From contig NZ_FNOR01000018.1 of assembly GCF_900107095.1 (NCBI RefSeq), positions 1 through 64,000 on the forward strand: 64,000 bases of DNA, in the 5' to 3' direction. The notes beneath the pieces were generated by a model that worked only from the letters and a program-made list of their open reading frames with translations, was not told the DNA's origin and ran no database searches. The DNA comes from Collimonas sp. OK242. GTDB taxonomy: Bacteria > Pseudomonadota > Gammaproteobacteria > Burkholderiales > Burkholderiaceae_D. The stretch's first letter is position 1, and each line of letters starts with the position of its first letter. This document shows positions 1 through 64,000 of the stretch, in pieces. Made by a program: the position numbers and the translations under genes.

Positions 1-310
<310 letters not shown>

Positions 311-562
311 CTACACCTCGAATGAAACGCGCCCTTCCAGGTCACTCCATGTTTTTTTCTGTTTCCACCCCATCCAGTCATTGGCCATCTCTCGAAATAA
401 GTCTGCGGGGGAGGAGACCACATATGTTGACGACGGCGCTGTGCCCGCAAACCAAGGCGTCTTCACCCCGACATTAAAAACTGTCTCTTCTTTATAACGC
501 GAAATCACTTCAAAAATTAGGAGCGAGCCATCGTCCGACGATTTAAACTCTAGATGATTCAT
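311..562 (-). pseudogene. DUF6228-like protein, C-terminus cut by the IS insertion
   Basis: The frame gives 83 residues and ends at a TAG directly against the IS edge. The segment DWMGWKQKKTWSDLEGRV resembles the W-x-G-W...W-x-S-L-E-G block of DUF6228 proteins, which normally continue for some tens of residues as a beta-rich tail. That tail is absent here, and the stop probably comes from the insertion junction. The function of the family is not established; members often sit in small accessory islands near toxin or immunity genes. No strong ribosome binding site precedes the ATG. It could also be an intact short protein. Confidence 0.5.
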
Positions 563-622
563 ACGCCATAGCTTTCTAACGGTAAACCTAAACGGCGCGA
601 AGCGTCGGTGCTGAGCGACGAG

Positions 623-1090
623 CTAAGCATTCGTCACCCTCCTAAACAGCGCTTCGTCACGCGTTACAAAAAACATTGTCGGTGTCCCGGCCCCAAGCAC
701 ATGCAGTGGTTGACAGGCTTCTACTTGTGACCAGAACGCATTTGCTAAGTTGTTGCTTGCGTCGAGTGGTGCAAATCCAAAGTGATTTACGAATGCGCGA
801 CAGTGGCCGATGGCTCCAGAATTATCGTACACGTACCATTCGTCAAAGCCTGGCATGGGTAATTGGAAAACCTCCGAAATCCGCGGGCTAATCGCCATTC
901 CGCGTTGGTCGCACCATCCGGTTTTTATCTCGGTGTCTGTTGGCCTATATGGTCCGCTATCGCAGGATGCGATGGCTACATACCGTCCTACAACTATTTC
1001 AGGAAAGCGACCAATGAGGTCCTTAAGAGAAGGGTCCCAATCCTCCCTCCACTCTACAACCCAATAGCCAGCTTGGGAGCCTGTACGCAT
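623..1090 (-). CDS. Hypothetical protein, immunity-like
   Basis: The product is a 155-residue soluble, acidic and aromatic-rich protein with no signal peptide or membrane segment. The motif FDEWYVYD near residue 103 and the adjacent GHCRAFVNHFGF block recur in small orphan proteins of proteobacterial accessory islands, but I cannot name a family. It lies between the truncated DUF6228-like gene and a TPR-like gene on the same strand, an arrangement common in orphan immunity arrays of contact-dependent toxins. That role is inference. The coding frame is clean and longer than chance for this composition. Confidence 0.6.
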   Translation of the reverse strand: MRTGSQAGYWVVEWREDWDPSLKDLIGRFPEIVVGRYVAIASCDSGPYRPTDTEIKTGWCDQRGMAISPRISEVFQLPMPGFDEWYVYDNSGAIGHCRAFVNHFGFAPLDASNNLANAFWSQVEACQPLHVLGAGTPTMFFVTRDEALFRRVTNA

Positions 1091-1234
1091 AATGTTTAAT
1101 CCCGCATTAACCTGAGCACTTGTGCGTCAGCGTTGAATAACAAAGCCGGCTGCTTTGGGGCAGTTTCTTCATTGCCCAGTTTTGGCCGACGGCCGCCATC
1201 TAGGGGCGGTGCTTGATACGAATCGTCCGCAATA

Positions 1235-1861
1235 TCACGCGATAATTTTGAGCAAGCTCGCCACGGTTTCGGTATGTTCTCTGCCCACTAAGCCGAGATT
1301 CTGATGGAAGCGAAAGCGTGATTTCTTTATTTTCGCCGAATCCAGAGCAACGGAAGCACTTCGCACTGCATCTTCCTGTTTTCCCAATTCAGAAAATATC
1401 ATGGCACGAGCTGCGTGGCACAAGAATGTGTCAACCGGGAACATCATATCGTTGACTCGCTCATCGAGCGCTCCAATTGCGGCCGCATATTCATCACGCA
1501 TCCTGTTCGATGCAACGAAATATGGGAAATCGGCAAACATCCGTGTTTTGTTGCCTGGCTTATGCCGCTCAATAGCAAGTATCTCTTTCATGACTTGAGC
1601 TGCTTCGAAAAGGCGACCTAGTTTCCTGAGCGCGTAAGCACGAGCGCTCAGCGCCCGTATGTCATCAAAGGTTGTCGTCTTAGTGCTGAGATAGCGGTCG
1701 ACCAATTGAAGCGCGACCTCGGGCTGAAGCTCGGCGATTGTCAGCGCTTGGATTGCAAGATATTGGTCACGTTGGGAGCGAGCGCGAGCTAAGCGCTCAA
1801 GAAACTCATCTTCAATCGAAGGATTCCAGTCTTTATTCCGATACCAGTTTTCGTCACTCAT
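1235..1861 (-). CDS. TPR-like helical protein of unknown function
   Basis: I start at the ATG at 1861 (MSDENWYRNKDWNPSIEDEF), giving 208 residues. The longer frame up to 1924 adds a poorly conserved leader. The sequence is almost all helical, with repeated A/L-rich pairs such as IQALTIAELQPEVALQLVDR and ARAMIFSELGKQEDAVRSAS typical of tetratricopeptide-like repeats. There is no signal peptide or membrane span. It probably acts as a cytoplasmic interaction scaffold, but no partner is indicated. It is the third gene of the small minus-strand island at 311-1861. Its far end touches the broken MFS gene at 1921, suggesting this island replaced DNA that was there before. Confidence 0.7.
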   Translation of the reverse strand: MSDENWYRNKDWNPSIEDEFLERLARARSQRDQYLAIQALTIAELQPEVALQLVDRYLSTKTTTFDDIRALSARAYALRKLGRLFEAAQVMKEILAIERHKPGNKTRMFADFPYFVASNRMRDEYAAAIGALDERVNDMMFPVDTFLCHAARAMIFSELGKQEDAVRSASVALDSAKIKKSRFRFHQNLGLVGREHTETVASLLKIIA

Positions 1862-1920
1862 CTTGGCCTGCGAATAGTCGTGGAGAAAATTAATCGTCCA
1901 ATATTGCCACGAAGTAATTA

Positions 1921-2298
1921 TCAAAGCAACATCTTATTCGAAGAGCTCACGAATGTCCGCACTTGGTTCAGATCGTGGATGAAGGGCAGGATCGCCGCCA
2001 GCAGCGTGCAAGTGGCAAGCATCCACAATTCGAAGCGGCGAACCGAGAGCGTAACGCCAAACCATGCCGAAAAAGGCATGGCAATGAATTCCCCGGCGCT
2101 GTACACCGTGGTAAGCCACGAGGCGTCGTCGAGGCCAAAACCCAGTACGCCGCGTACATCTGCCAGCGCCAACGCGCCAACACGATTGTTCAACCCCGCC
2201 ATCATGGCGGCGAGGAAAATGCCAACGAGTCCCGCCATGGGGTGTGTCGAAGGCGTGGTCAGGGACGCCGCTGTTTGCGACAATGCAGCGCTACTCAT
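1921..2298 (-). pseudogene. MFS multidrug transporter (DHA2/EmrB type), N-terminal fragment
   Basis: The ATG at 2298 overlaps the TGA of the upstream efflux lipoprotein gene in an ATGA, the usual translational coupling of an efflux operon. About 110 residues look genuine: a first membrane helix (AGLVGIFLAAMMAGLNNRVG), the DDASWLTTVYSAGEFIAMP block typical of 14-helix drug exporters, and a third hydrophobic segment. After HDLNQ the sequence stops matching the family and ends within 16 codons. Roughly three quarters of the normal 500-residue protein is missing, so it cannot transport. The junction near 1965 marks a deletion or replacement event. Confidence 0.8.
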
Positions 2299-3809
2299 TG
2301 GCTGCCCCTTGACCGTGACGTGACCGGCAACACCATGGCAGCCTGCGGCGCGGTTTTGAGTGCATCCGGGTTCCAACCGCCGCCTAGCGACTTGTACAGG
2401 TTGACCAAAGTGAGCGTCGCGTTGGTTGCGCTCGCATTGAGACTGGTTTGGCTGGCAAGCAAGTTGCGCTGCGCAGTCAGTACGCTCAGATAGTCGGCAG
2501 CGCCTTCCTGATAGCCTCGCTCGGCAGCGTGCAGTGCCTGGCTGTTCTGCTCATACGAAACCAGCAATTCACCGTGCTGGCGCTGTTGAGCGGCCCAGGC
2601 ATCCAACGCATTGTCCACTTCATGCCAGGCTCGCAATACCGTTTGCCGATAAGCGAGGGCGGCCGTTTTTTGCCGTGCTTCGTTCAGGGCCAGGCGCTGC
2701 GTCAACCGGCCACCCTGGAAGATAGGAAGGTAAACCGTCGGGCCGACCGAAAAGAAGCGGGAGTCCCAACTAGCGAGATCGCCAATTTCGAAGGCTTCCA
2801 CGCCGATTTGCCCTCGCAAGCCGATACGTGGGTAGAAATCAGCTTTGGCTACACCGATGGCTGCTGTGGCGGCATGGAGCTGTGCTTCAGCGCGCAGGAT
2901 GTCCGGCCGCCTGTGAGCCAATTCAGAGGGGATGCCGACCGGTACGCTGGTCGAAAGCGAAGGCAAGGGCATGGTTTCACGCAGTTGCACATCGAGTGTG
3001 CGCGGCTTTTCCCCCAACAACAACGCAAGTGCATTCATCAGGGCGTTGCGATGCTGGATCAGTTCGGGAACCATGGCCTTGATCGTCGCCAACTGCGCGC
3101 GAGCGGACGAGGTGTCGAAGCGAGTAGCGACGCCGTTACGCTCGCGGCTTTCGGTCAGGTTGAGGATGCGCCCGGCGACTGTCAGGTTCTGCTGGGCGAT
3201 GTCCAGTTGCGCCTGCGTTCCGCGCAACTGCAAATAGGTTCGAGCCACTTCGGCGGACAAGGCCACCCGTGCTGCTTCGCGGTCATACGCCGTGGCTTCC
3301 ACGGCCGCCGCGGCGCCCTCGCGTGCGCGTCGCGCACGGCCCCACAGATCGATCTCCCAACTGGCATCGAATCCAAACTGCCAGAAATCGTTGGGACTGG
3401 TAGGCGCTCCCAGTGCCGCGAACTTGCCGTGTTCGCTGAGCGCCTCACGTGCGTAGCTGGCGCCAGCGCTTACGCTGGGCAACAACTGTGAGGAGGTAAT
3501 ACCCAATTGCGCCCGGCTCTGTTCAATGCGTTCGGACGCTATTTGCAGATCGAGGTTGTCAGCCTGCGCGCGTAATTCCAGATCGGCTAATACCGCGTCG
3601 TTGAACAACATCCACCACTGGGAGGGAACGTTGGAATCGGAAGGCTGGACGACGTTTGCGTAGTCCGCCCTGAGCGCCAGCGTCACTTCGCCAAGCCCGT
3701 TTTCTGGCTTCACAAAGTCGGGGCCAACCGCACAGCCAGCCAGCGAGACTGCACATAGCGTCGCGCTTGCGTACCGCTGTAGTTGTGAAAGCACAGGTTG
3801 TGAGGTCAT
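2295..3809 (-). CDS. NodT/OprM-family efflux outer-membrane lipoprotein
   Basis: This 504-residue protein has a lipoprotein signal ending in LAGC followed by AVGPDFVKPE, the standard mature N-terminus of RND/MFS outer-membrane factors. Two OEP repeats follow, with long helical regions rich in A, R and Q (for example IASERIEQSRAQLGI and LRAEAQLHAATAAIGVAKADFYP). It should form a trimeric channel-tunnel across the outer membrane and periplasm. Its coupled partner, the MFS pump at 1921-2298, is truncated and no adaptor gene follows, so this channel has either lost its pump or works with another one. It lies 44 bp downstream of the secreted protein gene at 3854. Confidence 0.92.
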   Translation of the reverse strand: MTSQPVLSQLQRYASATLCAVSLAGCAVGPDFVKPENGLGEVTLALRADYANVVQPSDSNVPSQWWMLFNDAVLADLELRAQADNLDLQIASERIEQSRAQLGITSSQLLPSVSAGASYAREALSEHGKFAALGAPTSPNDFWQFGFDASWEIDLWGRARRAREGAAAAVEATAYDREAARVALSAEVARTYLQLRGTQAQLDIAQQNLTVAGRILNLTESRERNGVATRFDTSSARAQLATIKAMVPELIQHRNALMNALALLLGEKPRTLDVQLRETMPLPSLSTSVPVGIPSELAHRRPDILRAEAQLHAATAAIGVAKADFYPRIGLRGQIGVEAFEIGDLASWDSRFFSVGPTVYLPIFQGGRLTQRLALNEARQKTAALAYRQTVLRAWHEVDNALDAWAAQQRQHGELLVSYEQNSQALHAAERGYQEGAADYLSVLTAQRNLLASQTSLNASATNATLTLVNLYKSLGGGWNPDALKTAPQAAMVLPVTSRSRGSQ

Positions 3810-3853
3810 TGCAGCATCCTGTTGAAGGAAGGGATACGGGCCATAGAGCCACG

Positions 3854-4642
3854 CTACCGGATCGAGGCCCGTACCAAGCGAAACGGGCGCGAATCCACAG
3901 CAAAGGCGATCACGGCATCAGCCGCAGGCCCCGGCGGGTTATCTATTGCCGTTTCGAAGTGACCGCCCAAACGATTGCCGGCGGGATCCTCCAAAGTGCC
4001 ACGGACGACCAGTTGGTACTGGCCGGCCCGCCATGGCACACGCGGGGTGAACGTCCAAACCCTTTCGCCGTCTTTCAGCTGGGCGCGCCCATCGACTCGG
4101 TGATTGCGGCTGTCCGCAATCGCCAGGTAGCCGGCGTCCCGGCCATCGATGGGTCCATCCAGCGTCACAACGAGGGCTTGCTTCGACGCGACGCTGATCG
4201 GCGACAGCTTCCACGCTGACGGCACCGGGCCATTCTCACGCGCAGCCCCAACGATCCACCGCTGGATGGGATGTCCATCAAGCGCAAGAGCAACCTCATC
4301 CCCAGCTGCCAGGATCGGCCCCATCTCTTCTCGCGCATTCAGACCAGTCTTGACGCGTCCGGGATGCATCATGACAGTCAAAATCCTGCCGTTCGGGGAC
4401 CAAAGCTCCTGCTGAAGAAACGGTTCCTGGATCGGCCTGCCGTCGGCGTGCACCAAGGCGATCCTGGGCAGCACCGGGCCTTCGACCGGCTCCGCAAACT
4501 CGATGGAGATGCGAAGCAGGTTCGCCGGGACTTCGGGAGCCGACGGCTGAACCAGCACCGCGTGCGGCGTAGGTTGCGCGGCAGCAGTCCCACTGAGCAC
4601 AAGCGCCAGCGCTGCAGCGGAGAACAATCGGCCGAGATGCAT
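3854..4642 (-). CDS. Secreted protein with Ig-like (SbsA/Big_5-type) domain
   Basis: A 262-residue protein with a signal peptide ending LVLSGTAAA-QP. Residues about 40-130 (RISIEFAEPVEGPVLPRIAL, then GPILAAGDEVALALDG) and 150-245 (VVTLDGPIDGRDAGYLAIAD, then FTPRVPWRAGQYQLVVRG) read like two beta-sandwich units of the bacterial Ig-like type that describe extreme values along a fold. No catalytic motif is visible. The gene starts 3 bp after the stop of the beta-propeller-like gene at 4646, so the two are almost certainly co-transcribed and may form a periplasmic or surface complex. I do not recognise a named function. Confidence 0.65.
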   Translation of the reverse strand: MHLGRLFSAAALALVLSGTAAAQPTPHAVLVQPSAPEVPANLLRISIEFAEPVEGPVLPRIALVHADGRPIQEPFLQQELWSPNGRILTVMMHPGRVKTGLNAREEMGPILAAGDEVALALDGHPIQRWIVGAARENGPVPSAWKLSPISVASKQALVVTLDGPIDGRDAGYLAIADSRNHRVDGRAQLKDGERVWTFTPRVPWRAGQYQLVVRGTLEDPAGNRLGGHFETAIDNPPGPAADAVIAFAVDSRPFRLVRASIR

Positions 4643-4645
4643 GAA

Positions 4646-5875
4646 CTACTCCGATGCCTTGATGAATTCCGGGAAGCCCTCTTCCTTCAGCAACATGTCC
4701 TGCAGTGGCTTGACGTACTGCAATTGAAACGCGTTGCCCTTAAAGCTGTGTTCTGGGAATGCGTACTCCGAGATATGGTCGGTCAGCCGGAAGCTTAAGC
4801 CTTTTCCCATGGACACTAATTCCAGTGAGTCCTTCTCGAGTCGCCGACGCACGAAGACGAATGATTTATCATCAAGGTTGTCGAGTCGCAGCGTACCAAC
4901 AAGCGGGGCCTGCATCACGTCCAGGCCAGCGATCTGCCCGTACGGCACGATCGTCTCGATGCCTGGCCGGGCTCCTGCAGCCTCGAGTTGAGAGACTGGG
5001 ATGACGTTCGATACACGGTTAAAATTCACCAACAAAAGAAAATCTTCCGCTTTGCCCTGATCGGTCTTCGTGTACGCGATCATGTCGGCGGGTGTGTTGC
5101 CGTAGCCTAGTTCGGCGACAGTCTTGCCGCGGATGTGGGCGCCATCCTTCAGGTCGTCGAGCGGGATGATCACGAGGGGGGTGCAGGTATAAGCGGCCAC
5201 GAGGTAGGTCTTGCCGCCCCAAGTCGCGAAGTTCATCGCCCGAATTGGCGCCCGCGTTTCGATCAGGTTGTGACCTGTATGGTAGATTTCCACCGAGGTG
5301 ATCGACTGCGGCGATCCGAACGGGTATTTGACCCGCCGCAGGGTCGACGCGAAATCCTGGTTGGACAAACCGGCGACGAACAGCTCTCCATCGCGCCACT
5401 TCATGTCGGTGACAGTGAAACTGCGCTCGGGCGTTTCCCTCCAGAATTTGTAGTCCGTTGTGGGTGCGTCGCGAAGCGCTATCGATGTTGACGCCGCCGC
5501 CTTCAGGTCGACGCGCCGAACCTTTTTGTCGCTGGTCACCACGATAAGCGCCGGCGTTTTCGTACGGCCGTAGCTGACGGCAACATACACCTCTGCCGTG
5601 CCCGGTCGGACGACCATATCCTCGACAGTAACCTTGGCGCCGCCAACCTGCGTGGAAAGACGCTCCTCGAGGTCAAGCACATTGAATACCGTTCCGGCCG
5701 GCTTTTGCGGCGCAGCAGGAAGCGTGATCGCGTGGACACGCGCCGCTTTCCAGTCGGCGACGAAAAGGATGTTGTCAGGCCCTGCAGCGAGACGAGAGAT
5801 GGATTTCACGTCCGCCGCGGAAGCACTGGCGGAAGCAAGCAACAAGCAAGATATGGCAATGAGAGGAATGCGCAC
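4646..5875 (-). CDS. Secreted beta-propeller-like protein of unknown function
   Basis: A 409-residue protein with signal peptide MRIPLIAISCLLLASASASA. The mature part alternates short strands with segments such as GPDNILFVADWKAARVHAI, EDMVVRPGTAEVYVAVS and MKWRDGELFVAGLSN, a pattern typical of NHL/YVTN-like beta-propeller blades. No active-site signature or haem-binding motif is seen. It heads a minus-strand run continuing into the Ig-like protein and the efflux lipoprotein. The pairing of a propeller with an Ig-like partner suggests a binding or structural role in the periplasm; that is inference. Confidence 0.65.
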   Translation of the reverse strand: MRIPLIAISCLLLASASASAADVKSISRLAAGPDNILFVADWKAARVHAITLPAAPQKPAGTVFNVLDLEERLSTQVGGAKVTVEDMVVRPGTAEVYVAVSYGRTKTPALIVVTSDKKVRRVDLKAAASTSIALRDAPTTDYKFWRETPERSFTVTDMKWRDGELFVAGLSNQDFASTLRRVKYPFGSPQSITSVEIYHTGHNLIETRAPIRAMNFATWGGKTYLVAAYTCTPLVIIPLDDLKDGAHIRGKTVAELGYGNTPADMIAYTKTDQGKAEDFLLLVNFNRVSNVIPVSQLEAAGARPGIETIVPYGQIAGLDVMQAPLVGTLRLDNLDDKSFVFVRRRLEKDSLELVSMGKGLSFRLTDHISEYAFPEHSFKGNAFQLQYVKPLQDMLLKEEGFPEFIKASE

Positions 5876-6124
5876 GAACAGCTCCTATTTAACAGATGAA
5901 AAACCAAACTCCAGGCAAACGGGGCTAATCGCCCCAGCCTTACTGCGCGGACATTCGTCGTCTTCGTTGCGGCGGGTGGCAAGAAAAGACGGGCTTAGGA
6001 CTGCCGACCCGCCGCGAAAGATGGCGAATGCGGACATTGGCTGCACCAAGAACGGTGGGACAGGTCAGATCAGTATCTTGGTTGAGTCAGGCGCCAACGC
6101 CACCCCACCAGACGCCGACTGTTT

Positions 6125-6532
6125 TCACTTCACCGGTATCAATACTGGCTTTTTCTTTTCTTTTACAAGAAAAACCAGAAGCTTTGCGGGCGTGGTGGCG
6201 CTCGCGTTCCGACCTACCGTATGGATGTCCTCAGGGCCTTCATAGAACGTCTGGCCAGACGTAAGCGTCTGTTCCTTCCCTCCTTTTACTCCCATCACGA
6301 CGGAGCCCTCCAAGACGTAGATGAAGCCATGCGCATCGTGGCGATGGACCGGGTCGACATTACCCGGCGGGTATTCAACCAGAATCAAGAGCCCCTCTTT
6401 GCCGGGGATGTTATTGAATGACTTCTCGAGCAGCGGTGTAACTACAGCATCCCCAGCAGCGGTCGCGTGCTGAGTAGCGACCACACCTGCCATGGTGCAA
6501 ACCACAGCGATTAGTTTCTTAATATTAAGCAT
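6125..6532 (-). CDS. Secreted cupin-domain protein
   Basis: A 135-residue protein with an N-terminal signal sequence (MLNIKKLIAVVCTMAG...ATAAG) followed by a single cupin barrel. The first cupin motif is visible as VDPVHRHDAHGFIYVLEGSV, with two metal-ligand histidines and a glycine turn. The second motif (GQTFYEGPEDIHTVGR) supplies another histidine. Such small periplasmic cupins bind a metal or small ligand; the substrate is unknown. GGAG precedes the ATG at a normal distance. It is the last gene of a minus-strand run with the AhpD-like and NmrA-like genes. Confidence 0.8.
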   Translation of the reverse strand: MLNIKKLIAVVCTMAGVVATQHATAAGDAVVTPLLEKSFNNIPGKEGLLILVEYPPGNVDPVHRHDAHGFIYVLEGSVVMGVKGGKEQTLTSGQTFYEGPEDIHTVGRNASATTPAKLLVFLVKEKKKPVLIPVK

Positions 6533-6606
6533 GGCGTTTCTCCGTTTGTTGGCTACCGGCAGGCAGGTTCGGCGCAGCGCCCTTACGCGGCTGCGTCGAT
6601 GCCTGG

Positions 6607-7086
6607 TCAGGACAGGCCGGACTTGTCTACGCCGAATGCTTTGTCGTATGTACCGGGTACGAGCCGGAAGCCCACGTTGATGCGATTCCAGGCATTGATC
6701 GACATCACCAGAAAGGTCAGATCGGACAATTCCTTCTCGGATAATTGCGCGCGAACATGCTCATAGACGTCATCAGGCACGCCTTGGGCGGGAATCTGGG
6801 TCAGGATTTCGGTCCACGCCAAGGCAGCGCGTTCGCGCGGACTGAACAGCGTTGACTCGCGCCAGATAGCGACATGATGCAGCCTGAGCGGCCGCTCGCC
6901 ATGTATCGTGGCTTCCTTGACGTGCATGTCCACGCAGAAGGCGCAGCCGTTGATCTGCGATGCCCTGATATCCACGAGATCGCGGACCGACTCCTCGATC
7001 GCGGAATTCTTGAAGGCAAGGCTGAACTCGACGAACTTCTTGAATAGCTCGGGGGATTGCTTCTGGTAATCGATGCGTTGGGTCAT
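6607..7086 (-). CDS. Carboxymuconolactone decarboxylase / AhpD-like protein
   Basis: This 159-residue helical protein carries the AhpD-type redox motif QINGCAFCVDMHVKEA, with Cys48, Cys51 and His55. Proteins with this motif are usually small peroxidase or alkylhydroperoxidase-like enzymes rather than true carboxymuconolactone decarboxylases. Length and motif position fit the family. It lies 46 bp downstream of the NAD(P)-binding protein at 7133 and 74 bp upstream of the secreted cupin, probably in one transcript. An AhpD-like protein, an NmrA-like protein and a cupin often occur together under a nearby regulator; here the TPR regulator at 8305 is the candidate. Confidence 0.88.
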   Translation of the reverse strand: MTQRIDYQKQSPELFKKFVEFSLAFKNSAIEESVRDLVDIRASQINGCAFCVDMHVKEATIHGERPLRLHHVAIWRESTLFSPRERAALAWTEILTQIPAQGVPDDVYEHVRAQLSEKELSDLTFLVMSINAWNRINVGFRLVPGTYDKAFGVDKSGLS

Positions 7087-7132
7087 GATGGCTCCTCAAT
7101 GTGATAAGAACGTAGGTTAATGATTCGCTTGC

Positions 7133-7888
7133 TCATCCTTGCGCCAATGAGCGGCTGAGCCAGTTGTGGAAACGTGTCGGGCCGATATGCGGGTTGTCGC
7201 CCGCGACCAGAGATCGATCATTCAACTCACTGCCGAAATAGCGCGCATGCACGTCGGCGATTACCGGCCTCTTGTCGTTGCGCGCGGCAAGAAACTTGCG
7301 CCCAAGTTCGTCGAGAGGGAAGCAATCAGGTCCGGCCACCTCGACGATGCCATTCACCGGTACCCCGACCGCGAGATCGGCCAGCACAGCCGAGACGTCA
7401 TCCGCTGCGATGGGCTGAATGAGGGCGGGCGACAGGCGAATCGTGTTGCCGTCGGCGCCGGCGTTAACTATGCCTTCGACGAACTCGAAGAACTGCGTCG
7501 AACGCAGGATGGTGTAGGGAATCTTCGACGCTTTGATCAGCTCTTCCTGGGCGACTTTTGCCCGAAAGAAACCGCATTCCGGAAGGCGATCGGTGCCAAC
7601 GATAGAGAGCGCGACGTGGTGCTCCACGCCGGCGTCAGCTTCAGCAGCAAGAAGATTTCGACCGGAGGTTTCGAAGAATTCCAATACGGCCTGGTCCTCA
7701 AATGAGGGCGAGTTTGCCACGTCGACAACGACCTGAGCGCCCGCAAGCGCTTCAGCCAGCCCCTTCCCGGTGATGGTGTTTACGCCCGTGCGAGGCGATG
7801 CCGCCACAACCTCATGGCCATTGAGACGTAGTCTGTTCACAATGTTCGACCCGATAAGGCCGCTACCTCCAATAACGACTATTTTCAT
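7133..7888 (-). CDS. NAD(P)-binding atypical SDR / NmrA-like protein
   Basis: The 251-residue product opens with MKIVVIGGSGLIGSNIV, a G-x-x-G-x-x-G Rossmann loop. It lacks the classical YxxxK catalytic pair and has the C-terminal layout of atypical SDRs (NmrA, NAD(P)H-binding). These act as redox sensors or as reductases of small quinones. GAGGAG lies 7 nt before the ATG. It is first in the minus-strand run 7888-6125 and is divergent from the winged-helix regulator at 8305 across a 416-bp gap. Confidence 0.85.
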   Translation of the reverse strand: MKIVVIGGSGLIGSNIVNRLRLNGHEVVAASPRTGVNTITGKGLAEALAGAQVVVDVANSPSFEDQAVLEFFETSGRNLLAAEADAGVEHHVALSIVGTDRLPECGFFRAKVAQEELIKASKIPYTILRSTQFFEFVEGIVNAGADGNTIRLSPALIQPIAADDVSAVLADLAVGVPVNGIVEVAGPDCFPLDELGRKFLAARNDKRPVIADVHARYFGSELNDRSLVAGDNPHIGPTRFHNWLSRSLAQG

Positions 7889-8304
7889 GTTTCGCTCCTC
7901 GGTTTAGTGTCGATCATCTTCATTGCGGGGATCGATGGATTCAGTCTGCGCGCCAACTGGGCGGAATGCTTTGCCAATACCTTGGGTTTTCATTGAATTT
8001 TGCTTGGAAATTTGTCCACGAGCCGGTGTCGTTTCGGCTGATCTGCGCACCATTTCCAAGAGCCGTGCGCATTTCCAAATGACGAGGCGTTGCTCAAGCT
8101 GTATTATTTAGGATTGCGCAACATCGGCAAGATATGGGTGATGCCGGGCGATGCCGATTCAGAACCGGAAGGCGGTGCTGAACCGGTTCACCATCCGCTT
8201 CGATGAACATATGCCGCGGCATTAAACGATTTCCCGATGACACAAAATCGCGGACACACTCTGACCACGTTCCCGGCGCATGAGCACGGGACAAGGAACT
8301 CTGA
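7889..8304. other. Intergenic region with IS256-type debris
   Basis: This 416-bp space between two divergent genes must hold both promoters, but I see no convincing operator. Its middle holds the transposase remnant at 8072-8225. The rest shows no open frame of interest and no repeat. Confidence 0.5.
8072..8225 (+). pseudogene. IS256-family transposase, C-terminal remnant with frameshift
   Basis: Translation gives FPNDEALLKLYYLGLRNIGK then IWVMP, matching the conserved end of IS256-type transposases. After VMP the frame breaks. A 1-nt-shifted frame resumes as IQNRKAVLNRFTIRFDEHMP and ends RH-TAA at 8223-8225. The break coincides with a 7-nt direct repeat, GATGCCG-GGC-GATGCCG at about 8140-8156, consistent with a 10-bp tandem duplication. 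Nothing upstream of 8072 continues the protein, so this is inactive debris. Confidence 0.7.
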
Positions 8305-9888
8305 ATGCTATTAGTGTTTGACGACTGCGTGCTCGACCTGGACCGGCGGGAGCTCCTGCGGGCGTCCCGGGTCATTGCAACCGCGCCTCAAGTATTCGAC
8401 CTGCTGGCCTACCTGGCGGAGAGCCGCGAGCGCGTCGTCAGCAGGGACGACCTGATTAATACGATATGGGCCGGCCGAATCGTCTCGGAGTCGACCTTGG
8501 CCAGCCACATTAACGCGGTGCGCAAGGCGGTCGGCGACAGCGGTCAGCAGCAGAGCGTGATTCGAACGGTTGCCCGCAAAGGATTCCGGTTCGTCGCCGA
8601 TATCAGGAAAGTAAAGTCATTGGATGGCGTTGACCTTTCTGGCACCGAGTCGGCCGCATCGGTTCAAGTCTCTGCATCTGCGCCAGCCCTGCCTGCCAAA
8701 CCGTCCATTGCTGTCTTGCCGTTCGTGAACTTGAGCGGAGACCAGGAGCAAGACTACTTGGCTGACGGCGTGGTAGAAGACATCATCGCGGCGTTATCGC
8801 AGTATCGCTGGCTGTTCGTCGTCGCGCGTAATTCGAGCTTTACCTACAAGGCCCGAATAGTGGACGTGAAACAGGTCGGCCGTGAGCTGGGTGTTCGTTA
8901 TGTGCTGGAGGGCAGTTGGCGCAAGGCAAAAAATCGTGTGCGCATCACGGTTCAGCTGATCGATGCGACAACCGGGGCACATCACTGGGCGGGCCGTTTC
9001 GAAGGCGTGCTTGGGGACATCTTCGAACTGCAGGACCAGATTACCACGAGCGTGGTCGGCGCGATCGCTCCTGAGCTCGAGCGGGCGGAGATCGAACGTG
9101 CGAGGCATAAGCCAACCGAAAACCTTGACGCCTACGATTACTATCTGCGCGGAATGGCCAAGTTGCATCAGGGCACCAGGGAGACCATCGACCAGGCGCT
9201 GCCGCTCTTCCACAAGGCAATGGAGATCGATCCGGATTTTGCGTCGGCCTATGCGATGGCGGCATGGTGTCACTGCATGCGGAAGATCAATCGCTGGATG
9301 ACCGATCGCCCACGGGAAATGGCGGAGGGCGTCCGACTGGCTCGCCGCGCCGTGGAGTTGGACAAGAGCGATGCGGTTGCGCTCACCAGAAGCGGCCATG
9401 CGCTTGGCCATCTTGCCGGCGACCTCTCGGGCGGCATTGCATTGCTGGACAAGGCACTCGTGCTCAATCCGAACCTCGCAGGAGCCTGGTTCCTCGGCGC
9501 GTACCTCAGAATCTTGCACGGCGAAACCGATACAGCCATCGAGCACCTTGCATGCGCCATGCGTTTGAGTCCCCTCGACCCGGAACTGTACAGAATGCAA
9601 ACCGGAATGGCGCTCGCGCATCTCTTCATGGAGCGATTCGACGCTTCGTCGTCATGGGCAGAGAAAGCGTTACGGGATTTGCCGAGTTTTCTGCCGGCGG
9701 TCGCCATCCTCGCGGCGAGCCATGCGCTTGCCGGACGGATGGCCGAAGCGCAGCGTGCGATGGATCATTTGCGCCAGCTCGACTCTACGTTGCGTCTCTC
9801 CAATATTGCAGATTGGCTACCGATCCGCCGGCCGGAGAATCTCGCCACATTTGTGGACGGTCTACGCAGAGCGGGGCTGCCGGAATAA
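8305..9888 (+). CDS. Winged-helix (OmpR/CadC-type) regulator with TolB/FlgO-like and TPR domains
   Basis: The 527-residue protein has three parts. Residues 1-97 form an OmpR/PhoB-type winged helix (RELLRASRVIATAPQVFDLL through RTVARKGFRFVADI). Residues about 130-260 form the TolB/FlgO-like domain seen in adenylate-cyclase-type TPR proteins (PSIAVLPFVNLSGDQEQDYL). Residues 265-520 are TPR repeats such as GIALLDKALVLNPNLAGAWF. CadC-like homologues usually have a membrane helix after the winged helix; I see none, so this one should be cytoplasmic and sense something through its TPRs. It is divergent from the NmrA/AhpD/cupin run and is the obvious candidate regulator of it. Confidence 0.9.
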   Translation: MLLVFDDCVLDLDRRELLRASRVIATAPQVFDLLAYLAESRERVVSRDDLINTIWAGRIVSESTLASHINAVRKAVGDSGQQQSVIRTVARKGFRFVADIRKVKSLDGVDLSGTESAASVQVSASAPALPAKPSIAVLPFVNLSGDQEQDYLADGVVEDIIAALSQYRWLFVVARNSSFTYKARIVDVKQVGRELGVRYVLEGSWRKAKNRVRITVQLIDATTGAHHWAGRFEGVLGDIFELQDQITTSVVGAIAPELERAEIERARHKPTENLDAYDYYLRGMAKLHQGTRETIDQALPLFHKAMEIDPDFASAYAMAAWCHCMRKINRWMTDRPREMAEGVRLARRAVELDKSDAVALTRSGHALGHLAGDLSGGIALLDKALVLNPNLAGAWFLGAYLRILHGETDTAIEHLACAMRLSPLDPELYRMQTGMALAHLFMERFDASSSWAEKALRDLPSFLPAVAILAASHALAGRMAEAQRAMDHLRQLDSTLRLSNIADWLPIRRPENLATFVDGLRRAGLPE

Positions 9889-9965
9889 AGGAGAGCCGCA
9901 AGGACGATTGTGAAGGCATTCTTTTGGGGGTGACCAAGCACTTCCCGAAAGGATTAGACAATCGT

Positions 9966-10157
9966 ATGCGTGATAAAAATGGCGAAATCCGCAAAAAGCG
10001 GGACGACACCCAAGTAGGAACATCACGCAAGCAATATGGAGACAATTTCGCGAAAGGGTATAGCACCTTGAAGAAGTCGCTCGCTTTGCTCAAGAAATTC
10101 TCCGGGGATTGCCTTGAGTTCAATTCTGGAATTGTGGCGGAGCTCGGCATTGCTTAG
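9966..10157 (+). CDS. Small basic conserved protein (63 aa), Burkholderiales type
   Basis: The peptide MRDKNGEIRKKRDDTQVGTS continues with RKQYGDNFAKGYSTLKKSLA. I recognise this style from short orphan proteins in Burkholderia and relatives, whose shared core is MRDK-x-GEI-x-x-K-x-x-x-T-x-V and Y-G-x-x-F-A-x-G. GAAAGGA precedes the ATG by about 9 nt. It has no signal peptide and many Lys and Arg residues; a nucleic-acid-related role is possible but unproven. It lies 77 bp after the TPR regulator, on the same strand, and before mobile-element debris. The C-terminal third departs from the usual pattern and may be altered. Confidence 0.65.
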   Translation: MRDKNGEIRKKRDDTQVGTSRKQYGDNFAKGYSTLKKSLALLKKFSGDCLEFNSGIVAELGIA

Positions 10158-10225
10158 AAAAGGGGCATTTGGCGGTCTGATACTTGTCTTGTCACTCCGT
10201 CAGCTCACCCTAGCAAAGCCGCGCC

Positions 10226-10383
10226 CACAAAGGGCTCGACAGTCTATGTTGTCCGTTTTGACTAAAAATTTAAAAATCGAGATTGTCCCGACAGACTTTG
10301 CGGCCAATCTCTTAATTTTTCTTTTCCATAAAAATCAGATACTTATTAAATGCGTTTCCGACAGACTTTATTGTTCGCTTTCA
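10226..10383 (+). repeat. Triple-unit 158-bp repeat, copy 1 (transposon-end-like)
   Basis: Three related units begin with CGACAG at 10237, 10289 and 10359 (spacings 52 and 70 bp). The third reads CGACAGACTTTATTGTTCG. A second copy of equal length aligns without gaps at 41559-41716, with unit starts at 41571, 41623 and 41693. The core AGACTTTATTGT closely resembles the reverse complement of Tn7 TnsB-binding sites, and iterated sites near a terminus are the hallmark of Tn7/Tn402-type ends. No transposase of that type is in the window. The transposon interpretation is inference; the repeat itself is directly visible. Confidence 0.8.
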
Positions 10384-10402
10384 GGAAACTGGGAACGTCA
10401 AT

Positions 10403-10468
10403 TAGTTTCGGATACACATGGCCTAAATAAGCTGAAAAGCCAATACTGACGCGCTGTATCCGAAACTA
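10403..10468 (+). repeat. 66-bp unit with 14-bp inverted arms, copy 1
   Basis: The arms TAGTTTCGGATACA (10403-10416) and TGTATCCGAAACTA (10455-10468) are perfect inverted repeats separated by 38 bp. A second copy at 20747-20812 has identical arms, the same 38-bp gap and a largely conserved interior (CTGAAAAGCCAAT is shared). It lies 20 bp after the triple-unit repeat. The arms end in ACA and begin with TGT, as transposon termini of the Tn7/Mu/Tn402 type do, so this may be two element ends facing each other, or a recombination site. Confidence 0.8.
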
Positions 10469-10676
10469 TTGTCCATCTGGTGGTCCGTCAGAACAAAGAC
10501 ACTAACTACGGCGGCAGCTCTAATTGAAAATTATTAGTCGGCCTTGAATAATTCAGTTTTCCAGAAATTGGCTTAGCCCACCAACATTGATGAAGATCAT
10601 CGCCACGGGTTGGTTGAGCAGCAGTCACCGCAGAGGCGCAAGTACCACCGGCAACTGCTGGCAGCCAGTGTCGGCG

Positions 10677-10890
10677 GCCGAACGCGCTTTGCGTGGCGTG
10701 GCCATCGACCGACGCAACTTTCTGTTGCCGGTGCCGACAGCGGCGGAGCGCGCGCCGCCGCGCTCTACTCGCTGATCTGTACGGCCAAGCTCAACGGGGT
10801 CGCCCCCGAGGCTTGTCTGCGTCATGTGCTGGCCAACATTGCTGATCATCTCGTCAATCGAGTCGACGATTTCCTGCCCTGGAACGGCGT
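10677..10890 (+). pseudogene. IS66-family transposase, C-terminal remnant
   Basis: Two frames are needed. One gives AERALRGVAIDRRNFL; after a frameshift the next gives VAGADSGGARAAALYSLICT, then AKLNG and later HVLANIADHLVNRVDDFLPW. Together they reproduce the end of IS66 TnpC, including the S-L-x-x-T-A-K-L-N-G and D-x-L-P-W-N blocks. Nothing N-terminal is present and no IS66 TnpA or TnpB is nearby, so the fragment is dead. Confidence 0.8.
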
Positions 10891-10989
10891 TGCGCGGCTT
10901 TCCAGGGCTTGCAAAAACACGCCGCTTATCAGCGGTGTGATGCCATCGCCTGGCAATTCGATGCCACCAGACTCAAGGCAGCACTGGCT

Positions 10990-11382
10990 TTATGCTTGGT
11001 TTGTGTCGTCATTCGTTTCGTTGTTTGCGTCGTAGCGCAGGCGATTGTCGTACAGTGTATCTAAGTTCGCGAGCGCCCATTTGGCCAGTTCCCGCACTGG
11101 TTCGGACAGTGAATGTCCGAATGGCGTCAGAGCATAGTCGACCTGCGGTGGCGAGGTGGCGCGCACCGTGCGTTCGACCAAGCCGTCGCGCTCGAGCACC
11201 TTTAGCGTGCGTGTCAGCATCTGTTGCGAGATCCCGTTGACCTGACGCCGCAGATCGTTAAAGCGGCGCGGCTGGTCGCGCAGCACCACGATGACCTGCA
11301 TGCTCCATTTGTCGCCGACCCGGTTGAGCACTTCGCTCACTTGGCGACAGTGACGGGTAGTGGGCAGTGTGGTCACACTCAT
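10990..11382 (-). CDS. HxlR-family transcriptional regulator
   Basis: I start at the ATG at 11382 (MSVTTLPTTRHC), preceded by GAGG about 11 nt upstream, rather than at a longer in-frame start at 11433. The 130-residue protein has the HxlR winged helix: a near-N-terminal cysteine, VGDKWSMQVIVVLRDQPRRF, and LTRTLKVLERDGLVERTV. HxlR proteins are DNA-binding homodimers, often responsive to electrophiles or redox through the N-terminal cysteine (here in RHCRQV). It is divergent from the glutathione S-transferase gene, which it probably regulates. Confidence 0.92.
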   Translation of the reverse strand: MSVTTLPTTRHCRQVSEVLNRVGDKWSMQVIVVLRDQPRRFNDLRRQVNGISQQMLTRTLKVLERDGLVERTVRATSPPQVDYALTPFGHSLSEPVRELAKWALANLDTLYDNRLRYDANNETNDDTNQA

Positions 11383-11477
11383 ATGACTTGGCCTCAAAAA
11401 TATGCGTTTTTGTAGAAATTCAGATAGTCTCATACTAGGTCCTGGTCAACAATCCTGACTTAACACAAAGGACATTC

Positions 11478-12062
11478 ATGATTCTCTACTACGCTCCCGG
11501 CGCCTGCAGCCAAGCCTCACACATCGCCCTGATCGAGGCGGAAATATCCCACCGGCTCGTCAAAGTTGGACGCGACCGGCGCACCGACGACGGCGCGGAC
11601 TTCAATCTTATTAACTCCAAGGGTTATACCCCGGCGCTCGATCTGGGCGACGGTACGATCCTGACTGAGAACCTAGCTATTCTCGTCTACATCGCGGAGA
11701 AGTCGGGCAAGCTTCTGGCTAAAGGCGGTGTGGAGCGCTGGCGCGCTCTGGAAGCGACGACTTTCATGACCACCGAGATCCATCGCAACTTTATGCCTTT
11801 TTTCCGTAATGGAACCGCGCAGGAAAAGGAGAAGGCCGCGCAGACACTGCTTGTGCGCTTCGGCACTATCAGCGAGCAGTTGGGTAACAAAGCGTTTTTG
11901 GTGGGCGAGCAGATGACGATTGCCGACTGCTATCTGTTTGTCATGCTGTCGTGGGCCGCCATGATGGGCATCGTGCTACCTCAGCGGCTCAGCGATCATC
12001 TGACCCGGATGAAGGGCTTGCCTTCGGTGACCAAGACGCTGAGCGCAGAAGGACTCGCTTAG
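11478..12062 (+). CDS. Glutathione S-transferase (beta-class-like)
   Basis: A 194-residue protein with an N-terminal thioredoxin-like domain beginning MILYYAPGACSQASHIALIE. Cys10 in the P-G-A-C-S motif is the catalytic or mixed-disulfide cysteine of beta-class bacterial GSTs. The domain keeps the TPALDLGDG cis-proline loop and the LTENLAILVYIAE glutathione-binding Glu-Asn. The helical C-terminal domain (FLVGEQMTIADCYLFVML) has the conserved N-capping S/T-x-x-D box. It would conjugate or reduce electrophiles in the cytoplasm. AAAGGA lies 7 nt before the ATG. It is divergent from HxlR at a distance of 95 bp. Confidence 0.93.
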   Translation: MILYYAPGACSQASHIALIEAEISHRLVKVGRDRRTDDGADFNLINSKGYTPALDLGDGTILTENLAILVYIAEKSGKLLAKGGVERWRALEATTFMTTEIHRNFMPFFRNGTAQEKEKAAQTLLVRFGTISEQLGNKAFLVGEQMTIADCYLFVMLSWAAMMGIVLPQRLSDHLTRMKGLPSVTKTLSAEGLA

Positions 12063-12120
12063 CGCCGGCAGCGTTGGATAGAGCGGGGACGTACTGTTCC
12101 GTACAAGGTGCCGAACACCA

Positions 12121-12145
12121 CCATAAGGCGACTCGCGCCTTATGG
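12121..12145 (+). terminator. Inverted repeat downstream of the GST gene
   Basis: CCATAAGGCG and CGCCTTATGG form a perfect 10-bp stem around a 5-nt loop, 59 bp after the GST stop. No T-tract follows, so it is at best a weak intrinsic terminator. It also separates the GST gene from the sugar permease operon converging from the right. Confidence 0.45.
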
Positions 12146-12337
12146 CGAGGGAATCCCTGCCCACCGTGACCAGTGATTTTAAATTTCTGTGCCGGTTTCA
12201 GTCATAGCGACGTACAGCGCTCATAGAAAGCCGTTCGGCAATAGACGTTGAGATTGCCAGTACACGCCTGACTGGGCAAGCTGGCATCAACCGGGCGTGC
12301 TGGGGCAGGTCCAGTTGTAGGCGGCACTAATAGCGAC

Positions 12338-13189
12338 TCAGCCCTTACTGGCCCCGAATGTAAGACCAACGACAAATTGCTTTTGCATCAGAAAAAACAA
12401 GAGTACGGACGGTATCGCAGCTAGAATCGATCCGGCCGAGACCAGATTCCAAGCGGTGGTCCATTGTCCCTTAAGCGCTGCCACGCCAACTGTAATCGGT
12501 GCCACATCGTCGCCCTGGGTCAGGCACAGCGCCCAGAAATAGTCGTTCCAGACAAACGTGAAGACCAGGACGGCCAGGGCCGCCAGTGCTGGCCGGATCA
12601 GCGGCAGCACGATACGATAAAAAACCGTCCATTCCCCAGCGCCCTCGATGCGCGCCGCTTCAATCATTTCGTAAGGCAATTGCTTGATAAAGTTACGCAG
12701 AAACAGCGTGCAAAAACCGGTTTGCATGGCGACATGGAAAAGAATCAGGCCACTCACCGTATTAAACAAGCCCAGCGACACGGAGATCTCGCGCACGGGA
12801 ATCATGAGAATCTGCTGCGGCACAAAATTGCATGCCACGAAAGTAGCGAACAACAACGCATTACCCCGGAATTTGTAGGTCGACAGCGCATAACCGGCCA
12901 TGGCGGCCAATGCAATGGCGCCGATCACCGACGGTATGGTGATCAGGCAGCTGTTCCAGAAGTAATGCGACATCGGCGACGCGGTGAGCGCTTCGCGATA
13001 ATTATCCAGCATGGCGAAATCTTTAGGCCAGCCCCAATAATTACCTTCCATCAGTTCGTCGGTAGAGCGTACCGAAGTCACCAGCACTGCCAATATCGGC
13101 AGCAGCCATATCAGCAAGGCGACCGGCAACGACAGTTTGTACAGGATGCGATTGGACGCCTTCCATTTTTCTATGGGCATGGGAAACAT
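12338..13189 (-). CDS. Sugar ABC transporter permease (MalG-type)
   Basis: The start is ATG 13189 (MFPMPIEKWKAS), which has AAGGGAG 6 nt upstream; a frame opening at 13210 overlaps the previous gene and has no such site. The 283-residue protein has six membrane helices and the EAA loop EMIEAARIEGAGEWTVFYRI, the coupling helix that contacts the ATPase. The sequence resembles MalG/LacG-type permeases of the CUT1 family. It is the last gene of the beta-galactoside operon and starts 10 bp after the MalF-type partner. Confidence 0.93.
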   Translation of the reverse strand: MFPMPIEKWKASNRILYKLSLPVALLIWLLPILAVLVTSVRSTDELMEGNYWGWPKDFAMLDNYREALTASPMSHYFWNSCLITIPSVIGAIALAAMAGYALSTYKFRGNALLFATFVACNFVPQQILMIPVREISVSLGLFNTVSGLILFHVAMQTGFCTLFLRNFIKQLPYEMIEAARIEGAGEWTVFYRIVLPLIRPALAALAVLVFTFVWNDYFWALCLTQGDDVAPITVGVAALKGQWTTAWNLVSAGSILAAIPSVLLFFLMQKQFVVGLTFGASKG

Positions 13190-13199
13190 GGCAACTCCC

Positions 13200-14132
13200 T
13201 TAGCGTTCATCGCGCAGCAGGCGGCGCAATTGATAAACGATGTAGATCAGCATGATGGCGAACAAGGTGACGGCAATCGCCGCCGAATAGCCCTGGCGAT
13301 AGTATTTGATGGCTTGGTCATAGGTGTAATAAGCCAGCACGGTCGAGCTTTCGAATGGACCGCCGCTGCTCATGACGGAAATAAGATCGAAACTGCGCAG
13401 AGCGCCGATGATAGTCACCACAAATGCCATGAAGGTTGTCGATCTGAGTTGCGGAAGAATGACATAGCGCAGCATGCTCCAGCCTTTGGCTCCCTCCATG
13501 CGCGCCGCCTCTACCTGATCGACGTTAATTGAGGTCAGGCCGGTGAGAAACAGAATCATGCAATACGCGGTCTGCGGCCAAAGGGCGGCAAAGATGATGC
13601 CGAACGTGACATAGCGCGGGTCTCCCAATACGGGTACGCCATGCCCCAGCAAGAGCGTCAGCAAGCCAAACGTCGGATCATAAAACCAGCTGAAGATCAG
13701 CCCGACCACGACCCCCGACAAAACAAAGGGCGCAAAAAACAATGCCTTGATCAAGCGTATGCCGCGCACCTTCTGATTCAGATAGAGCGCCGCGATCAGG
13801 CCGGCCGGCGGCGCCAGCAAAAACAGCAGCAGCCAGGTCAGGTTGTTTTTCAACGCGACATGAAATGTCGGTGCGTGCAACATCTCGATATAATTCGCAA
13901 ACCCGATGAACTCGGGTTTCATCATGCCATCCCAATTAAAGAAACTGAGATAGATTGTGTAAAATATCGGGTACAGCACATACACGGCCGTCATCAGGCA
14001 GGCAGGCGCAAGGAACCAGATTGCGGCGCGGTTCCGTCTGGAGGCAGTGCTGCGACGGCGCGGCTTACTGGCTGCCGCAAGATCGGAAGGCTGCGGCCTT
14101 GCTGGAATAATGGCAGGTGTTTGGGCGGACAT
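13200..14132 (-). CDS. Sugar ABC transporter permease (MalF/UgpA-type)
   Basis: I choose ATG 14132 (MSAQTPAIIPARPQ) because GGGAG precedes it at 8 nt; the frame extends three codons further. The 310-residue protein begins with a basic cytoplasmic tail rich in Arg, followed by six membrane helices. The EAA loop is NVDQVEAARMEGAKGWSMLR. It forms the heterodimeric channel with the MalG-type permease. The gene lies between the solute-binding protein and its partner permease, the usual CUT1 order. Confidence 0.93.
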   Translation of the reverse strand: MSAQTPAIIPARPQPSDLAAASKPRRRSTASRRNRAAIWFLAPACLMTAVYVLYPIFYTIYLSFFNWDGMMKPEFIGFANYIEMLHAPTFHVALKNNLTWLLLFLLAPPAGLIAALYLNQKVRGIRLIKALFFAPFVLSGVVVGLIFSWFYDPTFGLLTLLLGHGVPVLGDPRYVTFGIIFAALWPQTAYCMILFLTGLTSINVDQVEAARMEGAKGWSMLRYVILPQLRSTTFMAFVVTIIGALRSFDLISVMSSGGPFESSTVLAYYTYDQAIKYYRQGYSAAIAVTLFAIMLIYIVYQLRRLLRDER

Positions 14133-14251
14133 GGCAATCAACTCCCGTTGAACCGTCTACAGCAAAAAAAATGTTGCGCGAAAGCGCAACCGCACAGTAA
14201 TGCAGCGGTTGCCCCCTCGCGGGTACTGATGAACATCCGTTAGCAGGCAGC

Positions 14252-15490
14252 TCACGTTTTCTTGTAGATGCGCTTGCGGCTTTGTTCAAGTTCATTGAGG
14301 ACTTCATCGAGCTTGCCCGGATCGCTGATGAACTTCTGCATGCCCTTCATGCCTTCATCCGCCATTTCCTTGGTCATGTCGCGATCATAGAATTGCGCGA
14401 TGCCACCCTTGGTGTTCGACAGAATCTGGAAGCCGATGCGTGAAATCGATTCGGTCGGTTCCGGTGCTTTGCTATTCGCCGGCAACGATCCCAGCCCCTC
14501 GGCAAGCTTGGCGCTGATCGCCGGCGTGCCGACAAAGGCGAGGAAACGATGGGCGTCAACCTTGTTGCGCGCCTTGCTGGGGATATGGATCGATTCTGCC
14601 GGGCCGTCCTCGGCGGTAGGAATCTTGGCGTCGATGATCGGGAACTGGAAATATCCCATGTTGGCAGCCAGTTTTGGCGGGAATCCCTTTGCAATGAAAG
14701 TCCCCATCAGCATCATGGCCGCCTTGCCCTGGAACAGGAACGGCTGGGCGCCGTCGAGATCGTAAGACAGCGAATTATCGATGAAGTATTTGTTGTCGAT
14801 CAGGGTTTTCCAGGCGCTGTAGACTTTTTTAACGCGCGCATCGGTGTAAGGGATTTCACCGGCCATCAGCTGCTGATGGAAAGCGTTGCCGTTCAGGCGT
14901 AAATCCAGATAATCAAACCAGCCTGCCAAGGTCCAGGAATCGCGGCCACCGACCGCGAACGGGGTAACGCCGGCCGCCTTCAATTTGTTGCAGGCATCGA
15001 GAAACTCTTCCCAGGTTTTCGGTTCTCCGGCAATGCCGGCGGTCTTGAACACGTCCTTGCGATAAAACAAACCCCAGGAATAATACACAGTCGGCAGTGC
15101 GTATTGTTTGCCCTTGTACGACGAGGCATCCTTAGTGGACGCATAGATCTCATCCCATTTGTTTTTCTTCCAGTCGTCGCTGAGGTCTTCCAGCAAGCCG
15201 CGGCTGGCGTAGAACGCCATGCGTTCGCCGTTATGCCAATTGATGACGTCCGGCGCCTGGGTTGACAGCCAGCCCGGCAGTTGCACCTTGTAAGCCTCCT
15301 CCTCGACGAATGCCGCTTTGATATCTACATCCGGGTTGGCCTTCTTGAATTCGTCCAGTGTCGATTGCCATACCGCGCGTTGGCTCGCGCCTTTGTAGGC
15401 GATATTGACGGCCAGGGTTCCGGCTGCGGCCGAACCCAACGCTGAAACCAGCAAGGCTGCCAGTAAACTTGTGCAAAACAGCTTTTTCAT
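14252..15490 (-). CDS. ABC transporter extracellular sugar-binding protein
   Basis: The 412-residue protein starts with signal peptide MKKLFCTSLLAALLVSALGS followed by AAAG. The mature part has the family-1 solute-binding fold: WQSTLDEFKKANPDVDIKAA, WLSTQAPDVINWHNGERMAF, FFYRKD-type strands and the hinge segment VTPFAVGGRDSWTLAGWFDY. It would capture an oligosaccharide in the periplasm and deliver it to the two permeases. Its place directly after the GH42 gene points to a galactoside or galacto-oligosaccharide; the ligand is inferred from context only. Confidence 0.93.
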   Translation of the reverse strand: MKKLFCTSLLAALLVSALGSAAAGTLAVNIAYKGASQRAVWQSTLDEFKKANPDVDIKAAFVEEEAYKVQLPGWLSTQAPDVINWHNGERMAFYASRGLLEDLSDDWKKNKWDEIYASTKDASSYKGKQYALPTVYYSWGLFYRKDVFKTAGIAGEPKTWEEFLDACNKLKAAGVTPFAVGGRDSWTLAGWFDYLDLRLNGNAFHQQLMAGEIPYTDARVKKVYSAWKTLIDNKYFIDNSLSYDLDGAQPFLFQGKAAMMLMGTFIAKGFPPKLAANMGYFQFPIIDAKIPTAEDGPAESIHIPSKARNKVDAHRFLAFVGTPAISAKLAEGLGSLPANSKAPEPTESISRIGFQILSNTKGGIAQFYDRDMTKEMADEGMKGMQKFISDPGKLDEVLNELEQSRKRIYKKT

Positions 15491-15537
15491 ACTTGTCTCC
15501 TAGTTATTGTGGCTTATAAAACGACCTTACCAAATTT

Positions 15538-17505
15538 TCAATTCCGCCTGCGATAAATGGCGACTCCCTGTGCTGCAAGCGGGCTGGCGCCGACAATGAA
15601 TTCAGCATGCTCGCCATGCGGCACAACACATGACTGATTACCGTAATTGAAGGCGAACGTCAGCCCGCCCCGATGGCTGATGCGCAAAGTTTCCGGCAAA
15701 CGCTCCGGCGCCAGGCCGGCAGCAAGCGCAGTCCGCTCGAAGTAGTCGCAGGTGAAATCGGCATCGAACACGCCGGCCAGATAGTGCAAGCACTCATATT
15801 GCACTATCGCAGGATGGCCGTCGCCGAACGCGGCGACGACCTTTACATTGTCCCCGGCCTCGATCAGGTCGCGCCAGTGATACGCCTTGCCGTGCCGTCC
15901 GCCGCACTCGACCGGTTCCGTTATACCAGGTCGCATCGATTCGACCCGCCATACGCGTATCGGCAGTATTTCCTGCAGAGGCCCTGGCGGCAGATTCGCC
16001 GGTATTTGCAAGGACTCGGTCTTGGAGCCGCTACGCGGTCCGAGCAATACCTGCGCCCCGCTCGCCCTCAGGCGGGCGGCCAGGTCGGCCGGCAGCACCG
16101 GCAACGGCGGCACCACGATCATGGCGTAGCCATCAAGCTTTGCGCTGAGCGGAAGAATATCCACATCCAGGCCAAGCGAACGCAAGGCAGAATAATATTC
16201 GAAGGCGATCTGCGGATAATGAAAATCCGCCCCCTGCGGATGGATCTCGAACAGCCACTTGGCGGCGTAATCGAACAGCAGCGCGACCTTGCCGCGCGGT
16301 TGCTGCAGCGCTCCCGCCGCCAGCTCGACCTGCTGTATTTCCTCGGCCACGCGCTGCGCTTCATGGCCGCCGATATCGAGGCGATTATCGGGCGTATTCA
16401 AGCCCGCATGCATTTGTTCCTGGGCGAACGGTACTTGGCGCCAGCGGAAGTAGGAGACGCAGCCAGCGCCGTGTGCAAAAGCTTCCCAACTCCACAGGCG
16501 CACCATGCCCGGCAGAGGATTCGGATTCCATTGCGCCCAGTTCACCGGTCCCGGCTGCTGCTCCATCACCCAGAACGGTTGCGCCGACATGCCCCGATAC
16601 AGATCGTGATTAAAGGAAGCGAAGTCAGGATGGCCGGTGCGCAGCCAGCGGGCTTTGACTTCCGGCGCGAACCACAGCTCCTCCAGAGCGCCGAGCGGGT
16701 AACTGTCCCAGCTGGCGACATCGAGATCCGCCGCCACCGGATAGTGGTCGAATTCGGTAAACATTTGCATGAAATTGTGCACCATGAGGCGTCCTGGCGC
16801 GTGCGCTCTCAGGATATCGACTTGCATGCGGTTATAGCGCAGCACTTCATCGGACGCAAAGCGGCGGTAATCCAGGCGATGCGAAGGATGCGCTTCGGTC
16901 ACGGTGCCGACCGGCGCATCGATTTCGTCGAAACTGCGGTACTCGGCGCTCCAGAATACGGTGCCCCAAGCCTGGTTGAGCGCGTCTATGGTGTGATAGC
17001 GCTGCTGCAGCCAGTGGCGAAACCTCTGTTGTGCCGAGGCAGAATAACTCACCACGGTATGGTGGCATCCATATTCGTTATCGACCTGCCAGGCGGTAAT
17101 CGCCGGATGCCGGCCATAACGTTCTGCCAGGAGAGTGACGATGCGTTGCGATTCTTTGAAATACGACGGCGAAGAGAAATCATAATGGCGGCGCGAACCG
17201 AAGCCCCGCGCCCGGCCGTTGGCATCCACCGGCAGGATATCGTCGTGCTGATCAATCAGCCACTTCGGCGGCGTCGCCGTCGGCGTGCACATGATCACTT
17301 CCAGACCTGCATCAGCCAGTACCTCAATCGCACGGTCCAGCCACGCCCATTGATATTGTCCCGGCGACGGTTCGATCCGGCTCCAGGCGAATTCGCCGAT
17401 GCGCACTTGCTTGATGCCCAGCGCCGTCATGCGTTGTGCATCGCTGCTCCAGATCTCTTCGGACCAGTGTTCAGGGTAGTAGCAGACCCCTAATCGTATC
17501 GACAT
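15538..17505 (-). CDS. GH42 beta-galactosidase
   Basis: The true start is ATG 17505 ([19 protein letters not shown]), giving 655 residues, the usual GH42 length; the frame stays open 83 codons upstream without family similarity. The GH42 signatures are present: N143-E144 in [12 protein letters not shown] as acid/base, and Glu315 in [13 protein letters not shown] as nucleophile. The trimerisation and C-terminal beta domains follow. There is no signal peptide, so it hydrolyses imported galactosides in the cytoplasm. It lies between the ATPase and binding-protein genes of one importer, which fits intracellular processing. Confidence 0.95.
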
Positions 17506-17557
17506 GAATCTCACTCCGTAGTTGTGATCGTTGTTGTAATCATTGTTGCGATGCCTG

Positions 17558-18697
<1,140 letters not shown>

Positions 18698-19149
18698 AGG
18701 TCCCTTTCCCTGCGGAAGTTGACAAAACTAGACTGTAAAATCGCCCAAACAAGCAGCGTCGGTTAGCGCCGCGATCCCAGCCGTTCAATCTGCTTGAACC
18801 AGCTGATGGCTTGCATGCCGCCTGGTTTGAACGGGAAAAGGGTAATAGGTTAAGCGCTTAACCTATTGTTGCAAAAAAAATGCTGCTGCTTTTTTTGAAC
18901 TTCATTGATATTGTCTCCACGTTGTTATTCTGAGAATGACGCCGTTGGTATCGATCATTTCGCTTGATAATACCAACCTTCTTTTTTCTGTGCAATCGAA
19001 ATTGCGGCACAGTTCAACGCTGAGTTTGCAACTACATTTGCAACCCCGAGCGCTACCATCGGCTGGGTGATTCAATCCGTGCGATATGCCTCGTTGACAA
19101 TGTCGGTGATAGACGGTTGAATACGAGAGCTCAAATTTTCCTCCACCCC
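18698..19149. other. Divergent promoter region of the galactoside module
   Basis: This 452-bp space separates the ATPase gene (minus) from the LacI-type regulator (plus). It holds the 24-bp operator at 18844-18867 followed by AT-rich DNA with runs of A and T near 18873-18895. No other gene is seen. Confidence 0.6.
18844..18867. promoter_or_regulatory. 24-bp perfect palindrome, probable LacI-type operator
   Basis: The half-site AATAGGTTAAGC is followed directly by its exact reverse complement. The centre AAGC|GCTT has the C|G axis typical of LacI-family operators. It lies between the importer operon and a LacI-family gene, and is the obvious binding site for autoregulation and repression of the operon. 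Confidence 0.8.
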
Positions 19150-20172
19150 ATGCCTACTCTTTCTGAAGTCGCCTCCCTGGCCGGCGTGACGTCCGCGACA
19201 GTCTCCAATGTCTTGCGCAAACGAGGCAAGGTCGGCGAGCAGACCCGCTTGCGCGTTCTCGCGGCAGTCGAACAGTTGGGATATCGTCCGCATCTCACCG
19301 CTCGCGCGCTGGCAGAAGGATGTGCGCCAACACTGGCCCTGATGGTATCCAGCATTGCCAATCCTTTCTATCCCGAATTTGCACTGGCCGCTGAACGCGC
19401 AGCGCATGCCAACGGACGATTTCTGATTGTATGCAACACCAATGACGACCCGGCAACGGGGCGCGCCTATCTCGACCAGATCGCAGGCACCTTGTCCGAA
19501 GGCGTGCTGGTAATGAACGCCAACCTGTCCATCGACGACCTGAAGAAAACCGAGCAGCGTGGCGCTCCGGTGGTACTCTGCATGTGGGAAAAATTGGATG
19601 CGCCACCTGAACTGCCCTGCATCGCCGTGGATTTTTTTGAAGCAGGCGCGATCGCAGGACGCCATCTCATCGGCTTGGGCCATCAGCATATTGGCGCGCT
19701 GGTTGGCAGCAAGGTCAACGGCATACACGCCGAACGCTACAAAGGATATCTGTCCGCCTGCGCCGCAGTCGGACAAAAACATCCTCAGAACCGCACGCGC
19801 TACATCGAAGACTCGGTAGAGGCCGGCTATGAAAGCGCGAAAGCCTTGCTCGAGGCGCATCCGCAGCTGACCGCCATTTTTGCCAGCAATGATCTGCCGG
19901 CGCTTGGCGCTTTGAACGCCGCGGCCGATCTGGGATTGAAGGTACCTCAGGATATTTCGATTATCGGCATCACCGACATTCAATGGGCGCGCCTTTCCCG
20001 TCCGGCCCTGACGACGGTGGCCGTGCCGACAGTCAGTGCAGCCGAGATGGCCATCACGCTGCTGCTGGACCTGATCAGCAAGCCCGGCCAATCAGCTGCA
20101 ATGCGTATCACAGCAACGCCCGAATTAATAGAACGCGCATCAACCGGTCCGGCCAGGACAGCACGTGAATGA
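19150..20172 (+). CDS. LacI-family transcriptional regulator
   Basis: I start at ATG 19150 (MPTLSEVASLAGVTSATVSN), which gives the canonical LacI N-terminus; an in-frame ATG at 19117 adds 11 residues and neither has a strong ribosome site. The 340-residue protein has the helix-turn-helix plus hinge helix (RALAEGCAPTLALMV) and a periplasmic-binding-protein-like effector domain (AIFASNDLPALGALNAAADL). It should repress the divergent importer/GH42 operon until a galactoside binds. The 24-bp palindrome between them is its likely operator. Confidence 0.93.
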   Translation: MPTLSEVASLAGVTSATVSNVLRKRGKVGEQTRLRVLAAVEQLGYRPHLTARALAEGCAPTLALMVSSIANPFYPEFALAAERAAHANGRFLIVCNTNDDPATGRAYLDQIAGTLSEGVLVMNANLSIDDLKKTEQRGAPVVLCMWEKLDAPPELPCIAVDFFEAGAIAGRHLIGLGHQHIGALVGSKVNGIHAERYKGYLSACAAVGQKHPQNRTRYIEDSVEAGYESAKALLEAHPQLTAIFASNDLPALGALNAAADLGLKVPQDISIIGITDIQWARLSRPALTTVAVPTVSAAEMAITLLLDLISKPGQSAAMRITATPELIERASTGPARTARE

Positions 20173-20579
20173 ACTCATCTGGCAACTGAGATATGTCTGC
20201 ATTCGACGAGGCCAGAAGCAGTCGTTGAAATTCCCTCTTTTATTTGGATGAGCGAATGTGCCAGTTTTATTTGAATTTAATTCATCGGTAAGCGTGGCGT
20301 CATTACCATATTGACGTGGGGCGCCATCTGATGCGCCCAAATCCATGGCTTCTTTGGTCCCGGCACTCGGCTTTTCGAATTTTCGCGGAATTCACTCGGC
20401 TTGCCGCTGTACGATGATTTTTTTCGGCTCGGTTGACGGGCGGGCGGGCCAACTCAGCAAGCAAACGAACACTTCCGCAGCCAAATCGGGTTACTACTTG
20501 CAAATTGAAGGCGTCCATATATGAACCCCTCGGACTGGGCCAAGGTTGTGACTGCGTCCCGACGTATCGAAACGGTTAG

Positions 20580-20722
20580 TTTTCGACTTTATTTGTTGAA
20601 CGAACGCCGAGTCCCCGAGCTTGCGCTGATGTGTTTTCGACTTTGGACAATATGTAACTCGATTCGCATGGTCTGGAATCCGCATGGATGCTATGGTCAT
20701 GTTTTCGACTTTAATAGGTCGG
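20580..20722 (+). repeat. Triple TTTTCGACTTT units, counterpart of the 10.2-kb repeat
   Basis: TTTTCGACTTT occurs at 20580, 20634 and 20702. The spacings (54 and 68 bp) total 122 bp, exactly as in the 10.2-kb and 41.6-kb copies, though the unit sequence differs. The distance from the last GACTTT to the end of the following TAGTTTCGGATACA arm is 53 bp here and 52 bp at 10.4 kb. That shared geometry suggests ends of related elements with diverged binding sites. Confidence 0.65.
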
Positions 20723-20746
20723 AATACCTATTGTGAGAACATCAAT

Positions 20747-20812
20747 TAGTTTCGGATACACATGCCTTAGATAGGCTGAAAAGCCAATGCTGGCGCGCTG
20801 TATCCGAAACTA
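20747..20812 (+). repeat. 66-bp unit with 14-bp inverted arms, copy 2
   Basis: Arms TAGTTTCGGATACA (20747-20760) and TGTATCCGAAACTA (20799-20812) flank 38 bp, the same layout and orientation as at 10403-10468. The interiors share most bases. A broken LysR gene begins about 120 bp further on, so an element may have inserted in or beside it. Confidence 0.8.
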
Positions 20813-20934
20813 TTGTCTTTCGTAAAAAATGCTCCCCCTGCGCTAAAAAAGTGGGATTGAGATAGTAAATTCCAATCTTTCGCATATCGAAAAGCAGACG
20901 CGGTATCTTGATTTGGTCGGAATGGGATCTTGCC

Positions 20935-21163
20935 AAGTACCTTGACAGTGGCCGGCTGCCGTTGATCTTCCATGCGTATACCCGCCCAGGTCAACCGCGT
21001 GCGTCGTGTCGTCCGTTCGAACAACTGCGCGGCCAAAGTGGGATTCCAGTTCCTTGATAGACCGCTACAACGGCGACTGCTCGATGCGCAATCGCTCGGC
21101 CGCACGGGCGAAGTGTAATTCTTCAGCGACGGCGGCAAAGCAGCGCAGGTGGCGAAGTTCCAT
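20935..21163 (-). pseudogene. LysR-family regulator, broken N-terminal fragment
   Basis: From ATG 21163 the frame reads [20 protein letters not shown] then [12 protein letters not shown] and stops at a TAG, where intact members have an S-R-x-I-K-E-L-E continuation. The reading resumes in frame as RSIKELESHFG. A frameshift is then needed to reach LAAQLFERTTRRTRLTWAG. The effector domain is missing. At least one nonsense change, one frameshift and a 3' truncation make it a pseudogene. It is 34 bp from the efflux lipoprotein gene at 21198 on the same strand. Confidence 0.8.
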
Positions 21164-21197
21164 ATATTCTCCTCCATCTCCGCTAGCGCGTACTTTG

Positions 21198-22658
21198 CTA
21201 TCTGATAGCTACCGCTTCGGATTCCTGGGGTTGCCAACCTCCGCCAAGTGCCTTGAATGCCGCGACCGCAGCGCGGGCGGATTCGGTTTGCGCTTGCGCT
21301 CGCATATCGGAGGCGCGTAGCAGGTTCTCATCGGCTTGCAGGACTTCGATTAGGCTGACGACCCCTTTCTGGTATGCCGCAAACGAAGCCCCTCTCGCTC
21401 GACTGAGCGAATCCACACCCTGACCGAGTATGTCGGCCTGATCCTCGCGTTTTACCAGGGCCGAGAACGCGTTTTCCACGTCTTCGGTAGCACGCAGCGC
21501 GGCGAGCCGATAACCGGCTAGCGCCTCGGCTTCCTGGCCTTTGGCTAGGTCAATCTGGGCGTTGATGCGGCCGAAGTCGAACAGACGCCAGCGAAGGCCC
21601 AGCACGCCGGCGGCTTGACTTGCGCCGCTGGTGAACAGGTTGCTGCTAGATAAAGATGTCGCGCTGCCGATCAGTCCGCTAAAGGAGAGCTTGGGGTAAT
21701 ACTCGGCGATTGCCATGCCGATGCGAGCGTTCGACGCAGCCAGACGGCGTTCGGCCACGATCAGATCGGGCCGACGCCGGAGCAAATCACCTGGCGATCC
21801 GGTTGATGCGATCTGTGGAGCGACCGGAATAACGCCAGCATTTGCCAGCTCCTTCCGGTGTGTACCGGGCGGCGTGCCCAGCATCACGTCCAGCGCATTC
21901 ATGGCTGTATCCAGCCCTGTTTCGAGGACCGGTACAGATGCCCGCACCTGGGCGAGCGCACCCTCGACCTGCCGCACTTGAAGTTCGGCTGCCAATCCCT
22001 TGCCATAAAGCAGATTGATAGTTGAGAGTAGTTCCTGTTGCGTTTGTACCTGCCTGCGAGCAACGTCTAGGCGAGTTTGCAGTCCACGTATACTGATGTA
22101 GATGTCAGCGGTCTGCGCCGCCACCGCCAATCGTGTCGCCGCCGCGCCAGCCTCCGAAGCCTGATACTCGGCCAGTGCTGCCTCCCGTCCGCGCCGCACG
22201 CCACCGAATACGTCCAGCTCCCAGCTTGCGCCGAGGTTGGCCTCATAGGCGTTGCCGTAACGATCAAAATTGGGCCTTGAATTCAAGACTTGCCCCAATG
22301 GCGTTTCAACCGATTGATAGGCTCGCGCACCCTGAGCATTGATGTTGCCGGAAGGCAGCAACGCGGCATTCGCGGCCCCGAGTCCTGCGCGCGCCTGAGC
22401 GACGCGAGCGGATGCTTGCGCAAGATCCAAATTCTGCTCCAGCGCAAGCGTTACGAAGTGGCTCAATTGTGAATCGCCAAAGCTTCCCCACCACACAGTG
22501 AAATCGGCAGTGACGTTGGCATGCCGTTGCTCAACTGCCGTTTGACCAAGGTAGCGATCTGGCATGGGCGTGTCAGGCCGAATGTAATCTGGCCCGACAG
22601 CGCAACCCGTTGAAAGACTGGCGGCGACTAACATGAAGAGAGTGTGTTTAAGTAGCAT
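21198..22658 (-). CDS. RND efflux outer-membrane lipoprotein (NodT/OprM type)
   Basis: A 486-residue protein with a lipoprotein signal ending LSTGC and mature start [20 protein letters not shown]. Two OEP repeats follow, each with the long periplasmic helical hairpins of TolC-like channels ([42 protein letters not shown]). It supplies the outer-membrane exit for the RND pump encoded divergently at 23459-27633. The TetR gene and an operator-like palindrome lie between them, so both arms are probably repressed together. Confidence 0.94.
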
Positions 22659-22694
22659 GGGAATCTTCCGCGACGTAAAAGGAAAAATTATGCG

Positions 22695-22718
22695 GTGACT
22701 ATATCATGAAATCGTCAC
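22695..22718. promoter_or_regulatory. TetR-type operator, site 1
   Basis: GTGAC, 14 bp, GTCAC: a 24-bp interrupted palindrome between the divergent lipoprotein gene and the TetR gene. The same layout recurs at 23391-23414. It could repress both the OMF gene and tetR itself. Confidence 0.65.
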
Positions 22719-22757
22719 TCGTTGTGCAAATCGAACAGAAGAGGTAAGCTGTTGAAT

Positions 22758-23375
22758 ATGAGCAAAGCAACCACTAATCCGGGCTCAGCCCGAGGCCCAG
22801 TCGATCACGAAGTGCGAGATCAAATTGTTGTCGCAGCTACCGAGCACTTCCGCCTGTACGGCTACGAAAAGACCACCGTCTCCGACCTTGCCAAGGCCAT
22901 CGGCTTTTCCAAAGCCTATATTTATAAGTTCTTCGAGTCCAAGCAAGCCATTGGCGAACTGATTTGCGCAAATTGCCTGCACGAGATCGAAACGGATGTC
23001 AGAACAGCCGTTGACGGAGTCGACCGTCCGCCAGAGAAACTTCGGCGCATGTTCAAGACAGGCGTCGAGTCATGCCTCCGCCTGTTTTTTGAAGATCGCA
23101 AGCTCTATGACATTGCGGCTTCGGCTGCCACCGAGCGTTGGGAGGCGGTGCGTGCCTTTGAGGAGCGTATTCAGGCAATGCTGCAGGACATCCTGCGCCA
23201 GGGGCGCGAGACAGAGGAGTTTGAGCGCAAAACGCCGCTCGATGAAACGGCGACGGCGATTTACTTGGTCATTCGCCCCTATCTTAATCCGCTGCTTTTG
23301 CAGCATAGCTTTGATTCGGCGGATGATGCTCCAGCGCAACTATCTAATCTGGTGTTGCGCAGTCTATCGCCGTAA
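22758..23375 (+). CDS. TetR/AcrR-family repressor of the RND pump
   Basis: I choose ATG 22758 (MSKATTNPGSARGPVDHEVR); the frame is open to a TTG at 22722. AGAGG lies 13 nt upstream, a little far. The 205-residue protein has an N-terminal TetR helix-turn-helix (HFRLYGYEKTTVSDLAKAIG, then FSKAYIYKFFESKQ) and a helical ligand-binding domain. It lies between the efflux lipoprotein gene and the adaptor/pump genes, and two matching palindromes flank it. It probably represses the system until a toxic compound binds. Confidence 0.93.
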   Translation: MSKATTNPGSARGPVDHEVRDQIVVAATEHFRLYGYEKTTVSDLAKAIGFSKAYIYKFFESKQAIGELICANCLHEIETDVRTAVDGVDRPPEKLRRMFKTGVESCLRLFFEDRKLYDIAASAATERWEAVRAFEERIQAMLQDILRQGRETEEFERKTPLDETATAIYLVIRPYLNPLLLQHSFDSADDAPAQLSNLVLRSLSP

Positions 23376-23390
23376 ATGCCAAATATTACC

Positions 23391-23414
23391 GTGACCATTG
23401 ACATAATTAGTCAC
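23391..23414. promoter_or_regulatory. TetR-type operator, site 2
   Basis: GTGAC, 14 bp, GTCAC, 44 bp before the adaptor gene. Aligned with site 1 the inner bases also agree (TGAC-Y-AT...AA-W-T-N-GTCA). The two equal sites on either side of tetR point to one repressor controlling both transcription units. Confidence 0.65.
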
Positions 23415-23458
23415 TAGTCCCAAAATAGAAATCCTATTTAGCTCTTTATGGGATTTCT

Positions 23459-24568
23459 ATGCTCCGCCGCCTCGTTTTCTCTGCCGCCATATCTACATTG
23501 CCGTTTGCACTGGTCGCTTGTGGCGAAAAACCGCAATCCGATCCACGTACCGAAGCGCCGTTGGTACGTGCGGCTACCATTCAAGGCGCGGTCGCCGCAT
23601 CACGTACGTTCACCGGAACCGTAGCCGCTCGGGTACAAAGCGATCTTGGTTTCCGGGTCTCTGGCAAGGTATTGGAGCGGCTTGTGGACGCGGGGCAAAC
23701 CGTTAAGCGTGGGCAACCGCTCATGCGCATCGACCCTGTCGATCTGAAGCTTGCCGCTCATGCTCAGCAGGAAGCCGTCGCCGCAGCCCGAGCACGGGCG
23801 CAGCAAACGGCGGACGATGAAGCCCGCTACCGCGACCTGCGCGGAACCGGCGCGATATCGGCTTCAGCCTACGACCAAGTCAAGGCTGCGGCAGATACTG
23901 CCAAAGCCCAGCTCAATGCAACCGAAGCCCAAGCCGAAGTTGCTCGCAACGCGAGCCGATACACGGAGCTGGTGGCAGATTCCGATGGCGTCGTCATGGA
24001 AACGCTGGTCGAACCCGGCCAAGTCGTCAACGCGGGCCAAATCGTGGTGCGTGTGGCCCATGCTGGACACCGCGAGGCCATCATCCAATTGCCGGAAACC
24101 TTGCGCCCTGCCATCGGTTCAGTCGGCCAAGCCACGCTCTTTGGCAAAGAGGGCGTTACCGTTCCGACCAAACTCAGGCAGCTCTCGGATGCCGCAGACC
24201 GGCTAACCCGCACCTTCGAGGCGCGGTATGTGCTGGATGGGGAGATGTCCAGCGCCCCATTAGGCACAACGGTCACAGTTCAGATCCCGGACACACATCC
24301 CGCTGAGCAAGGCGGCTTGTGGGTACCGATTGGCTCGCTGTCCGACGCGGGCAAGGGGGCGGGAGTCTGGGTCATCGAAGGCAAGCCGACAAAGGTTTCC
24401 TGGCGGGCGGTCGCGGTCCAGCGGCTGGACGACGATGGTGCGCGCATTGCAGGTCAACTCAAACCAGGTGACCGGATAGTCGCACTCGGCACTCACCTGC
24501 TGCACGAAGGCGAGCAGGTCCGGGTGGCTGACCAGGTCGCCGCCGCAACCGTGGGAGTGCGACCATGA
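23459..24568 (+). CDS. RND efflux periplasmic adaptor (membrane-fusion) lipoprotein
   Basis: The 369-residue protein has a lipoprotein signal ending LVAC-G. Next come the lipoyl half-motif GFRVSGKVLERLVDAGQTVK, an alpha-helical hairpin rich in Ala and Gln, the second lipoyl half (DGVVMETLVEPGQVVNAGQI) and the beta-barrel/membrane-proximal domains. It joins the inner-membrane pump to the outer-membrane channel. Its last codons overlap the pump start (ATGA at 24565-24568), so translation is coupled. Confidence 0.95.
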   Translation: MLRRLVFSAAISTLPFALVACGEKPQSDPRTEAPLVRAATIQGAVAASRTFTGTVAARVQSDLGFRVSGKVLERLVDAGQTVKRGQPLMRIDPVDLKLAAHAQQEAVAAARARAQQTADDEARYRDLRGTGAISASAYDQVKAAADTAKAQLNATEAQAEVARNASRYTELVADSDGVVMETLVEPGQVVNAGQIVVRVAHAGHREAIIQLPETLRPAIGSVGQATLFGKEGVTVPTKLRQLSDAADRLTRTFEARYVLDGEMSSAPLGTTVTVQIPDTHPAEQGGLWVPIGSLSDAGKGAGVWVIEGKPTKVSWRAVAVQRLDDDGARIAGQLKPGDRIVALGTHLLHEGEQVRVADQVAAATVGVRP

Positions 24569-27500
24569 GCGAAGGGCGCTTCAACCTGTCGGCGCTCGCC
24601 GTACGCGAGCGCTCCGTCACCTTGTTTCTGATCTGCCTGATCTCGTTGGCCGGGCTCATTTCCTTCTTCAAACTTGGACGGGCGGAAGACCCCGCGTTCA
24701 CGGTGAAGGTGATGACCATCGTCACCGCCTGGCCCGGCGCCACCGCACAGGAAATGCAGGACCAAGTCGCCGAAAAGATCGAAAAGCGCATGCAGGAACT
24801 GCGCTGGTACGACCGGTCCGAGACCTACACAAGACCTGGCTTGGCCTTCACCACCTTGACCTTGCTCGACAGTACGCCACCTTCGGAGGTCCAGGGAGAG
24901 TTTTACCAAGCCCGAAAGAAAGTCAGCGATGAGGCAAACAACCTTCCGTCTGGCGTGATCGGGCCGATGGTCAACGATGAATACGCGGACGTCACCTTTG
25001 CCCTATTCGCACTCAAGGCCAAGGGCGAACCACAGCGCCTGCTTGTACGCGACGCGGAGACGCTGCGTCAGCGCCTGCTGCATGTGCCAGGTGTAAAGAA
25101 GGTCAACATCGTCGGCGAGCAGTCTGAGCGCATTTATGTCGAGTTCTCCCATGAGCGCCTGGCAACGCTGGGCGTCAGCCCGCAGGAAGTATTCTCCGCA
25201 CTCAATAGTCAGAACGCGCTAACGCCGGCCGGCTCCGTGGAAACCAAGGGCCCGCAGGTGTTCATTCGCCTGGACGGCGCTTTCGATGAATTGCAAAAGA
25301 TCCGCGATACGCCGGTCATGGCGCAAGGTCGCACATTGAAACTGTCGGACATCGCCACGATCAAGCGTGGCTATGAGGACCCGGCGACTTTCATGATCCG
25401 CAACGGCGGCGAACCCGCGCTGCTGTTGGGCATCGTCATGCGCGATGGCTGGAACGGATTAGACTTGGGCAAGGCGCTGGATAAAGAGGTCGGTGCGATC
25501 AACGCCGACATGCCGCAGGGTATGGGCCTGACCAAGGTCACAGACCAAGCCGTCAATATCAGCTCGGCGGTCGATGAGTTCATGATCAAGTTCTTCGCCG
25601 CGTTGCTGGTAGTCATGCTGGTGTGTTTCGTGAGCATGGGCTGGCGTGTGGGTATCGTAGTTGCTGCGGCTGTGCCGCTGACGCTGGCGGCAGTCTTCAT
25701 TGTGATGGCCGCGACCGGAAAGAACTTCGACCGTATCACGCTGGGTTCGCTGATCCTGGGGCTGGGCCTGCTTGTGGACGACGCCATCATCGCCATCGAA
25801 ATGATGGTGGTAAAGATGGAAGAAGGCTACGACCGTATCGCCGCGTCTGCCTATGCGTGGAGCCATACTGCCGCGCCCATGCTCTCCGGCACGCTGGTCA
25901 CGGCCGTCGGCTTCATGCCCAATGGCTTCGCCCGTTCCACCGCCGGCGAATACACCAGCAATATGTTCTGGATTGTCGGCATTGCACTGATCGCGTCTTG
26001 GGTGGTCGCCGTGGTATTTACACCTTACCTTGGTGTCAAGCTACTACCCGATCTCAAAAAAGTCGAAGGCGGCCACGACGCACTCTACGATACGCCACGC
26101 TACAACCGCTTCCGCCAAGTGCTGGAGCGCGTTATCGCACGCAAGTGGCTGGTCGCCGGTACTGTAGTGGGTCTTTTCGTTGTGGCCGTGCTAGGAATGG
26201 CAGTGGTCAAGAAGCAATTTTTTCCGATCTCCGACCGCCCCGAAGTGCTGGTCGAGGTGCAGATGCCCTACGGCACCTCGATCGGCCAAACCAGCGCCGC
26301 CACAGAGAAGGTGGAAGCATGGTTGACTAAACAGCCGGAAGCGAAGATCGTCACGGCCTATGTCGGTCAAGGCGCGCCACGCTTCTACTTGGCAATGGGA
26401 CCAGAACTGCCTGACCCGTCGTTTGCCAAGATCGTGATCCGCACAGACAACCAGGATGAGCGCGAGGTATTGAAAAAGCGGTTACGCAAGGCAATCGCCG
26501 ACGGCCTCGCTTCTGAGGCGCGCGTGCGCGTCACTCAGCTCGTATTCGGCCCGTACTCGCCGTTCCCGGTCGCCTACCGGGTCATTGGCCCGGACCAGGA
26601 CAAGCTGCGCAGTATCGCGGCTGAAGTGCAACAGGTCATGGACGCCAGTCCGATGATGCGCACAGTCAACGCTGACTGGGGCACCCGCACGCCTATGCTG
26701 CACTTCACCTTACAGCAGGACCGTTTACAGGCCGTCGGGCTGACCTCCAGCGCCGTGGCGCAGCAACTGCAATTTTTGCTCAGCGGTGTGCCTGTCACCG
26801 CCGTCCGTGAGGACATTCGCACGGTGCAAGTCACGGCCCGTTCGGCTGGCGACAGCCGGCTCGACCTGGCCAAGATCGCGGACTTCACGCTGGCCGGCGC
26901 CAATGGGCAACGCATCCCGCTGTCGCAGGTGGGTAAGGTTGACGTGCGCATGGAGGAAGCAATCATGCGCCGTCGCGACCGAATGCCGACGATTACCGTA
27001 CGGGGCGATATTGCCGATGGCTTGCAGCCGCCGGACGTGTCAGCAGCCATCACCCAGCAGCTCCAGCCCATCATGGACAAACTGCCTGGCGGCTACCACA
27101 TCGAGCAGGCCGGCTCCATCGAAGAGTCAGGAAAAGCGACGAAAGCAATGTTGCCGCTATTCCCCATCATGCTGGCAGTAACCCTGCTCATCATCATCTT
27201 CCAGGTGCGCTCGATCTCCGCAATGGTCATGGTCTTCTTGACCAGTCCACTTGGACTGATCGGTGTGGTGCCAACCTTGATTCTGTTCCAACAGCCATTT
27301 GGCATCAATGCGCTGGTTGGCCTGATTGCACTGTCGGGTATCCTGATGCGCAACACACTGATCCTGATCGGGCAAATCCGCCACAACGAACAGGCGGGAT
27401 TGAGTCCATTCCACGCGGTTGTCGAGGCAACCGTGCAGCGTTCCCGGCCGGTGGTCTTGACCGCATTGGCGGCGATCTTGGCCTTCATTCCGCTTACCCA

Positions 27501-27633
27501 TTCGGTGTTCTGGGGCACGCTCGCTTACACGCTGATCGGCGGCACATTTGCAGGGACGATTCTGACTCTCGTGTTCTTGCCGGCGATGTATTCCATCTGG
27601 TTCAAGATCAGGCCAGTCCCATCGCAAAGCTGA
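24565..27633 (+). CDS. RND-family efflux pump, inner-membrane subunit
   Basis: The 1022-residue length and layout fit AcrB-type HAE pumps: one N-terminal helix, a large periplasmic loop, six helices, and a repeat of that pattern. The proton-relay aspartates are present as Asp405-Asp406 in GLLVDDAIIAIEMM. The N-terminus (FNLSALAVRERSVTLFLICL) and the GRAEDPAFTVKVM segment resemble the subgroup paired with short adaptors rather than classic AcrB. It should export toxic or xenobiotic molecules using the proton gradient. The specificity is unknown. Confidence 0.95.
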   Translation: MSEGRFNLSALAVRERSVTLFLICLISLAGLISFFKLGRAEDPAFTVKVMTIVTAWPGATAQEMQDQVAEKIEKRMQELRWYDRSETYTRPGLAFTTLTLLDSTPPSEVQGEFYQARKKVSDEANNLPSGVIGPMVNDEYADVTFALFALKAKGEPQRLLVRDAETLRQRLLHVPGVKKVNIVGEQSERIYVEFSHERLATLGVSPQEVFSALNSQNALTPAGSVETKGPQVFIRLDGAFDELQKIRDTPVMAQGRTLKLSDIATIKRGYEDPATFMIRNGGEPALLLGIVMRDGWNGLDLGKALDKEVGAINADMPQGMGLTKVTDQAVNISSAVDEFMIKFFAALLVVMLVCFVSMGWRVGIVVAAAVPLTLAAVFIVMAATGKNFDRITLGSLILGLGLLVDDAIIAIEMMVVKMEEGYDRIAASAYAWSHTAAPMLSGTLVTAVGFMPNGFARSTAGEYTSNMFWIVGIALIASWVVAVVFTPYLGVKLLPDLKKVEGGHDALYDTPRYNRFRQVLERVIARKWLVAGTVVGLFVVAVLGMAVVKKQFFPISDRPEVLVEVQMPYGTSIGQTSAATEKVEAWLTKQPEAKIVTAYVGQGAPRFYLAMGPELPDPSFAKIVIRTDNQDEREVLKKRLRKAIADGLASEARVRVTQLVFGPYSPFPVAYRVIGPDQDKLRSIAAEVQQVMDASPMMRTVNADWGTRTPMLHFTLQQDRLQAVGLTSSAVAQQLQFLLSGVPVTAVREDIRTVQVTARSAGDSRLDLAKIADFTLAGANGQRIPLSQVGKVDVRMEEAIMRRRDRMPTITVRGDIADGLQPPDVSAAITQQLQPIMDKLPGGYHIEQAGSIEESGKATKAMLPLFPIMLAVTLLIIIFQVRSISAMVMVFLTSPLGLIGVVPTLILFQQPFGINALVGLIALSGILMRNTLILIGQIRHNEQAGLSPFHAVVEATVQRSRPVVLTALAAILAFIPLTHSVFWGTLAYTLIGGTFAGTILTLVFLPAMYSIWFKIRPVPSQS

Positions 27634-27675
27634 TCTGCCGTTCATCCCAATTCACCCACATAAAAAGGAACTGTT

Positions 27676-28482
27676 ATGTCGAATTCTAAAGTTGTCGTTG
27701 TTACCGGCGTGTCATCGGGTATCGGGCGCGTGACCGCAGAGAAGTTTGCCAAGCGTGGATGCCGAGTATTCGGAACCGTACGCAATACTACAAAAGCACA
27801 GGCAATACCCGGTGTTGTGCTGGTCGAAATGGATATCCGCGACGAAGCGTCAGTGCAACATGGAATCCAAGCCATCATCGCTCAGGCCGGACGCATAGAT
27901 GTACTCGTCAATAGTGCAGGCGTGACCCTGCTCGGAGCGACTGAAGAAACGTCGATTCCCGAAGCCCAGTCGCTGTTCGATACCAACGTCTTTGGCATCT
28001 TGCGCACAACACAAGCGGTACTGCCGCACATGCGCGAACAACGTTCGGGAAGAATCGTCAACATCAGCTCAGTGCTGGGCTTCCTTCCGGCTCCGTACAT
28101 GGGGCTCTATTCAGCATCCAAGCATGCCGTTGAGGGGATGTCTGAGACCTTGGATCATGAGGTGCGCAAATTCGGAATCCGCGTGGCGCTGGTCGAGCCG
28201 TCCTTCACCAAGACCAGTCTGGACCTCAATGCACCTCATGCGGTTTCCCAGCTTTCAGCCTATGACGATGAGCGCAGCGTGGTTTCCCAGGCAATTCAAA
28301 AAAATGTCCAAAAAGCACCTGCGCCCGATGAGGTCGCCAGCACGATTGTCGATGCCGCTTTGGGCGCGTGGAAGATGCGCCGTACGCCTAAAGGCGAGGC
28401 CTCTCTTTTGGCCAAACTGCGCCGTTTCATGCCAGCTGGCCCGGTAGGGGCAGGCATCAGGAAAACATTTGGACTCGCCTGA
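27676..28482 (+). CDS. SDR-family oxidoreductase (classical)
   Basis: The 268-residue protein has the T-G-x-x-x-G-I-G cofactor loop (VVTGVSSGIGRVTAEKFA), NSAG as N-S-A-G in VLVNSAGVTLLG, the catalytic Ser in NISSVLGF and Tyr-x-x-x-Lys in LYSASKHAVEGM. Classical SDRs reduce carbonyls or oxidise alcohols with NAD(P). AAAGGAA precedes the ATG. It follows the RND pump by 42 bp on the same strand and may be co-transcribed, perhaps processing a pump substrate; that link is inference. Confidence 0.92.
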   Translation: MSNSKVVVVTGVSSGIGRVTAEKFAKRGCRVFGTVRNTTKAQAIPGVVLVEMDIRDEASVQHGIQAIIAQAGRIDVLVNSAGVTLLGATEETSIPEAQSLFDTNVFGILRTTQAVLPHMREQRSGRIVNISSVLGFLPAPYMGLYSASKHAVEGMSETLDHEVRKFGIRVALVEPSFTKTSLDLNAPHAVSQLSAYDDERSVVSQAIQKNVQKAPAPDEVASTIVDAALGAWKMRRTPKGEASLLAKLRRFMPAGPVGAGIRKTFGLA

Positions 28483-28569
28483 AATCATCCCCCAGACTTC
28501 ATGTCACGGCCAGAATTCAATGCGCTTTGCTCCAGAGAATCTGGCGCACCTAATTATCAGGAGAATCCT

Positions 28570-29112
28570 ATGACCGTAACGACGGCTATTGACTGGAGCG
28601 TTCAGCAAGTGGCTTCGCTGCAACGTTCGATTGCAGGCGGCGGCAAGCCTGGTCTCGTTCGAATGGAGCAACTCGCAGGTAAGAGCGGGCGAGAGATTCT
28701 CGAAGCCATGATGTCTGGCGAGTTGCCGTATCCACCCATGAACGAAACCATGAACATGACGTTGCTGGAGGTGGGCGACGGACGCGCCGTGTTTCAAGGT
28801 ATCCCGCTGCTGCAGCACTACAACCCGCTTGGCTCGGTGCACGGTGGCTGGTTTGCCACACTCCTCGACTCGGCACTGGGTTGCGCAGTGCAAACCACAC
28901 TACCGGCCGGGCGTTCCTACACTACGGCCGAACTCAGCTTGAACATCGTGCGGCCGGCGTCACACAAGACAGGCCCGCTACGTGCGGTTGGCACGGTTAT
29001 CCACGGTGGCCGACAGATCGCCACCGCAGAGGCCCGTATCGAAGACGAAAAAGGTAAGCTGTACGCTCATGCGACTACAACCTGTTTTGTCTTCGACGTG
29101 CCTATAGTTTGA
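28570..29112 (+). CDS. PaaI-type hotdog thioesterase
   Basis: The start ATG 28570 (MTVTTAIDWSVQQVAS) has AGGAG 7 nt upstream; a longer frame from 28501 lacks one. The 180-residue protein contains the hotdog core NPLGSVHGGWFATLLDSALG, with the N...H-G-G motif and the downstream acidic residue used for acyl-CoA hydrolysis, and the TAELSLNIVRPA strand. It probably hydrolyses a short or aromatic acyl-CoA. It is the last gene of the efflux/SDR run. Confidence 0.9.
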   Translation: MTVTTAIDWSVQQVASLQRSIAGGGKPGLVRMEQLAGKSGREILEAMMSGELPYPPMNETMNMTLLEVGDGRAVFQGIPLLQHYNPLGSVHGGWFATLLDSALGCAVQTTLPAGRSYTTAELSLNIVRPASHKTGPLRAVGTVIHGGRQIATAEARIEDEKGKLYAHATTTCFVFDVPIV

Positions 29113-29125
29113 TGGCACGCACACC

Positions 29126-29275
29126 ATGCGACGAACCAAAGCGACATTGATCTACCGGCGGACAAAAAATCTACCTGCCGTCCAGCTTCTGCTTGGCCAT
29201 ACGAAACTGGAAAGCACGGTTCGTTACCTGGGTATTGAAGTAGATGACGCTCTTGAAATTTCCGATCTGGTAGTG
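29126..29275 (+). pseudogene. Tyrosine recombinase (integrase), C-terminal remnant
   Basis: The frame reads RRTKATLIYRRTKNLPAVQL then LLGHTKLESTVRYLGIEVDD, the widely found end of a phage-type integrase with the G-H-x-x-x-x-x-T motif and nucleophilic Tyr in VRYLG. The N-terminal domains and the first catalytic Arg are missing, and after DALEIS the sequence no longer matches. It is an orphan fragment directly after the thioesterase gene and marks an old integration or deletion edge. Confidence 0.75.
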
Positions 29276-29333
29276 TTATGTAAATTCATTCGCAATCAAA
29301 TATTTCAAATCGCTCTCCGCCAATATACTCATA

Positions 29334-30161
29334 ATGGTTAATAGAAAAAATGTTACTGACTGGATTCATCGCGCACCGTGCTCAAGCAAGCTAGAGCGCA
29401 TCGAGGCATTCATCTCGGGTTACGGCTACGATCTTCATCGTCACGATACTTATGCGATAGGAAGAACTCTCTCCGGAGTTCAAAGTTTTCAATATCGAGG
29501 CCAGGAACGCCACAGCCTTCCTGGCGGAACCATTGTTTTGCATCCCGATGAAGCACACGACGGACAGGCTGGAACGGTAGATGGTTTTCAGTATCGAATG
29601 ATTTACGTCGAACCAGCACTGATACAGCAGATTCTTGGCGGCAAGCCATTACCCTTCATCAAGAGCGGAATATCCTCTGATCCAAGGCTCTACGCGGCTA
29701 CGAATGCATTACTCCAAAGCATGGGCAGCCCGATTGATACCCTAGAAGAGGACGATGCTGTGTTCGATCTTGCACATGCTTTGAGCGCGGTATCCGGTAT
29801 TGTGGAAAGCAGGAAAACCTTCGATTATCGAGCGGCAGAGAAGGCGAGGGAATTCATCCATAGCGCAATTGACCGTACCATCACCCTCGACGAACTGGCA
29901 GAGCAGAGCGGGCGGGATCGCTGGAGTCTGTCACGCGACTTCCGGCTTCTTTTTGGAACCAGCCCGTACCGGTATCTGACGATGCGCCGCCTTGATCTGG
30001 TCCGCTCAATGCTGATTCAGGGCGAATCGCTAGTCGCCGCGGCGCTGATCGCCGGGTTTGTTGATCAAAGCCACATGACCCGGCACTTTAGTAAAACCTA
30101 CGGCTTATCGCCTTCACGCTGGTTGAAAATGCAGCGTGTTGGTTTGGCTATTGCTCCTTGA
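29334..30161 (+). CDS. AraC-family transcriptional regulator
   Basis: A 275-residue protein with an N-terminal cupin-like sensor domain (HRHDTYAIGRTLSGVQSFQY, GGTIVLHPDEAHDG) and a C-terminal double helix-turn-helix (TLDELAEQSGRDRWSLSRDF; VAAALIAGFVDQSHMTRHFS). This form, with the LHPDEAHDG motif, is common for AraC regulators of amino-acid exporters or small enzymes. No target lies divergently. The nearest gene is the cupin 78 bp downstream on the same strand. The ribosome site is weak. Confidence 0.92.
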   Translation: MVNRKNVTDWIHRAPCSSKLERIEAFISGYGYDLHRHDTYAIGRTLSGVQSFQYRGQERHSLPGGTIVLHPDEAHDGQAGTVDGFQYRMIYVEPALIQQILGGKPLPFIKSGISSDPRLYAATNALLQSMGSPIDTLEEDDAVFDLAHALSAVSGIVESRKTFDYRAAEKAREFIHSAIDRTITLDELAEQSGRDRWSLSRDFRLLFGTSPYRYLTMRRLDLVRSMLIQGESLVAAALIAGFVDQSHMTRHFSKTYGLSPSRWLKMQRVGLAIAP

Positions 30162-30239
30162 TGCTCGCACAATCGTACAAGAATCGATGCCTTTCTTTGA
30201 CTATGCTTGGCGTTCCTGATCAACCAATAGGACGACCCG

Positions 30240-30641
30240 ATGAGCCAGCATCAAACGCCAGCAACAACCTCCGGAAGAAAATATCAGAGCATCAATTTTT
30301 CGGGGAAATTCAGTTTAATTAATGAGCAGTGGGCGCCCAAGACCATCGCTGAAATGAATGACTACCAGTTCAAACTGGTAAAGCTGCAAGGAGATTTTAT
30401 TTGGCATGACCATGTCGATACCGATGAGACCTTTATCGTCTTGGAAGGGCAGCTGCGCATCGATTTTCGTGATGGCCAAGTTCTGGTGTCTCAAGGCGAG
30501 ATGTTCGTGGTGCATAAGGGCGTCGAGCACAAGACGTTTGCCGAGAGCGAGGTCAAACTTCTTTTGATTGAACCACGGGGCGTGTTAAATACTGGGCATG
30601 AGGGCGGAGAGCGAACTGCCACCAATGATGTTTGGATTTAA
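30240..30641 (+). CDS. Cytoplasmic cupin-domain protein
   Basis: This 133-residue single-domain cupin has no signal peptide. The metal site is visible as WHDHVDTDETFIVLEGQLRI in motif 1 and the GEMFVVHKGVEHKTFAE block in motif 2. Such small cupins occur next to AraC regulators and may be isomerases or ligand-binding proteins; I cannot name a substrate. AGGA lies about 8 nt before the ATG. A hairpin at 30685-30709 probably ends the transcript. Confidence 0.85.
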   Translation: MSQHQTPATTSGRKYQSINFSGKFSLINEQWAPKTIAEMNDYQFKLVKLQGDFIWHDHVDTDETFIVLEGQLRIDFRDGQVLVSQGEMFVVHKGVEHKTFAESEVKLLLIEPRGVLNTGHEGGERTATNDVWI

Positions 30642-30684
30642 GCGCAGTCGGCTGGGGCAAAAACACTGTATGTTTTGATCGATG

Positions 30685-30709
30685 ATGGCTGGGATTACGC
30701 TCCAGCCAT
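30685..30709 (+). terminator. Inverted repeat after the cupin gene
   Basis: ATGGCTGG and CCAGCCAT form an 8-bp stem with a 9-nt loop, 43 bp past the cupin stop. There is no clear T-tract, so termination is only probable. Confidence 0.45.
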
Positions 30710-30848
30710 TACCTTCTGACGGTCCGCTATAAAGCGATCGATTGTCGCTTGTGGGTCGGGTCCGGTCTCCCAAAGTTTAGAAACCGGCTATTCAAGAAAG
30801 TAACGCCAAAGTATTTGTCGTTTGAATCGGCGAACGGCGGTTATGCGA

Positions 30849-32114
30849 CTATCGCAAGGCGGCACCACCTTGCGCGAGATACTGCCCCAGAAGGCGGGCG
30901 AATTGTCCACCGTCAGTGTTGATCGAGGTCTGGAAGGTGCCTCCGGAGCTGAAGACGATTGCGAAGGTATGGATGTCCCCGTATTCCTGCGTGTTGCGCA
31001 GCATGTAGTCAACATGGTTGTCGCGATAGTGCTGACTAGTACCACCGGGCGCGGTGGACGGCACCCCCATTGGCGTCTGCCACCACAGGATCGGGAGTCC
31101 ATTGCTGAGAGCGGCGCGATAGTCCGAGATCGCGCTCTGCGATTGATGGAAATTCGGCGTAGCGATATTGTTTTCGTCCCAATAGAATGAGCCGGTTCGT
31201 CCTGCGCATTCCGCTGGAGGCGACGCGACCTCCATGCAGCCGGCGTCTCGATCGCTCGTCTGTGCAACGATGAAATCCGCGAGATGTGCTCCGACCGCAT
31301 GCATTTCCGTGCCGATCGCAGTCGGCGAGGCGCCCCAGAATGAGGGCGGGAATCCGAGCAACGCATTGGGCGCAATCTTCCTGCCCATCTGCACCAGGCA
31401 CTGGCCGATGCCGGCGGCGGTATTCGGCAATCCGCTACATTCGGCCTGGCTGCTGACGACGGCTGGTATCTGGGCCGGATCATGCCCCGGCGCCTGCGCC
31501 CATACGAAACCCCAGAAATCCGGCTCTAGATTGACCAGAACGGGCGTATTGAGCGCGGCAATGCGTTGATACATTAGCCGGGCCTGTGCCCAGTAATTGT
31601 TCATGAACGTCGCATCGTTGATTCCGCTCAAGTTGCCGCCGCCGTTCTGGGCCATCTGATAGAACGTGAACATCGGGGTCGCGCCGTAGGCCTGTACAGC
31701 CTGCGCGGTATAGGTGATGTACGCGCCGTCAGGACTGTTCCAGGTAGGCCACGCGCCGGCGCCGACTCCCACCAGGTAGGTATCGACGATATCCGGATGA
31801 ATGCTCTGGCTTTGCATTTGCGCCAACGAATTGCCCGCGCCGAGGCCGACCAGCACCCGAGAAGGTTTGCCGAGCTTGGTCACTAAAGCGGTGGTGGCCG
31901 CGGTGCCGGAAGTACCACCTGCGGTGCCACCCGATGTACCCCCCGATGTACCACCTGATGTGCCGCCTGTAGTGCCACCTGATGCGGCGCCTGTACTGCC
32001 GCCCTGGCTGACTGTACTGCCACCTTGGGTGGTGCTATCGCTTCCGCCGCCGCATCCAAAGAGGAACAGCGCGAGCAGTAGCGTAGCAGCGTGTCGAGGG
32101 GTAAATATAGTCAT
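30849..32114 (-). CDS. Secreted lipoprotein of unknown function with Gly/Thr/Ser linker
   Basis: A 421-residue protein with a lipoprotein signal ending FLFG-C21, followed by GGGSDS. A repetitive linker (GGTSGGTSGGTSGGTAGGT, residues about 45-75) follows. The folded part (residues about 80-421) includes NLEPDFWGFVWAQA, LLGFPPSFWGASP, DFIVAQTSDRD and LPILWWQTPMG, with strand-end acids and aromatic clefts like a TIM-barrel glycosidase, but I cannot assign a GH family. It lies 72 bp downstream of the GH74 gene on the same strand, so a role in the same polysaccharide pathway is likely. Confidence 0.75.
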   Translation of the reverse strand: MTIFTPRHAATLLLALFLFGCGGGSDSTTQGGSTVSQGGSTGAASGGTTGGTSGGTSGGTSGGTAGGTSGTAATTALVTKLGKPSRVLVGLGAGNSLAQMQSQSIHPDIVDTYLVGVGAGAWPTWNSPDGAYITYTAQAVQAYGATPMFTFYQMAQNGGGNLSGINDATFMNNYWAQARLMYQRIAALNTPVLVNLEPDFWGFVWAQAPGHDPAQIPAVVSSQAECSGLPNTAAGIGQCLVQMGRKIAPNALLGFPPSFWGASPTAIGTEMHAVGAHLADFIVAQTSDRDAGCMEVASPPAECAGRTGSFYWDENNIATPNFHQSQSAISDYRAALSNGLPILWWQTPMGVPSTAPGGTSQHYRDNHVDYMLRNTQEYGDIHTFAIVFSSGGTFQTSINTDGGQFARLLGQYLAQGGAALR

Positions 32115-32186
32115 TTAAAAGTCCGTAAAAATATACTGGAGCGTCCGCGATTCGGATCAGCGACACTCCAGATTAACAAAGCCAAC

Positions 32187-34676
32187 TCAGTAGTTGTAAT
32201 TCATTCCTCGGCCGGCCAGGAACACCCGGCCATAGACGCTGGTATCGGCTACGATCCGGGCAACGCCGCCATAGCGGTGATTATCGTCGTCGATACGGAT
32301 CCAAGTAATGCCCTGATCGTCGGACCGATAAACCCCGTCCTTTCCATTGATCGTTCCGACAAGGTAGATCGCCGCCGAGTAAGCGGAACCCGCAGCCGGC
32401 ACCCCCAGCGCGACCTTGATGGCGCCGTGCACATTCGTGAATTCCGCACCTACCGTTGCCATTGCGGTCAGCTTGGTCCAGGTGGCCCCGGAGTCAACGG
32501 AATGCCACAGATTGTTCGCATCGGCCAGCCAAACATCGCCCTCGGTGAAGGGATTTACTGCCAAGTCGGTCATGCCGTTGCCGTTAGGGTTCCAGGTTTG
32601 CGAACTGGCGGTGAAGGTGTGTCCCCCATCCTTTGAGTAGTAGAACTTTCCAGAATTTGCGGGATACCACCAGTTTCCGCCGTGTTCGTAGGCATACACC
32701 TTGAGCGGATTCTTGCGGTCGGCGGCGATATGATAGGCCACTGCCGGAGTCGGCAGGTTGGTTGCCGTCCAGCTAGCGCCATTGTTGGTGGTGTAATAGG
32801 GAACCTTGCCCGCGACCGCCCAGATCACATTGGAACCGTCGGCCGTTACCGCCACTTTGGATTCATCGCCAGAAGCCGATGCAGACGGAGGCAAGGTCGG
32901 GAAGTTCGTCCAGGTGACGCCGGAGTCGGTTGAATATGCCCCTTTGGACGTAGTAAACGTACCTACGGCCGCAATGTAGGCCGGGTTATTCCAGGCCATG
33001 TCGATTCCGGTCCCGTTACCGCCGCTCCAAAGGGGGGACGCACCCACGTTGGGTGACCGGGTCGGCGCGGCAGTCAAGGATGTGTGGACGTAAATGCCGG
33101 TATCACCGTGACCGCTGGCCAGAATGTACGAAGCTCCCGGTGGCGGCGCCATCATGTCGAGGTTGACCATTTCCTCAATCCCGTTGACGTCAACGGTCCA
33201 GTGCGGAGTCGATGTCGAGAAGGCTTCGCTTGTCGACCAGACCCCGCCACCGGTCACATAGGACACATGATTGGGATTGAACGGATCAATCTTCAGGTCG
33301 TCGATCCAACCCCAATAACTCGGGCTGGCCGCACCAGTGGTCCCGCTTGCATCGTGATAATTGTGGGAGCCATTGGAGTCCCCTGACCTGCCAATTTCGG
33401 CCCAGGTTTGTCCGCCGTCGGCAGAGCGCATCACAATCTGCACCCAGCCAGCGTCCCCCCATGTATCAGATACGCCAAAAGCAATTTTTGTCGTCGAACC
33501 GGTACCATAAACCGAAAGGCCTCCAATGCCACCATAGTATCCGGAGCCGGAGGAGATCAGTTGCGTCCAATTCTTGCCATCGAACTTATAAAGAAACGAA
33601 GGCGCACTGCTACCAGGACCCGAGCCTGTGGTGAAAGGTACATAGAACATTCCATCAGCGGCTCGCGCCAGGTGCGGAATATGAACTTGGTTGCTTCCTA
33701 TGGCGCTCGTAACAGCGCTGGGAGTTGCGACTGCCGTCCAAGTGGCTCCGCCATCGGTCGACTTGTAGAGGTAGGAGGAAAGTCCCGCAAGGCCTTTGTA
33801 GTCAGGGGCGATGCCGACGTAGATGGTTTGGGTGGGGTTTCCCGTAGGCGTGAAACCCGTCGTTGGGACAGTCGTATCAAAGACAACGAACTCCACGCCA
33901 ACGGGACTTCCGCCGTTGGAACTAGTGATGTCGTTAGCCGTCATCACATACGGAGACAGCGATGCGAGCTGGCTCCAATTCATCCCGTAGTTCGTGCTCT
34001 TCCAAAGTCCTGCCGTCCGCGATGCATAAAACAGCGTCGAAGGGAGATTGGGGTCGACCATCAACCGCTCACCGATCGCCCGCCCCTGGTTATTCGAACC
34101 GACCGGGAACGGCAGGCCCACGTAATTCCAACTATTGCCTTGATTGGACGAGTAATAGAATCGCCCGTTTCCATACGAGACAGACATGCTCGTCGTCATG
34201 TACACCTTATTTGCATTCGTCGGGTCTAGGGCCATGCTCTCGGCGCCTTCATTGCTTCCATCCGGCCGACCAAAACCATCGGTGAGCGCAGTCCACATAG
34301 AATTACCATTGTCCCACCGGTATACGCCGGCGACATCCGTTCGCGCGTAGCGCAGATTGGCCACGGTTGGGTGGTAGATAACGCCAGGGACATACCCACC
34401 GCCGCCCATCTTTACGTTTGCCCAACCCGTGGAGGGGGCCACAGATCCATTAGTTGGAGTGGAACCCGTGCCGGTTGGGGTAGAACCTGTGCCGACTGGG
34501 GTGGAACCCGTGACGGTTGGGGTGGAACCCGTGACGGTTGGGGTGGAGGTGGGGGTGGAGGTGGAGCCGGTTGACGAGGAACCTGTTCCGGCATCACTTG
34601 CGCCGCCACCGCACGCGCTGAGTATCAGGCAGATAGTGACCGTTGTAAAAAATTGTTTTTTCAAAATGGAGGTCAT
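32187..34676 (-). CDS. GH74 xyloglucanase lipoprotein
   Basis: I choose ATG 34676 (MTSILKKQFFTTVTICLILS), with lipobox Cys22; an in-frame TTG lies 9 nt upstream. A Gly-Ser-Thr-Pro repeat linker follows. The catalytic part opens with WANVKMGGGGYVPGVIYHP and YARTDVAGVYRWD, the N-terminal propeller of GH74 with its conserved Asp. Many sialidase-like turns (STDGGATWTAV, SADGGQTWAEIG, SKDGGHTF) complete two seven-bladed propellers. The second catalytic Asp is probably in GTGIDMAWNNP. The enzyme cleaves xyloglucan, a plant cell-wall hemicellulose, outside the cell. The gene is divergent from the lyase gene at 35377. Confidence 0.9.
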   Translation of the reverse strand: MTSILKKQFFTTVTICLILSACGGGASDAGTGSSSTGSTSTPTSTPTVTGSTPTVTGSTPVGTGSTPTGTGSTPTNGSVAPSTGWANVKMGGGGYVPGVIYHPTVANLRYARTDVAGVYRWDNGNSMWTALTDGFGRPDGSNEGAESMALDPTNANKVYMTTSMSVSYGNGRFYYSSNQGNSWNYVGLPFPVGSNNQGRAIGERLMVDPNLPSTLFYASRTAGLWKSTNYGMNWSQLASLSPYVMTANDITSSNGGSPVGVEFVVFDTTVPTTGFTPTGNPTQTIYVGIAPDYKGLAGLSSYLYKSTDGGATWTAVATPSAVTSAIGSNQVHIPHLARAADGMFYVPFTTGSGPGSSAPSFLYKFDGKNWTQLISSGSGYYGGIGGLSVYGTGSTTKIAFGVSDTWGDAGWVQIVMRSADGGQTWAEIGRSGDSNGSHNYHDASGTTGAASPSYWGWIDDLKIDPFNPNHVSYVTGGGVWSTSEAFSTSTPHWTVDVNGIEEMVNLDMMAPPPGASYILASGHGDTGIYVHTSLTAAPTRSPNVGASPLWSGGNGTGIDMAWNNPAYIAAVGTFTTSKGAYSTDSGVTWTNFPTLPPSASASGDESKVAVTADGSNVIWAVAGKVPYYTTNNGASWTATNLPTPAVAYHIAADRKNPLKVYAYEHGGNWWYPANSGKFYYSKDGGHTFTASSQTWNPNGNGMTDLAVNPFTEGDVWLADANNLWHSVDSGATWTKLTAMATVGAEFTNVHGAIKVALGVPAAGSAYSAAIYLVGTINGKDGVYRSDDQGITWIRIDDDNHRYGGVARIVADTSVYGRVFLAGRGMNYNY

Positions 34677-34710
34677 ATTTTTCAAAAGATAAAATTACCC
34701 GCAAGAACAA

Positions 34711-34741
34711 TTTTTCCAGAAGGAATTTCGAACGGTAATAA
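34711..34741 (-). repeat. Inverted leader repeat, copy upstream of the GH74 gene
   Basis: This 31-bp block reads, on the minus strand, TTATTACCGTTCGAAATTCC and then TTCTGGAAAAA. It matches 35281-35311 on the plus strand with one mismatch. Each copy precedes one of the two divergent lipoprotein genes, 34 bp from this start codon. It is probably a shared promoter or leader element duplicated with the signal-peptide region. Confidence 0.8.
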
Positions 34742-34929
34742 TGTGGAGAGACAATACTGACTTGCTACGCGTGCACTCATTTCTCGGCGACAACAGCACA
34801 ATCCGTGCCACATCGAATGTTGAACACGCAGTAGAACGAATTCAGGCGAAAAGGCCGAAGGTGATTCGAAGTTGTGCCAACAGGATATGGACAGAAAGTT
34901 AATCGAAAAACAAAAAGACTGACAAATTT

Positions 34930-34943
34930 TGTTAGCGCTAACA
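34930..34943. promoter_or_regulatory. TGTTAGCGCTAACA palindrome, LacI-type operator
   Basis: A perfect 14-bp palindrome with the AGC|GCT axis of LacI-family sites. It is close to operators described for xylan and xylose regulons in other proteobacteria (TGGTAGCGCTAACA type). It lies in the divergent region between the GH74 and lyase genes and could control both. The only LacI-like sequence nearby is the broken fragment at 38015-38231. Confidence 0.7.
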
Positions 34944-35280
34944 CCGACTGAGCAGTCTCGTTTAACTTGAACAGGCCCAAATAACTGCACTCAAAATTCG
35001 AAACAACGAAAATCCAGTTTGTTCGATAGACCCTGTTCCACAGCATGATGGCGACGTCACCAGGTTGAAGCCGCTGGCCCGGTAGCGCTGCGGCTCAAAG
35101 CCGCGGTCACGGATTTCACCCAGATCAAAATTTGTCGGGTTTTCATCCTTCAGTCAAAGTTACTTCAGGGTTTCGGCATGTTCTTCTGATTCATCCGGCT
35201 TCGTATTAGGAATTCGATATGGCACGGATAGTGCTGGAGGTGTCACCCGAAGATGGTTGCGCACGTATCGACTCCGCATC

Positions 35281-35311
35281 TTATTACCATTCGAAATTCC
35301 TTCTGGAAAAA
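35281..35311 (+). repeat. Inverted leader repeat, copy upstream of the lyase gene
   Basis: Plus-strand partner of 34711-34741, 30 of 31 bases identical. The distance to the start codon at 35377 is 65 bp. The homology resumes inside the coding region, over the signal peptide (TTGAAAAAACAATTTTTT is common to both genes). Confidence 0.8.
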
Positions 35312-35376
35312 TAATTTTTCCTCTTTTGACAAGATGAAAAAATTATTCTTACGGACACCTTTTTCCTTTGAATAAA

Positions 35377-37935
35377 ATGACTTTTTTTTTGAAAAAACAA
35401 TTTTTTATAACGATCTCTGCCTGTCTGATACTCAGCGCTTGCGGTGGCGAACCGATGGGAAATACCTCTGTGGAAGGCGCCCAAGTGGGAGGCGCCCCAG
35501 CGGGAGGTGCCACAGTGGGAAGTACTTCGGTGGGAGGTGCTCCAGTGGGAAGTACTCCGGTGGGAAGTGCTCCGGTGGTCCGCGTTATCAAGCATCCAGG
35601 CGCTCCACTCACCCTCTCGGATCTCCAGACTCTCAAGGCGTACGTCGATCAGGGCAAGGAGCCGTGGAAGTCTGCCTACAACATGTTGGCGAATGACGGC
35701 ACGGCCCATTTCACCTACCTCATGTCAGGCCCGTTCGCGAAAGTGAGTCGCGCCCCCGACGAGCATCTTTGGCCCTGGCGTAAGGACATGGGCGCGATTT
35801 GGAATCTTTCGCGGATGTGGTATTTCACCCAGGACGAACGATACGCGAAGAAGGCGCGCGAGGTCCTGCTTGCTTGGGCCAGCACCCAGACTGAGTTCTC
35901 GGGTCGCGAGTCGATGCTCGATCTGGGCGATTACGCTCTCCAGGTCGTGGGCGGCGCGGACATCCTGCGCGGCACATGGCCGGGCTGGACGGAAGCCGAC
36001 ACGGCGATCGTCAAGAAGTACTTCAAGGACGTCCTGATGCCGGCATCGAACCCCTATGGCGATAGCTCCTACGGGGCCGCCAACAAGGGCGCACTGGCCC
36101 TCACCGCTCTTGGACTGATGGCGATCTACAACGACGACATCGCGGCATTGGACAAGGTCGTCTATCAGGCTCGCACGCTAGCCCATATCGGACTGCGCAA
36201 TTCCAACGACATCGGCATGCTCGGCGACTACCTTCGCGACCAAGGACACTCCTACGGGCAGCTCAAGTCGCTGACCATGCTCGCCGAGGCGCTCTGGAGC
36301 CAAGGCATCGACATCTATTCCGACTTTGACAACCGCCTGCTGGCGGCGGGTGAGTATTTCGCGCGGGTGAACGAACTCGTCCCGACGACCGCCCTTCCTT
36401 TCGGCACCACCGATCGCTACTACCTCACCGACGTCACCAATCGCGGCTGGAACGGCGCCAATGGCGGGAACATCGGGCTCAACCAGATCTATGACGCCTA
36501 CGTCCTCCGCAAGGGGCTCCAGGCCCCCTTCATCGCCCAGAGACGCCTCTGGATGCCCGTGGACGGCACCAGCTTCATGTTCCTCAAGGAGTCCGACACT
36601 TCGAAGGCTACGCCGCCGCCGGCGCTGCCCATTCCTTCGGCCGCCTCGATCACCTCGGGGTTCAACGATGTTGACTTCGGGGGCGCCACCCCAGCCAGCA
36701 TGGCCACATACGCCAATGGCAAATGGACGGTTCAGGGAGCAGGCAACGACATATTCTGGGGCGCACAAGACGCTTGCCACTTCACCTACAAGGCCATCAC
36801 CGGCAATGCCGCCATCATCGCGAAAGTCGAGTCCGTCCAGAACACCAGTCCGGCCGCAGTGGCGGGCGTGATGATGCGAACAAGCCTGGAAACAGGCGCT
36901 CCCCGTGCCTGGATGGCCGTTGCGAACAACGGCCTGGCCAAACAGAGCATGCCGAAGCTCGCGGTGTATGGCGGCACGAACTATGGGACCAAGGCCTTCA
37001 ACATCGCCAGTTCCACGCCCTCGTACTGGGTGAAGCTCGAGCGCATCGGGAATATCATTACCGGCTACGTTTCTCCCGATGGCACCAATTGGGCTGCCAC
37101 CGATGTCGGCCGTATCGACGCCCCTGTTCCCGAAACGATCTATGTTGGTCTGGTGGTCGCCTCGGCCTCCTGGGGTACCCAGAACAGTTCCACCTTCAGC
37201 AACGTGCAAATCACCGGTGGCGACGGTGGTGCGCCCAGCGTCGTTCCCGCGGCGCCCGCCATGCTTCTGGCCTCGCCGGGCGATGGCGCCGTGCCGCTGC
37301 GCTGGCAGGCGTCCTTTGGGGCCACCAGCTACACGGTCAAGCGCTCCGCCTTCAGCGGCGGCCCAACCACAACCATCGCGTCGGGCGTCACGGGCAGCAG
37401 CTACACGGACAAGTCGGTGATCAATAACACGACTTATTACTACACCGTCACGGCAACTAACTCCGCCGGCACGAGCGGTAATTCTCCCGCGGACAGCGCC
37501 ACACCGGTTCGTCCGATGATGAACGTTGCCTCGGGCGGCACCGCCAATGACAGTGCGAACAACCCGACCAACGCCAGAAGCGCCTTCGACCAAAACTCGG
37601 CGACGCAATGGTTCTACTCGGGCGTGAGCGGCTGGCTGCAGTATGACCTCGGCCACACGGAGATCGTCCAACGCTATACGGTCACCAGCTCCGACGACAA
37701 GGTCCCGCGCGATCCGAAGAACTGGCAGTTCCAGGGCTCCAACGACGGCTTTACCTGGACGACGCTCGACACGCAAAGCAACCAGGTGTTCGCCGAACGC
37801 TTCCAGCTGAAAAACTACGCGGTCGCAAGCCCGGCCTCCTATCGCTACTACCGACTCAACATCACAGCCAATAATGGCGACAGCACCTTTACGGCTCTCT
37901 CTGAATTTGGGCTGTTCGCTCCCAAGTCGCAGTGA
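35377..37935 (+). CDS. Alginate-lyase-family lipoprotein with LamG-like, Fn3 and F5/8C domains
   Basis: I start at ATG 35377 (MTFFLKKQFFITISACLILS), lipobox Cys22; an in-frame TTG lies 9 nt upstream. A repeat linker (VGSTSVGGAPVGSTPVG) follows. Residues about 70-400 form the alpha/alpha-barrel of the alginate lyase family: LWPWRKDMGAIWNLSRMWYF, then RDQGHSYGQLKSLTMLAEAL and GIDIYSDFDNRLLAAGEYFA. Residues about 430-620 look like a concanavalin-type (DUF1349-like) module, 625-710 a fibronectin type III domain and 715-850 an F5/8C carbohydrate-binding domain (WLQYDLGHTEIVQRYTVTSS). It probably depolymerises an acidic polysaccharide at the cell surface; the substrate is not certain. Confidence 0.85.
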   Translation: MTFFLKKQFFITISACLILSACGGEPMGNTSVEGAQVGGAPAGGATVGSTSVGGAPVGSTPVGSAPVVRVIKHPGAPLTLSDLQTLKAYVDQGKEPWKSAYNMLANDGTAHFTYLMSGPFAKVSRAPDEHLWPWRKDMGAIWNLSRMWYFTQDERYAKKAREVLLAWASTQTEFSGRESMLDLGDYALQVVGGADILRGTWPGWTEADTAIVKKYFKDVLMPASNPYGDSSYGAANKGALALTALGLMAIYNDDIAALDKVVYQARTLAHIGLRNSNDIGMLGDYLRDQGHSYGQLKSLTMLAEALWSQGIDIYSDFDNRLLAAGEYFARVNELVPTTALPFGTTDRYYLTDVTNRGWNGANGGNIGLNQIYDAYVLRKGLQAPFIAQRRLWMPVDGTSFMFLKESDTSKATPPPALPIPSAASITSGFNDVDFGGATPASMATYANGKWTVQGAGNDIFWGAQDACHFTYKAITGNAAIIAKVESVQNTSPAAVAGVMMRTSLETGAPRAWMAVANNGLAKQSMPKLAVYGGTNYGTKAFNIASSTPSYWVKLERIGNIITGYVSPDGTNWAATDVGRIDAPVPETIYVGLVVASASWGTQNSSTFSNVQITGGDGGAPSVVPAAPAMLLASPGDGAVPLRWQASFGATSYTVKRSAFSGGPTTTIASGVTGSSYTDKSVINNTTYYYTVTATNSAGTSGNSPADSATPVRPMMNVASGGTANDSANNPTNARSAFDQNSATQWFYSGVSGWLQYDLGHTEIVQRYTVTSSDDKVPRDPKNWQFQGSNDGFTWTTLDTQSNQVFAERFQLKNYAVASPASYRYYRLNITANNGDSTFTALSEFGLFAPKSQ

Positions 37936-38276
37936 ACCTGATACTCGATTGACGTCGGGAGCAGCCGAGCAACCGGGCGCGTCGTACTCGCCCAGATATC
38001 CGACCTGACGTTGCGTGACCCGGGTTCGGGTACGTTGGGTCAGCCCCGACCTGACCGAGATCACCCGGCAGGCGCTGATCGATGACCGGGTTGACATGGT
38101 CATTTCGCATCCGCAAGAATGGATAGCCCTCCGCCTGCTAGAGGTGATGTCAGACGCCATTTGTGCCAGGGCACAAAAGATTTGGTGCAGAGATTCTGCC
38201 GTTTACCACCTACACTGCAGCGAACGTCTAGCGATAACGGCAAAGCTGGTCGTGTTTGCATATATTCAGTCCTTCT
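37936..38276. other. Short region holding a LacI-regulator relic
   Basis: Between the lyase gene and the converging MFS gene there is only the frameshifted LacI-like C-terminus at 38015-38231. No terminator with a T-tract is obvious. Confidence 0.5.
38015..38231 (+). pseudogene. LacI-family regulator, C-terminal relic with frameshift
   Basis: One frame reads SPDLTEITRQALIDDRVDMV, then ISHPQEWIALRLLEVMSDAI, the last helices of a LacI-type effector domain. A 1-nt frameshift near 38192 leads to ILPFTTYTAANV-stop, which fits the final strand and end of such regulators (P-F-x-x-Y-T-x-x-N). The rest of the gene is absent. It lies beside genes with a LacI-type operator, so the original regulator may have been lost here. 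Confidence 0.55.
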
Positions 38277-39596
38277 TTAGGACGCGTTTTGGATGGAACA
38301 TCGCTCCTCAGAATCTGCCCGATGTTTAACGCTACGTTTGCGGTACAGCACCAACGTTGCGATCAGGCCGCACACAGCAGCAAATGTCATCCATAAGCCC
38401 GGCGCGGCCTTATCGCCCGTCGCTTCGATCAACGCGGTGGCGATAGCCGGCGTGAAGCCGCCAAAAATCGCTGTCGCCAGACTGTAAGCCAGGGAAAAAC
38501 CGGCAGTGCGCACCTCGACCGGCATCACCTCGGTGAGCGCAACGACCATAGCCCCGTTGTAGCTGGCATACAGGAACGACAACCACAGCTCGACGACCAG
38601 CATCTTCTCGAAGCTGGGGGCGCCGGTTAGCCAGGTCATGGCCGGATAGGCGCTCAGAATGGTCAGCGCGGTGAAAAAAATCAGGATAGGGCGGCGACCG
38701 AGCCGGTCCGACAACGCACCCATGATCGGCAGCCAAATAAAGTTGGAAATACCAACGCACAGGGTCACGATCAGACTGTCGGTAGTACTGAGTTTGAGTA
38801 CGTTCTTGCCGAAAGTAGGTGTGTAAATCGTGATCAGGTAGAACGAGACGGTGGTCATCGCCACCAGCATCATCCCGGTGATCACCAGGCCCCAGTTATC
38901 GAGCATCGAACGGAAAATGGCGCGCGCATTGGGACGATGCTTGCGCTTCATGAATTCTTCCGTCTCTTGCAGGGAGCGGCGGATCATGAACAGTACAGGC
39001 ACGATCATGCAACCGATGAAGAACGGAATACGCCAGCCCCAGGAACCGATTTGCAGCGGAGTCAGCCATATGTTGAGCGCGTAACCCAATGCTGCCGCGA
39101 CAATGATGGCCACCTGCTGGCTGGCTGATTGCCAGCTGACGTAGAATCCTTTGTTGCCCGGCGTTGCCATTTCAGCCAGGTAGACCGAAACACCGCCCAA
39201 TTCGACGCCGGCGGAAAAGCCTTGCAGCAAACGGCCGATCAGCACCAGGAATGGCGCCAGATAGCCGATGGTCGCAAAACCCGGCACGAAAGCAATCAGA
39301 ACGGTGCCAAGCGCCATCAGGGCCAGGGTCACGATCAAGCCTTGGCGGCGGCCGACGCGGTCGACGTAGGCGCCAAGCAGGATGGCGCCGAGCGGACGCA
39401 TCAAAAAACCAGCGCCGAAGGTCATGAAAGTCAGCATCAGAGAGGCGAATTCGTCACCCGAGGGGAAGAAGGTTTTGGAAATGTAAGTGGCGTAAAATCC
39501 GAACAGGAAAAAGTCAAACATTTCCATGAAATTGCCGCTGGTGACACGGAGGACCGTGCCGAACTTCGACGGAGTTGCTGCTGCGATGGCTGTCAT
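38277..39596 (-). CDS. MFS transporter, metabolite:H+ symporter type (citrate/tricarballylate-like)
   Basis: The 439-residue protein has 12 membrane helices. It shows the start [40 protein letters not shown] between helices 2 and 3, and [15 protein letters not shown] on helix 4, hallmarks of the MHS subgroup that includes citrate and tricarballylate importers. Its cytoplasmic loops carry the repeated D-R-x-G-R-R motif ([10 protein letters not shown]). It probably imports a di- or tricarboxylate with protons. It lies 90 bp downstream of a periplasmic binding protein gene, an uncommon pairing for an MFS carrier. Confidence 0.9.
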
Positions 39597-39686
39597 TTTG
39601 ATCTCACAAACGATTGGAGCCTTGCGCCTCGCACAAGGACATGGCGCAGACTTCTACGAATACCTTTGCTAATAGCGCAGGCGGAG

Positions 39687-40469
39687 TTATTGCTTCGGAT
39701 CCAGTCCGCTTTTGATCACTTCATCGCGCGCTTCGGGCGAGGCTAGGTAACGGATCAGTGCACGAGCAGCGTTCGGATGTTTGGCGCCGACCGGTATCCC
39801 GGCCGAGAAGATGGTGACACTTTGGACCTGCTCCGGAATCTTCGCGACAAAGTCGACACCTTGCACGGGCAGAATTTCGCTTACCTGCTGGAAGCCCAAC
39901 TCGTATTCGCCGCTGGCCACCAACGACCCGACAGGGGTTTTCTGGATCATGTGTGCTTTTGGTTTGACTTGTTCTTCAATGCCTAGCTTCTTGAACAATT
40001 CACGCTCGATGTAGACGCCGCTTGCGCTGTCGGAATAGGCGATCGATTTAGCACTGAGCATGGCTGATTTCAAACCCTCCACCGTGCTGATGTCTGGCTT
40101 CGCAGCGCCGGCCTTGACCGCCATGCCGATGCCGGAATCGGCCAGGTCGACGCGACTGCCGGCGTCGACTTTGCCCTGCTTGATCAGGTCGCTCAGTGCA
40201 TAACCGACCATGATCACGACATCGGCCGGTTCGCCACGTTCGAGGCGGTTGGGAATCGCCTCCGGCGCCTTGCCCATTGAGGGGCCGAAGGCGGTAGACA
40301 AGGTGTTGCCAGTAGCCGCCTCGAATTTAGGCGCCAATGCTTTGTAGGCTGCGGTGAAGCCCCCCGAAATCATCACGTTAATCTCTTCAGCCTGAGTCGT
40401 GCCAGACAACAGGGCTAGACTGACTGCGCCGAGAGCGAACAGTCGGTAAATTGCTTGTTTGATACGCAC
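39687..40469 (-). CDS. ModA-like periplasmic substrate-binding protein
   Basis: I start at GTG 40469 (VRIKQAIYRLFALGAVSLAL) because AGGAGA lies 8 nt upstream; the frame extends to a TTG at 40496 without a site. The signal peptide ends near SGTTQAEE. The mature 240 residues have the type II binding-protein fold (INVMISGGFTAAYKALAPKF; SKSIAYSDSASGVYIERELF; YLASPEARDEVIKSGLDP) of the molybdate/organic-ion class. No ABC permease or ATPase is nearby. It may help the MFS carrier downstream or act as a sensor. It is divergent from a LysR gene. Confidence 0.88.
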   Translation of the reverse strand: MRIKQAIYRLFALGAVSLALLSGTTQAEEINVMISGGFTAAYKALAPKFEAATGNTLSTAFGPSMGKAPEAIPNRLERGEPADVVIMVGYALSDLIKQGKVDAGSRVDLADSGIGMAVKAGAAKPDISTVEGLKSAMLSAKSIAYSDSASGVYIERELFKKLGIEEQVKPKAHMIQKTPVGSLVASGEYELGFQQVSEILPVQGVDFVAKIPEQVQSVTIFSAGIPVGAKHPNAARALIRYLASPEARDEVIKSGLDPKQ

Positions 40470-40587
40470 TTTCTTTGTCTCCTGTTTTTTATGCAACTAC
40501 GGGTTTTATCGAGCAATTATCACGAACCTGATTGATAAAGTAAAATGCATAAATACTTACTTTTGATGCGTTAAAGGTATCAATAAA

Positions 40588-41493
40588 ATGTATCAACTAC
40601 GTTTTGATTTAAGCGACCTGCAAGCCATGGTGGCGGTTGTGGAACAGGGCGGTTTCCGGGCAGCAGCGTTGGCGCTGAATATCTCGCAGCCGGCGCTGTC
40701 ACGCCGCATCGGCAAGCTGGAAGACGCACTCAACGTCAAACTGTTTGAACGTACCACCCGGCGTGTGGCGCTAACTCTGGTGGGGCGTGAATTTTTTGCC
40801 AAGGCAGTCGAGATCCTCGATGGCGTCGAAACGTCTTTGCACAACATCAGCGACATTTCCTATACGCATTTTGGGCAGATCACGGTGGCCTGCGTGCCTT
40901 CGATAGCACACAATTTTCTGGCACCGATCCTGCAGCGCTTCAATACGCAATTTCCTACGATTCGCATCCGCATCGTGGATGAAGGCGCACATGAAGTGCT
41001 GAACAATGTTGCGCGCGGAGATTCCGATTTTGGCGTCAATTTTCTCGGTGCGCAGGAACAGGGCATCGACTTCGAACCGATCCTGCAAGAGAGTTTTGTG
41101 ATGGCCTGCTTACCCGACCATCCATTGGCGCGCCGGCGTGCTGTCAATTGGCAGGATATCGGCAAGTATCCCTACATGACGGTGGCCAAATCGAGTGGTA
41201 ATCGGATGATGCTGGATATGGCGATGGCGCCGTCGGAAAAGCAGCCCGCTTCGTTCATTGAAGTGCGCCATGTTTCAACGTTGCTTGAGATGGTGAAGGC
41301 CGGGCTCGGCATTGCCGTGGTGCCGCAACTCGCGATGCCGTCGGATCGCTCAAGCGTGCTGCGCGCAATCCCGCTCAAGGAGCCGGCTATCACGCGTACA
41401 TTGGGCATTATTCGCCGGTCCGGCCGCGTGTTCTCGCCAGGTGCGCAGAATCTCTATGAAATGCTGAAAAAGGCGTCAGCATTTTCGACCTAA
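40588..41493 (+). CDS. LysR-family regulator, divergent from the binding protein/MFS pair
   Basis: A 301-residue LysR protein: N-terminal winged helix FRAAALALNISQPALSRRIG, LFERTTRRVALTLVG, then the effector domain (ITVACVPSIAHNFLAPILQR; LLEMVKAGLGIAVVPQLAMP). It is transcribed away from the ModA-like and MFS genes across a 118-bp AT-rich gap, the usual layout for a LysR activator and its target operon. The effector is likely the carboxylate that the neighbours transport. Confidence 0.93.
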   Translation: MYQLRFDLSDLQAMVAVVEQGGFRAAALALNISQPALSRRIGKLEDALNVKLFERTTRRVALTLVGREFFAKAVEILDGVETSLHNISDISYTHFGQITVACVPSIAHNFLAPILQRFNTQFPTIRIRIVDEGAHEVLNNVARGDSDFGVNFLGAQEQGIDFEPILQESFVMACLPDHPLARRRAVNWQDIGKYPYMTVAKSSGNRMMLDMAMAPSEKQPASFIEVRHVSTLLEMVKAGLGIAVVPQLAMPSDRSSVLRAIPLKEPAITRTLGIIRRSGRVFSPGAQNLYEMLKKASAFST

Positions 41494-41558
41494 AACTGAA
41501 TCGCCCCCCATTTTCCAGGTATTCGTCATCTTTCAAAATACAGCTGCTTGTGATATAC

Positions 41559-41716
41559 CCGCAAAGGGCTCGACAGACTATATTTCCGGTTCTTACTAAA
41601 AATTGAAAAATCGGGGCCAGCCCGACAGACTTTATAGTCGATCTCTTGATTTTTCTTTTCTATAAAAATCAGATACTTACGAAATACGACTCCGACCGAC
41701 TTTATTGTTCGTTTTC
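41559..41716 (+). repeat. Triple-unit 158-bp repeat, copy 2
   Basis: It aligns without gaps to 10226-10383, with units at 41571, 41623 and 41693. The third unit has CGACCGACTTTATTGTTCG. Unlike copy 1, the inverted-arm unit does not follow, so this end has lost its terminus. It lies in the 359-bp gap between a LysR gene and the YciI gene. Confidence 0.8.
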
Positions 41717-41852
41717 ACGCCTGTGTCGGCGCAAAATAAAATTCTTTACTGAAAATTATTGGGTCGGTACGCGCTGCAACACAAGGTTTTGATCCAGCGC
41801 GGAAACACGGGCATCGCCGATCAACATGGCGTGCCTCGCGCCCGTCAACTCT

Positions 41853-42140
41853 TTAACGAAAGAACTCTTCCGCGCCAACAGCGAACTTAGTTGGGGTGAA
41901 TTCGATGATTTGGTACTTAGCCAACTGCTCGCGATGGAACGGATCTTCATTCAGTACAACATCCAATTCTTCGCGGCTCAGGTTCTTAGCCAAAATAACG
42001 CCGCCGGTTCGAGGTACTTGGGCACCAGAGGCAAGGAAATGACCGGCAGCGTAGTTCTTATCCAGGAAATTGCGGTGTTCTTGCAGATATTTTTCGACTA
42101 CCGTAAGCGGTTGAACGTAGTGTAGTAGAACGATGAACAT
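41853..42140 (-). CDS. YciI-like protein
   Basis: The start is ATG 42140 (MFIVLLHYVQPLTVVEKYLQ) with GAAGGAA 8 nt upstream. The 95-residue protein has the YciI/ferredoxin-like fold: the H-R-x-F-L motif in EHRNFLDKNYAAGHFLASGA, later GGVILAK, and DPFHREQLAKYQIIEFTPTK. YciI proteins are often putative dehydrochlorinases or small isomerases with a conserved His-Asp pair. The role here is unknown. It stands alone between a repeat and a LysR gene. Confidence 0.88.
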   Translation of the reverse strand: MFIVLLHYVQPLTVVEKYLQEHRNFLDKNYAAGHFLASGAQVPRTGGVILAKNLSREELDVVLNEDPFHREQLAKYQIIEFTPTKFAVGAEEFFR

Positions 42141-42268
42141 TAGTATTTTCCTTCTCAAAATTCATTGAAATAGTATCTGTTTGAGAATAGCAGTATTTCA
42201 AGCACTATTCCCGAGAAATGCAACGTCTTGATTGCCCGTGTCGCAAGTGCAGGGCCAACGCCTCCTGC

Positions 42269-43159
42269 CTAAGGCTTGAATAGTTGTTCGACGAAATCCA
42301 CGAATACCTTCACCTTCGCAGCACGGTGATGGCGCTGATGATAGACGACAGATACATCCGGACCTGGGGCGCTCCACTGCTCCAAGATAGGTACGAGCGC
42401 CCCGGTCCGGATAGGCTCCTCCACCGAGAGCGACAGGTGCTGCACAATGCCGCAGCCGGCTTTGGCTGCCTCGACCAGCGACTCCACGTGGTCCATTTCC
42501 AGCACTCCGCGCGGCGTAAACGGGAACTGTTGCCCCTCCCGTTCAAACATCCATTGCCTGACTTTTCGCGACTTCGGGTATAGGAAATTCAAGCAAACAA
42601 AATTGGATAGTTGCTCTGGCGTTTCCGGCCGGCCGTGTGCAGCAAGGTAGGCCGGCGAGGCGCAGCAAATGTATTTCGTCTTCAACACGGTCTTGGCAAT
42701 CAGATTTGAGTTTTGCAATTCTCCAATACGGATCAGTACGTCCACCCCGTCCTCCACCATGTCAATCATTCGGTCGCCCGCGGTCATCCGCAGGCGGATG
42801 TCGGGGTACGCCGCCAAGAACGCTGGCAAGGCTGGCGCGACGAACAATCTACTGATAATGTTTGGCATGTCGACACGCAGACTACCTCGTGGATTTTGGT
42901 TTGAATCGAGCATGTTAGTCTCTAGCTCGCTCATATCGCCCAGCAAGGCGAGCGCCATTTCGTAGCACTGGCGCCCTTCGTCGGTAACCGACATGCGGCG
43001 TGTGGTGCGGTGAAGAAGCTTGATTTTGAAGTGGGCTTCCAACGCCAATACCTGATTCGTCACTGACGACGTCGAGATCGCCAGCTTGTCGGCCGCACGA
43101 CTGAAGCCGCCAGCATCGACGACTGCGCAAAAGACTTTTAGTGCATCCAACCGATCCAT
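42269..43159 (-). CDS. LysR-family regulator, divergent from a quinone-oxidoreductase-like gene
   Basis: A 296-residue LysR protein starting MDRLDALKVFCAVVDAGGFS with winged helix FSRAADKLAISTSSVTNQVL and the RTTRRMSVTDEGRQCYE segment. The effector domain ends VYHQRHHRAAKVKVFVDFV. This AaeR/DsdC-like subgroup often regulates a divergent oxidoreductase. The adjacent zinc-independent dehydrogenase starts 182 bp away on the opposite strand. Confidence 0.93.
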   Translation of the reverse strand: MDRLDALKVFCAVVDAGGFSRAADKLAISTSSVTNQVLALEAHFKIKLLHRTTRRMSVTDEGRQCYEMALALLGDMSELETNMLDSNQNPRGSLRVDMPNIISRLFVAPALPAFLAAYPDIRLRMTAGDRMIDMVEDGVDVLIRIGELQNSNLIAKTVLKTKYICCASPAYLAAHGRPETPEQLSNFVCLNFLYPKSRKVRQWMFEREGQQFPFTPRGVLEMDHVESLVEAAKAGCGIVQHLSLSVEEPIRTGALVPILEQWSAPGPDVSVVYHQRHHRAAKVKVFVDFVEQLFKP

Positions 43160-43341
43160 AGCGATACTCCCTTACCAAGCGGGCCAGTCGGGCTTCACCC
43201 CACCTGCTCCATTATTTACGATTTCGAAATTGTGTGTTGGACCTGGACCCATTTTTCCGTCAGACCTTTGTTCCTATACTGGATTCATCGGTTGGGGCTA
43301 GAAACCCCACCGTTCTCTTCCCAACTATTAAGGAAACTATC

Positions 43342-44346
43342 ATGTCTGCTACCACCACTATGCAAGCCGTCGTCCTGAATGCCTTTGGCGAGCCGATGAC
43401 CCTCAGCAACATTCCCCGCCCTGCGGCCGGCCCCGGACAAGTCCTGGTCCGCATCCTTGCAAGCGGTGTCAATCCGCTCGACATCAAAATCGCCGCTGGC
43501 CAGGCCGCTCATGCTCGCCCCGTACTGCCAGCCGTGCTCGGCATCGACTTGGCCGGCGTGGTCGAGGCCGTCGGCCCTGGCGTTACCGCGTTTAAGATCG
43601 GCGACGAAGTCTACGGCATGGCTGGCGGCATCGGTGGCGTGCAAGGCTCGCTGGCGCAATTTTCCGCAGTAGATGCCGATTTGCTCGCCATTAAACCGTC
43701 GAACATCTCGATGCGCGAAGCGGCCGCCCTGCCGTTGGTCTTCATCACCGCCTGGGAAGGTCTGGTTGACCGCGCCCACCTCTCCGTCGACAAGACCGTC
43801 CTGGTACATGGCGGCGCCGGCGGTGTCGGCCATATCGCGGTACAGATTGCCGTCGCAGCCGGCGCCCGCGTGTTCGCCACCGGAACGGCTGAACAGAAGG
43901 AAATCATCGAGTCGTACGGCGCCACTGCGATCGACTACGTCAGCACGACGGTCGAAGAATACGTCGAACAGCATACCGGTGGCGAGGGCTTCGACCTGAT
44001 CTACGACACCGTCGGCGGCGCAACCCTCGATGCCTCCTTCCGTGCCGCCCGCCAATACCACGGACACGTGGTGAGCTGCCTGGGCTGGGGTACTCACGCG
44101 CTGGCGCCGCTCTCGTTCCGCGCCGCGACCTACTCCGGCGTGTTCACCCTGCTCCCGCTGCTGAGCGGAAAAGGACGCGCCCAACATGGCGCCATCATGC
44201 GCGAAGCTACCGGGCTGGTCGAAGCAGGCAAGGTCCGCGTCAACCTGGACCCGTCCACCTACAGCATCAATACGGTCGCTGCAGCCCACAGCGCCATCAT
44301 TCACGGCACTGCTACGGGAAAAATCGTCGTCGATATTGATCAATAA
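43342..44346 (+). CDS. NADPH:quinone reductase-like (MDR family) oxidoreductase
   Basis: The start ATG 43342 (MSATTTMQAVVLNAFGEPMT) has AAGGA 7 nt upstream; an in-frame start 108 nt earlier has no site. The 334-residue product shows the GroES-like fold (SGVNPLDIKIAAG, GIDLAGVVEAVGPGV) and a Rossmann domain with VHGGAGGVGHIAVQIA. The zinc ligands of true alcohol dehydrogenases are absent, so it belongs to the quinone oxidoreductase branch and reduces quinones or enones with NADPH. The divergent LysR is its likely regulator. Confidence 0.93.
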   Translation: MSATTTMQAVVLNAFGEPMTLSNIPRPAAGPGQVLVRILASGVNPLDIKIAAGQAAHARPVLPAVLGIDLAGVVEAVGPGVTAFKIGDEVYGMAGGIGGVQGSLAQFSAVDADLLAIKPSNISMREAAALPLVFITAWEGLVDRAHLSVDKTVLVHGGAGGVGHIAVQIAVAAGARVFATGTAEQKEIIESYGATAIDYVSTTVEEYVEQHTGGEGFDLIYDTVGGATLDASFRAARQYHGHVVSCLGWGTHALAPLSFRAATYSGVFTLLPLLSGKGRAQHGAIMREATGLVEAGKVRVNLDPSTYSINTVAAAHSAIIHGTATGKIVVDIDQ

Positions 44347-44506
44347 ACCGCCAAAGCTCCCAAACAAGCTTTCGCTGATGCCGCGTTGTGGCCCAGCCGA
44401 CCATAGCCTGAATTGATTTTTCGCTTAAGCTATGCAATCAACGCGCTCATCGGACAGCCGCCATCCCGGCTCGCCGTCAGCGCAATACGGCACAGACGAG
44501 GCAACA

Positions 44507-45433
44507 ATGCGGGGAATCGAACTTAGGCAACTCAGGTACTTCTCCATACTTGCGAAAGAGCTGCACTTCCGCAAAGCGGCCGACCTGGCCTTCGTCACCC
44601 AGCCGGCTCTCAGCCAGCAGATCAACAAACTGGAAAAGACCATCGGCGTGGCGCTATTCACGCGCGACCGCCGTAAGGTCGAACTGACGCCGGCAGGTAT
44701 GATGCTGCGAGACGAAGTCGAGAAGATGTTCGATCAGTTGCAAACGGCTATACGCAAGACACGCGAGACCGGCAATGAACGCGAATACCGCCTCTCCATC
44801 GGCCTGATCGAATACACCAACCTCCCCTTCGTACCGCCGGCGCTGATGCGGCTCCAAGAAGTTTATCCTGCATTGAAGGTGCAGCGGCATGAAATGAATG
44901 CCAGCATGCAGATCGAAGCTTTGTTCAAGCGCGTCATTGATATTGGCATAGGCGTACCCTGGGCACCGTTACCCTCCGATATCAGCCTGCGCACCGAACC
45001 CGTGCTGACGGCGCCTTGGATGCTGCTGATGCGGGAGAATCATCGGTTAGCGAGTCTGAAAGAAGTCCGGATCGACGACTTGGCAGGCGAGCGCCTGATC
45101 ATGTTCGAGCGCAGCGTTAATTCCATGCTGTATGACGATGTGATGGCGCGTTGTCGCAAGGCTGGCTTCACCCCCAACTACGTTTATGAAACACTGCAAT
45201 CGCAGGTGGGGATATCTATGGTGAACCAAGGTTTAGGATTGATGCTGGGCGCCGCATATGTGTTCTCCATTGTGCCGCCCGGGCTTACTTGCCGTCCGAT
45301 CATCGATCTGGATCCGCTCAATGTGCATATATTCACACGTGCTGATGACGCAGATCCTCTCCTGATGGAGTTCATGGAGCTAATAACTGAAGAAGCGCGC
45401 CGCATGCAGATAGCCCAGGATGCCAGCTACTAG
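44507..45433 (+). CDS. LysR-family regulator, convergent with an MFS/SDR pair
   Basis: I choose ATG 44507 (MRGIELRQLRYFSILAKELH) with GAGG 6 nt before it; the open frame reaches 44432. The 308-residue protein has FRKAADLAFVTQPALSQQIN and FTRDRRKVELTPAGMMLRDE in the winged helix, of the BenM/CatM-like subgroup. It ends 20 bp before the converging end of the MFS gene. Regulation of that pair is possible but not shown by the layout. Confidence 0.93.
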   Translation: MRGIELRQLRYFSILAKELHFRKAADLAFVTQPALSQQINKLEKTIGVALFTRDRRKVELTPAGMMLRDEVEKMFDQLQTAIRKTRETGNEREYRLSIGLIEYTNLPFVPPALMRLQEVYPALKVQRHEMNASMQIEALFKRVIDIGIGVPWAPLPSDISLRTEPVLTAPWMLLMRENHRLASLKEVRIDDLAGERLIMFERSVNSMLYDDVMARCRKAGFTPNYVYETLQSQVGISMVNQGLGLMLGAAYVFSIVPPGLTCRPIIDLDPLNVHIFTRADDADPLLMEFMELITEEARRMQIAQDASY

Positions 45434-45452
45434 CGTAGCGGCCGCATCTTCA

Positions 45453-46652
45453 TCAGGCCGTCGCGTCCTGCACACCCCGGACAAGCGGCGCACCGATATA
45501 GCTAAATGCGACGGCACTGCTGGTGGCGACAAAACCCAATGCACAGACGCCATACCAGCCAAACCCGCTCCATACCCAAGCAGTCAAGCCAGACATCAAC
45601 GCGCCGCCCACGAACAGGCCAAGGATATAGATGGTAGTGACACGTCCACGTATCTCCTGGCCTAACTGGTAGATGATGGTTTGGTTCGACACATGCGAGG
45701 CGGTTACGCCCAGATCCAGCATCAGTACACCGATGACCAGACCGGCAATATGATGCCCTACCGCGGCCAAAACCACCCACGAAGCCGCCGCCACCATGGA
45801 GCCGACACGCACTGAGAAATGTGCGCCACGGCGATCAGCTAGTTTGCCGAACATCGGCGCGGCGAATGCGCCCACCACGCCGACGACTCCAAATAAGCCA
45901 GCGGTATCGCTACCCATGCGGAAGTTCGGTCCCTCAAGAAAGAACACCAGGCTGATCCAGAAGGCATTGAACGCGCCAAACATCAGCCCTTGCCGGATAG
46001 CGGCGTAACGCAATTGCGGCTGCTCACGGAATACGGTAGCCAGCGAACCGAGCAAGCCGAAGTAGCCAAGCTCACTATGCGGCTCGGTCGACGGCAGGCG
46101 CCATGCCAGCAGCACAATCATCACCACCATCAGGCCGGATGCTATGAAGTAAATCGTGTTCCAGCTGGCGTAGTGGCCCACGTAACCACTCGCGGTCCGC
46201 GCCAGCAAGATGCCGGCAAAGATCCCTCGCGCCAGCAAGCCGGTAACGTGTCCACGCTCGGCCGGCGCAACGATCTTGGCTGCGTATGCTGGCAGCAGGT
46301 ATGGCGTCACCGTGGTTACACCCATCAATGCACTGCCCCAGACCAGCGTATGCGCTGACGGCGACAGCGCCACCAGCAGAAGTGTGACTACGTGGGCGCT
46401 AGCCATCCACAATATCAGCTTGCGGTCGTTGACGATGTCGCCGAGCGGCAGGAACAGCAGCGCGCCCAGTGCAATACCCATCTGTGTGAACATCGGAATG
46501 GTTCCGGCGAACGACTCGGACACGTCAAAGGCGCGTCCGATGTCGGCCAGCAGCGGCTGCGCGTAGTAGCCGCTGGCGATGGACACGCCACACATCAATG
46601 CAAGCAAGCCGATCAAGCCTTTCGGCAGTTGATCCAGTTGTCGGGTGCCCAT
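45453..46652 (-). CDS. MFS transporter (sugar/drug efflux-like, 12 helices)
   Basis: A 399-residue protein with about 12 hydrophobic segments. It has the helix-1 motif SIASGYYAQPLLADIGRAFD, FLPLGDIVNDRKLI in loop 2-3 and GHVTGLLARGIFAGILLART. It resembles the YtbD/YgaY-type MFS exporters of amino acids, sugars or drugs. It begins 4 bp after the SDR gene upstream, so the two are coupled. The substrate is unknown. Confidence 0.88.
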   Translation of the reverse strand: MGTRQLDQLPKGLIGLLALMCGVSIASGYYAQPLLADIGRAFDVSESFAGTIPMFTQMGIALGALLFLPLGDIVNDRKLILWMASAHVVTLLLVALSPSAHTLVWGSALMGVTTVTPYLLPAYAAKIVAPAERGHVTGLLARGIFAGILLARTASGYVGHYASWNTIYFIASGLMVVMIVLLAWRLPSTEPHSELGYFGLLGSLATVFREQPQLRYAAIRQGLMFGAFNAFWISLVFFLEGPNFRMGSDTAGLFGVVGVVGAFAAPMFGKLADRRGAHFSVRVGSMVAAASWVVLAAVGHHIAGLVIGVLMLDLGVTASHVSNQTIIYQLGQEIRGRVTTIYILGLFVGGALMSGLTAWVWSGFGWYGVCALGFVATSSAVAFSYIGAPLVRGVQDATA

Positions 46653-46656
46653 GATG

Positions 46657-47481
46657 TCACTCGAAGTTGGTGCTGCTGGTTACAGCTGCCCAGCCGTCGA
46701 ACTCTTCTTTGAGTCCGGCTAGCTTGGTGCGCGCAAAGCTGAGAGCATCAGAGCCGAGCAGCAGGTGTACTGGCGCTTTCTCTGCCTCGACTGCGGCGAT
46801 GATTGCAACTGCAGCTTTCCGCGGGTCGCCCTGCTGTTTGCCATTGCGCTCCAGTCGCGCTTGGCGGATCGGAGCAAACAGCGCGTCATAATCAGTCAGT
46901 TTCGATTCGCCACGCGTCATCGAGCGGCCAGCCCAGTCGGTACGGAACATCCCTGGCTCGATAGCCGTCACGCGGATGCCGAAATCGGCCACTTCCTTGG
47001 ACAACGCTTCGGAGAAGCCTTCCAGCGCAAATTTGCTGCTGTTATAGATGCCCACACCCGGGAAGGTAACAATGCCGCCAATCGAAGTCACCGTCAGTAT
47101 GTGTCCACTGCGGCGCTGACGCATGAGCGGCAGCACCGCCTGGGTCACGGCGAAGGTGCCAAATACGTTGACCTCGAACTGACTGCGGATATCTTCCATC
47201 GTCGCTTCTTCGATGGTGCCTTCGTAACCGTAGCCGGCATTGTTGACCAGGATATCGATGGCGCCGACGTCACGCTCAATGCTGGCGACCACGCGCTTCA
47301 CGCTGTCATGGTCGGTCACGTCCAGCAATACGCCCACAGCATTCGGATGGCTGCCGCTGAATGCTGCACGCTGCTCTTCGGTACGCAGGGTACCCACTAC
47401 GCGGTAGCCCTTGTTCAATGCCGCTTCTGCCATTGCCAGACCGAGGCCGCTGCTTACGCCGGTAATAAACCATGTTTTCAT
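46657..47481 (-). CDS. SDR-family oxidoreductase (classical)
   Basis: The start ATG 47481 (MKTWFITGVSSGLGLAMAEA) has GGAGAGC close upstream; the frame extends 27 codons further without similarity. The 274-residue product has T-G-x-x-x-G-x-G, NNAGYGYEGTIEE, TSIGG with the catalytic Ser and YNSSKFALEGFSE with Tyr and Lys. It is the first gene of a two-gene operon with the MFS transporter. An inverted repeat at 47574-47596 lies about 95-115 bp upstream. Confidence 0.92.
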   Translation of the reverse strand: MKTWFITGVSSGLGLAMAEAALNKGYRVVGTLRTEEQRAAFSGSHPNAVGVLLDVTDHDSVKRVVASIERDVGAIDILVNNAGYGYEGTIEEATMEDIRSQFEVNVFGTFAVTQAVLPLMRQRRSGHILTVTSIGGIVTFPGVGIYNSSKFALEGFSEALSKEVADFGIRVTAIEPGMFRTDWAGRSMTRGESKLTDYDALFAPIRQARLERNGKQQGDPRKAAVAIIAAVEAEKAPVHLLLGSDALSFARTKLAGLKEEFDGWAAVTSSTNFE

Positions 47482-48045
47482 GATGCTCTCCACTCGTTGA
47501 GGCCGGTTCCAGAATGATCCGGCGATGTAAGAAGTATGGCGAGCGGGACGAAATTTCTCCAATTCGAGTTACTAGCCCAGTGTAATAAGCTGGGCTTATC
47601 AAGCTTTCACCTCATACATGACGTTAGCCTACGGCAAGGCGCTGACGGATTCCGTGAGCAAACTGCATCCACTCCTGTAAGGCGCATCAGCGGTTGGCGG
47701 AAGCCCGATGCTTCCATTTCGCCGGCACGCTGTCAGCGTGGTGTCCCATGGCGCGGGCGCTCGACTGAAATATTTTTTGTGTAATCAGTTCTACGCAGAT
47801 TTTCGTATGTATATGTATTGACCGCCAATTGACGTCGAACCTCAAGGCAATCCATTGTCCACGAATCGCGAATTGTGCATTACGCACATCCCCATTTTTC
47901 TGTGTCGTGATGATCGATAAACTTTGCTTCATCGATGAGCGAACAATCTCAGCAATACCCTTCATCGACGGCGCTTCCGGGCGGACGGACATTGTGTCCG
48001 GATTTTTGCCACGGCGTTACCCTCAACTTAATCTGGAGAATGAAA
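47482..48045. other. 564-bp intergenic region, one inverted repeat
   Basis: Apart from the promoters of the two diverging genes I see one clear inverted repeat: AGCCCAG (47574-47580), 9 bp, CTGGGCT (47590-47596), which has LysR-box size. No supported gene or mobile element is present. Confidence 0.4.
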
Positions 48046-48348
48046 ATGAACGTGAAACATATGATTGCCACTGTTGTTGCATTGGTTGCCGCAGGCTCTG
48101 CTTTTGCTGATGCGACGAGCAATATGGACGATTTCCCCAAATTCGCGTCGGCCAAGGCGCGTGCAGAGATCATCTCTGAACTGATTCAGGCCGAAGCTGA
48201 TGGCAGCTTTGTTGCAACGGAAGGGGAAAAATATCCTTCCGTACTAGTAGCGTCAAACAAGACGCGTGCCGAAGTGATTCAAGAACTGCAGCAGGCTAAG
48301 GCCGACGGCAGCTATGCCCGTGACGTAAGAAGCTACCACGGTCAATAA
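48046..48348 (+). CDS. DUF4148-domain secreted peptide
   Basis: The start ATG 48046 (MNVKHMIATVVALVAAGSAF) follows GGAGAA at about 7 nt. The 100-residue product has a signal peptide ending AFA-DA and a DUF4148 region with two copies of a short motif: SAKARAEIISELIQAEADGS and NKTRAEVIQELQQAKADGS. These proteins are abundant in Burkholderia and relatives, are exported, and have no firmly known function. It stands alone between large non-coding regions. Confidence 0.88.
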   Translation: MNVKHMIATVVALVAAGSAFADATSNMDDFPKFASAKARAEIISELIQAEADGSFVATEGEKYPSVLVASNKTRAEVIQELQQAKADGSYARDVRSYHGQ

Positions 48349-49034
48349 ATTGCGGGCGCGGATAGGCTGATTCGGGAGCATTGACAGCAGTACCTACACG
48401 TCAACTGCTGCCCGACAGCCCCCCAAAATTTTATCCAGAAAAATGATACGTCCAATTAAAAATATTCTGCACAAAGCTTTGCAGATTACGATCAATAAGC
48501 GTGAACCAGCTCAATCTAGCTATTAAATCTAATTCGACCGGACCGCTGTACCAAGCAACTCGACGATGCTGGCTGCCCAAAGACCAATATCGCCAAGAAT
48601 AGACGTCTCGAATTCAAAAAGCCGGTCTATGTTTTTAGCTCCCCCGATGCAGCGAGTACCAAGCAGCTCCTATGTGCGAGGCATCGCCAAAGAGTTGGCC
48701 ACTGGGAGATTCATGCAAGCGATCTCTGCTGCGGGCTTTACCTGTTATAGCGAAGTATTTTCAACGAAATTACATTGAATGTAGTTGCGTCCGCATAGGC
48801 GTAGAACCATAGCCGCGCCTCAAACTTGCCATGCATTGCCATTTTTGTTGGGTTCGCCGACCGAACGACGAGTCACTGCTACCAAAGTGGACGTTGCAAA
48901 ATCTCGTGGCTTCCGGCTGCGATACCCTCTTAGCTGCCATCGAGGAAATCTGATGCCTTGCGCAAAGTCATACTTTCATCTTGCACAAGCTTCTGTTGAG
49001 ACAGGCGCCAAGCAAATACGTTGCAAGGCGGTTT
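48349..49034. other. 686-bp region with no supported gene
   Basis: Several short open frames exist on both strands, but none has a good start site, composition or family similarity. I see no repeat shared with the rest of the window. Confidence 0.4.
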
Positions 49035-49943
49035 TTACAAAAGTGAATGCCGTTCGCGAAGTTCATGAATGAGGTCAACGAAAGCGCGCAGTCCAGCAGG
49101 TAGCTGCCTGCCAGGAGGATAGTAAAGCGCCAGACCACGATAGCTGGGCGTCCAATCCTGCAGCACGCGCACCAATCGTCCTGACGCCAGATCGTCACGC
49201 ACATACCACTCGGCCAGGTAGGCTAGGCCGGTACCGGCCAAGGTGGCTTCGCGCATAAGACCCGGATCATCGAGCGTAAGCGGCCCGGTTACCTCGATAT
49301 TCAATGGTTCGCCATGATGGGAGAACTCCCAGCGCGACGGCGCACCGCTGGGAAACCGGGCCCGGACACAGGGGTGGCCGGCAAGATCGGCGGGCGAAGC
49401 CGGGATTGGAAACCGTGAAAAGTGCGCAGGCGATCCCACCACAGCCATCTGGAGATCAGCGCCGATCGGTATGCGGACCATGTCTTGCGGCACCATGTCG
49501 CTAAGGCGAATCCCCGCATCAAACCCTTCGGCCACAATATCGACCATCCGCCCCTCGGTCACGATCTCCACCTTCATATCGGGGTAGCGGCTCAGGTACG
49601 CCAGTACGATCGGCGCAAACACCATACGGACAGCGCCCAGCGAAGCATTGATGCGAAGTGTGCCAATGGGTGATAGGCGATGGAGGGTGGTTTCCTCCAT
49701 GGCGCCGCGAATCTCAGACAAGGCCGGCGTGATTCGGGCAACGAAGTGTTCGCCGGCCTCGGTCAGCGAGACACTGCGCGTGGTCCGATGAAACAGGCGA
49801 ACACCGAGCCGCGCCTCCAGTCCCGCGACAGCGTTGCTTAGCGCCGTCGTCGAGATACCTAGTTCATTCGCCGCACGCCGAAAGCTGTGGCATCGGGCGA
49901 CAGCGAGTGCGGCCTCTAGGCCGACTAAACCGGATTTCTGCAT
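49035..49943 (-). CDS. LysR-family regulator, divergent from an aldehyde dehydrogenase
   Basis: A 302-residue LysR protein: MQKSGLVGLEAALAVARCHS, winged helix FRRAANELGISTTALSNAVA, then LFHRTTRSVSLTEAGEHFVA. The effector domain has AGTGLAYLAEWYVRDDLASG and ends LRAFVDLIHELRERHSLL. It is transcribed away from the aldehyde dehydrogenase gene across 112 bp and is its likely regulator. The CrgA/PtxR-like subgroup often responds to small acids or aldehydes. Confidence 0.93.
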   Translation of the reverse strand: MQKSGLVGLEAALAVARCHSFRRAANELGISTTALSNAVAGLEARLGVRLFHRTTRSVSLTEAGEHFVARITPALSEIRGAMEETTLHRLSPIGTLRINASLGAVRMVFAPIVLAYLSRYPDMKVEIVTEGRMVDIVAEGFDAGIRLSDMVPQDMVRIPIGADLQMAVVGSPAHFSRFPIPASPADLAGHPCVRARFPSGAPSRWEFSHHGEPLNIEVTGPLTLDDPGLMREATLAGTGLAYLAEWYVRDDLASGRLVRVLQDWTPSYRGLALYYPPGRQLPAGLRAFVDLIHELRERHSLL

Positions 49944-50055
49944 TGTCCTGATTTTCGAAATAAAACATCAACTTTTATCTATCTTATCAGATCAATTAGG
50001 CGAACGTACACTGCATGCATGGCTTCGGATAGTCCGGGCAAACTTAGGAGCGATC

Positions 50056-51474
50056 ATGCAAACCATCCATCAGATCTATATCGACGGCGCCTTCGTCACA
50101 CCACACGGCACCGAGACAGTTGATATCATTAACCCGACAACCGAAAGGGCTCTCGCACGCGCCACCCTTGCCGATGGCGAGGATACGCGTCGCGCCATCG
50201 CGGCGGCCAAGAGGGCACTCCCGGCATTTGCGCAAACAACAGTCGTCGATCGCGTCAACATGCTGAAGCGGCTACATGCTGCCGTCCTGGCATGCAGCGA
50301 TGCGCTGCGCGATACGACGATTGAAGAATATGGTGCACCTGTTTCACGGGCTACGTGGATCTCCCGCTTCGCGGCGCAATCGTTTCTTGACGCCGCATCG
50401 ACGCTCGAAGCCTATGACTTCACACGTATCATGGGCACCTCAACTGTAGTGATGGAACCTATTGGTATTGCTGCCCTCATCACTCCGTGGAACAGCACTG
50501 CTGGTTCGATCTGCAGCAAATTGGCGATGGCCGTCGCCGCAGGCTGCACGACCGTGATCAAACCGAGCGAACTAAGCCCGATACAGAACAGGATAGTGAC
50601 GGAAGCGATCCATGCGGCAGGGTTGCCGGCCGGCGTCGTCAATATCGTCGCCGGACGCGGCGACGTCGTAGGTGCAGAATTGAGCACACACCCGGATGTT
50701 GCCAAGATTTCGTTCACCGGCTCCACGGCGGTGGGCAAGATCATCCGGCGCGCGGCGACCGAATCCATGAAGCGCGTCCACTTGGCCTTGGGCGGAAAAT
50801 CCCCGACCATCCTTCTAGACGATGCCGACTTGACAAAGGCCGTTCCTCTCGCGCTCAATGCGGCGTTCATGAATAACGGGCAGGCATGTATCTCAGGGAG
50901 CCGCTTGCTGGTGCCTAAGCGGTGCTTGGCGGAAGTCATCGAGGCAGTGAAAGAGGCGGTGGCGCAGATGAAGGTGGGCGACCCCACCGACCCAACGACC
51001 GTCATTGGCCCCCTGGCCAATGACAATCAATATAAACGCATTCAGCGCTACATCAGGCTCGGTCTCGCTGAGGGCGCTACACTTATCGCGGGTGGCGAGG
51101 GGCATCCGGCCGGGCTGGAGCAGGGCTACTTCGTCAAGCCGACGGTATTTGCCAATGTGCGCAGTGAGATGACCATCGCACGGGAGGAGATCTTTGGCCC
51201 GGTTCTGTCCATCCTGACATATGGCGACGACGAGGAAGCGATAGCCATGGCTAACGAAACGGTGTTCGGTCTGCACGCCTACGTCATGTCATCGAACCCT
51301 GCGCGGGCAAAGGCTGTAGCGGCAAGGCTGCAGGCCGGGCGAGTGATGATCAACACGCTACAGCACGATCCTTTGGCGCCGTTCGGTGGCTTTAAACAGT
51401 CGGGGGTCGGCCGCGAGTACGGCGTGCTTGGTCTGGAATCGTATTTGGAGCCAAAGACGCTCATTGGGGTGTAG
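50056..51474 (+). CDS. Aldehyde dehydrogenase family protein, catalytic Glu replaced by Ala
   Basis: The start ATG 50056 (MQTIHQIYIDGAFVTPHG) follows TTAGGAG. The 472-residue product keeps N146 in LITPWNSTAG, the NAD loop FTGSTAVGKIIRRAA and the nucleophile Cys278 in NNGQACISGSR. At the position of the general-base Glu (usually L-E-L-G-G-K-S-P) it reads HLALGGKSP, so Ala245 replaces Glu. Some ALDH subfamilies lack this Glu and act on CoA-linked or semialdehyde substrates. It lies 112 bp from a divergent LysR gene and may cooperate with the MFS importer at 52093. Confidence 0.92.
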   Translation: MQTIHQIYIDGAFVTPHGTETVDIINPTTERALARATLADGEDTRRAIAAAKRALPAFAQTTVVDRVNMLKRLHAAVLACSDALRDTTIEEYGAPVSRATWISRFAAQSFLDAASTLEAYDFTRIMGTSTVVMEPIGIAALITPWNSTAGSICSKLAMAVAAGCTTVIKPSELSPIQNRIVTEAIHAAGLPAGVVNIVAGRGDVVGAELSTHPDVAKISFTGSTAVGKIIRRAATESMKRVHLALGGKSPTILLDDADLTKAVPLALNAAFMNNGQACISGSRLLVPKRCLAEVIEAVKEAVAQMKVGDPTDPTTVIGPLANDNQYKRIQRYIRLGLAEGATLIAGGEGHPAGLEQGYFVKPTVFANVRSEMTIAREEIFGPVLSILTYGDDEEAIAMANETVFGLHAYVMSSNPARAKAVAARLQAGRVMINTLQHDPLAPFGGFKQSGVGREYGVLGLESYLEPKTLIGV

Positions 51475-51809
51475 CGTGTCACTAATAGCATGGCATCACT
51501 ATGAGTGTCGATCAGGAAACATTCGCAGCCATTGACTTTGCTGACAGCCAGATTCACTACCTCACGCGTGTTCCCGAAATACTGCTTTTGGTGCTCTGGA
51601 AGTCAAGGTGACTGCTTAGAGGGTGTTGCCGACGGTCAGCGTCAAAATTCTTTGCGTTTCTAATGGCCGATTCCTGGCGTACTGCGGCCCGTCGCGACCT
51701 GACCATCAAATTCTGGTGGCAGCATTGGGATGCTAATCGGTGGCAACATTGATGCGAATATGCAATCTGTTCAAAATGCAGCTGTTCGCAATACCCTTGT
51801 ATACCGCGT

Positions 51810-51846
51810 CCACAAAGGGCTCGACAGATTTTATTGTTCGCTTTCA
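51810..51846 (+). repeat. Fused single-unit relic of the triple-unit repeat
   Basis: The sequence CCACAAAGGGCTCGACAG matches the left edge of unit 1 in copy 1, then continues directly as ATTTTATTGTTCGCTTTCA, the right part of unit 3. This is what a deletion between units 1 and 3 of the 158-bp repeat would leave. Confidence 0.7.
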
Positions 51847-51935
51847 ACGCAGCGACGCGTTGAGCACAATTCGCATACCAACTTGATAGGCAGTTATTGC
51901 TATCCAACCACCTACAAGGGGTTGTGTCGAGATAA

Positions 51936-51963
51936 AGCCATATGCGCTGCAGCGCATATGGCT
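51936..51963. promoter_or_regulatory. Perfect 28-bp palindrome
   Basis: The half AGCCATATGCGCTG is followed directly by its reverse complement. With no loop it is poor as a terminator, and no T-tract follows. It may be an operator or a recombination site. It lies between two converging genes, an odd place for an operator. Confidence 0.6.
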
Positions 51964-52092
51964 GGACCATTTCGGACGCAAGATTGCTGCAAAGTGATTT
52001 GCCATCCGGACCGTCGTCTATTCGGACAACGCGATTAAAAAAACTGCAGCCTTCGCGTTAAGTGACTATGAGGTAGAGCCCGCACGACAAAA

Positions 52093-53427
52093 TCATCTCG
52101 TAGCCCCTTTGGATGATTGGTTTGCCGGAATTGCAATCAACAAAATAAGAGCGCCAACCAAAGTAATTCCACCCATTAGCGTCAGTCCGAGATAAATGCT
52201 TCCTGTGCTGGCTTTCATCCAGCCAACCAACGTTGGACTTACAAATGCCGCCATTCCTCCCACACTGGTAATCAGGGCAATACCGCTAGCTTTAGTGTTC
52301 CCGGGCAGGAAAGTTGCGGGGATTGTCCAAAACACCGTATAGGTCCCGTAGGATGCTGCGGCCGCGATTGCAAGCAGCGTAATGGCAATCGGTGTGTTGT
52401 GGGATGCTAGTGGCAAAAGTGCGAAGCATAGGGCGACGACAGTGCAACTCGCGGCGAAGTGCCAGCGTCGCTCCATTTTGCGATCAGAGCTATAGCCTAC
52501 TAGATAGGTACCGGCCCCTCCAGCCAAAAAAACTATGCTGGACAACAATCCGACATTGAACAAATCCTTCACACCAACATCGCGGATGATGGTTGGCGCC
52601 CAAAGTACTATAGAGTTGAACGATACCACTATGCAAAAGTACACAATGATTCCAACGTAGACTTTGGCATTCTTTAATGCTTCAACCAGTCCGTGTCCGC
52701 TACGGGTTGTTCCTTTTTCCTCCGCCGCGAGGTCGCCGAGGACAATGGCTTTCTCGCGCGCGGTCAGCCATGTCGCATCCCGTGGTTGATCGCTGAGGAA
52801 AAAGAATGCGACGACGCCCAGAACGACTGCAGGTATCCCTTCCAGCAGGAACAACCATTGCCAGCCATGCAGGCCATGCAACCCCGCCAGGTGGACCATG
52901 ATCCAGGTGGAAACAGGTCCGCCAATGACGCCAGCCGCGGCGGCACCCATCATGAAGAAACCCGTCGCTCGTCCTCGACGCGCAGCCGGAAACCAATAGG
53001 TTAAATAAAACATGACACCCGGGAAAAATCCAGCCTCTGCAGCTCCGAGGAGAAAACGCATTACGTAGAATTGAAGCGGCGAGCTCACGAACATCAGGGC
53101 GCTTGAGGTCAATCCCCAGAGAACCATGATGCGCAGCAGCGTGCGGCGGGCGCCGACACGCTGCATCATGATATTGCTTGGAACCTCAAACAGCGAATAG
53201 CCGATGAAGAAAAGCCCCGCTCCAAATCCGTAGGCAGCCTCAGAAAAACCCAGGTCGCTCATGAACTGGAGTTTGGCGAAACTGATGTTCGCGCGGTCGA
53301 TGTAGGAGACGAAATAGCAAAGGACGAGAAACGGCATGATCCGAACGGCCACCTTGCGGTAAGTCCGCTCGATTTCGTCAGGCGGATGGCCGGCCGCGAC
53401 TGAATCATATGATTGAGAAGTGTGCAT
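52093..53427 (-). CDS. MFS transporter, anion:cation symporter (phthalate/hydroxyphenylacetate-like)
   Basis: The 444-residue protein has 12 helices with the ACS-family signatures: YFVSYIDRANISFAKLQFMS on helix 1, PSNIMMQRVGARR, and RFLLGAAEAGFFPGVMFYLT on helix 4-5. ACS transporters import organic anions such as phthalate, hydroxyphenylacetate and galactonate with protons. It lies next to the ALDH/LysR pair and 1 kb before the oxidative catabolic cluster, so it may take up the substrate of one of them. No operon partner abuts it. Confidence 0.9.
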   Translation of the reverse strand: MHTSQSYDSVAAGHPPDEIERTYRKVAVRIMPFLVLCYFVSYIDRANISFAKLQFMSDLGFSEAAYGFGAGLFFIGYSLFEVPSNIMMQRVGARRTLLRIMVLWGLTSSALMFVSSPLQFYVMRFLLGAAEAGFFPGVMFYLTYWFPAARRGRATGFFMMGAAAAGVIGGPVSTWIMVHLAGLHGLHGWQWLFLLEGIPAVVLGVVAFFFLSDQPRDATWLTAREKAIVLGDLAAEEKGTTRSGHGLVEALKNAKVYVGIIVYFCIVVSFNSIVLWAPTIIRDVGVKDLFNVGLLSSIVFLAGGAGTYLVGYSSDRKMERRWHFAASCTVVALCFALLPLASHNTPIAITLLAIAAAASYGTYTVFWTIPATFLPGNTKASGIALITSVGGMAAFVSPTLVGWMKASTGSIYLGLTLMGGITLVGALILLIAIPANQSSKGATR

Positions 53428-53587
53428 GTAATCCCTATAGACTGTTAAGTACAGATTCGATTCAAAGGAGCGATAGTCGATACAGACGACTTCCGATGTT
53501 TACGGGAAGCGTGGCGTTTCCAGGGTGGCAAACGAGCGCGATTCACGTACCATGGAGGCCGCTTGGGCTCTGTCATGCCCCAACGCT

Positions 53588-53773
53588 TTAAGCGACGGGC
53601 ACCGCACTCCAGATGACAGACGTGGATTGGCCGTGAATGCGCCGACACGCGCGTGTTTGTCTATTCGTACGTTGTCCGGTGTCCGGATATTGCTCAGCCT
53701 GCGCGAATACATTCCATTTGGCGCAGGTGGTCAGCAGCACGGCCAAAATCACCTTGAAAAGTTCTTTTTGCAT
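53588..53773 (-). other. Doubtful small secreted frame, perhaps a broken gene
   Basis: The first 24 residues MQKELFKVILAVLLTTCAKW then NVFA look like a signal peptide, followed by QAEQYPDTG. The frame ends after 61 residues. A neighbouring frame (53500-53712) contains RVGAFTANPRLSSGVRCPSL and later ESRSFATLETPRFP, which could be the rest of one protein after a frameshift. I do not recognise a family. It may be a pseudogene of a short exported protein upstream of nothing obvious. Confidence 0.3.
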
Positions 53774-54097
53774 TAGCGTCTATCTCCATATCTTATAGTT
53801 TTTTATAGTTTCTTATTGTTTGAATCACGACCAATTGTGACACTACGGCGGCCATAGTGCTGATGGGAAAATCTCAATCAGTGCGGCTCGTCTACGAGCG
53901 TTTTTTGCAACCGAATTATCTTGCGAAGACTTATGCAATCAAGGTTATTTCGGCTGTCAATTTAATGATATCCGCCGCAAGAACCGTGGTTATAAGAAAT
54001 CGGCAGGATACTGTCTCTTTTGTTGCACTTCGAGTCGCCGTCAATACCTTGCCCTGTTAAGTAGCAATAACGTAGCACTAAGACAATGACGGTAAAA

Positions 54098-54315
54098 ATT
54101 GCCGCCAGCAAATGATTCGACAGGCGTTTTTCATGAACGCTTCGTGGATGAAAGTGAGGTGTTCAAAGTGAGATATTTGAATCGTACGGGCAACGCCTGA
54201 AGGGGGCTGTCACGTTGGAGGGGCCGTCGGGTAAGAGCACGAGATGAGAAAAACGAAATCTCTCTATCATGGCTAGCGCTTTCCGGGAGGAATCATCAGT
54301 TGCGCAGTGTCGCCA
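54098..54315 (+). pseudogene. IS6-family transposase N-terminal remnant with shared upstream block
   Basis: From ATG 54244 the frame reads MRKTKSLYHG, then a TAG, then RFPGGIISCAV, the N-terminus of IS6/IS26-type transposases with a nonsense change. The preceding 145 bp, including TCATGAACGCTTCGTGGATG, recur before the second remnant near 63020. The catalytic core is absent. Confidence 0.7.
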
Positions 54316-54428
54316 GGAATGCGCTCTCGATCGGTTCGTCGCTAAAATGGATCTTCGTCATGATTTCCATTCTCAGTTGGAAGCCATGACGAAGAGGACT
54401 TACCTGATCTTTTCAGAGCCGATCGAAA

Positions 54429-55652
54429 TTATGCCAAGAACTTGATAGCAGCCTTCAAGCCCATTTCAGCGGCCGGCCGCAATTCCGACAGTGTCGGTGC
54501 CGTATTCTCAGCAAGGAGCTTGCGGATGGTTACGTGCTCGCTTGGACTGTTGATAGATTCGCCATACACCAGCTTGTTGTTGCGCCAACCAAGCACGCTG
54601 AACGAGTTCGACTCGACAGCACCAGTAAGCAACCATTCCTCCACGCGGTCGATGCGGCCGGCCATCTGCAGCCGAACACCTGCTTGCTGGGTCCAGAACC
54701 ATGGCACATCAGGTAAGGGCACAGAAATGCCTGCAATGGTTGCTGCTACTCGCCGCGCATGATCGGCGGCATTGCCGACGGACTCCAGTCGCGTGCCTCC
54801 CCCTTCATCATCCAGGAAGCGCGCGCAGTCGCCGATCGCGAAGATATCCGGATCCTTGGTGCGCAAGGTTCCGTCCACGACGATTCCGTTGTCGAAATCG
54901 AGGCCGAAATCTGTAACCCATCCGCCATTTGCGATGGCGCCGACACCCTGCACCACAAGGTCGGCCTCGACATATGTTCCGTCTGACAGGTTGACCCGCC
55001 CGACGCGGCCTGATTGATCGGTTATTTCCTGAACAGTGGCGTTGAAACGGAAATTCGTGCCACCCTCTTCGTGCCGGGCGCGCATGTAGCCTGACGTGAA
55101 CTCGCTCGCGGTTCTGGGCATCGCGCGTCCCGCAGTCTCCATGACCGTCACGGGCAGCCCGCGTTTTGCGGCCGATGAAGCGAATTCCAGCCCGATGAAA
55201 CCGGCACCGATGACGCCCACGCTGGTGGCGGACGCAAGGTCGTCTCTGAGCGCGGTGGCTTGCTCGAGCGTGTGCAGGTGATGCACGCCAGCCAGCGCGG
55301 CGCCCGAAAGCCGGAGTTGCCGCGGACTCGATCCAAGAGCCAGCACGAGCGTCGAATAGTCGAGGCTCCCATTGCTGGTCTCCACGATCTTGCTATCCCG
55401 GTCGATGCTCAACACCTCGCAGTTAAGCATAAGCTCGATATTGGCGCCTGAGAAAGCGTCATGGCCACGTAGCGTCAGCTCCTCCGGACCGCAGGCCCCG
55501 TTGATCCATGATTTGGACATGGGTGGACGCTCGTATGGGACAAAGCCACTTTTGTCCAGCACAGTGATGCGTCCTGTGTAACCACGCTCGCGCAGGCCGA
55601 ATGCGACGTCGACGCCACCATGCCCGCCACCGACGATAATGACGCTGCTCAT
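54429..55652 (-). CDS. Ferredoxin reductase (FAD/NAD-dependent, class I P450 type)
   Basis: A 407-residue flavoprotein. It has an N-terminal FAD loop (IIVGGGHGGVDVAFGLRERG), the FVPYERPPMSKSWI segment of putidaredoxin/rhodocoxin reductases, the NAD loop GVIGAGFIGLEFASSAA and the FAD-closing IFAIGDCARF. It passes electrons from NADH to the [2Fe-2S] ferredoxin and then to the P450. Its start overlaps the ferredoxin stop by 4 bp (ATGA), so the two are coupled. It is the last gene of the P450 operon. Confidence 0.95.
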   Translation of the reverse strand: MSSVIIVGGGHGGVDVAFGLRERGYTGRITVLDKSGFVPYERPPMSKSWINGACGPEELTLRGHDAFSGANIELMLNCEVLSIDRDSKIVETSNGSLDYSTLVLALGSSPRQLRLSGAALAGVHHLHTLEQATALRDDLASATSVGVIGAGFIGLEFASSAAKRGLPVTVMETAGRAMPRTASEFTSGYMRARHEEGGTNFRFNATVQEITDQSGRVGRVNLSDGTYVEADLVVQGVGAIANGGWVTDFGLDFDNGIVVDGTLRTKDPDIFAIGDCARFLDDEGGGTRLESVGNAADHARRVAATIAGISVPLPDVPWFWTQQAGVRLQMAGRIDRVEEWLLTGAVESNSFSVLGWRNNKLVYGESINSPSEHVTIRKLLAENTAPTLSELRPAAEMGLKAAIKFLA

Positions 55653-55972
55653 CGCTGCAACTTAGGAAGATGAACGACCAGGTTCTCATGCTCCGGTTTG
55701 ATGATGATCGCACACGACAGTCGGCTGTTGGGCAGGCGATCAGATGCCGTCGCTTCGAGCATTTCGTCTTCATCGACGGAAATTTCTGGCAATGTATCGA
55801 GAAACTCTTCGGCAACGTAGACGTGGCATGTGGCGCACATCTTCTGGCCACCGCATTCGGCGTAGATACCCGAGATCCCGTGGAGCTGCGCGGACTTCAT
55901 CAGGCTGGTCCCAACCGTGCAATCGATGGTTCTCGACTTGCCGTTGGCATCTATAAAAATCACGTTAGGCAT
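55649..55972 (-). CDS. [2Fe-2S] ferredoxin (putidaredoxin/adrenodoxin type)
   Basis: This 107-residue protein has the adrenodoxin-type cluster site: Cys40, Cys46, Cys49 (YAECGGQKMCATCHVYV) and Cys87 (NSRLSC). Its acidic DEDEMLEAT stretch is the usual interaction surface for reductase and P450. It is the normal electron carrier between the reductase at 54429 and a class I P450 such as the one at 56246. The stop overlaps the reductase start. Confidence 0.95.
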   Translation of the reverse strand: MPNVIFIDANGKSRTIDCTVGTSLMKSAQLHGISGIYAECGGQKMCATCHVYVAEEFLDTLPEISVDEDEMLEATASDRLPNSRLSCAIIIKPEHENLVVHLPKLQR

Positions 55973-55996
55973 AATATTCCTCTTCCATGAAGGTAA

Positions 55997-56221
55997 TTAC
56001 TCCGCGCCATCGCGCGGCAGTAGTTTCAGCGCCTGCTTCGGGCATCGGCGAACGGCCAGCTTTACACGCTCGAGCATTTCCGGCGTTTCTGGCTGAGAGA
56101 TAATGCGCACGACGTCATCGTCCTCAGCGAACTGAAAAATCGATTTTTCGACGCGCTGGCACACCGCATACCCTTCGCAAATCTCGGGTTCGACGGCAAC
56201 TGTCCATTTTTTTTCGGTCAT
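55997..56221 (-). CDS. [3Fe-4S]-type ferredoxin associated with P450
   Basis: The start ATG 56221 (MTEKKWTVAVEPEICEGYAV) has GGGAGGA upstream; a TTG lies 18 nt earlier. The 74-residue protein has Cys15, Cys21 and Cys60-Pro61 (RRCPKQAL), with Tyr18 at the position of the fourth ligand, the pattern of [3Fe-4S] ferredoxins that serve many bacterial P450s. It lies 24 bp after the P450 and 24 bp before the [2Fe-2S] ferredoxin. Two different ferredoxins in one P450 operon are unusual. Confidence 0.9.
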   Translation of the reverse strand: MTEKKWTVAVEPEICEGYAVCQRVEKSIFQFAEDDDVVRIISQPETPEMLERVKLAVRRCPKQALKLLPRDGAE

Positions 56222-56245
56222 TGCAGATATTCCTCCCAACCCGAT

Positions 56246-57487
56246 TCAACGCGAAAGACGCACTTGCAAGTGTTTGAAACCATTCGATTGCAGGGATCGT
56301 TCGCGAACCGGGTCTGCAATGGCCTGCGCGTTGGGAAAGCGAGCAAACAACTCTTGGAACAGCATCCAGATTTCCCGGCGTGCAATGTTCGCACCCATGC
56401 AAAAGTGGGGTCCACCTGCACCGAAGCTCTGGTGCAGATTGGGATCGCGTGTGATGTCGAAATTGAACGGATCCGTGAACAGGCGTGGATCGCGGTTGGC
56501 AGCGATAAACCACATGCCGATCTTCTGCCCCTTCTTCATCTGGACGCCCTTGAATTCGATGTCTCGGGTCAGAACGCGCCCTTGATGCTTGATCGGCGTC
56601 GCCCAGCGAATGACCTCATCTGCCATCGTCCTCTCGTGCAGCACAGGGTCGCTGATGAACAGGCGGCGCTGCTCCGGGAACTGCGTGAACGCCAGCATCC
56701 CGTGCGACAGCGCTGCACGCGTGGTGCCACTGCCGGCAGCGATCATCAGACCAAAATATCCGCCCAACTCTTCCTTGTCGAGCAACTGACCGTCGACCCG
56801 CACCTGCGCCAGTTCTGAAATCAGATCTTCCTTAGGGTCGAGCAAACGCTTTGCGGCTAGGTTGATGCCGTATTCGCGCAGTTCCATGACCGCTTGCTGC
56901 GGGATCTCAGGTTTTCCGGCATATTCAGGTTCCTGCTCGGAGCGGCCGATCTTCGACAATTCCAGCAGACGCGGCCGGTCTACGGGGTCGATGCCAACCA
57001 GGTCACTGATGATCTCGAAAGGAAGAATGGCCGCCAGATCGTCTACAAAATCGATCTCTTGGCCATCGGAGAATTGCGACACCAGCCGGCGCGCCTGCTC
57101 CCGCACGTACTCCTCCATCCGGCCAACCTGGCGCGGCATGAACGCCTTGCTTACGCGCTTGCGGTTGACGGTATGGTCGGGCGGATCGAGTTCGATCAAC
57201 GCGCCCGTGCCGGGCCGGATCTTGGTGCCGGCATCGTGATAGACACGCACACCATATTTGCTGCAAAAAGTTTCCCAGTCCTTGTCAACTTCGGCGATGT
57301 CTTCGTAGTCGAGGAGTGCCCAAAAGCCCTTGCCACACTCTGGATGCTCGTGCCACGAAATCGGCTGCTTCTTACGTAAAATCGCAAGCGCACCATGGAA
57401 GTCATCTCTCAGCCAGAAATCTGGATCCGCGAGATTGATCTCGGGGAGGCTTAAAGTCGTTTGAAGTGCGGTCTCTTGCAATAGCAT
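56246..57487 (-). CDS. Cytochrome P450 (class I, CYP111/CYP125-like)
   Basis: The 413-residue soluble protein has the haem loop FGAGGPHFCMGANIARREI with Cys363. The I-helix is AAGSGTTRAALSHGM with the Thr pair, and the ExxR is in ADEVIRWATPI. The GPHFCMGA form and C-terminal layout resemble CYP111 and CYP125/142-type enzymes, which hydroxylate terpenoid or steroid side chains, but the substrate cannot be read from sequence. AAGGAG lies 6 nt before the ATG. It is the first gene of a compact operon with two ferredoxins and a reductase. Confidence 0.95.
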   Translation of the reverse strand: MLLQETALQTTLSLPEINLADPDFWLRDDFHGALAILRKKQPISWHEHPECGKGFWALLDYEDIAEVDKDWETFCSKYGVRVYHDAGTKIRPGTGALIELDPPDHTVNRKRVSKAFMPRQVGRMEEYVREQARRLVSQFSDGQEIDFVDDLAAILPFEIISDLVGIDPVDRPRLLELSKIGRSEQEPEYAGKPEIPQQAVMELREYGINLAAKRLLDPKEDLISELAQVRVDGQLLDKEELGGYFGLMIAAGSGTTRAALSHGMLAFTQFPEQRRLFISDPVLHERTMADEVIRWATPIKHQGRVLTRDIEFKGVQMKKGQKIGMWFIAANRDPRLFTDPFNFDITRDPNLHQSFGAGGPHFCMGANIARREIWMLFQELFARFPNAQAIADPVRERSLQSNGFKHLQVRLSR

Positions 57488-57633
57488 TTTTATCTCCTTT
57501 TAACGCCTTCGATGCTGCTTTCTTCTTCAGTGGCAGACATATACTTTCTAAGCGTCGTGTTATTCATCACAAAAAATTGCTGACAGGATCAGCATGGGCG
57601 GCGCAGGATTTTTTCCCGCTCTCCCCCTTGCGG

Positions 57634-59076
57634 TCAAACCCGCGCGGTCCGTTGCAGCACTGTCTTCGTAATGGTGTAGGGCTCCAGACTCTGCGCGCCG
57701 CCCTCGCGCCCGATGCCGCTTTCCTTGACGCCGCCGAAGGGTGTGTCGGCGCCGCACATGCCGAAGTGATTGATCGACAGCACGCCGCACTCCAGTTCGC
57801 GCGTGAAGCGCTCCGCCTCTTCCAGCGAATTGGTGAAGGCATAGCCGGCGAGTCCTACGGACAGATTGTTGGCGAGCGCTATACCTTCGTCCAGGTCGGC
57901 GACCTGCACGCACAGCGCCATCGGGCCGAATGGTTCGGTGGACATCGCCTTGGCGTGCGCCGGCACGTCGGCGAGTACGGTCAGCGCATAGAAGAAACCG
58001 CGTTCGCCGATACGCCGGCCACCGGCCGCGACGCGCGCGCCGCAGGCCTTGGCGTCCTGCACCAGCTCGTCGATCGCCGCGAGACGCTTGCCGTTGAGCA
58101 GCGGCCCCATCTGCACACCCGGCTCGAAGCCGTCGCCCACGCGTACTTCGCTGGCGGCCTGGGCGAATGCGTCGACGAAGGCGGCGTAGGACTTCCGGTG
58201 AACGATGAAGCGCGTCGGCGAGGCGCAGAACTGGCCCGCCAGGCGCATCTTGGCGCTGCCCGCGAGCCTGCCCAGCGCCGCGGCGTCGACATCGGCGCCG
58301 ATCAGCACCGGCGCATGGCCGCCCAGTTCCATCAGCACCGGCTTCATGGCCGCAGCAGCGAGCTGGGTCAGGTGCTTGCCGACCGCCACCGATCCGGTGA
58401 AGGTCACCATGCGGATGACCGGCGAGGCGATCAGCGTCGAGGAAATCAGGGACGGATTGCCGAAAACGAGATTGAGCACGCCAGGCGGCAGGCCGGCATC
58501 GATGAAGCATTGCACGAAGGCGCACGCGGTGCCCGGGGTTTCCTCGGCGGCTTTGATGATCACCGAACAGCCCGCGGCGAGCGCGCCGCTGATCTTGCGC
58601 GCAGGGGAGCCGACCGGAACGTTCCACGGGGTGAAGGCGGCCACCGGGCCGACCGGCAGCCGCAGGATCATCTGCTGCATCTGTGGCCCGGCCGGAACGA
58701 TGCTGCCGTAGAGGCGCTGCGCCTCCGCCGCATCCCATTCGAGAAAGGCGGTGGCGCGCGCCACTTCGTTGCGGGCGTCGGCGATCGGCTTGCCTTGTTC
58801 TAGCGTGAGGATCTGTGCGATCGACTCTGCACGCTCGCGCACCAGCGCGCAAGTGCGCAGCAGCAACTGCGCCCGTTGCAGCGGCGGTGTGTCGCGCCAG
58901 ACGCGGAAGCCACGCTCAGCGGCGGAGAGCGCACGCGAAAGATCCTCTGGCGTCGCGCCCGGTACGCTGCCGAGGCGAGCCTCGTTGCTCGGATTGACGA
59001 CCTCGGTATAGGCAGGGCGGTCGTAGAGCCATTCGCCGTCGATATGCAGTCCGATACGCGGATAGGTTGAGTCCAT
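57634..59076 (-). CDS. Aldehyde dehydrogenase (NAD-dependent, succinate-semialdehyde type)
   Basis: A 480-residue ALDH with Asn152 (FTPWNVPVGS), Glu250 (LMELGGHAPVLI) and Cys284 (GQFCASPTRF), so the catalytic set is complete. The TGSVAVGKHLTQLA loop and C-terminal GVKESGIGREGG fit the GabD-like branch. It is clearly richer in G and C at third positions than its neighbours, and very long open frames therefore appear on the other strand. That suggests a different origin. It probably oxidises the aldehyde made by a neighbouring oxygenase. Confidence 0.94.
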   Translation of the reverse strand: MDSTYPRIGLHIDGEWLYDRPAYTEVVNPSNEARLGSVPGATPEDLSRALSAAERGFRVWRDTPPLQRAQLLLRTCALVRERAESIAQILTLEQGKPIADARNEVARATAFLEWDAAEAQRLYGSIVPAGPQMQQMILRLPVGPVAAFTPWNVPVGSPARKISGALAAGCSVIIKAAEETPGTACAFVQCFIDAGLPPGVLNLVFGNPSLISSTLIASPVIRMVTFTGSVAVGKHLTQLAAAAMKPVLMELGGHAPVLIGADVDAAALGRLAGSAKMRLAGQFCASPTRFIVHRKSYAAFVDAFAQAASEVRVGDGFEPGVQMGPLLNGKRLAAIDELVQDAKACGARVAAGGRRIGERGFFYALTVLADVPAHAKAMSTEPFGPMALCVQVADLDEGIALANNLSVGLAGYAFTNSLEEAERFTRELECGVLSINHFGMCGADTPFGGVKESGIGREGGAQSLEPYTITKTVLQRTARV

Positions 59077-59287
59077 CGTGGTTTCTTTCGTAGTTATGTT
59101 CGAATCGCCGACTTCGGGTGTAGTCGCCGTGTGCGCTAGCTCTCGCGTCTGTCAAGCGACCGCGCTACTCGGCGTTATCCTGTGTCGGCAGGTACTAGTA
59201 TCGCTACCACCCGCAAGCATTGCGAGGATCTAGTGCGATTGATTGTCCGGTTTGTTACGGTTTAGTGAGACGACTAGCATCGCGCTC

Positions 59288-60256
59288 TCACAAATCGAGA
59301 ATCAATTCCGCAGTTTTTGCCCGCGAACAACAAATCATCATCGTCGCTCCGCATTCGCGCTCGCTGTCGCTAAGTACCAGATCATGGTGATCAGGGAGCC
59401 CGCCAAGCACGTTTGTTTCACAAGCTCGGCAGATACCGGCCATGCATGAATAAGACACCTCTACGCCTGCATTGAGCACCGCATCCAGAATCGTGGTTGT
59501 CGGCCCAACCTTCACCGTCTTGTTGGATTTCGATAAAACGACAATGAATTCCTCTTCGCTGCCCTGCTCCGCCTGCGCCGACGCTGGCGCGGCAAAATAT
59601 TCCCGATGCACCGTATCAGGATTGCGCCCTTCGCAGGCTGCTTCGAAAGCACGCAACATCGGGATCGGTCCGCAGCAATACAGGTCTGCATCACGCGGAC
59701 TGGAATCGACAATTTGCTGAAGGTTGAGCATTCTGTCTCGCTGTCCGCCATCGAAATTGAGATGGATCGTGCCGCCTGCGTCAGAGGCGAGTGACGAAAG
59801 CTGCTCTACGTACGCCGCCCGCTCTGGAGCCTGCGCAGAATAGTAAATCGTCCAGGGCGCGCCGATCTGCGACAGGCGCTGCGCCATGCTCCATAACGGC
59901 GTGATGCCAATGCCGCCGGCAATGAAGATGGAATGCGATGCAGATTCCTTCAGGGCGAAGCTGTTGCGCGGCTCTGAAATGGTGAGGACATCGCCGACCC
60001 GCAGTACCTCATGCAGATATCTCGATCCGCCCCGGCTATTGGCATCGCGGCTCACTGAAATGACGTAGCGATGCTTCTCACCCTGCGCATTGACTAATGA
60101 GTAGCTGCGTATCATGCCGCCCGGAAGATGCAGATCAATGTGGGATCCGGCAATCGCCACGGGCCACTCTGCATCATCGATCGGTCTCAGGTCAATGCCG
60201 AGAATATCCTCTGCCAGAAACTCAATCGCATGTATCCTTGCTTTAATTGTTCGCAT
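59288..60256 (-). CDS. Rieske oxygenase reductase, VanB / phthalate dioxygenase reductase type
   Basis: The start ATG 60256 (MRTIKARIHAIEFLAEDIL) has GGAG 6 nt upstream. The 322-residue protein has an FMN/FAD barrel (RSYSLVNAQGEKHRYVISVS), a NAD domain (IFIAGGIGITPLWSMAQRL; YCCGPIPML) and a C-terminal plant-type [2Fe-2S] site, Cys271, Cys276, Cys279 and Cys309 or 310. In this family electrons flow NADH, FMN, 2Fe-2S, Rieske oxygenase. Its partner is the oxygenase at 60761, 504 bp upstream. Confidence 0.94.
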   Translation of the reverse strand: MRTIKARIHAIEFLAEDILGIDLRPIDDAEWPVAIAGSHIDLHLPGGMIRSYSLVNAQGEKHRYVISVSRDANSRGGSRYLHEVLRVGDVLTISEPRNSFALKESASHSIFIAGGIGITPLWSMAQRLSQIGAPWTIYYSAQAPERAAYVEQLSSLASDAGGTIHLNFDGGQRDRMLNLQQIVDSSPRDADLYCCGPIPMLRAFEAACEGRNPDTVHREYFAAPASAQAEQGSEEEFIVVLSKSNKTVKVGPTTTILDAVLNAGVEVSYSCMAGICRACETNVLGGLPDHHDLVLSDSERECGATMMICCSRAKTAELILDL

Positions 60257-60760
60257 CGTCATCTCCAAATTTCATTTTTTATCCGATCACGTTGGGTATC
60301 GGCCTGACATGGGTTTCGCACCTCACTCAAATCATCAGGAATCGACATTGATTACGTGAATTAATCTGACTCAGGAGATTTAGTTTGATAACGCAGAGCG
60401 ATACCAGTCTGCCCTCACCTCGTACGCGCAATTGTCCCGCCATGACCGATGCACGGCGAGCGCCGGCATGCATCCTTTGTCGCGATGATGTCAATTCACA
60501 CCAGCAGAATTTCCGCGGAACGTCTCACTGGCACATATCGTATTGGGAGACGGCGGGAGGGCAAGGCGGACAAGATTGCGCATGACGCGTTGAACAACGT
60601 CCATCAGCGGCGTGGGTGAGATCACAGATCGGCGATACAAAATGAACAGCCGCGAAGCAATCGAGCGCCACAGTCCCGGCATGGCCACACGCTCATGGCG
60701 AACGTGTAGACCAGGCCTCGGCAACAAGCCGAGGCCTCATCTCTTATTTCGGAAGCAGCT
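60257..60760. other. 504-bp intergenic region with terminator, between reductase and oxygenase
   Basis: Holds the hairpin at 60713-60737 and the promoter region of the reductase gene. The reductase therefore probably has its own promoter, although its partner oxygenase lies upstream. No further gene is supported. Confidence 0.5.
60713..60737 (-). terminator. Hairpin after the Rieske oxygenase gene
   Basis: AGGCCTCGGC, 5-nt loop, GCCGAGGCCT: a perfect 10-bp GC-rich stem 24 bp beyond the oxygenase stop. A strong T-tract is lacking, but the stem strength makes it a probable terminator. Confidence 0.65.
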
Positions 60761-61939
60761 TTACTTAACCATGTCGCCTTTGACGAACAGCTGGGACGAA
60801 CGCTCCAGCCGCCGCCAAGCTTTCGTCGGCGTGCCCGCACGCATCGCATCAAGCTCGCGCCAGAGGATCCGGCGCAACGTTGCGATGCCCAAATCCGAGG
60901 AGCCTAGCTTCTCATTCACGCGATCTGCGATAGCACCCTGACCGACCAAAACCACATAGTCCTGTGCCGCGGTCAAGCGGATCAACGGATCAACCGGGTA
61001 CTCGCCAGCGAATAATTCATCATGGTAGTCGGCAGCATTGTAGTCGCCGACATCCTTGAAGTAGGCCATGATGCGCTGGTTCGACTCAGGAGTCGACAGA
61101 GGCACCGCGTAGAGCGAGGTTCTCATCACATGTGTATCGTCTATCGGCACCATCCAATTGGAGACCTCGATCCAAGGGTCTTCAGGGCTAATCCCCGGCA
61201 TCGTTACATGGTTCTCGGACGGGAAGGTCCAGTCGCTCACGCGTACTTGCGCGCTTGCACGGCGGGTCGCCGTCTGGCATATGCCAGCCTCGGTTTCCTG
61301 ATAAGCCAGATCAGGAACCTCGGTGGTAATGGCATTGCCGAATTCACCGACCCGCCCCATCACATGCGCGAAACTCACATGAGCAGCATCGAGTGAATTC
61401 TCGACATTTTGCAGCCAGCTGCAAGGCCATATCTGCTTGCGTTGAAACAGCATGACATCCTGGCGCTCGAACGCTGCATTACGCGGCAGATCAAATTCGG
61501 GCGGCTCGCCTTCGCCCATGTACGCGAATATGAGTCCGCTGTACTCATGGACAGGATAAGCGGCAATGCGGATGTTCGTTTCGCGGCAATTCTTTTCCGC
61601 CGGACGCTCAACACATTTTCCTTCACCGTCGAATTTCCAACCGTGATACATGCAGCGGATTTCTTCACCCTCGATCCAACCCGTATGCAGCATGGTCAGC
61701 CGGTGAGCGCAGCGCCCGGCAACCAGATGAGCATTCCCACTCTCGCTGCGGTAAAGCGTCAGATCTTCGCTCAGCAGGCGCACTTTTTTCGCTTTCCCTG
61801 GCGCCACATCTGCAGAAATCGCGATAGGATGCCAGAACCTCCGCAAGAGTTCTCCCATCGGCGTGCCTGCGGACGTTTCCGACAGCTGCATCATTTTTTC
61901 GGCCAATTGGCCGTGCATTTTGATTGGTACTGTATTCAT
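60761..61939 (-). CDS. Rieske non-haem iron oxygenase, VanA / phthalate 4,5-dioxygenase type
   Basis: The 392-residue protein has the Rieske cluster ligands Cys77, His79, Cys96 and His99 (AGRCAHR...RCMYHGW). The mononuclear iron site is in NVENSLDAAHVSFAH, with bridging Asp184 and His187/His192. The family includes O-demethylases and aromatic-ring dioxygenases fed by VanB-like reductases. The reductase at 59288 is the probable partner. The gene starts 2 bp after the FAH-fold gene stop, so they form one operon. Substrate not determined. Confidence 0.94.
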   Translation of the reverse strand: MNTVPIKMHGQLAEKMMQLSETSAGTPMGELLRRFWHPIAISADVAPGKAKKVRLLSEDLTLYRSESGNAHLVAGRCAHRLTMLHTGWIEGEEIRCMYHGWKFDGEGKCVERPAEKNCRETNIRIAAYPVHEYSGLIFAYMGEGEPPEFDLPRNAAFERQDVMLFQRKQIWPCSWLQNVENSLDAAHVSFAHVMGRVGEFGNAITTEVPDLAYQETEAGICQTATRRASAQVRVSDWTFPSENHVTMPGISPEDPWIEVSNWMVPIDDTHVMRTSLYAVPLSTPESNQRIMAYFKDVGDYNAADYHDELFAGEYPVDPLIRLTAAQDYVVLVGQGAIADRVNEKLGSSDLGIATLRRILWRELDAMRAGTPTKAWRRLERSSQLFVKGDMVK

Positions 61940-61941
61940 GG

Positions 61942-62790
61942 TTAAGCCACCTTTACACGTAAAATATCAAGTCCGCTTACTTCGACCGACAAGTCGTCGC
62001 CACTAATCAAGAAACGATTGCGGGCGATGCCGACACCGGCCGGCGTGCCGGTGGCAATAATGTCGCCCGGTAGCAATGCCATGTATGAGGACAGGGTCGC
62101 AATGATTTCCTCTGTCGAAAAAATCATCTCCTTCATACTGCAGTCCTGAACCACCTTTCCGTTCAGCCGCGTCGTGATGGTCAAGCTTCGCTTACGCACC
62201 GCGTCTACGACTTGTGCCCCGCAGGTGATTGCTGGCCCCAGCGCCGAGGCTTCGTCCAAGCCCTTTGCGGCAGTCCAGTCTGGCCACCATGACTGACCGG
62301 CAGGAACCCTCGTGAGATCTCGAGCGGAACCGTCATTGAGCGCGCAAATGCCAACGACATAGTCCAATGCATCTGCCACCGATACCGATTTGCAGCGCTT
62401 ACCTATCACCACCCCAATTTCGCCCTCGTAATCAAAGCGAGATGTCAACGTCCGATCCGGATTCAACACACCCTCGTGCCCAACAAAATTTGTCGGCGCC
62501 TTGTAAAACGCCAAGGGTCTCTCCGGCGGCTTTGCGCTTGCTTCAGCGCCATGAGCGTGGTAGTTGACAGCAACCGCAAAAATTCTGGCATGCGGATCAA
62601 CGGGCGGCAGCATGACTGCATCTGACAGCGCGATCCGTCTTGCATTGTGACTCGCAGGTGCGGCCGCTTCCAGGGCCTGATTCAGCTCGTCTCGCTCGCA
62701 AACCACCTTGATAAAATCGCCCTCAATTTGGCCGATCAGAATTTGATCGCCTACTTGGTATCGACCAAGCCTGAAACTCTCTTCTTGCAT
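61942..62790 (-). CDS. Fumarylacetoacetate hydrolase-fold enzyme
   Basis: The start ATG 62790 (MQEESFRLGRYQVGDQIL) has AAGG 7 nt upstream; an in-frame start at 62841 is unsupported. The 282-residue protein has DYEGEIGVVIGKRC (metal-binding acids), GICALNDGSARDL, AAKGLDEASALGPAI and GDIIATGTPAGVGIAR, the FAH core. Members hydrolyse acylpyruvates or isomerise or decarboxylate ring-cleavage products in aromatic degradation. Being first in the operon with the Rieske oxygenase, it probably acts on a product of that pathway. Confidence 0.93.
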   Translation of the reverse strand: MQEESFRLGRYQVGDQILIGQIEGDFIKVVCERDELNQALEAAAPASHNARRIALSDAVMLPPVDPHARIFAVAVNYHAHGAEASAKPPERPLAFYKAPTNFVGHEGVLNPDRTLTSRFDYEGEIGVVIGKRCKSVSVADALDYVVGICALNDGSARDLTRVPAGQSWWPDWTAAKGLDEASALGPAITCGAQVVDAVRKRSLTITTRLNGKVVQDCSMKEMIFSTEEIIATLSSYMALLPGDIIATGTPAGVGIARNRFLISGDDLSVEVSGLDILRVKVA

Positions 62791-63245
62791 TTCGAGCCTT
62801 TTTACTTTGGTTTTGATGCTTTCATTGTGAATGTTCCACATCTACAAGGCGAGTACGTGATCCGGTACTTTGTCCGGTTTGTTGCATTCGACAAAGGGAA
62901 CGGAGAACGCAAGTAACGGTTTGCGGCTACCGGTCTTCCCCGCTCCTAAATGGCAAGTAGAATCAAGACACAACGAAGGTGGAAGTTGCCGCCAAAAAAA
63001 TGATGCGGCGGGCGATTCTCATGAACGCTTCGTGGATGAAAGTGAGGCGTTCGAATCGTGAGCGCAAGCGCCTGAAGGGCGCTGTTGCGTTGGGGGAAGT
63101 CGGGTAAGGGGACGAGATGAGAAAGACGAAATCTCTCTATCGTGGCTACCGATTTCCGGCAAGAAGCATCGCTGCGCAGTGCGTTGGTACTATCGGCTTA
63201 ACCTTGGCCTGCGCGATATCGAGGGTGCGGCACGGCGCACATCCA
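62791..63245. other. 455-bp region with IS6 debris upstream of the FAH/Rieske operon
   Basis: Between the regulator and the catabolic operon. It contains the IS6-type remnant and its shared upstream block (62983-63230) and the operon promoter. A near-palindrome TGTGAATGTTCCACA lies at 62826-62840, 36-50 bp before the FAH start. Confidence 0.5.
62983..63230 (+). pseudogene. IS6-family transposase N-terminal remnant, second copy
   Basis: From ATG 63117 the frame reads MRKTKSLYRGYRFPARSIAA; a 1-nt shift then gives AVRWYYRLNLGLRDIEG, the IS6/IS26 N-terminus. GGCGCTGTTGCG at 63078-63089 resembles the terminal repeat of IS26 (GGCACTGTTGCA). The 95 bp before that repeat also match the block at 54098-54200, so the duplicated unit is larger than the IS end. 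No catalytic core is left. Confidence 0.75.
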
Positions 63246-63935
63246 CTATTCAGAATGCTCTGCCATCTTTTCAAGCTTACCGATGTCACTGATTACAATT
63301 CGTCCATATAGAACTTGAACTGCGCCCTCTGATTCCATCTCCCGTAAAACTCTATTGACAACCTGGCGACGCGTGCCAAGCATCGTTGCAATTTCCTCTT
63401 GGGATAGGTTGATCGAAGACACGCGACCGCCACGAGCGCTTCTCGTATAAATAGAGTTGAGAAGAGTTGCCACCCTTGCACGGGTCGATAGGACTGCAGC
63501 CCCTTCATATCTATTCAGCGCACCGCGATGTCGAATGACCATGGCGCTCATTAAAGAGTACGCAAGATTTCCGTCATGACTAAGCATTTCACGCAGCAGC
63601 TCGCCTGGGATACGGACAAGTACGGTGTTCTCCCTGCATTCCGCCGTATAGATATGGGGCGACCGGGTAATCACCGGTCCGATACCGTGGAACTCCCCCG
63701 CGAGGTGGATTCCAGCTGTAAAGTTGCGCCCGGATGGCATTTTCCTGATCAAATGCATCGAGCCTGTCGCAAGAAGATATAGGTAGGTCGGCAGTTCACC
63801 TGTCCGATGGATAACGGTGTTTTCTTCGACCGTGATTGCGTCGGCCGCCTGGACCAGCCGCAAGATAGCCGCGTCTGGCCAGTTGGCAAAGAGCTCAGAT
63901 TGCGAAATCGTCAGCCGGACCAGTGTGTTTTCCAT
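63246..63935 (-). CDS. Crp/Fnr-family transcriptional regulator
   Basis: A 229-residue protein with an N-terminal cyclic-nucleotide-binding-like barrel (ENTVIHRTGELPTYLYLLAT; FTAGIHLAGEFHGIGPVITR) and a C-terminal winged helix (INLSQEEIATMLGTRRQVVN, RVLREMESEGAVQV). The cysteines of an FNR iron-sulfur cluster are not present, and the phosphate-binding arginine loop of true CRP is weak, so the ligand is uncertain. It lies upstream of the FAH/Rieske operon on the same strand, the best candidate for its control. Confidence 0.92.
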   Translation of the reverse strand: MENTLVRLTISQSELFANWPDAAILRLVQAADAITVEENTVIHRTGELPTYLYLLATGSMHLIRKMPSGRNFTAGIHLAGEFHGIGPVITRSPHIYTAECRENTVLVRIPGELLREMLSHDGNLAYSLMSAMVIRHRGALNRYEGAAVLSTRARVATLLNSIYTRSARGGRVSSINLSQEEIATMLGTRRQVVNRVLREMESEGAVQVLYGRIVISDIGKLEKMAEHSE

Positions 63936-64000
63936 ATCAGCAGAACCAGTTAGGCCCCTTAGTTACGATTGCCCTGGTGAATCGGACACCCGACCGAGCG

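Follow-up and report, generated by a model that had tools for sequence, protein, structure and literature searches.

Predicted Tn7-like left ends as the probable identity of a repeated 158-bp sequence in Collimonas sp. OK242

The window analysed here, a stretch of 64,000 nucleotides of Collimonas sp. OK242, holds a 158-bp repeat with three short units at fixed distances. This raised the question of what element the repeat belongs to, and how several copies came to lie among ordinary accessory genes.

Copies and architecture of the 158-bp repeat

Two copies align without gaps, at 10226-10383 and 41560-41717. Between 10228-10383 and 41562-41717, 128 of 156 bases are identical and 28 differ, and a genome-wide search of OK242 gives the match between the two copies an E-value of 8.6e-39. 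Both copies in the preliminary description are thus real, and the second lies one base from the coordinates given there. The units start at 10237, 10289 and 10359 in copy 1 and at 41571, 41623 and 41693 (CGACCG) in copy 2, so the reported spacings of 52 and 70 bp are equal in the two complete copies. In a third copy with one unit (51821-51846, plus strand), the inner flank CAAAGGGCT is fused to the terminal unit. The terminal 25-mer, with up to three mismatches, has 3 matches in the window versus 0.00 expected from 100 shuffles. At E ≤ 0.001, the 4.98-Mb genome has no matches besides the three copies, which all lie on the same contig and on the plus strand. Rfam returned no family at gathering score anywhere in the window, and the reading as a structured RNA was dropped. 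A plasmid origin was likewise dropped, since 10200-10400 has no DNA match in 72,556 plasmid records (E 1e-5).

The repeat was found in 8 of 60 genomes searched, OK242 included. In the alignment of copies from relatives, a common inner flank (..CACAAAGGGCT) precedes at most three units, and all copies break off sharply on the right at ..CGCTTTCA, a boundary beyond which the sequences are unrelated; read inwards from the boundary, the end is TGAAAGCGAACAATAAAGTCTGTCGG. The sharp boundary places the transposon body on the left-hand side of each copy, whose terminus in copy 1 is ...GCTTTCA at 10383. We consider it very probable that the window copies are Tn7-like left (L) ends, orphan or non-autonomous in OK242, within a stacked attTn7 island. 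Each copy would be one left end, assigned here to type f, and its three units predicted TnsB-type binding sites. The earlier proposal of orphan Tn7-like ends or a mini-element holds for the ends; a single copy is not a whole mini-element.

The type-f sites begin 24, 94 and 146 bp from the terminus. The offsets 146/94/24 recur in nine of the ten three-site left ends that were scored, comprising seven type-f ends from Collimonas and Glaciimonas, a type-a end in G013 and the end that accompanies a transposase in G136; the tenth, in G105, has 144/92/24. Spacing kept across genera agrees with the earlier emphasis on spacing as the main evidence. This count leaves out ends with missing units, namely G003 456627 (90/24), G006 2727256 and G007 (24 only), G006 2713372 (two units), OK242 51846, G005 359011, G008, G003 2423983, G012 2714472, G013 328250 and two 36-bp fragments. 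In G014:C58, also outside the scored set, the outer two sites are 122 bp apart, which fits 146/24.

One- or two-unit left ends, at 51821-51846 of the window, L019 9011-9256 and L029 18168-18245, seem to have arisen when units recombined and the intervening DNA was lost; the window copy would have been reduced in this way from three units to a single one. A type-f end with two units and identical flanks was also seen in G003 and G012 (L033 13907-13983 and L031 14396-14472). Because the flanks are the same in two species and the site is far from glmS, it is probably an old common insertion elsewhere in the chromosome.

An IHF-type site, AATCAGATACTTA, lies between the outermost and second TnsB-type sites at 10333-10345 in copy 1 and 41667-41679 in copy 2 (both plus strand). 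Scored with the consensus WATCARNNNNTTR, a match stands in this same place, 51 bp from the terminus, in 7/7 complete type-f left ends, and 50 bp from it in G105. Altogether, 8 of the 10 scored three-site left ends have the consensus, and it was not found in the left ends of G136 and G013. The whole window has 9 matches, about 0.007 per 50 bp. In VchCAST, an IHF site of sequence AATCAGCAAACTTA (PMC10201428, in the part available) lies between the first two left sites, LE1 and LE2 (PMC13370975, likewise in part). By analogy, IHF may act at the left ends described here, where bending within the 70-bp gap between the outer two units would bring the sites together.

Right (R) ends were searched with the signature AATAAAGTCTGTC-N7-AATA(A/T)AGTCTGTC, which was found at 11 places, spread over 10 of 392 family genomes, OK242 included; the reversed control gave 0 matches in the same genomes. 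The site period is 20 bp in 11/11 places, although the search pattern permitted other periods. The arrays are asymmetric, with spaced L sites and tightly packed R sites, and of type f the window holds only L ends. The type-a and type-f ends that were read have TG...CA termini, with 5'-TGA, TGG or TGT at R and ...TCA at L. Flanking bases match over 4 bp in four of five a/f pairs (G105, G007, G136 and G013, not G028), and the true target duplication may be either 4 or 5 bp.

Paired ends and transposition genes in related genomes

According to the preliminary description, copies next to tnsB/tniA genes in this or related genomes would support a transposon end. Paired inverted ends were indeed found in relatives, some of them beside glmS, and in G136 and G105, from two other genera, they bracket a TnsB-like gene. 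In Glaciimonas soli GS1 (G028), an inverted end at 13855 stands opposite the L end at 24153; it has two sites 20 bp apart and starts 23 bp past the stop codon of a gene identified as glmS by its SIS and GATase domains. Chaperone-usher fimbrial and two-component genes lie between these ends. No transposition gene was found among the 6 proteins scanned there, nor any PF08722, PF09299 or PF06527 match in the genome, and the R and L ends have no common duplication.

Ends of this site family follow the glmS stop at a distance of 22-25 bp in G028, G164 (a two-site end, 22 bp), G007 and the MAG DBS1-1.bin143 (one site seen, 22 bp), as do type-a ends in OK242 C50, G005 and G013. The G105 end adjoins the 3' end of amtB, a gene named by eye. 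These ends are thus inserted site-specifically at glmS (attTn7) or at another att gene.

The G136 ends bracket approximately 32 kb, including a TniQ protein and a tns-type operon of a 328-aa protein in the TnsA position, a 675-aa TnsB-like protein and a 412-aa protein. The sole PDB match of the 675-aa protein is Tn7 TnsB (7pik, E 2e-9, 39 bits). The G105 ends bracket about 24 kb by amtB, with a 712-aa TnsB-like protein that is 64% identical to the G136 TnsB and has a neighbour with an AAA_22 domain. In the PDB, the G105 TnsB-like protein has no match, the G105 TnsC candidate 0 matches, and the G136 TnsA candidate three weak unrelated ones, TnsA not being recognised. The TnsB-like proteins and TnsA candidates of both genomes have no Pfam match, and the TnsB behind these ends no NCBIfam match either. 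As another candidate for the cognate machinery, the type-e operon of G006 was rejected: its 728-aa protein scores at most 25 bits (E 0.01) against the G136 TnsB, and its own ends are of type e. Also in G136 (C2:2141002 and 929015; L191, L192), TnsA-domain matches lie in 921- and 895-aa open frames, possibly TnsA-TnsB fusions.

Among the 392 genomes searched with the G136 TnsB, 34 have some match; G136 and G105 alone reach 64%, five further genomes have proteins at 34-38% over most of the length, and the rest are weak. None of the 15 Collimonas genomes has a TnsB of this type. The OK242 genome gave 0 matches for PF08722 (TnsA), PF09299 (Mu-transpos_C), PF06527 (TniQ) and the TnsB protein; since Pfam, whose PF09299 misses the G136 and G105 TnsB, is a weak test for TnsA and TnsB, this absence is read mainly from the TnsB search and TniQ. 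We suppose that the transposition genes of OK242 are gone or were never present, which would leave the window copies as orphan or non-autonomous ends.

Two Collimonas species hold paired ends with no recognised tns gene. In G013, an R(a) end at glmS and an L(a) end 14.2 kb away are both flanked by TCTT (L088, about 217-14470), and the element carries JetD-domain (Wadjet) and SduA-domain (Shedu) genes along with several other proteins that have no Pfam match. In G007, a 16-kb type-a pair flanked by CACC (L160 9168 to L161 10302) sits away from glmS, between LpxK-/ExbB-type genes and a transporter gene. Another type-a end was seen 4 bp beyond this pair. Neither genome has a TnsA, PF09299 or TnsB(f) match. 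That of G007 also has no PF06527 match, and that of G013 has two TniQ matches, on another contig than the paired ends.

We wondered whether the window ends might likewise belong to elements that are still mobile without tns genes, natural mini-Tn7s moved in trans by the TnsABC-TniQ of an incoming relative. The paired G013 and G007 ends with their 4-bp flank match are in favour, as is the fact that two window copies keep three sites, spacing and IHF site despite 28/156 differences, and mobilisation in trans is plausible. However, the window copies have no identified R partner, the third has lost two units, and the family TnsB occurs in 0/15 Collimonas genomes, so we regard present mobility of the window ends as possible and rather doubtful. 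Far less probable is that the repeats are Tn402/Tn5053-type (tniABQ) ends instead of glmS-type Tn7-like ones. Terminal arrays of roughly 20-bp repeats occur there too, as the accessible part of PMC8649781 describes, but the R ends here lie at glmS and 3' of amtB rather than at resolution sites, the spaced three-site L differs from the tight R, and Tn7 TnsB is the sole PDB match of the G136 transposase; a Tn402 affinity need not be invoked. The least probable reading, in which unrelated genes share the repeats as promoter or regulator sites (three operators and an IHF site) that resemble transposon ends by chance, would account for the AT-rich stretch and the IHF consensus, but hardly for the same sites forming inverted R/L pairs, abutting glmS at the attTn7 distance, bracketing a TnsB-like gene, standing in pairs around tns-type operons, and giving way to unrelated sequence at a sharp terminus in each copy.

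The glmS island and the stacked ends of Collimonas

Returning to the reading of the window copies as Tn7-like left ends in an attTn7 island, we analysed where they lie relative to glmS. In OK242, glmS is on contig C50, with a type-a R end 25 bp past its stop, and then a type-b R end. These two R ends of different types stand in series at L081 4080-4400. The window belongs to contig C32, which has 49 kb more. C32:12272-20155 matches G005:394754-386851, downstream of glmS, and C32:85714-90727 matches G005:346899-343747, and partly G006 and G009. From this synteny, we infer that C32 is part of a large island on the downstream side of glmS, its junction with C50 falling between separate contigs of a 56-contig genome. 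In 14 of 16 genomes (all but G001 and G010), an end of a named type (a-f) starts within about 25-32 bp of the final sense codon of glmS, where the types were defined partly from the same glmS-flanking sequences and G007 is counted on a match with 6 mismatches.

The window L ends point away from glmS and displaced ends come next, all on the plus strand. Copy 1 is followed by a type-d end at 10390-10470, a type also beside glmS in G003, and by a type-c right-end remnant at 10481-10510, a type also beside glmS in G008, G014 and G004. A type-b left end at 20567-20726, with three TTTTCGACTTT sites about 147/93/25 bp from its terminus as counted by eye, is directly followed by another type-d end at 20735-20815. 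Types c and d are not tied to a transposase here. A remnant of an IS66-type transposase C-terminal element at 10610-11032 adjoins the stacked ends.

Between the ends, the cargo consists of ordinary accessory genes, including sugar ABC transporter and GH42 beta-galactosidase genes (12.3-18.7 kb), RND efflux genes (21.2-27.6 kb), and LysR, MFS, solute-binding and aldehyde dehydrogenase genes. The three window L ends are flanked by GGAAA, CGCCT and ACGCA, and no R partner was identified for them. Pairing with the R(a) end at OK242 glmS was rejected because the flanking bases mismatch, and pairing of R(a) with L(f) in G006 and G005 because the flanks differ.

Across Collimonas, ends of at least five types lie in series at this one site, and in the loci examined transposition genes could be linked to types e and a/f only. 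The type-e element of G006 has a five-gene operon, with TnsA and two TniQ proteins recognised by Pfam and 728- and 473-aa proteins by position, and has matching 5-bp flanks (AATGT); it abuts a displaced R(a) end. In G012, TnsA and TniQ matches lie at 487-495 kb, with no end type assigned. In Collimonas sp. OK307 (G002), TCTTT follows each of three type-f L ends that lie on a single contig, a pattern to be expected from repeated use of one target. On the minus strand of G002:C29 (L091 19296-19326), six head-to-tail copies of GGTCA stand directly before a type-c R end downstream of glmS. They may record repeated insertion and loss, since 5 bp is the size of the Tn7 target duplication.

The following order of events would account for the arrangement. 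A Tn7-like element would enter at attTn7 just downstream of glmS, presumably guided by a TniQ/TnsD-type protein, and every new insertion would move its predecessors farther from the gene. In the glmS-distal island, a series in one orientation would thus build up, made of left ends and of displaced right ends that belong to several types. Tentatively, and with doubts of our own, we extend this to the genus: Collimonas might hold a natural population of Tn7-like elements that carry cargo but no tns genes, stacked at glmS and moved only when a TnsABC-TniQ helper with matching ends passes through, so that the ends form an ordered record of insertions by several Tn7-like families. The cargo of such elements would include sugar uptake and defence, and fimbriae in Glaciimonas.

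Comparison with known Tn7-like systems

The repeats are of a kind already known, namely Tn7-like left ends. In the literature within our reach, to which most subscription papers and the cited reviews of Tn7 islands do not belong, we saw no account of the end family or its TnsB, nor of paired ends that lack tns genes or a stack of several types. Searches on non-autonomous Tn7-like elements at glmS returned nothing, and those on nonautonomous Tn7-like elements in general only a review of other transposons. By title and the start of the abstract, none of the papers found on Collimonas and Tn7 concerns such elements. Surveys based on tnsB overlook elements in which this gene is gone; here, such elements are recognised by end architecture alone.

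The left end of Tn7 carries three separated sites and its right end four overlapping ones, and Tn7-like elements usually end in TGT...ACA, as stated in the accessible portions of PMC8649781, PMC11406308 and PMC13370975 for the sites and of PMC6360697 for the termini. The ends described here resemble Tn7 in their three separated L sites and closely packed R sites, in insertion immediately downstream of glmS with the R end adjoining the gene, in TG...CA termini and in the tns-type operon, which is present in the relatives G136 and G105. They differ in the site AATAAAGTCTGTC, the 20-bp R period, the TGA...TCA termini, a TnsB very distant from that of Tn7 (39 bits), flanks that match over 4 bp instead of 5, and tns genes that were not found in the OK242 genome. 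Transposases of the Pseudomonas plasmids NZ_CP087161.1 and CP027478.1, annotated only as transposase, are 35-38% identical to the G136 TnsB over 97-98% of its length.

VchCAST (Tn6677, a type I-F3 CAST) also has three unevenly spaced L sites with IHF between LE1 and LE2, and its IHF site resembles AATCAGATACTTA, according to the sections available of PMC10201428 and PMC13370975; unlike that system, the ends here attach at glmS or amtB. When Tn7-like elements insert into or next to each other, multiple left and right ends are reported to result (PMC8649781, in the part accessible). Compared with the nested elements in that part, the Collimonas island brings together at least five end types at one site in one genus, and with these in series, the order of insertion becomes readable and cross-mobilisation testable.
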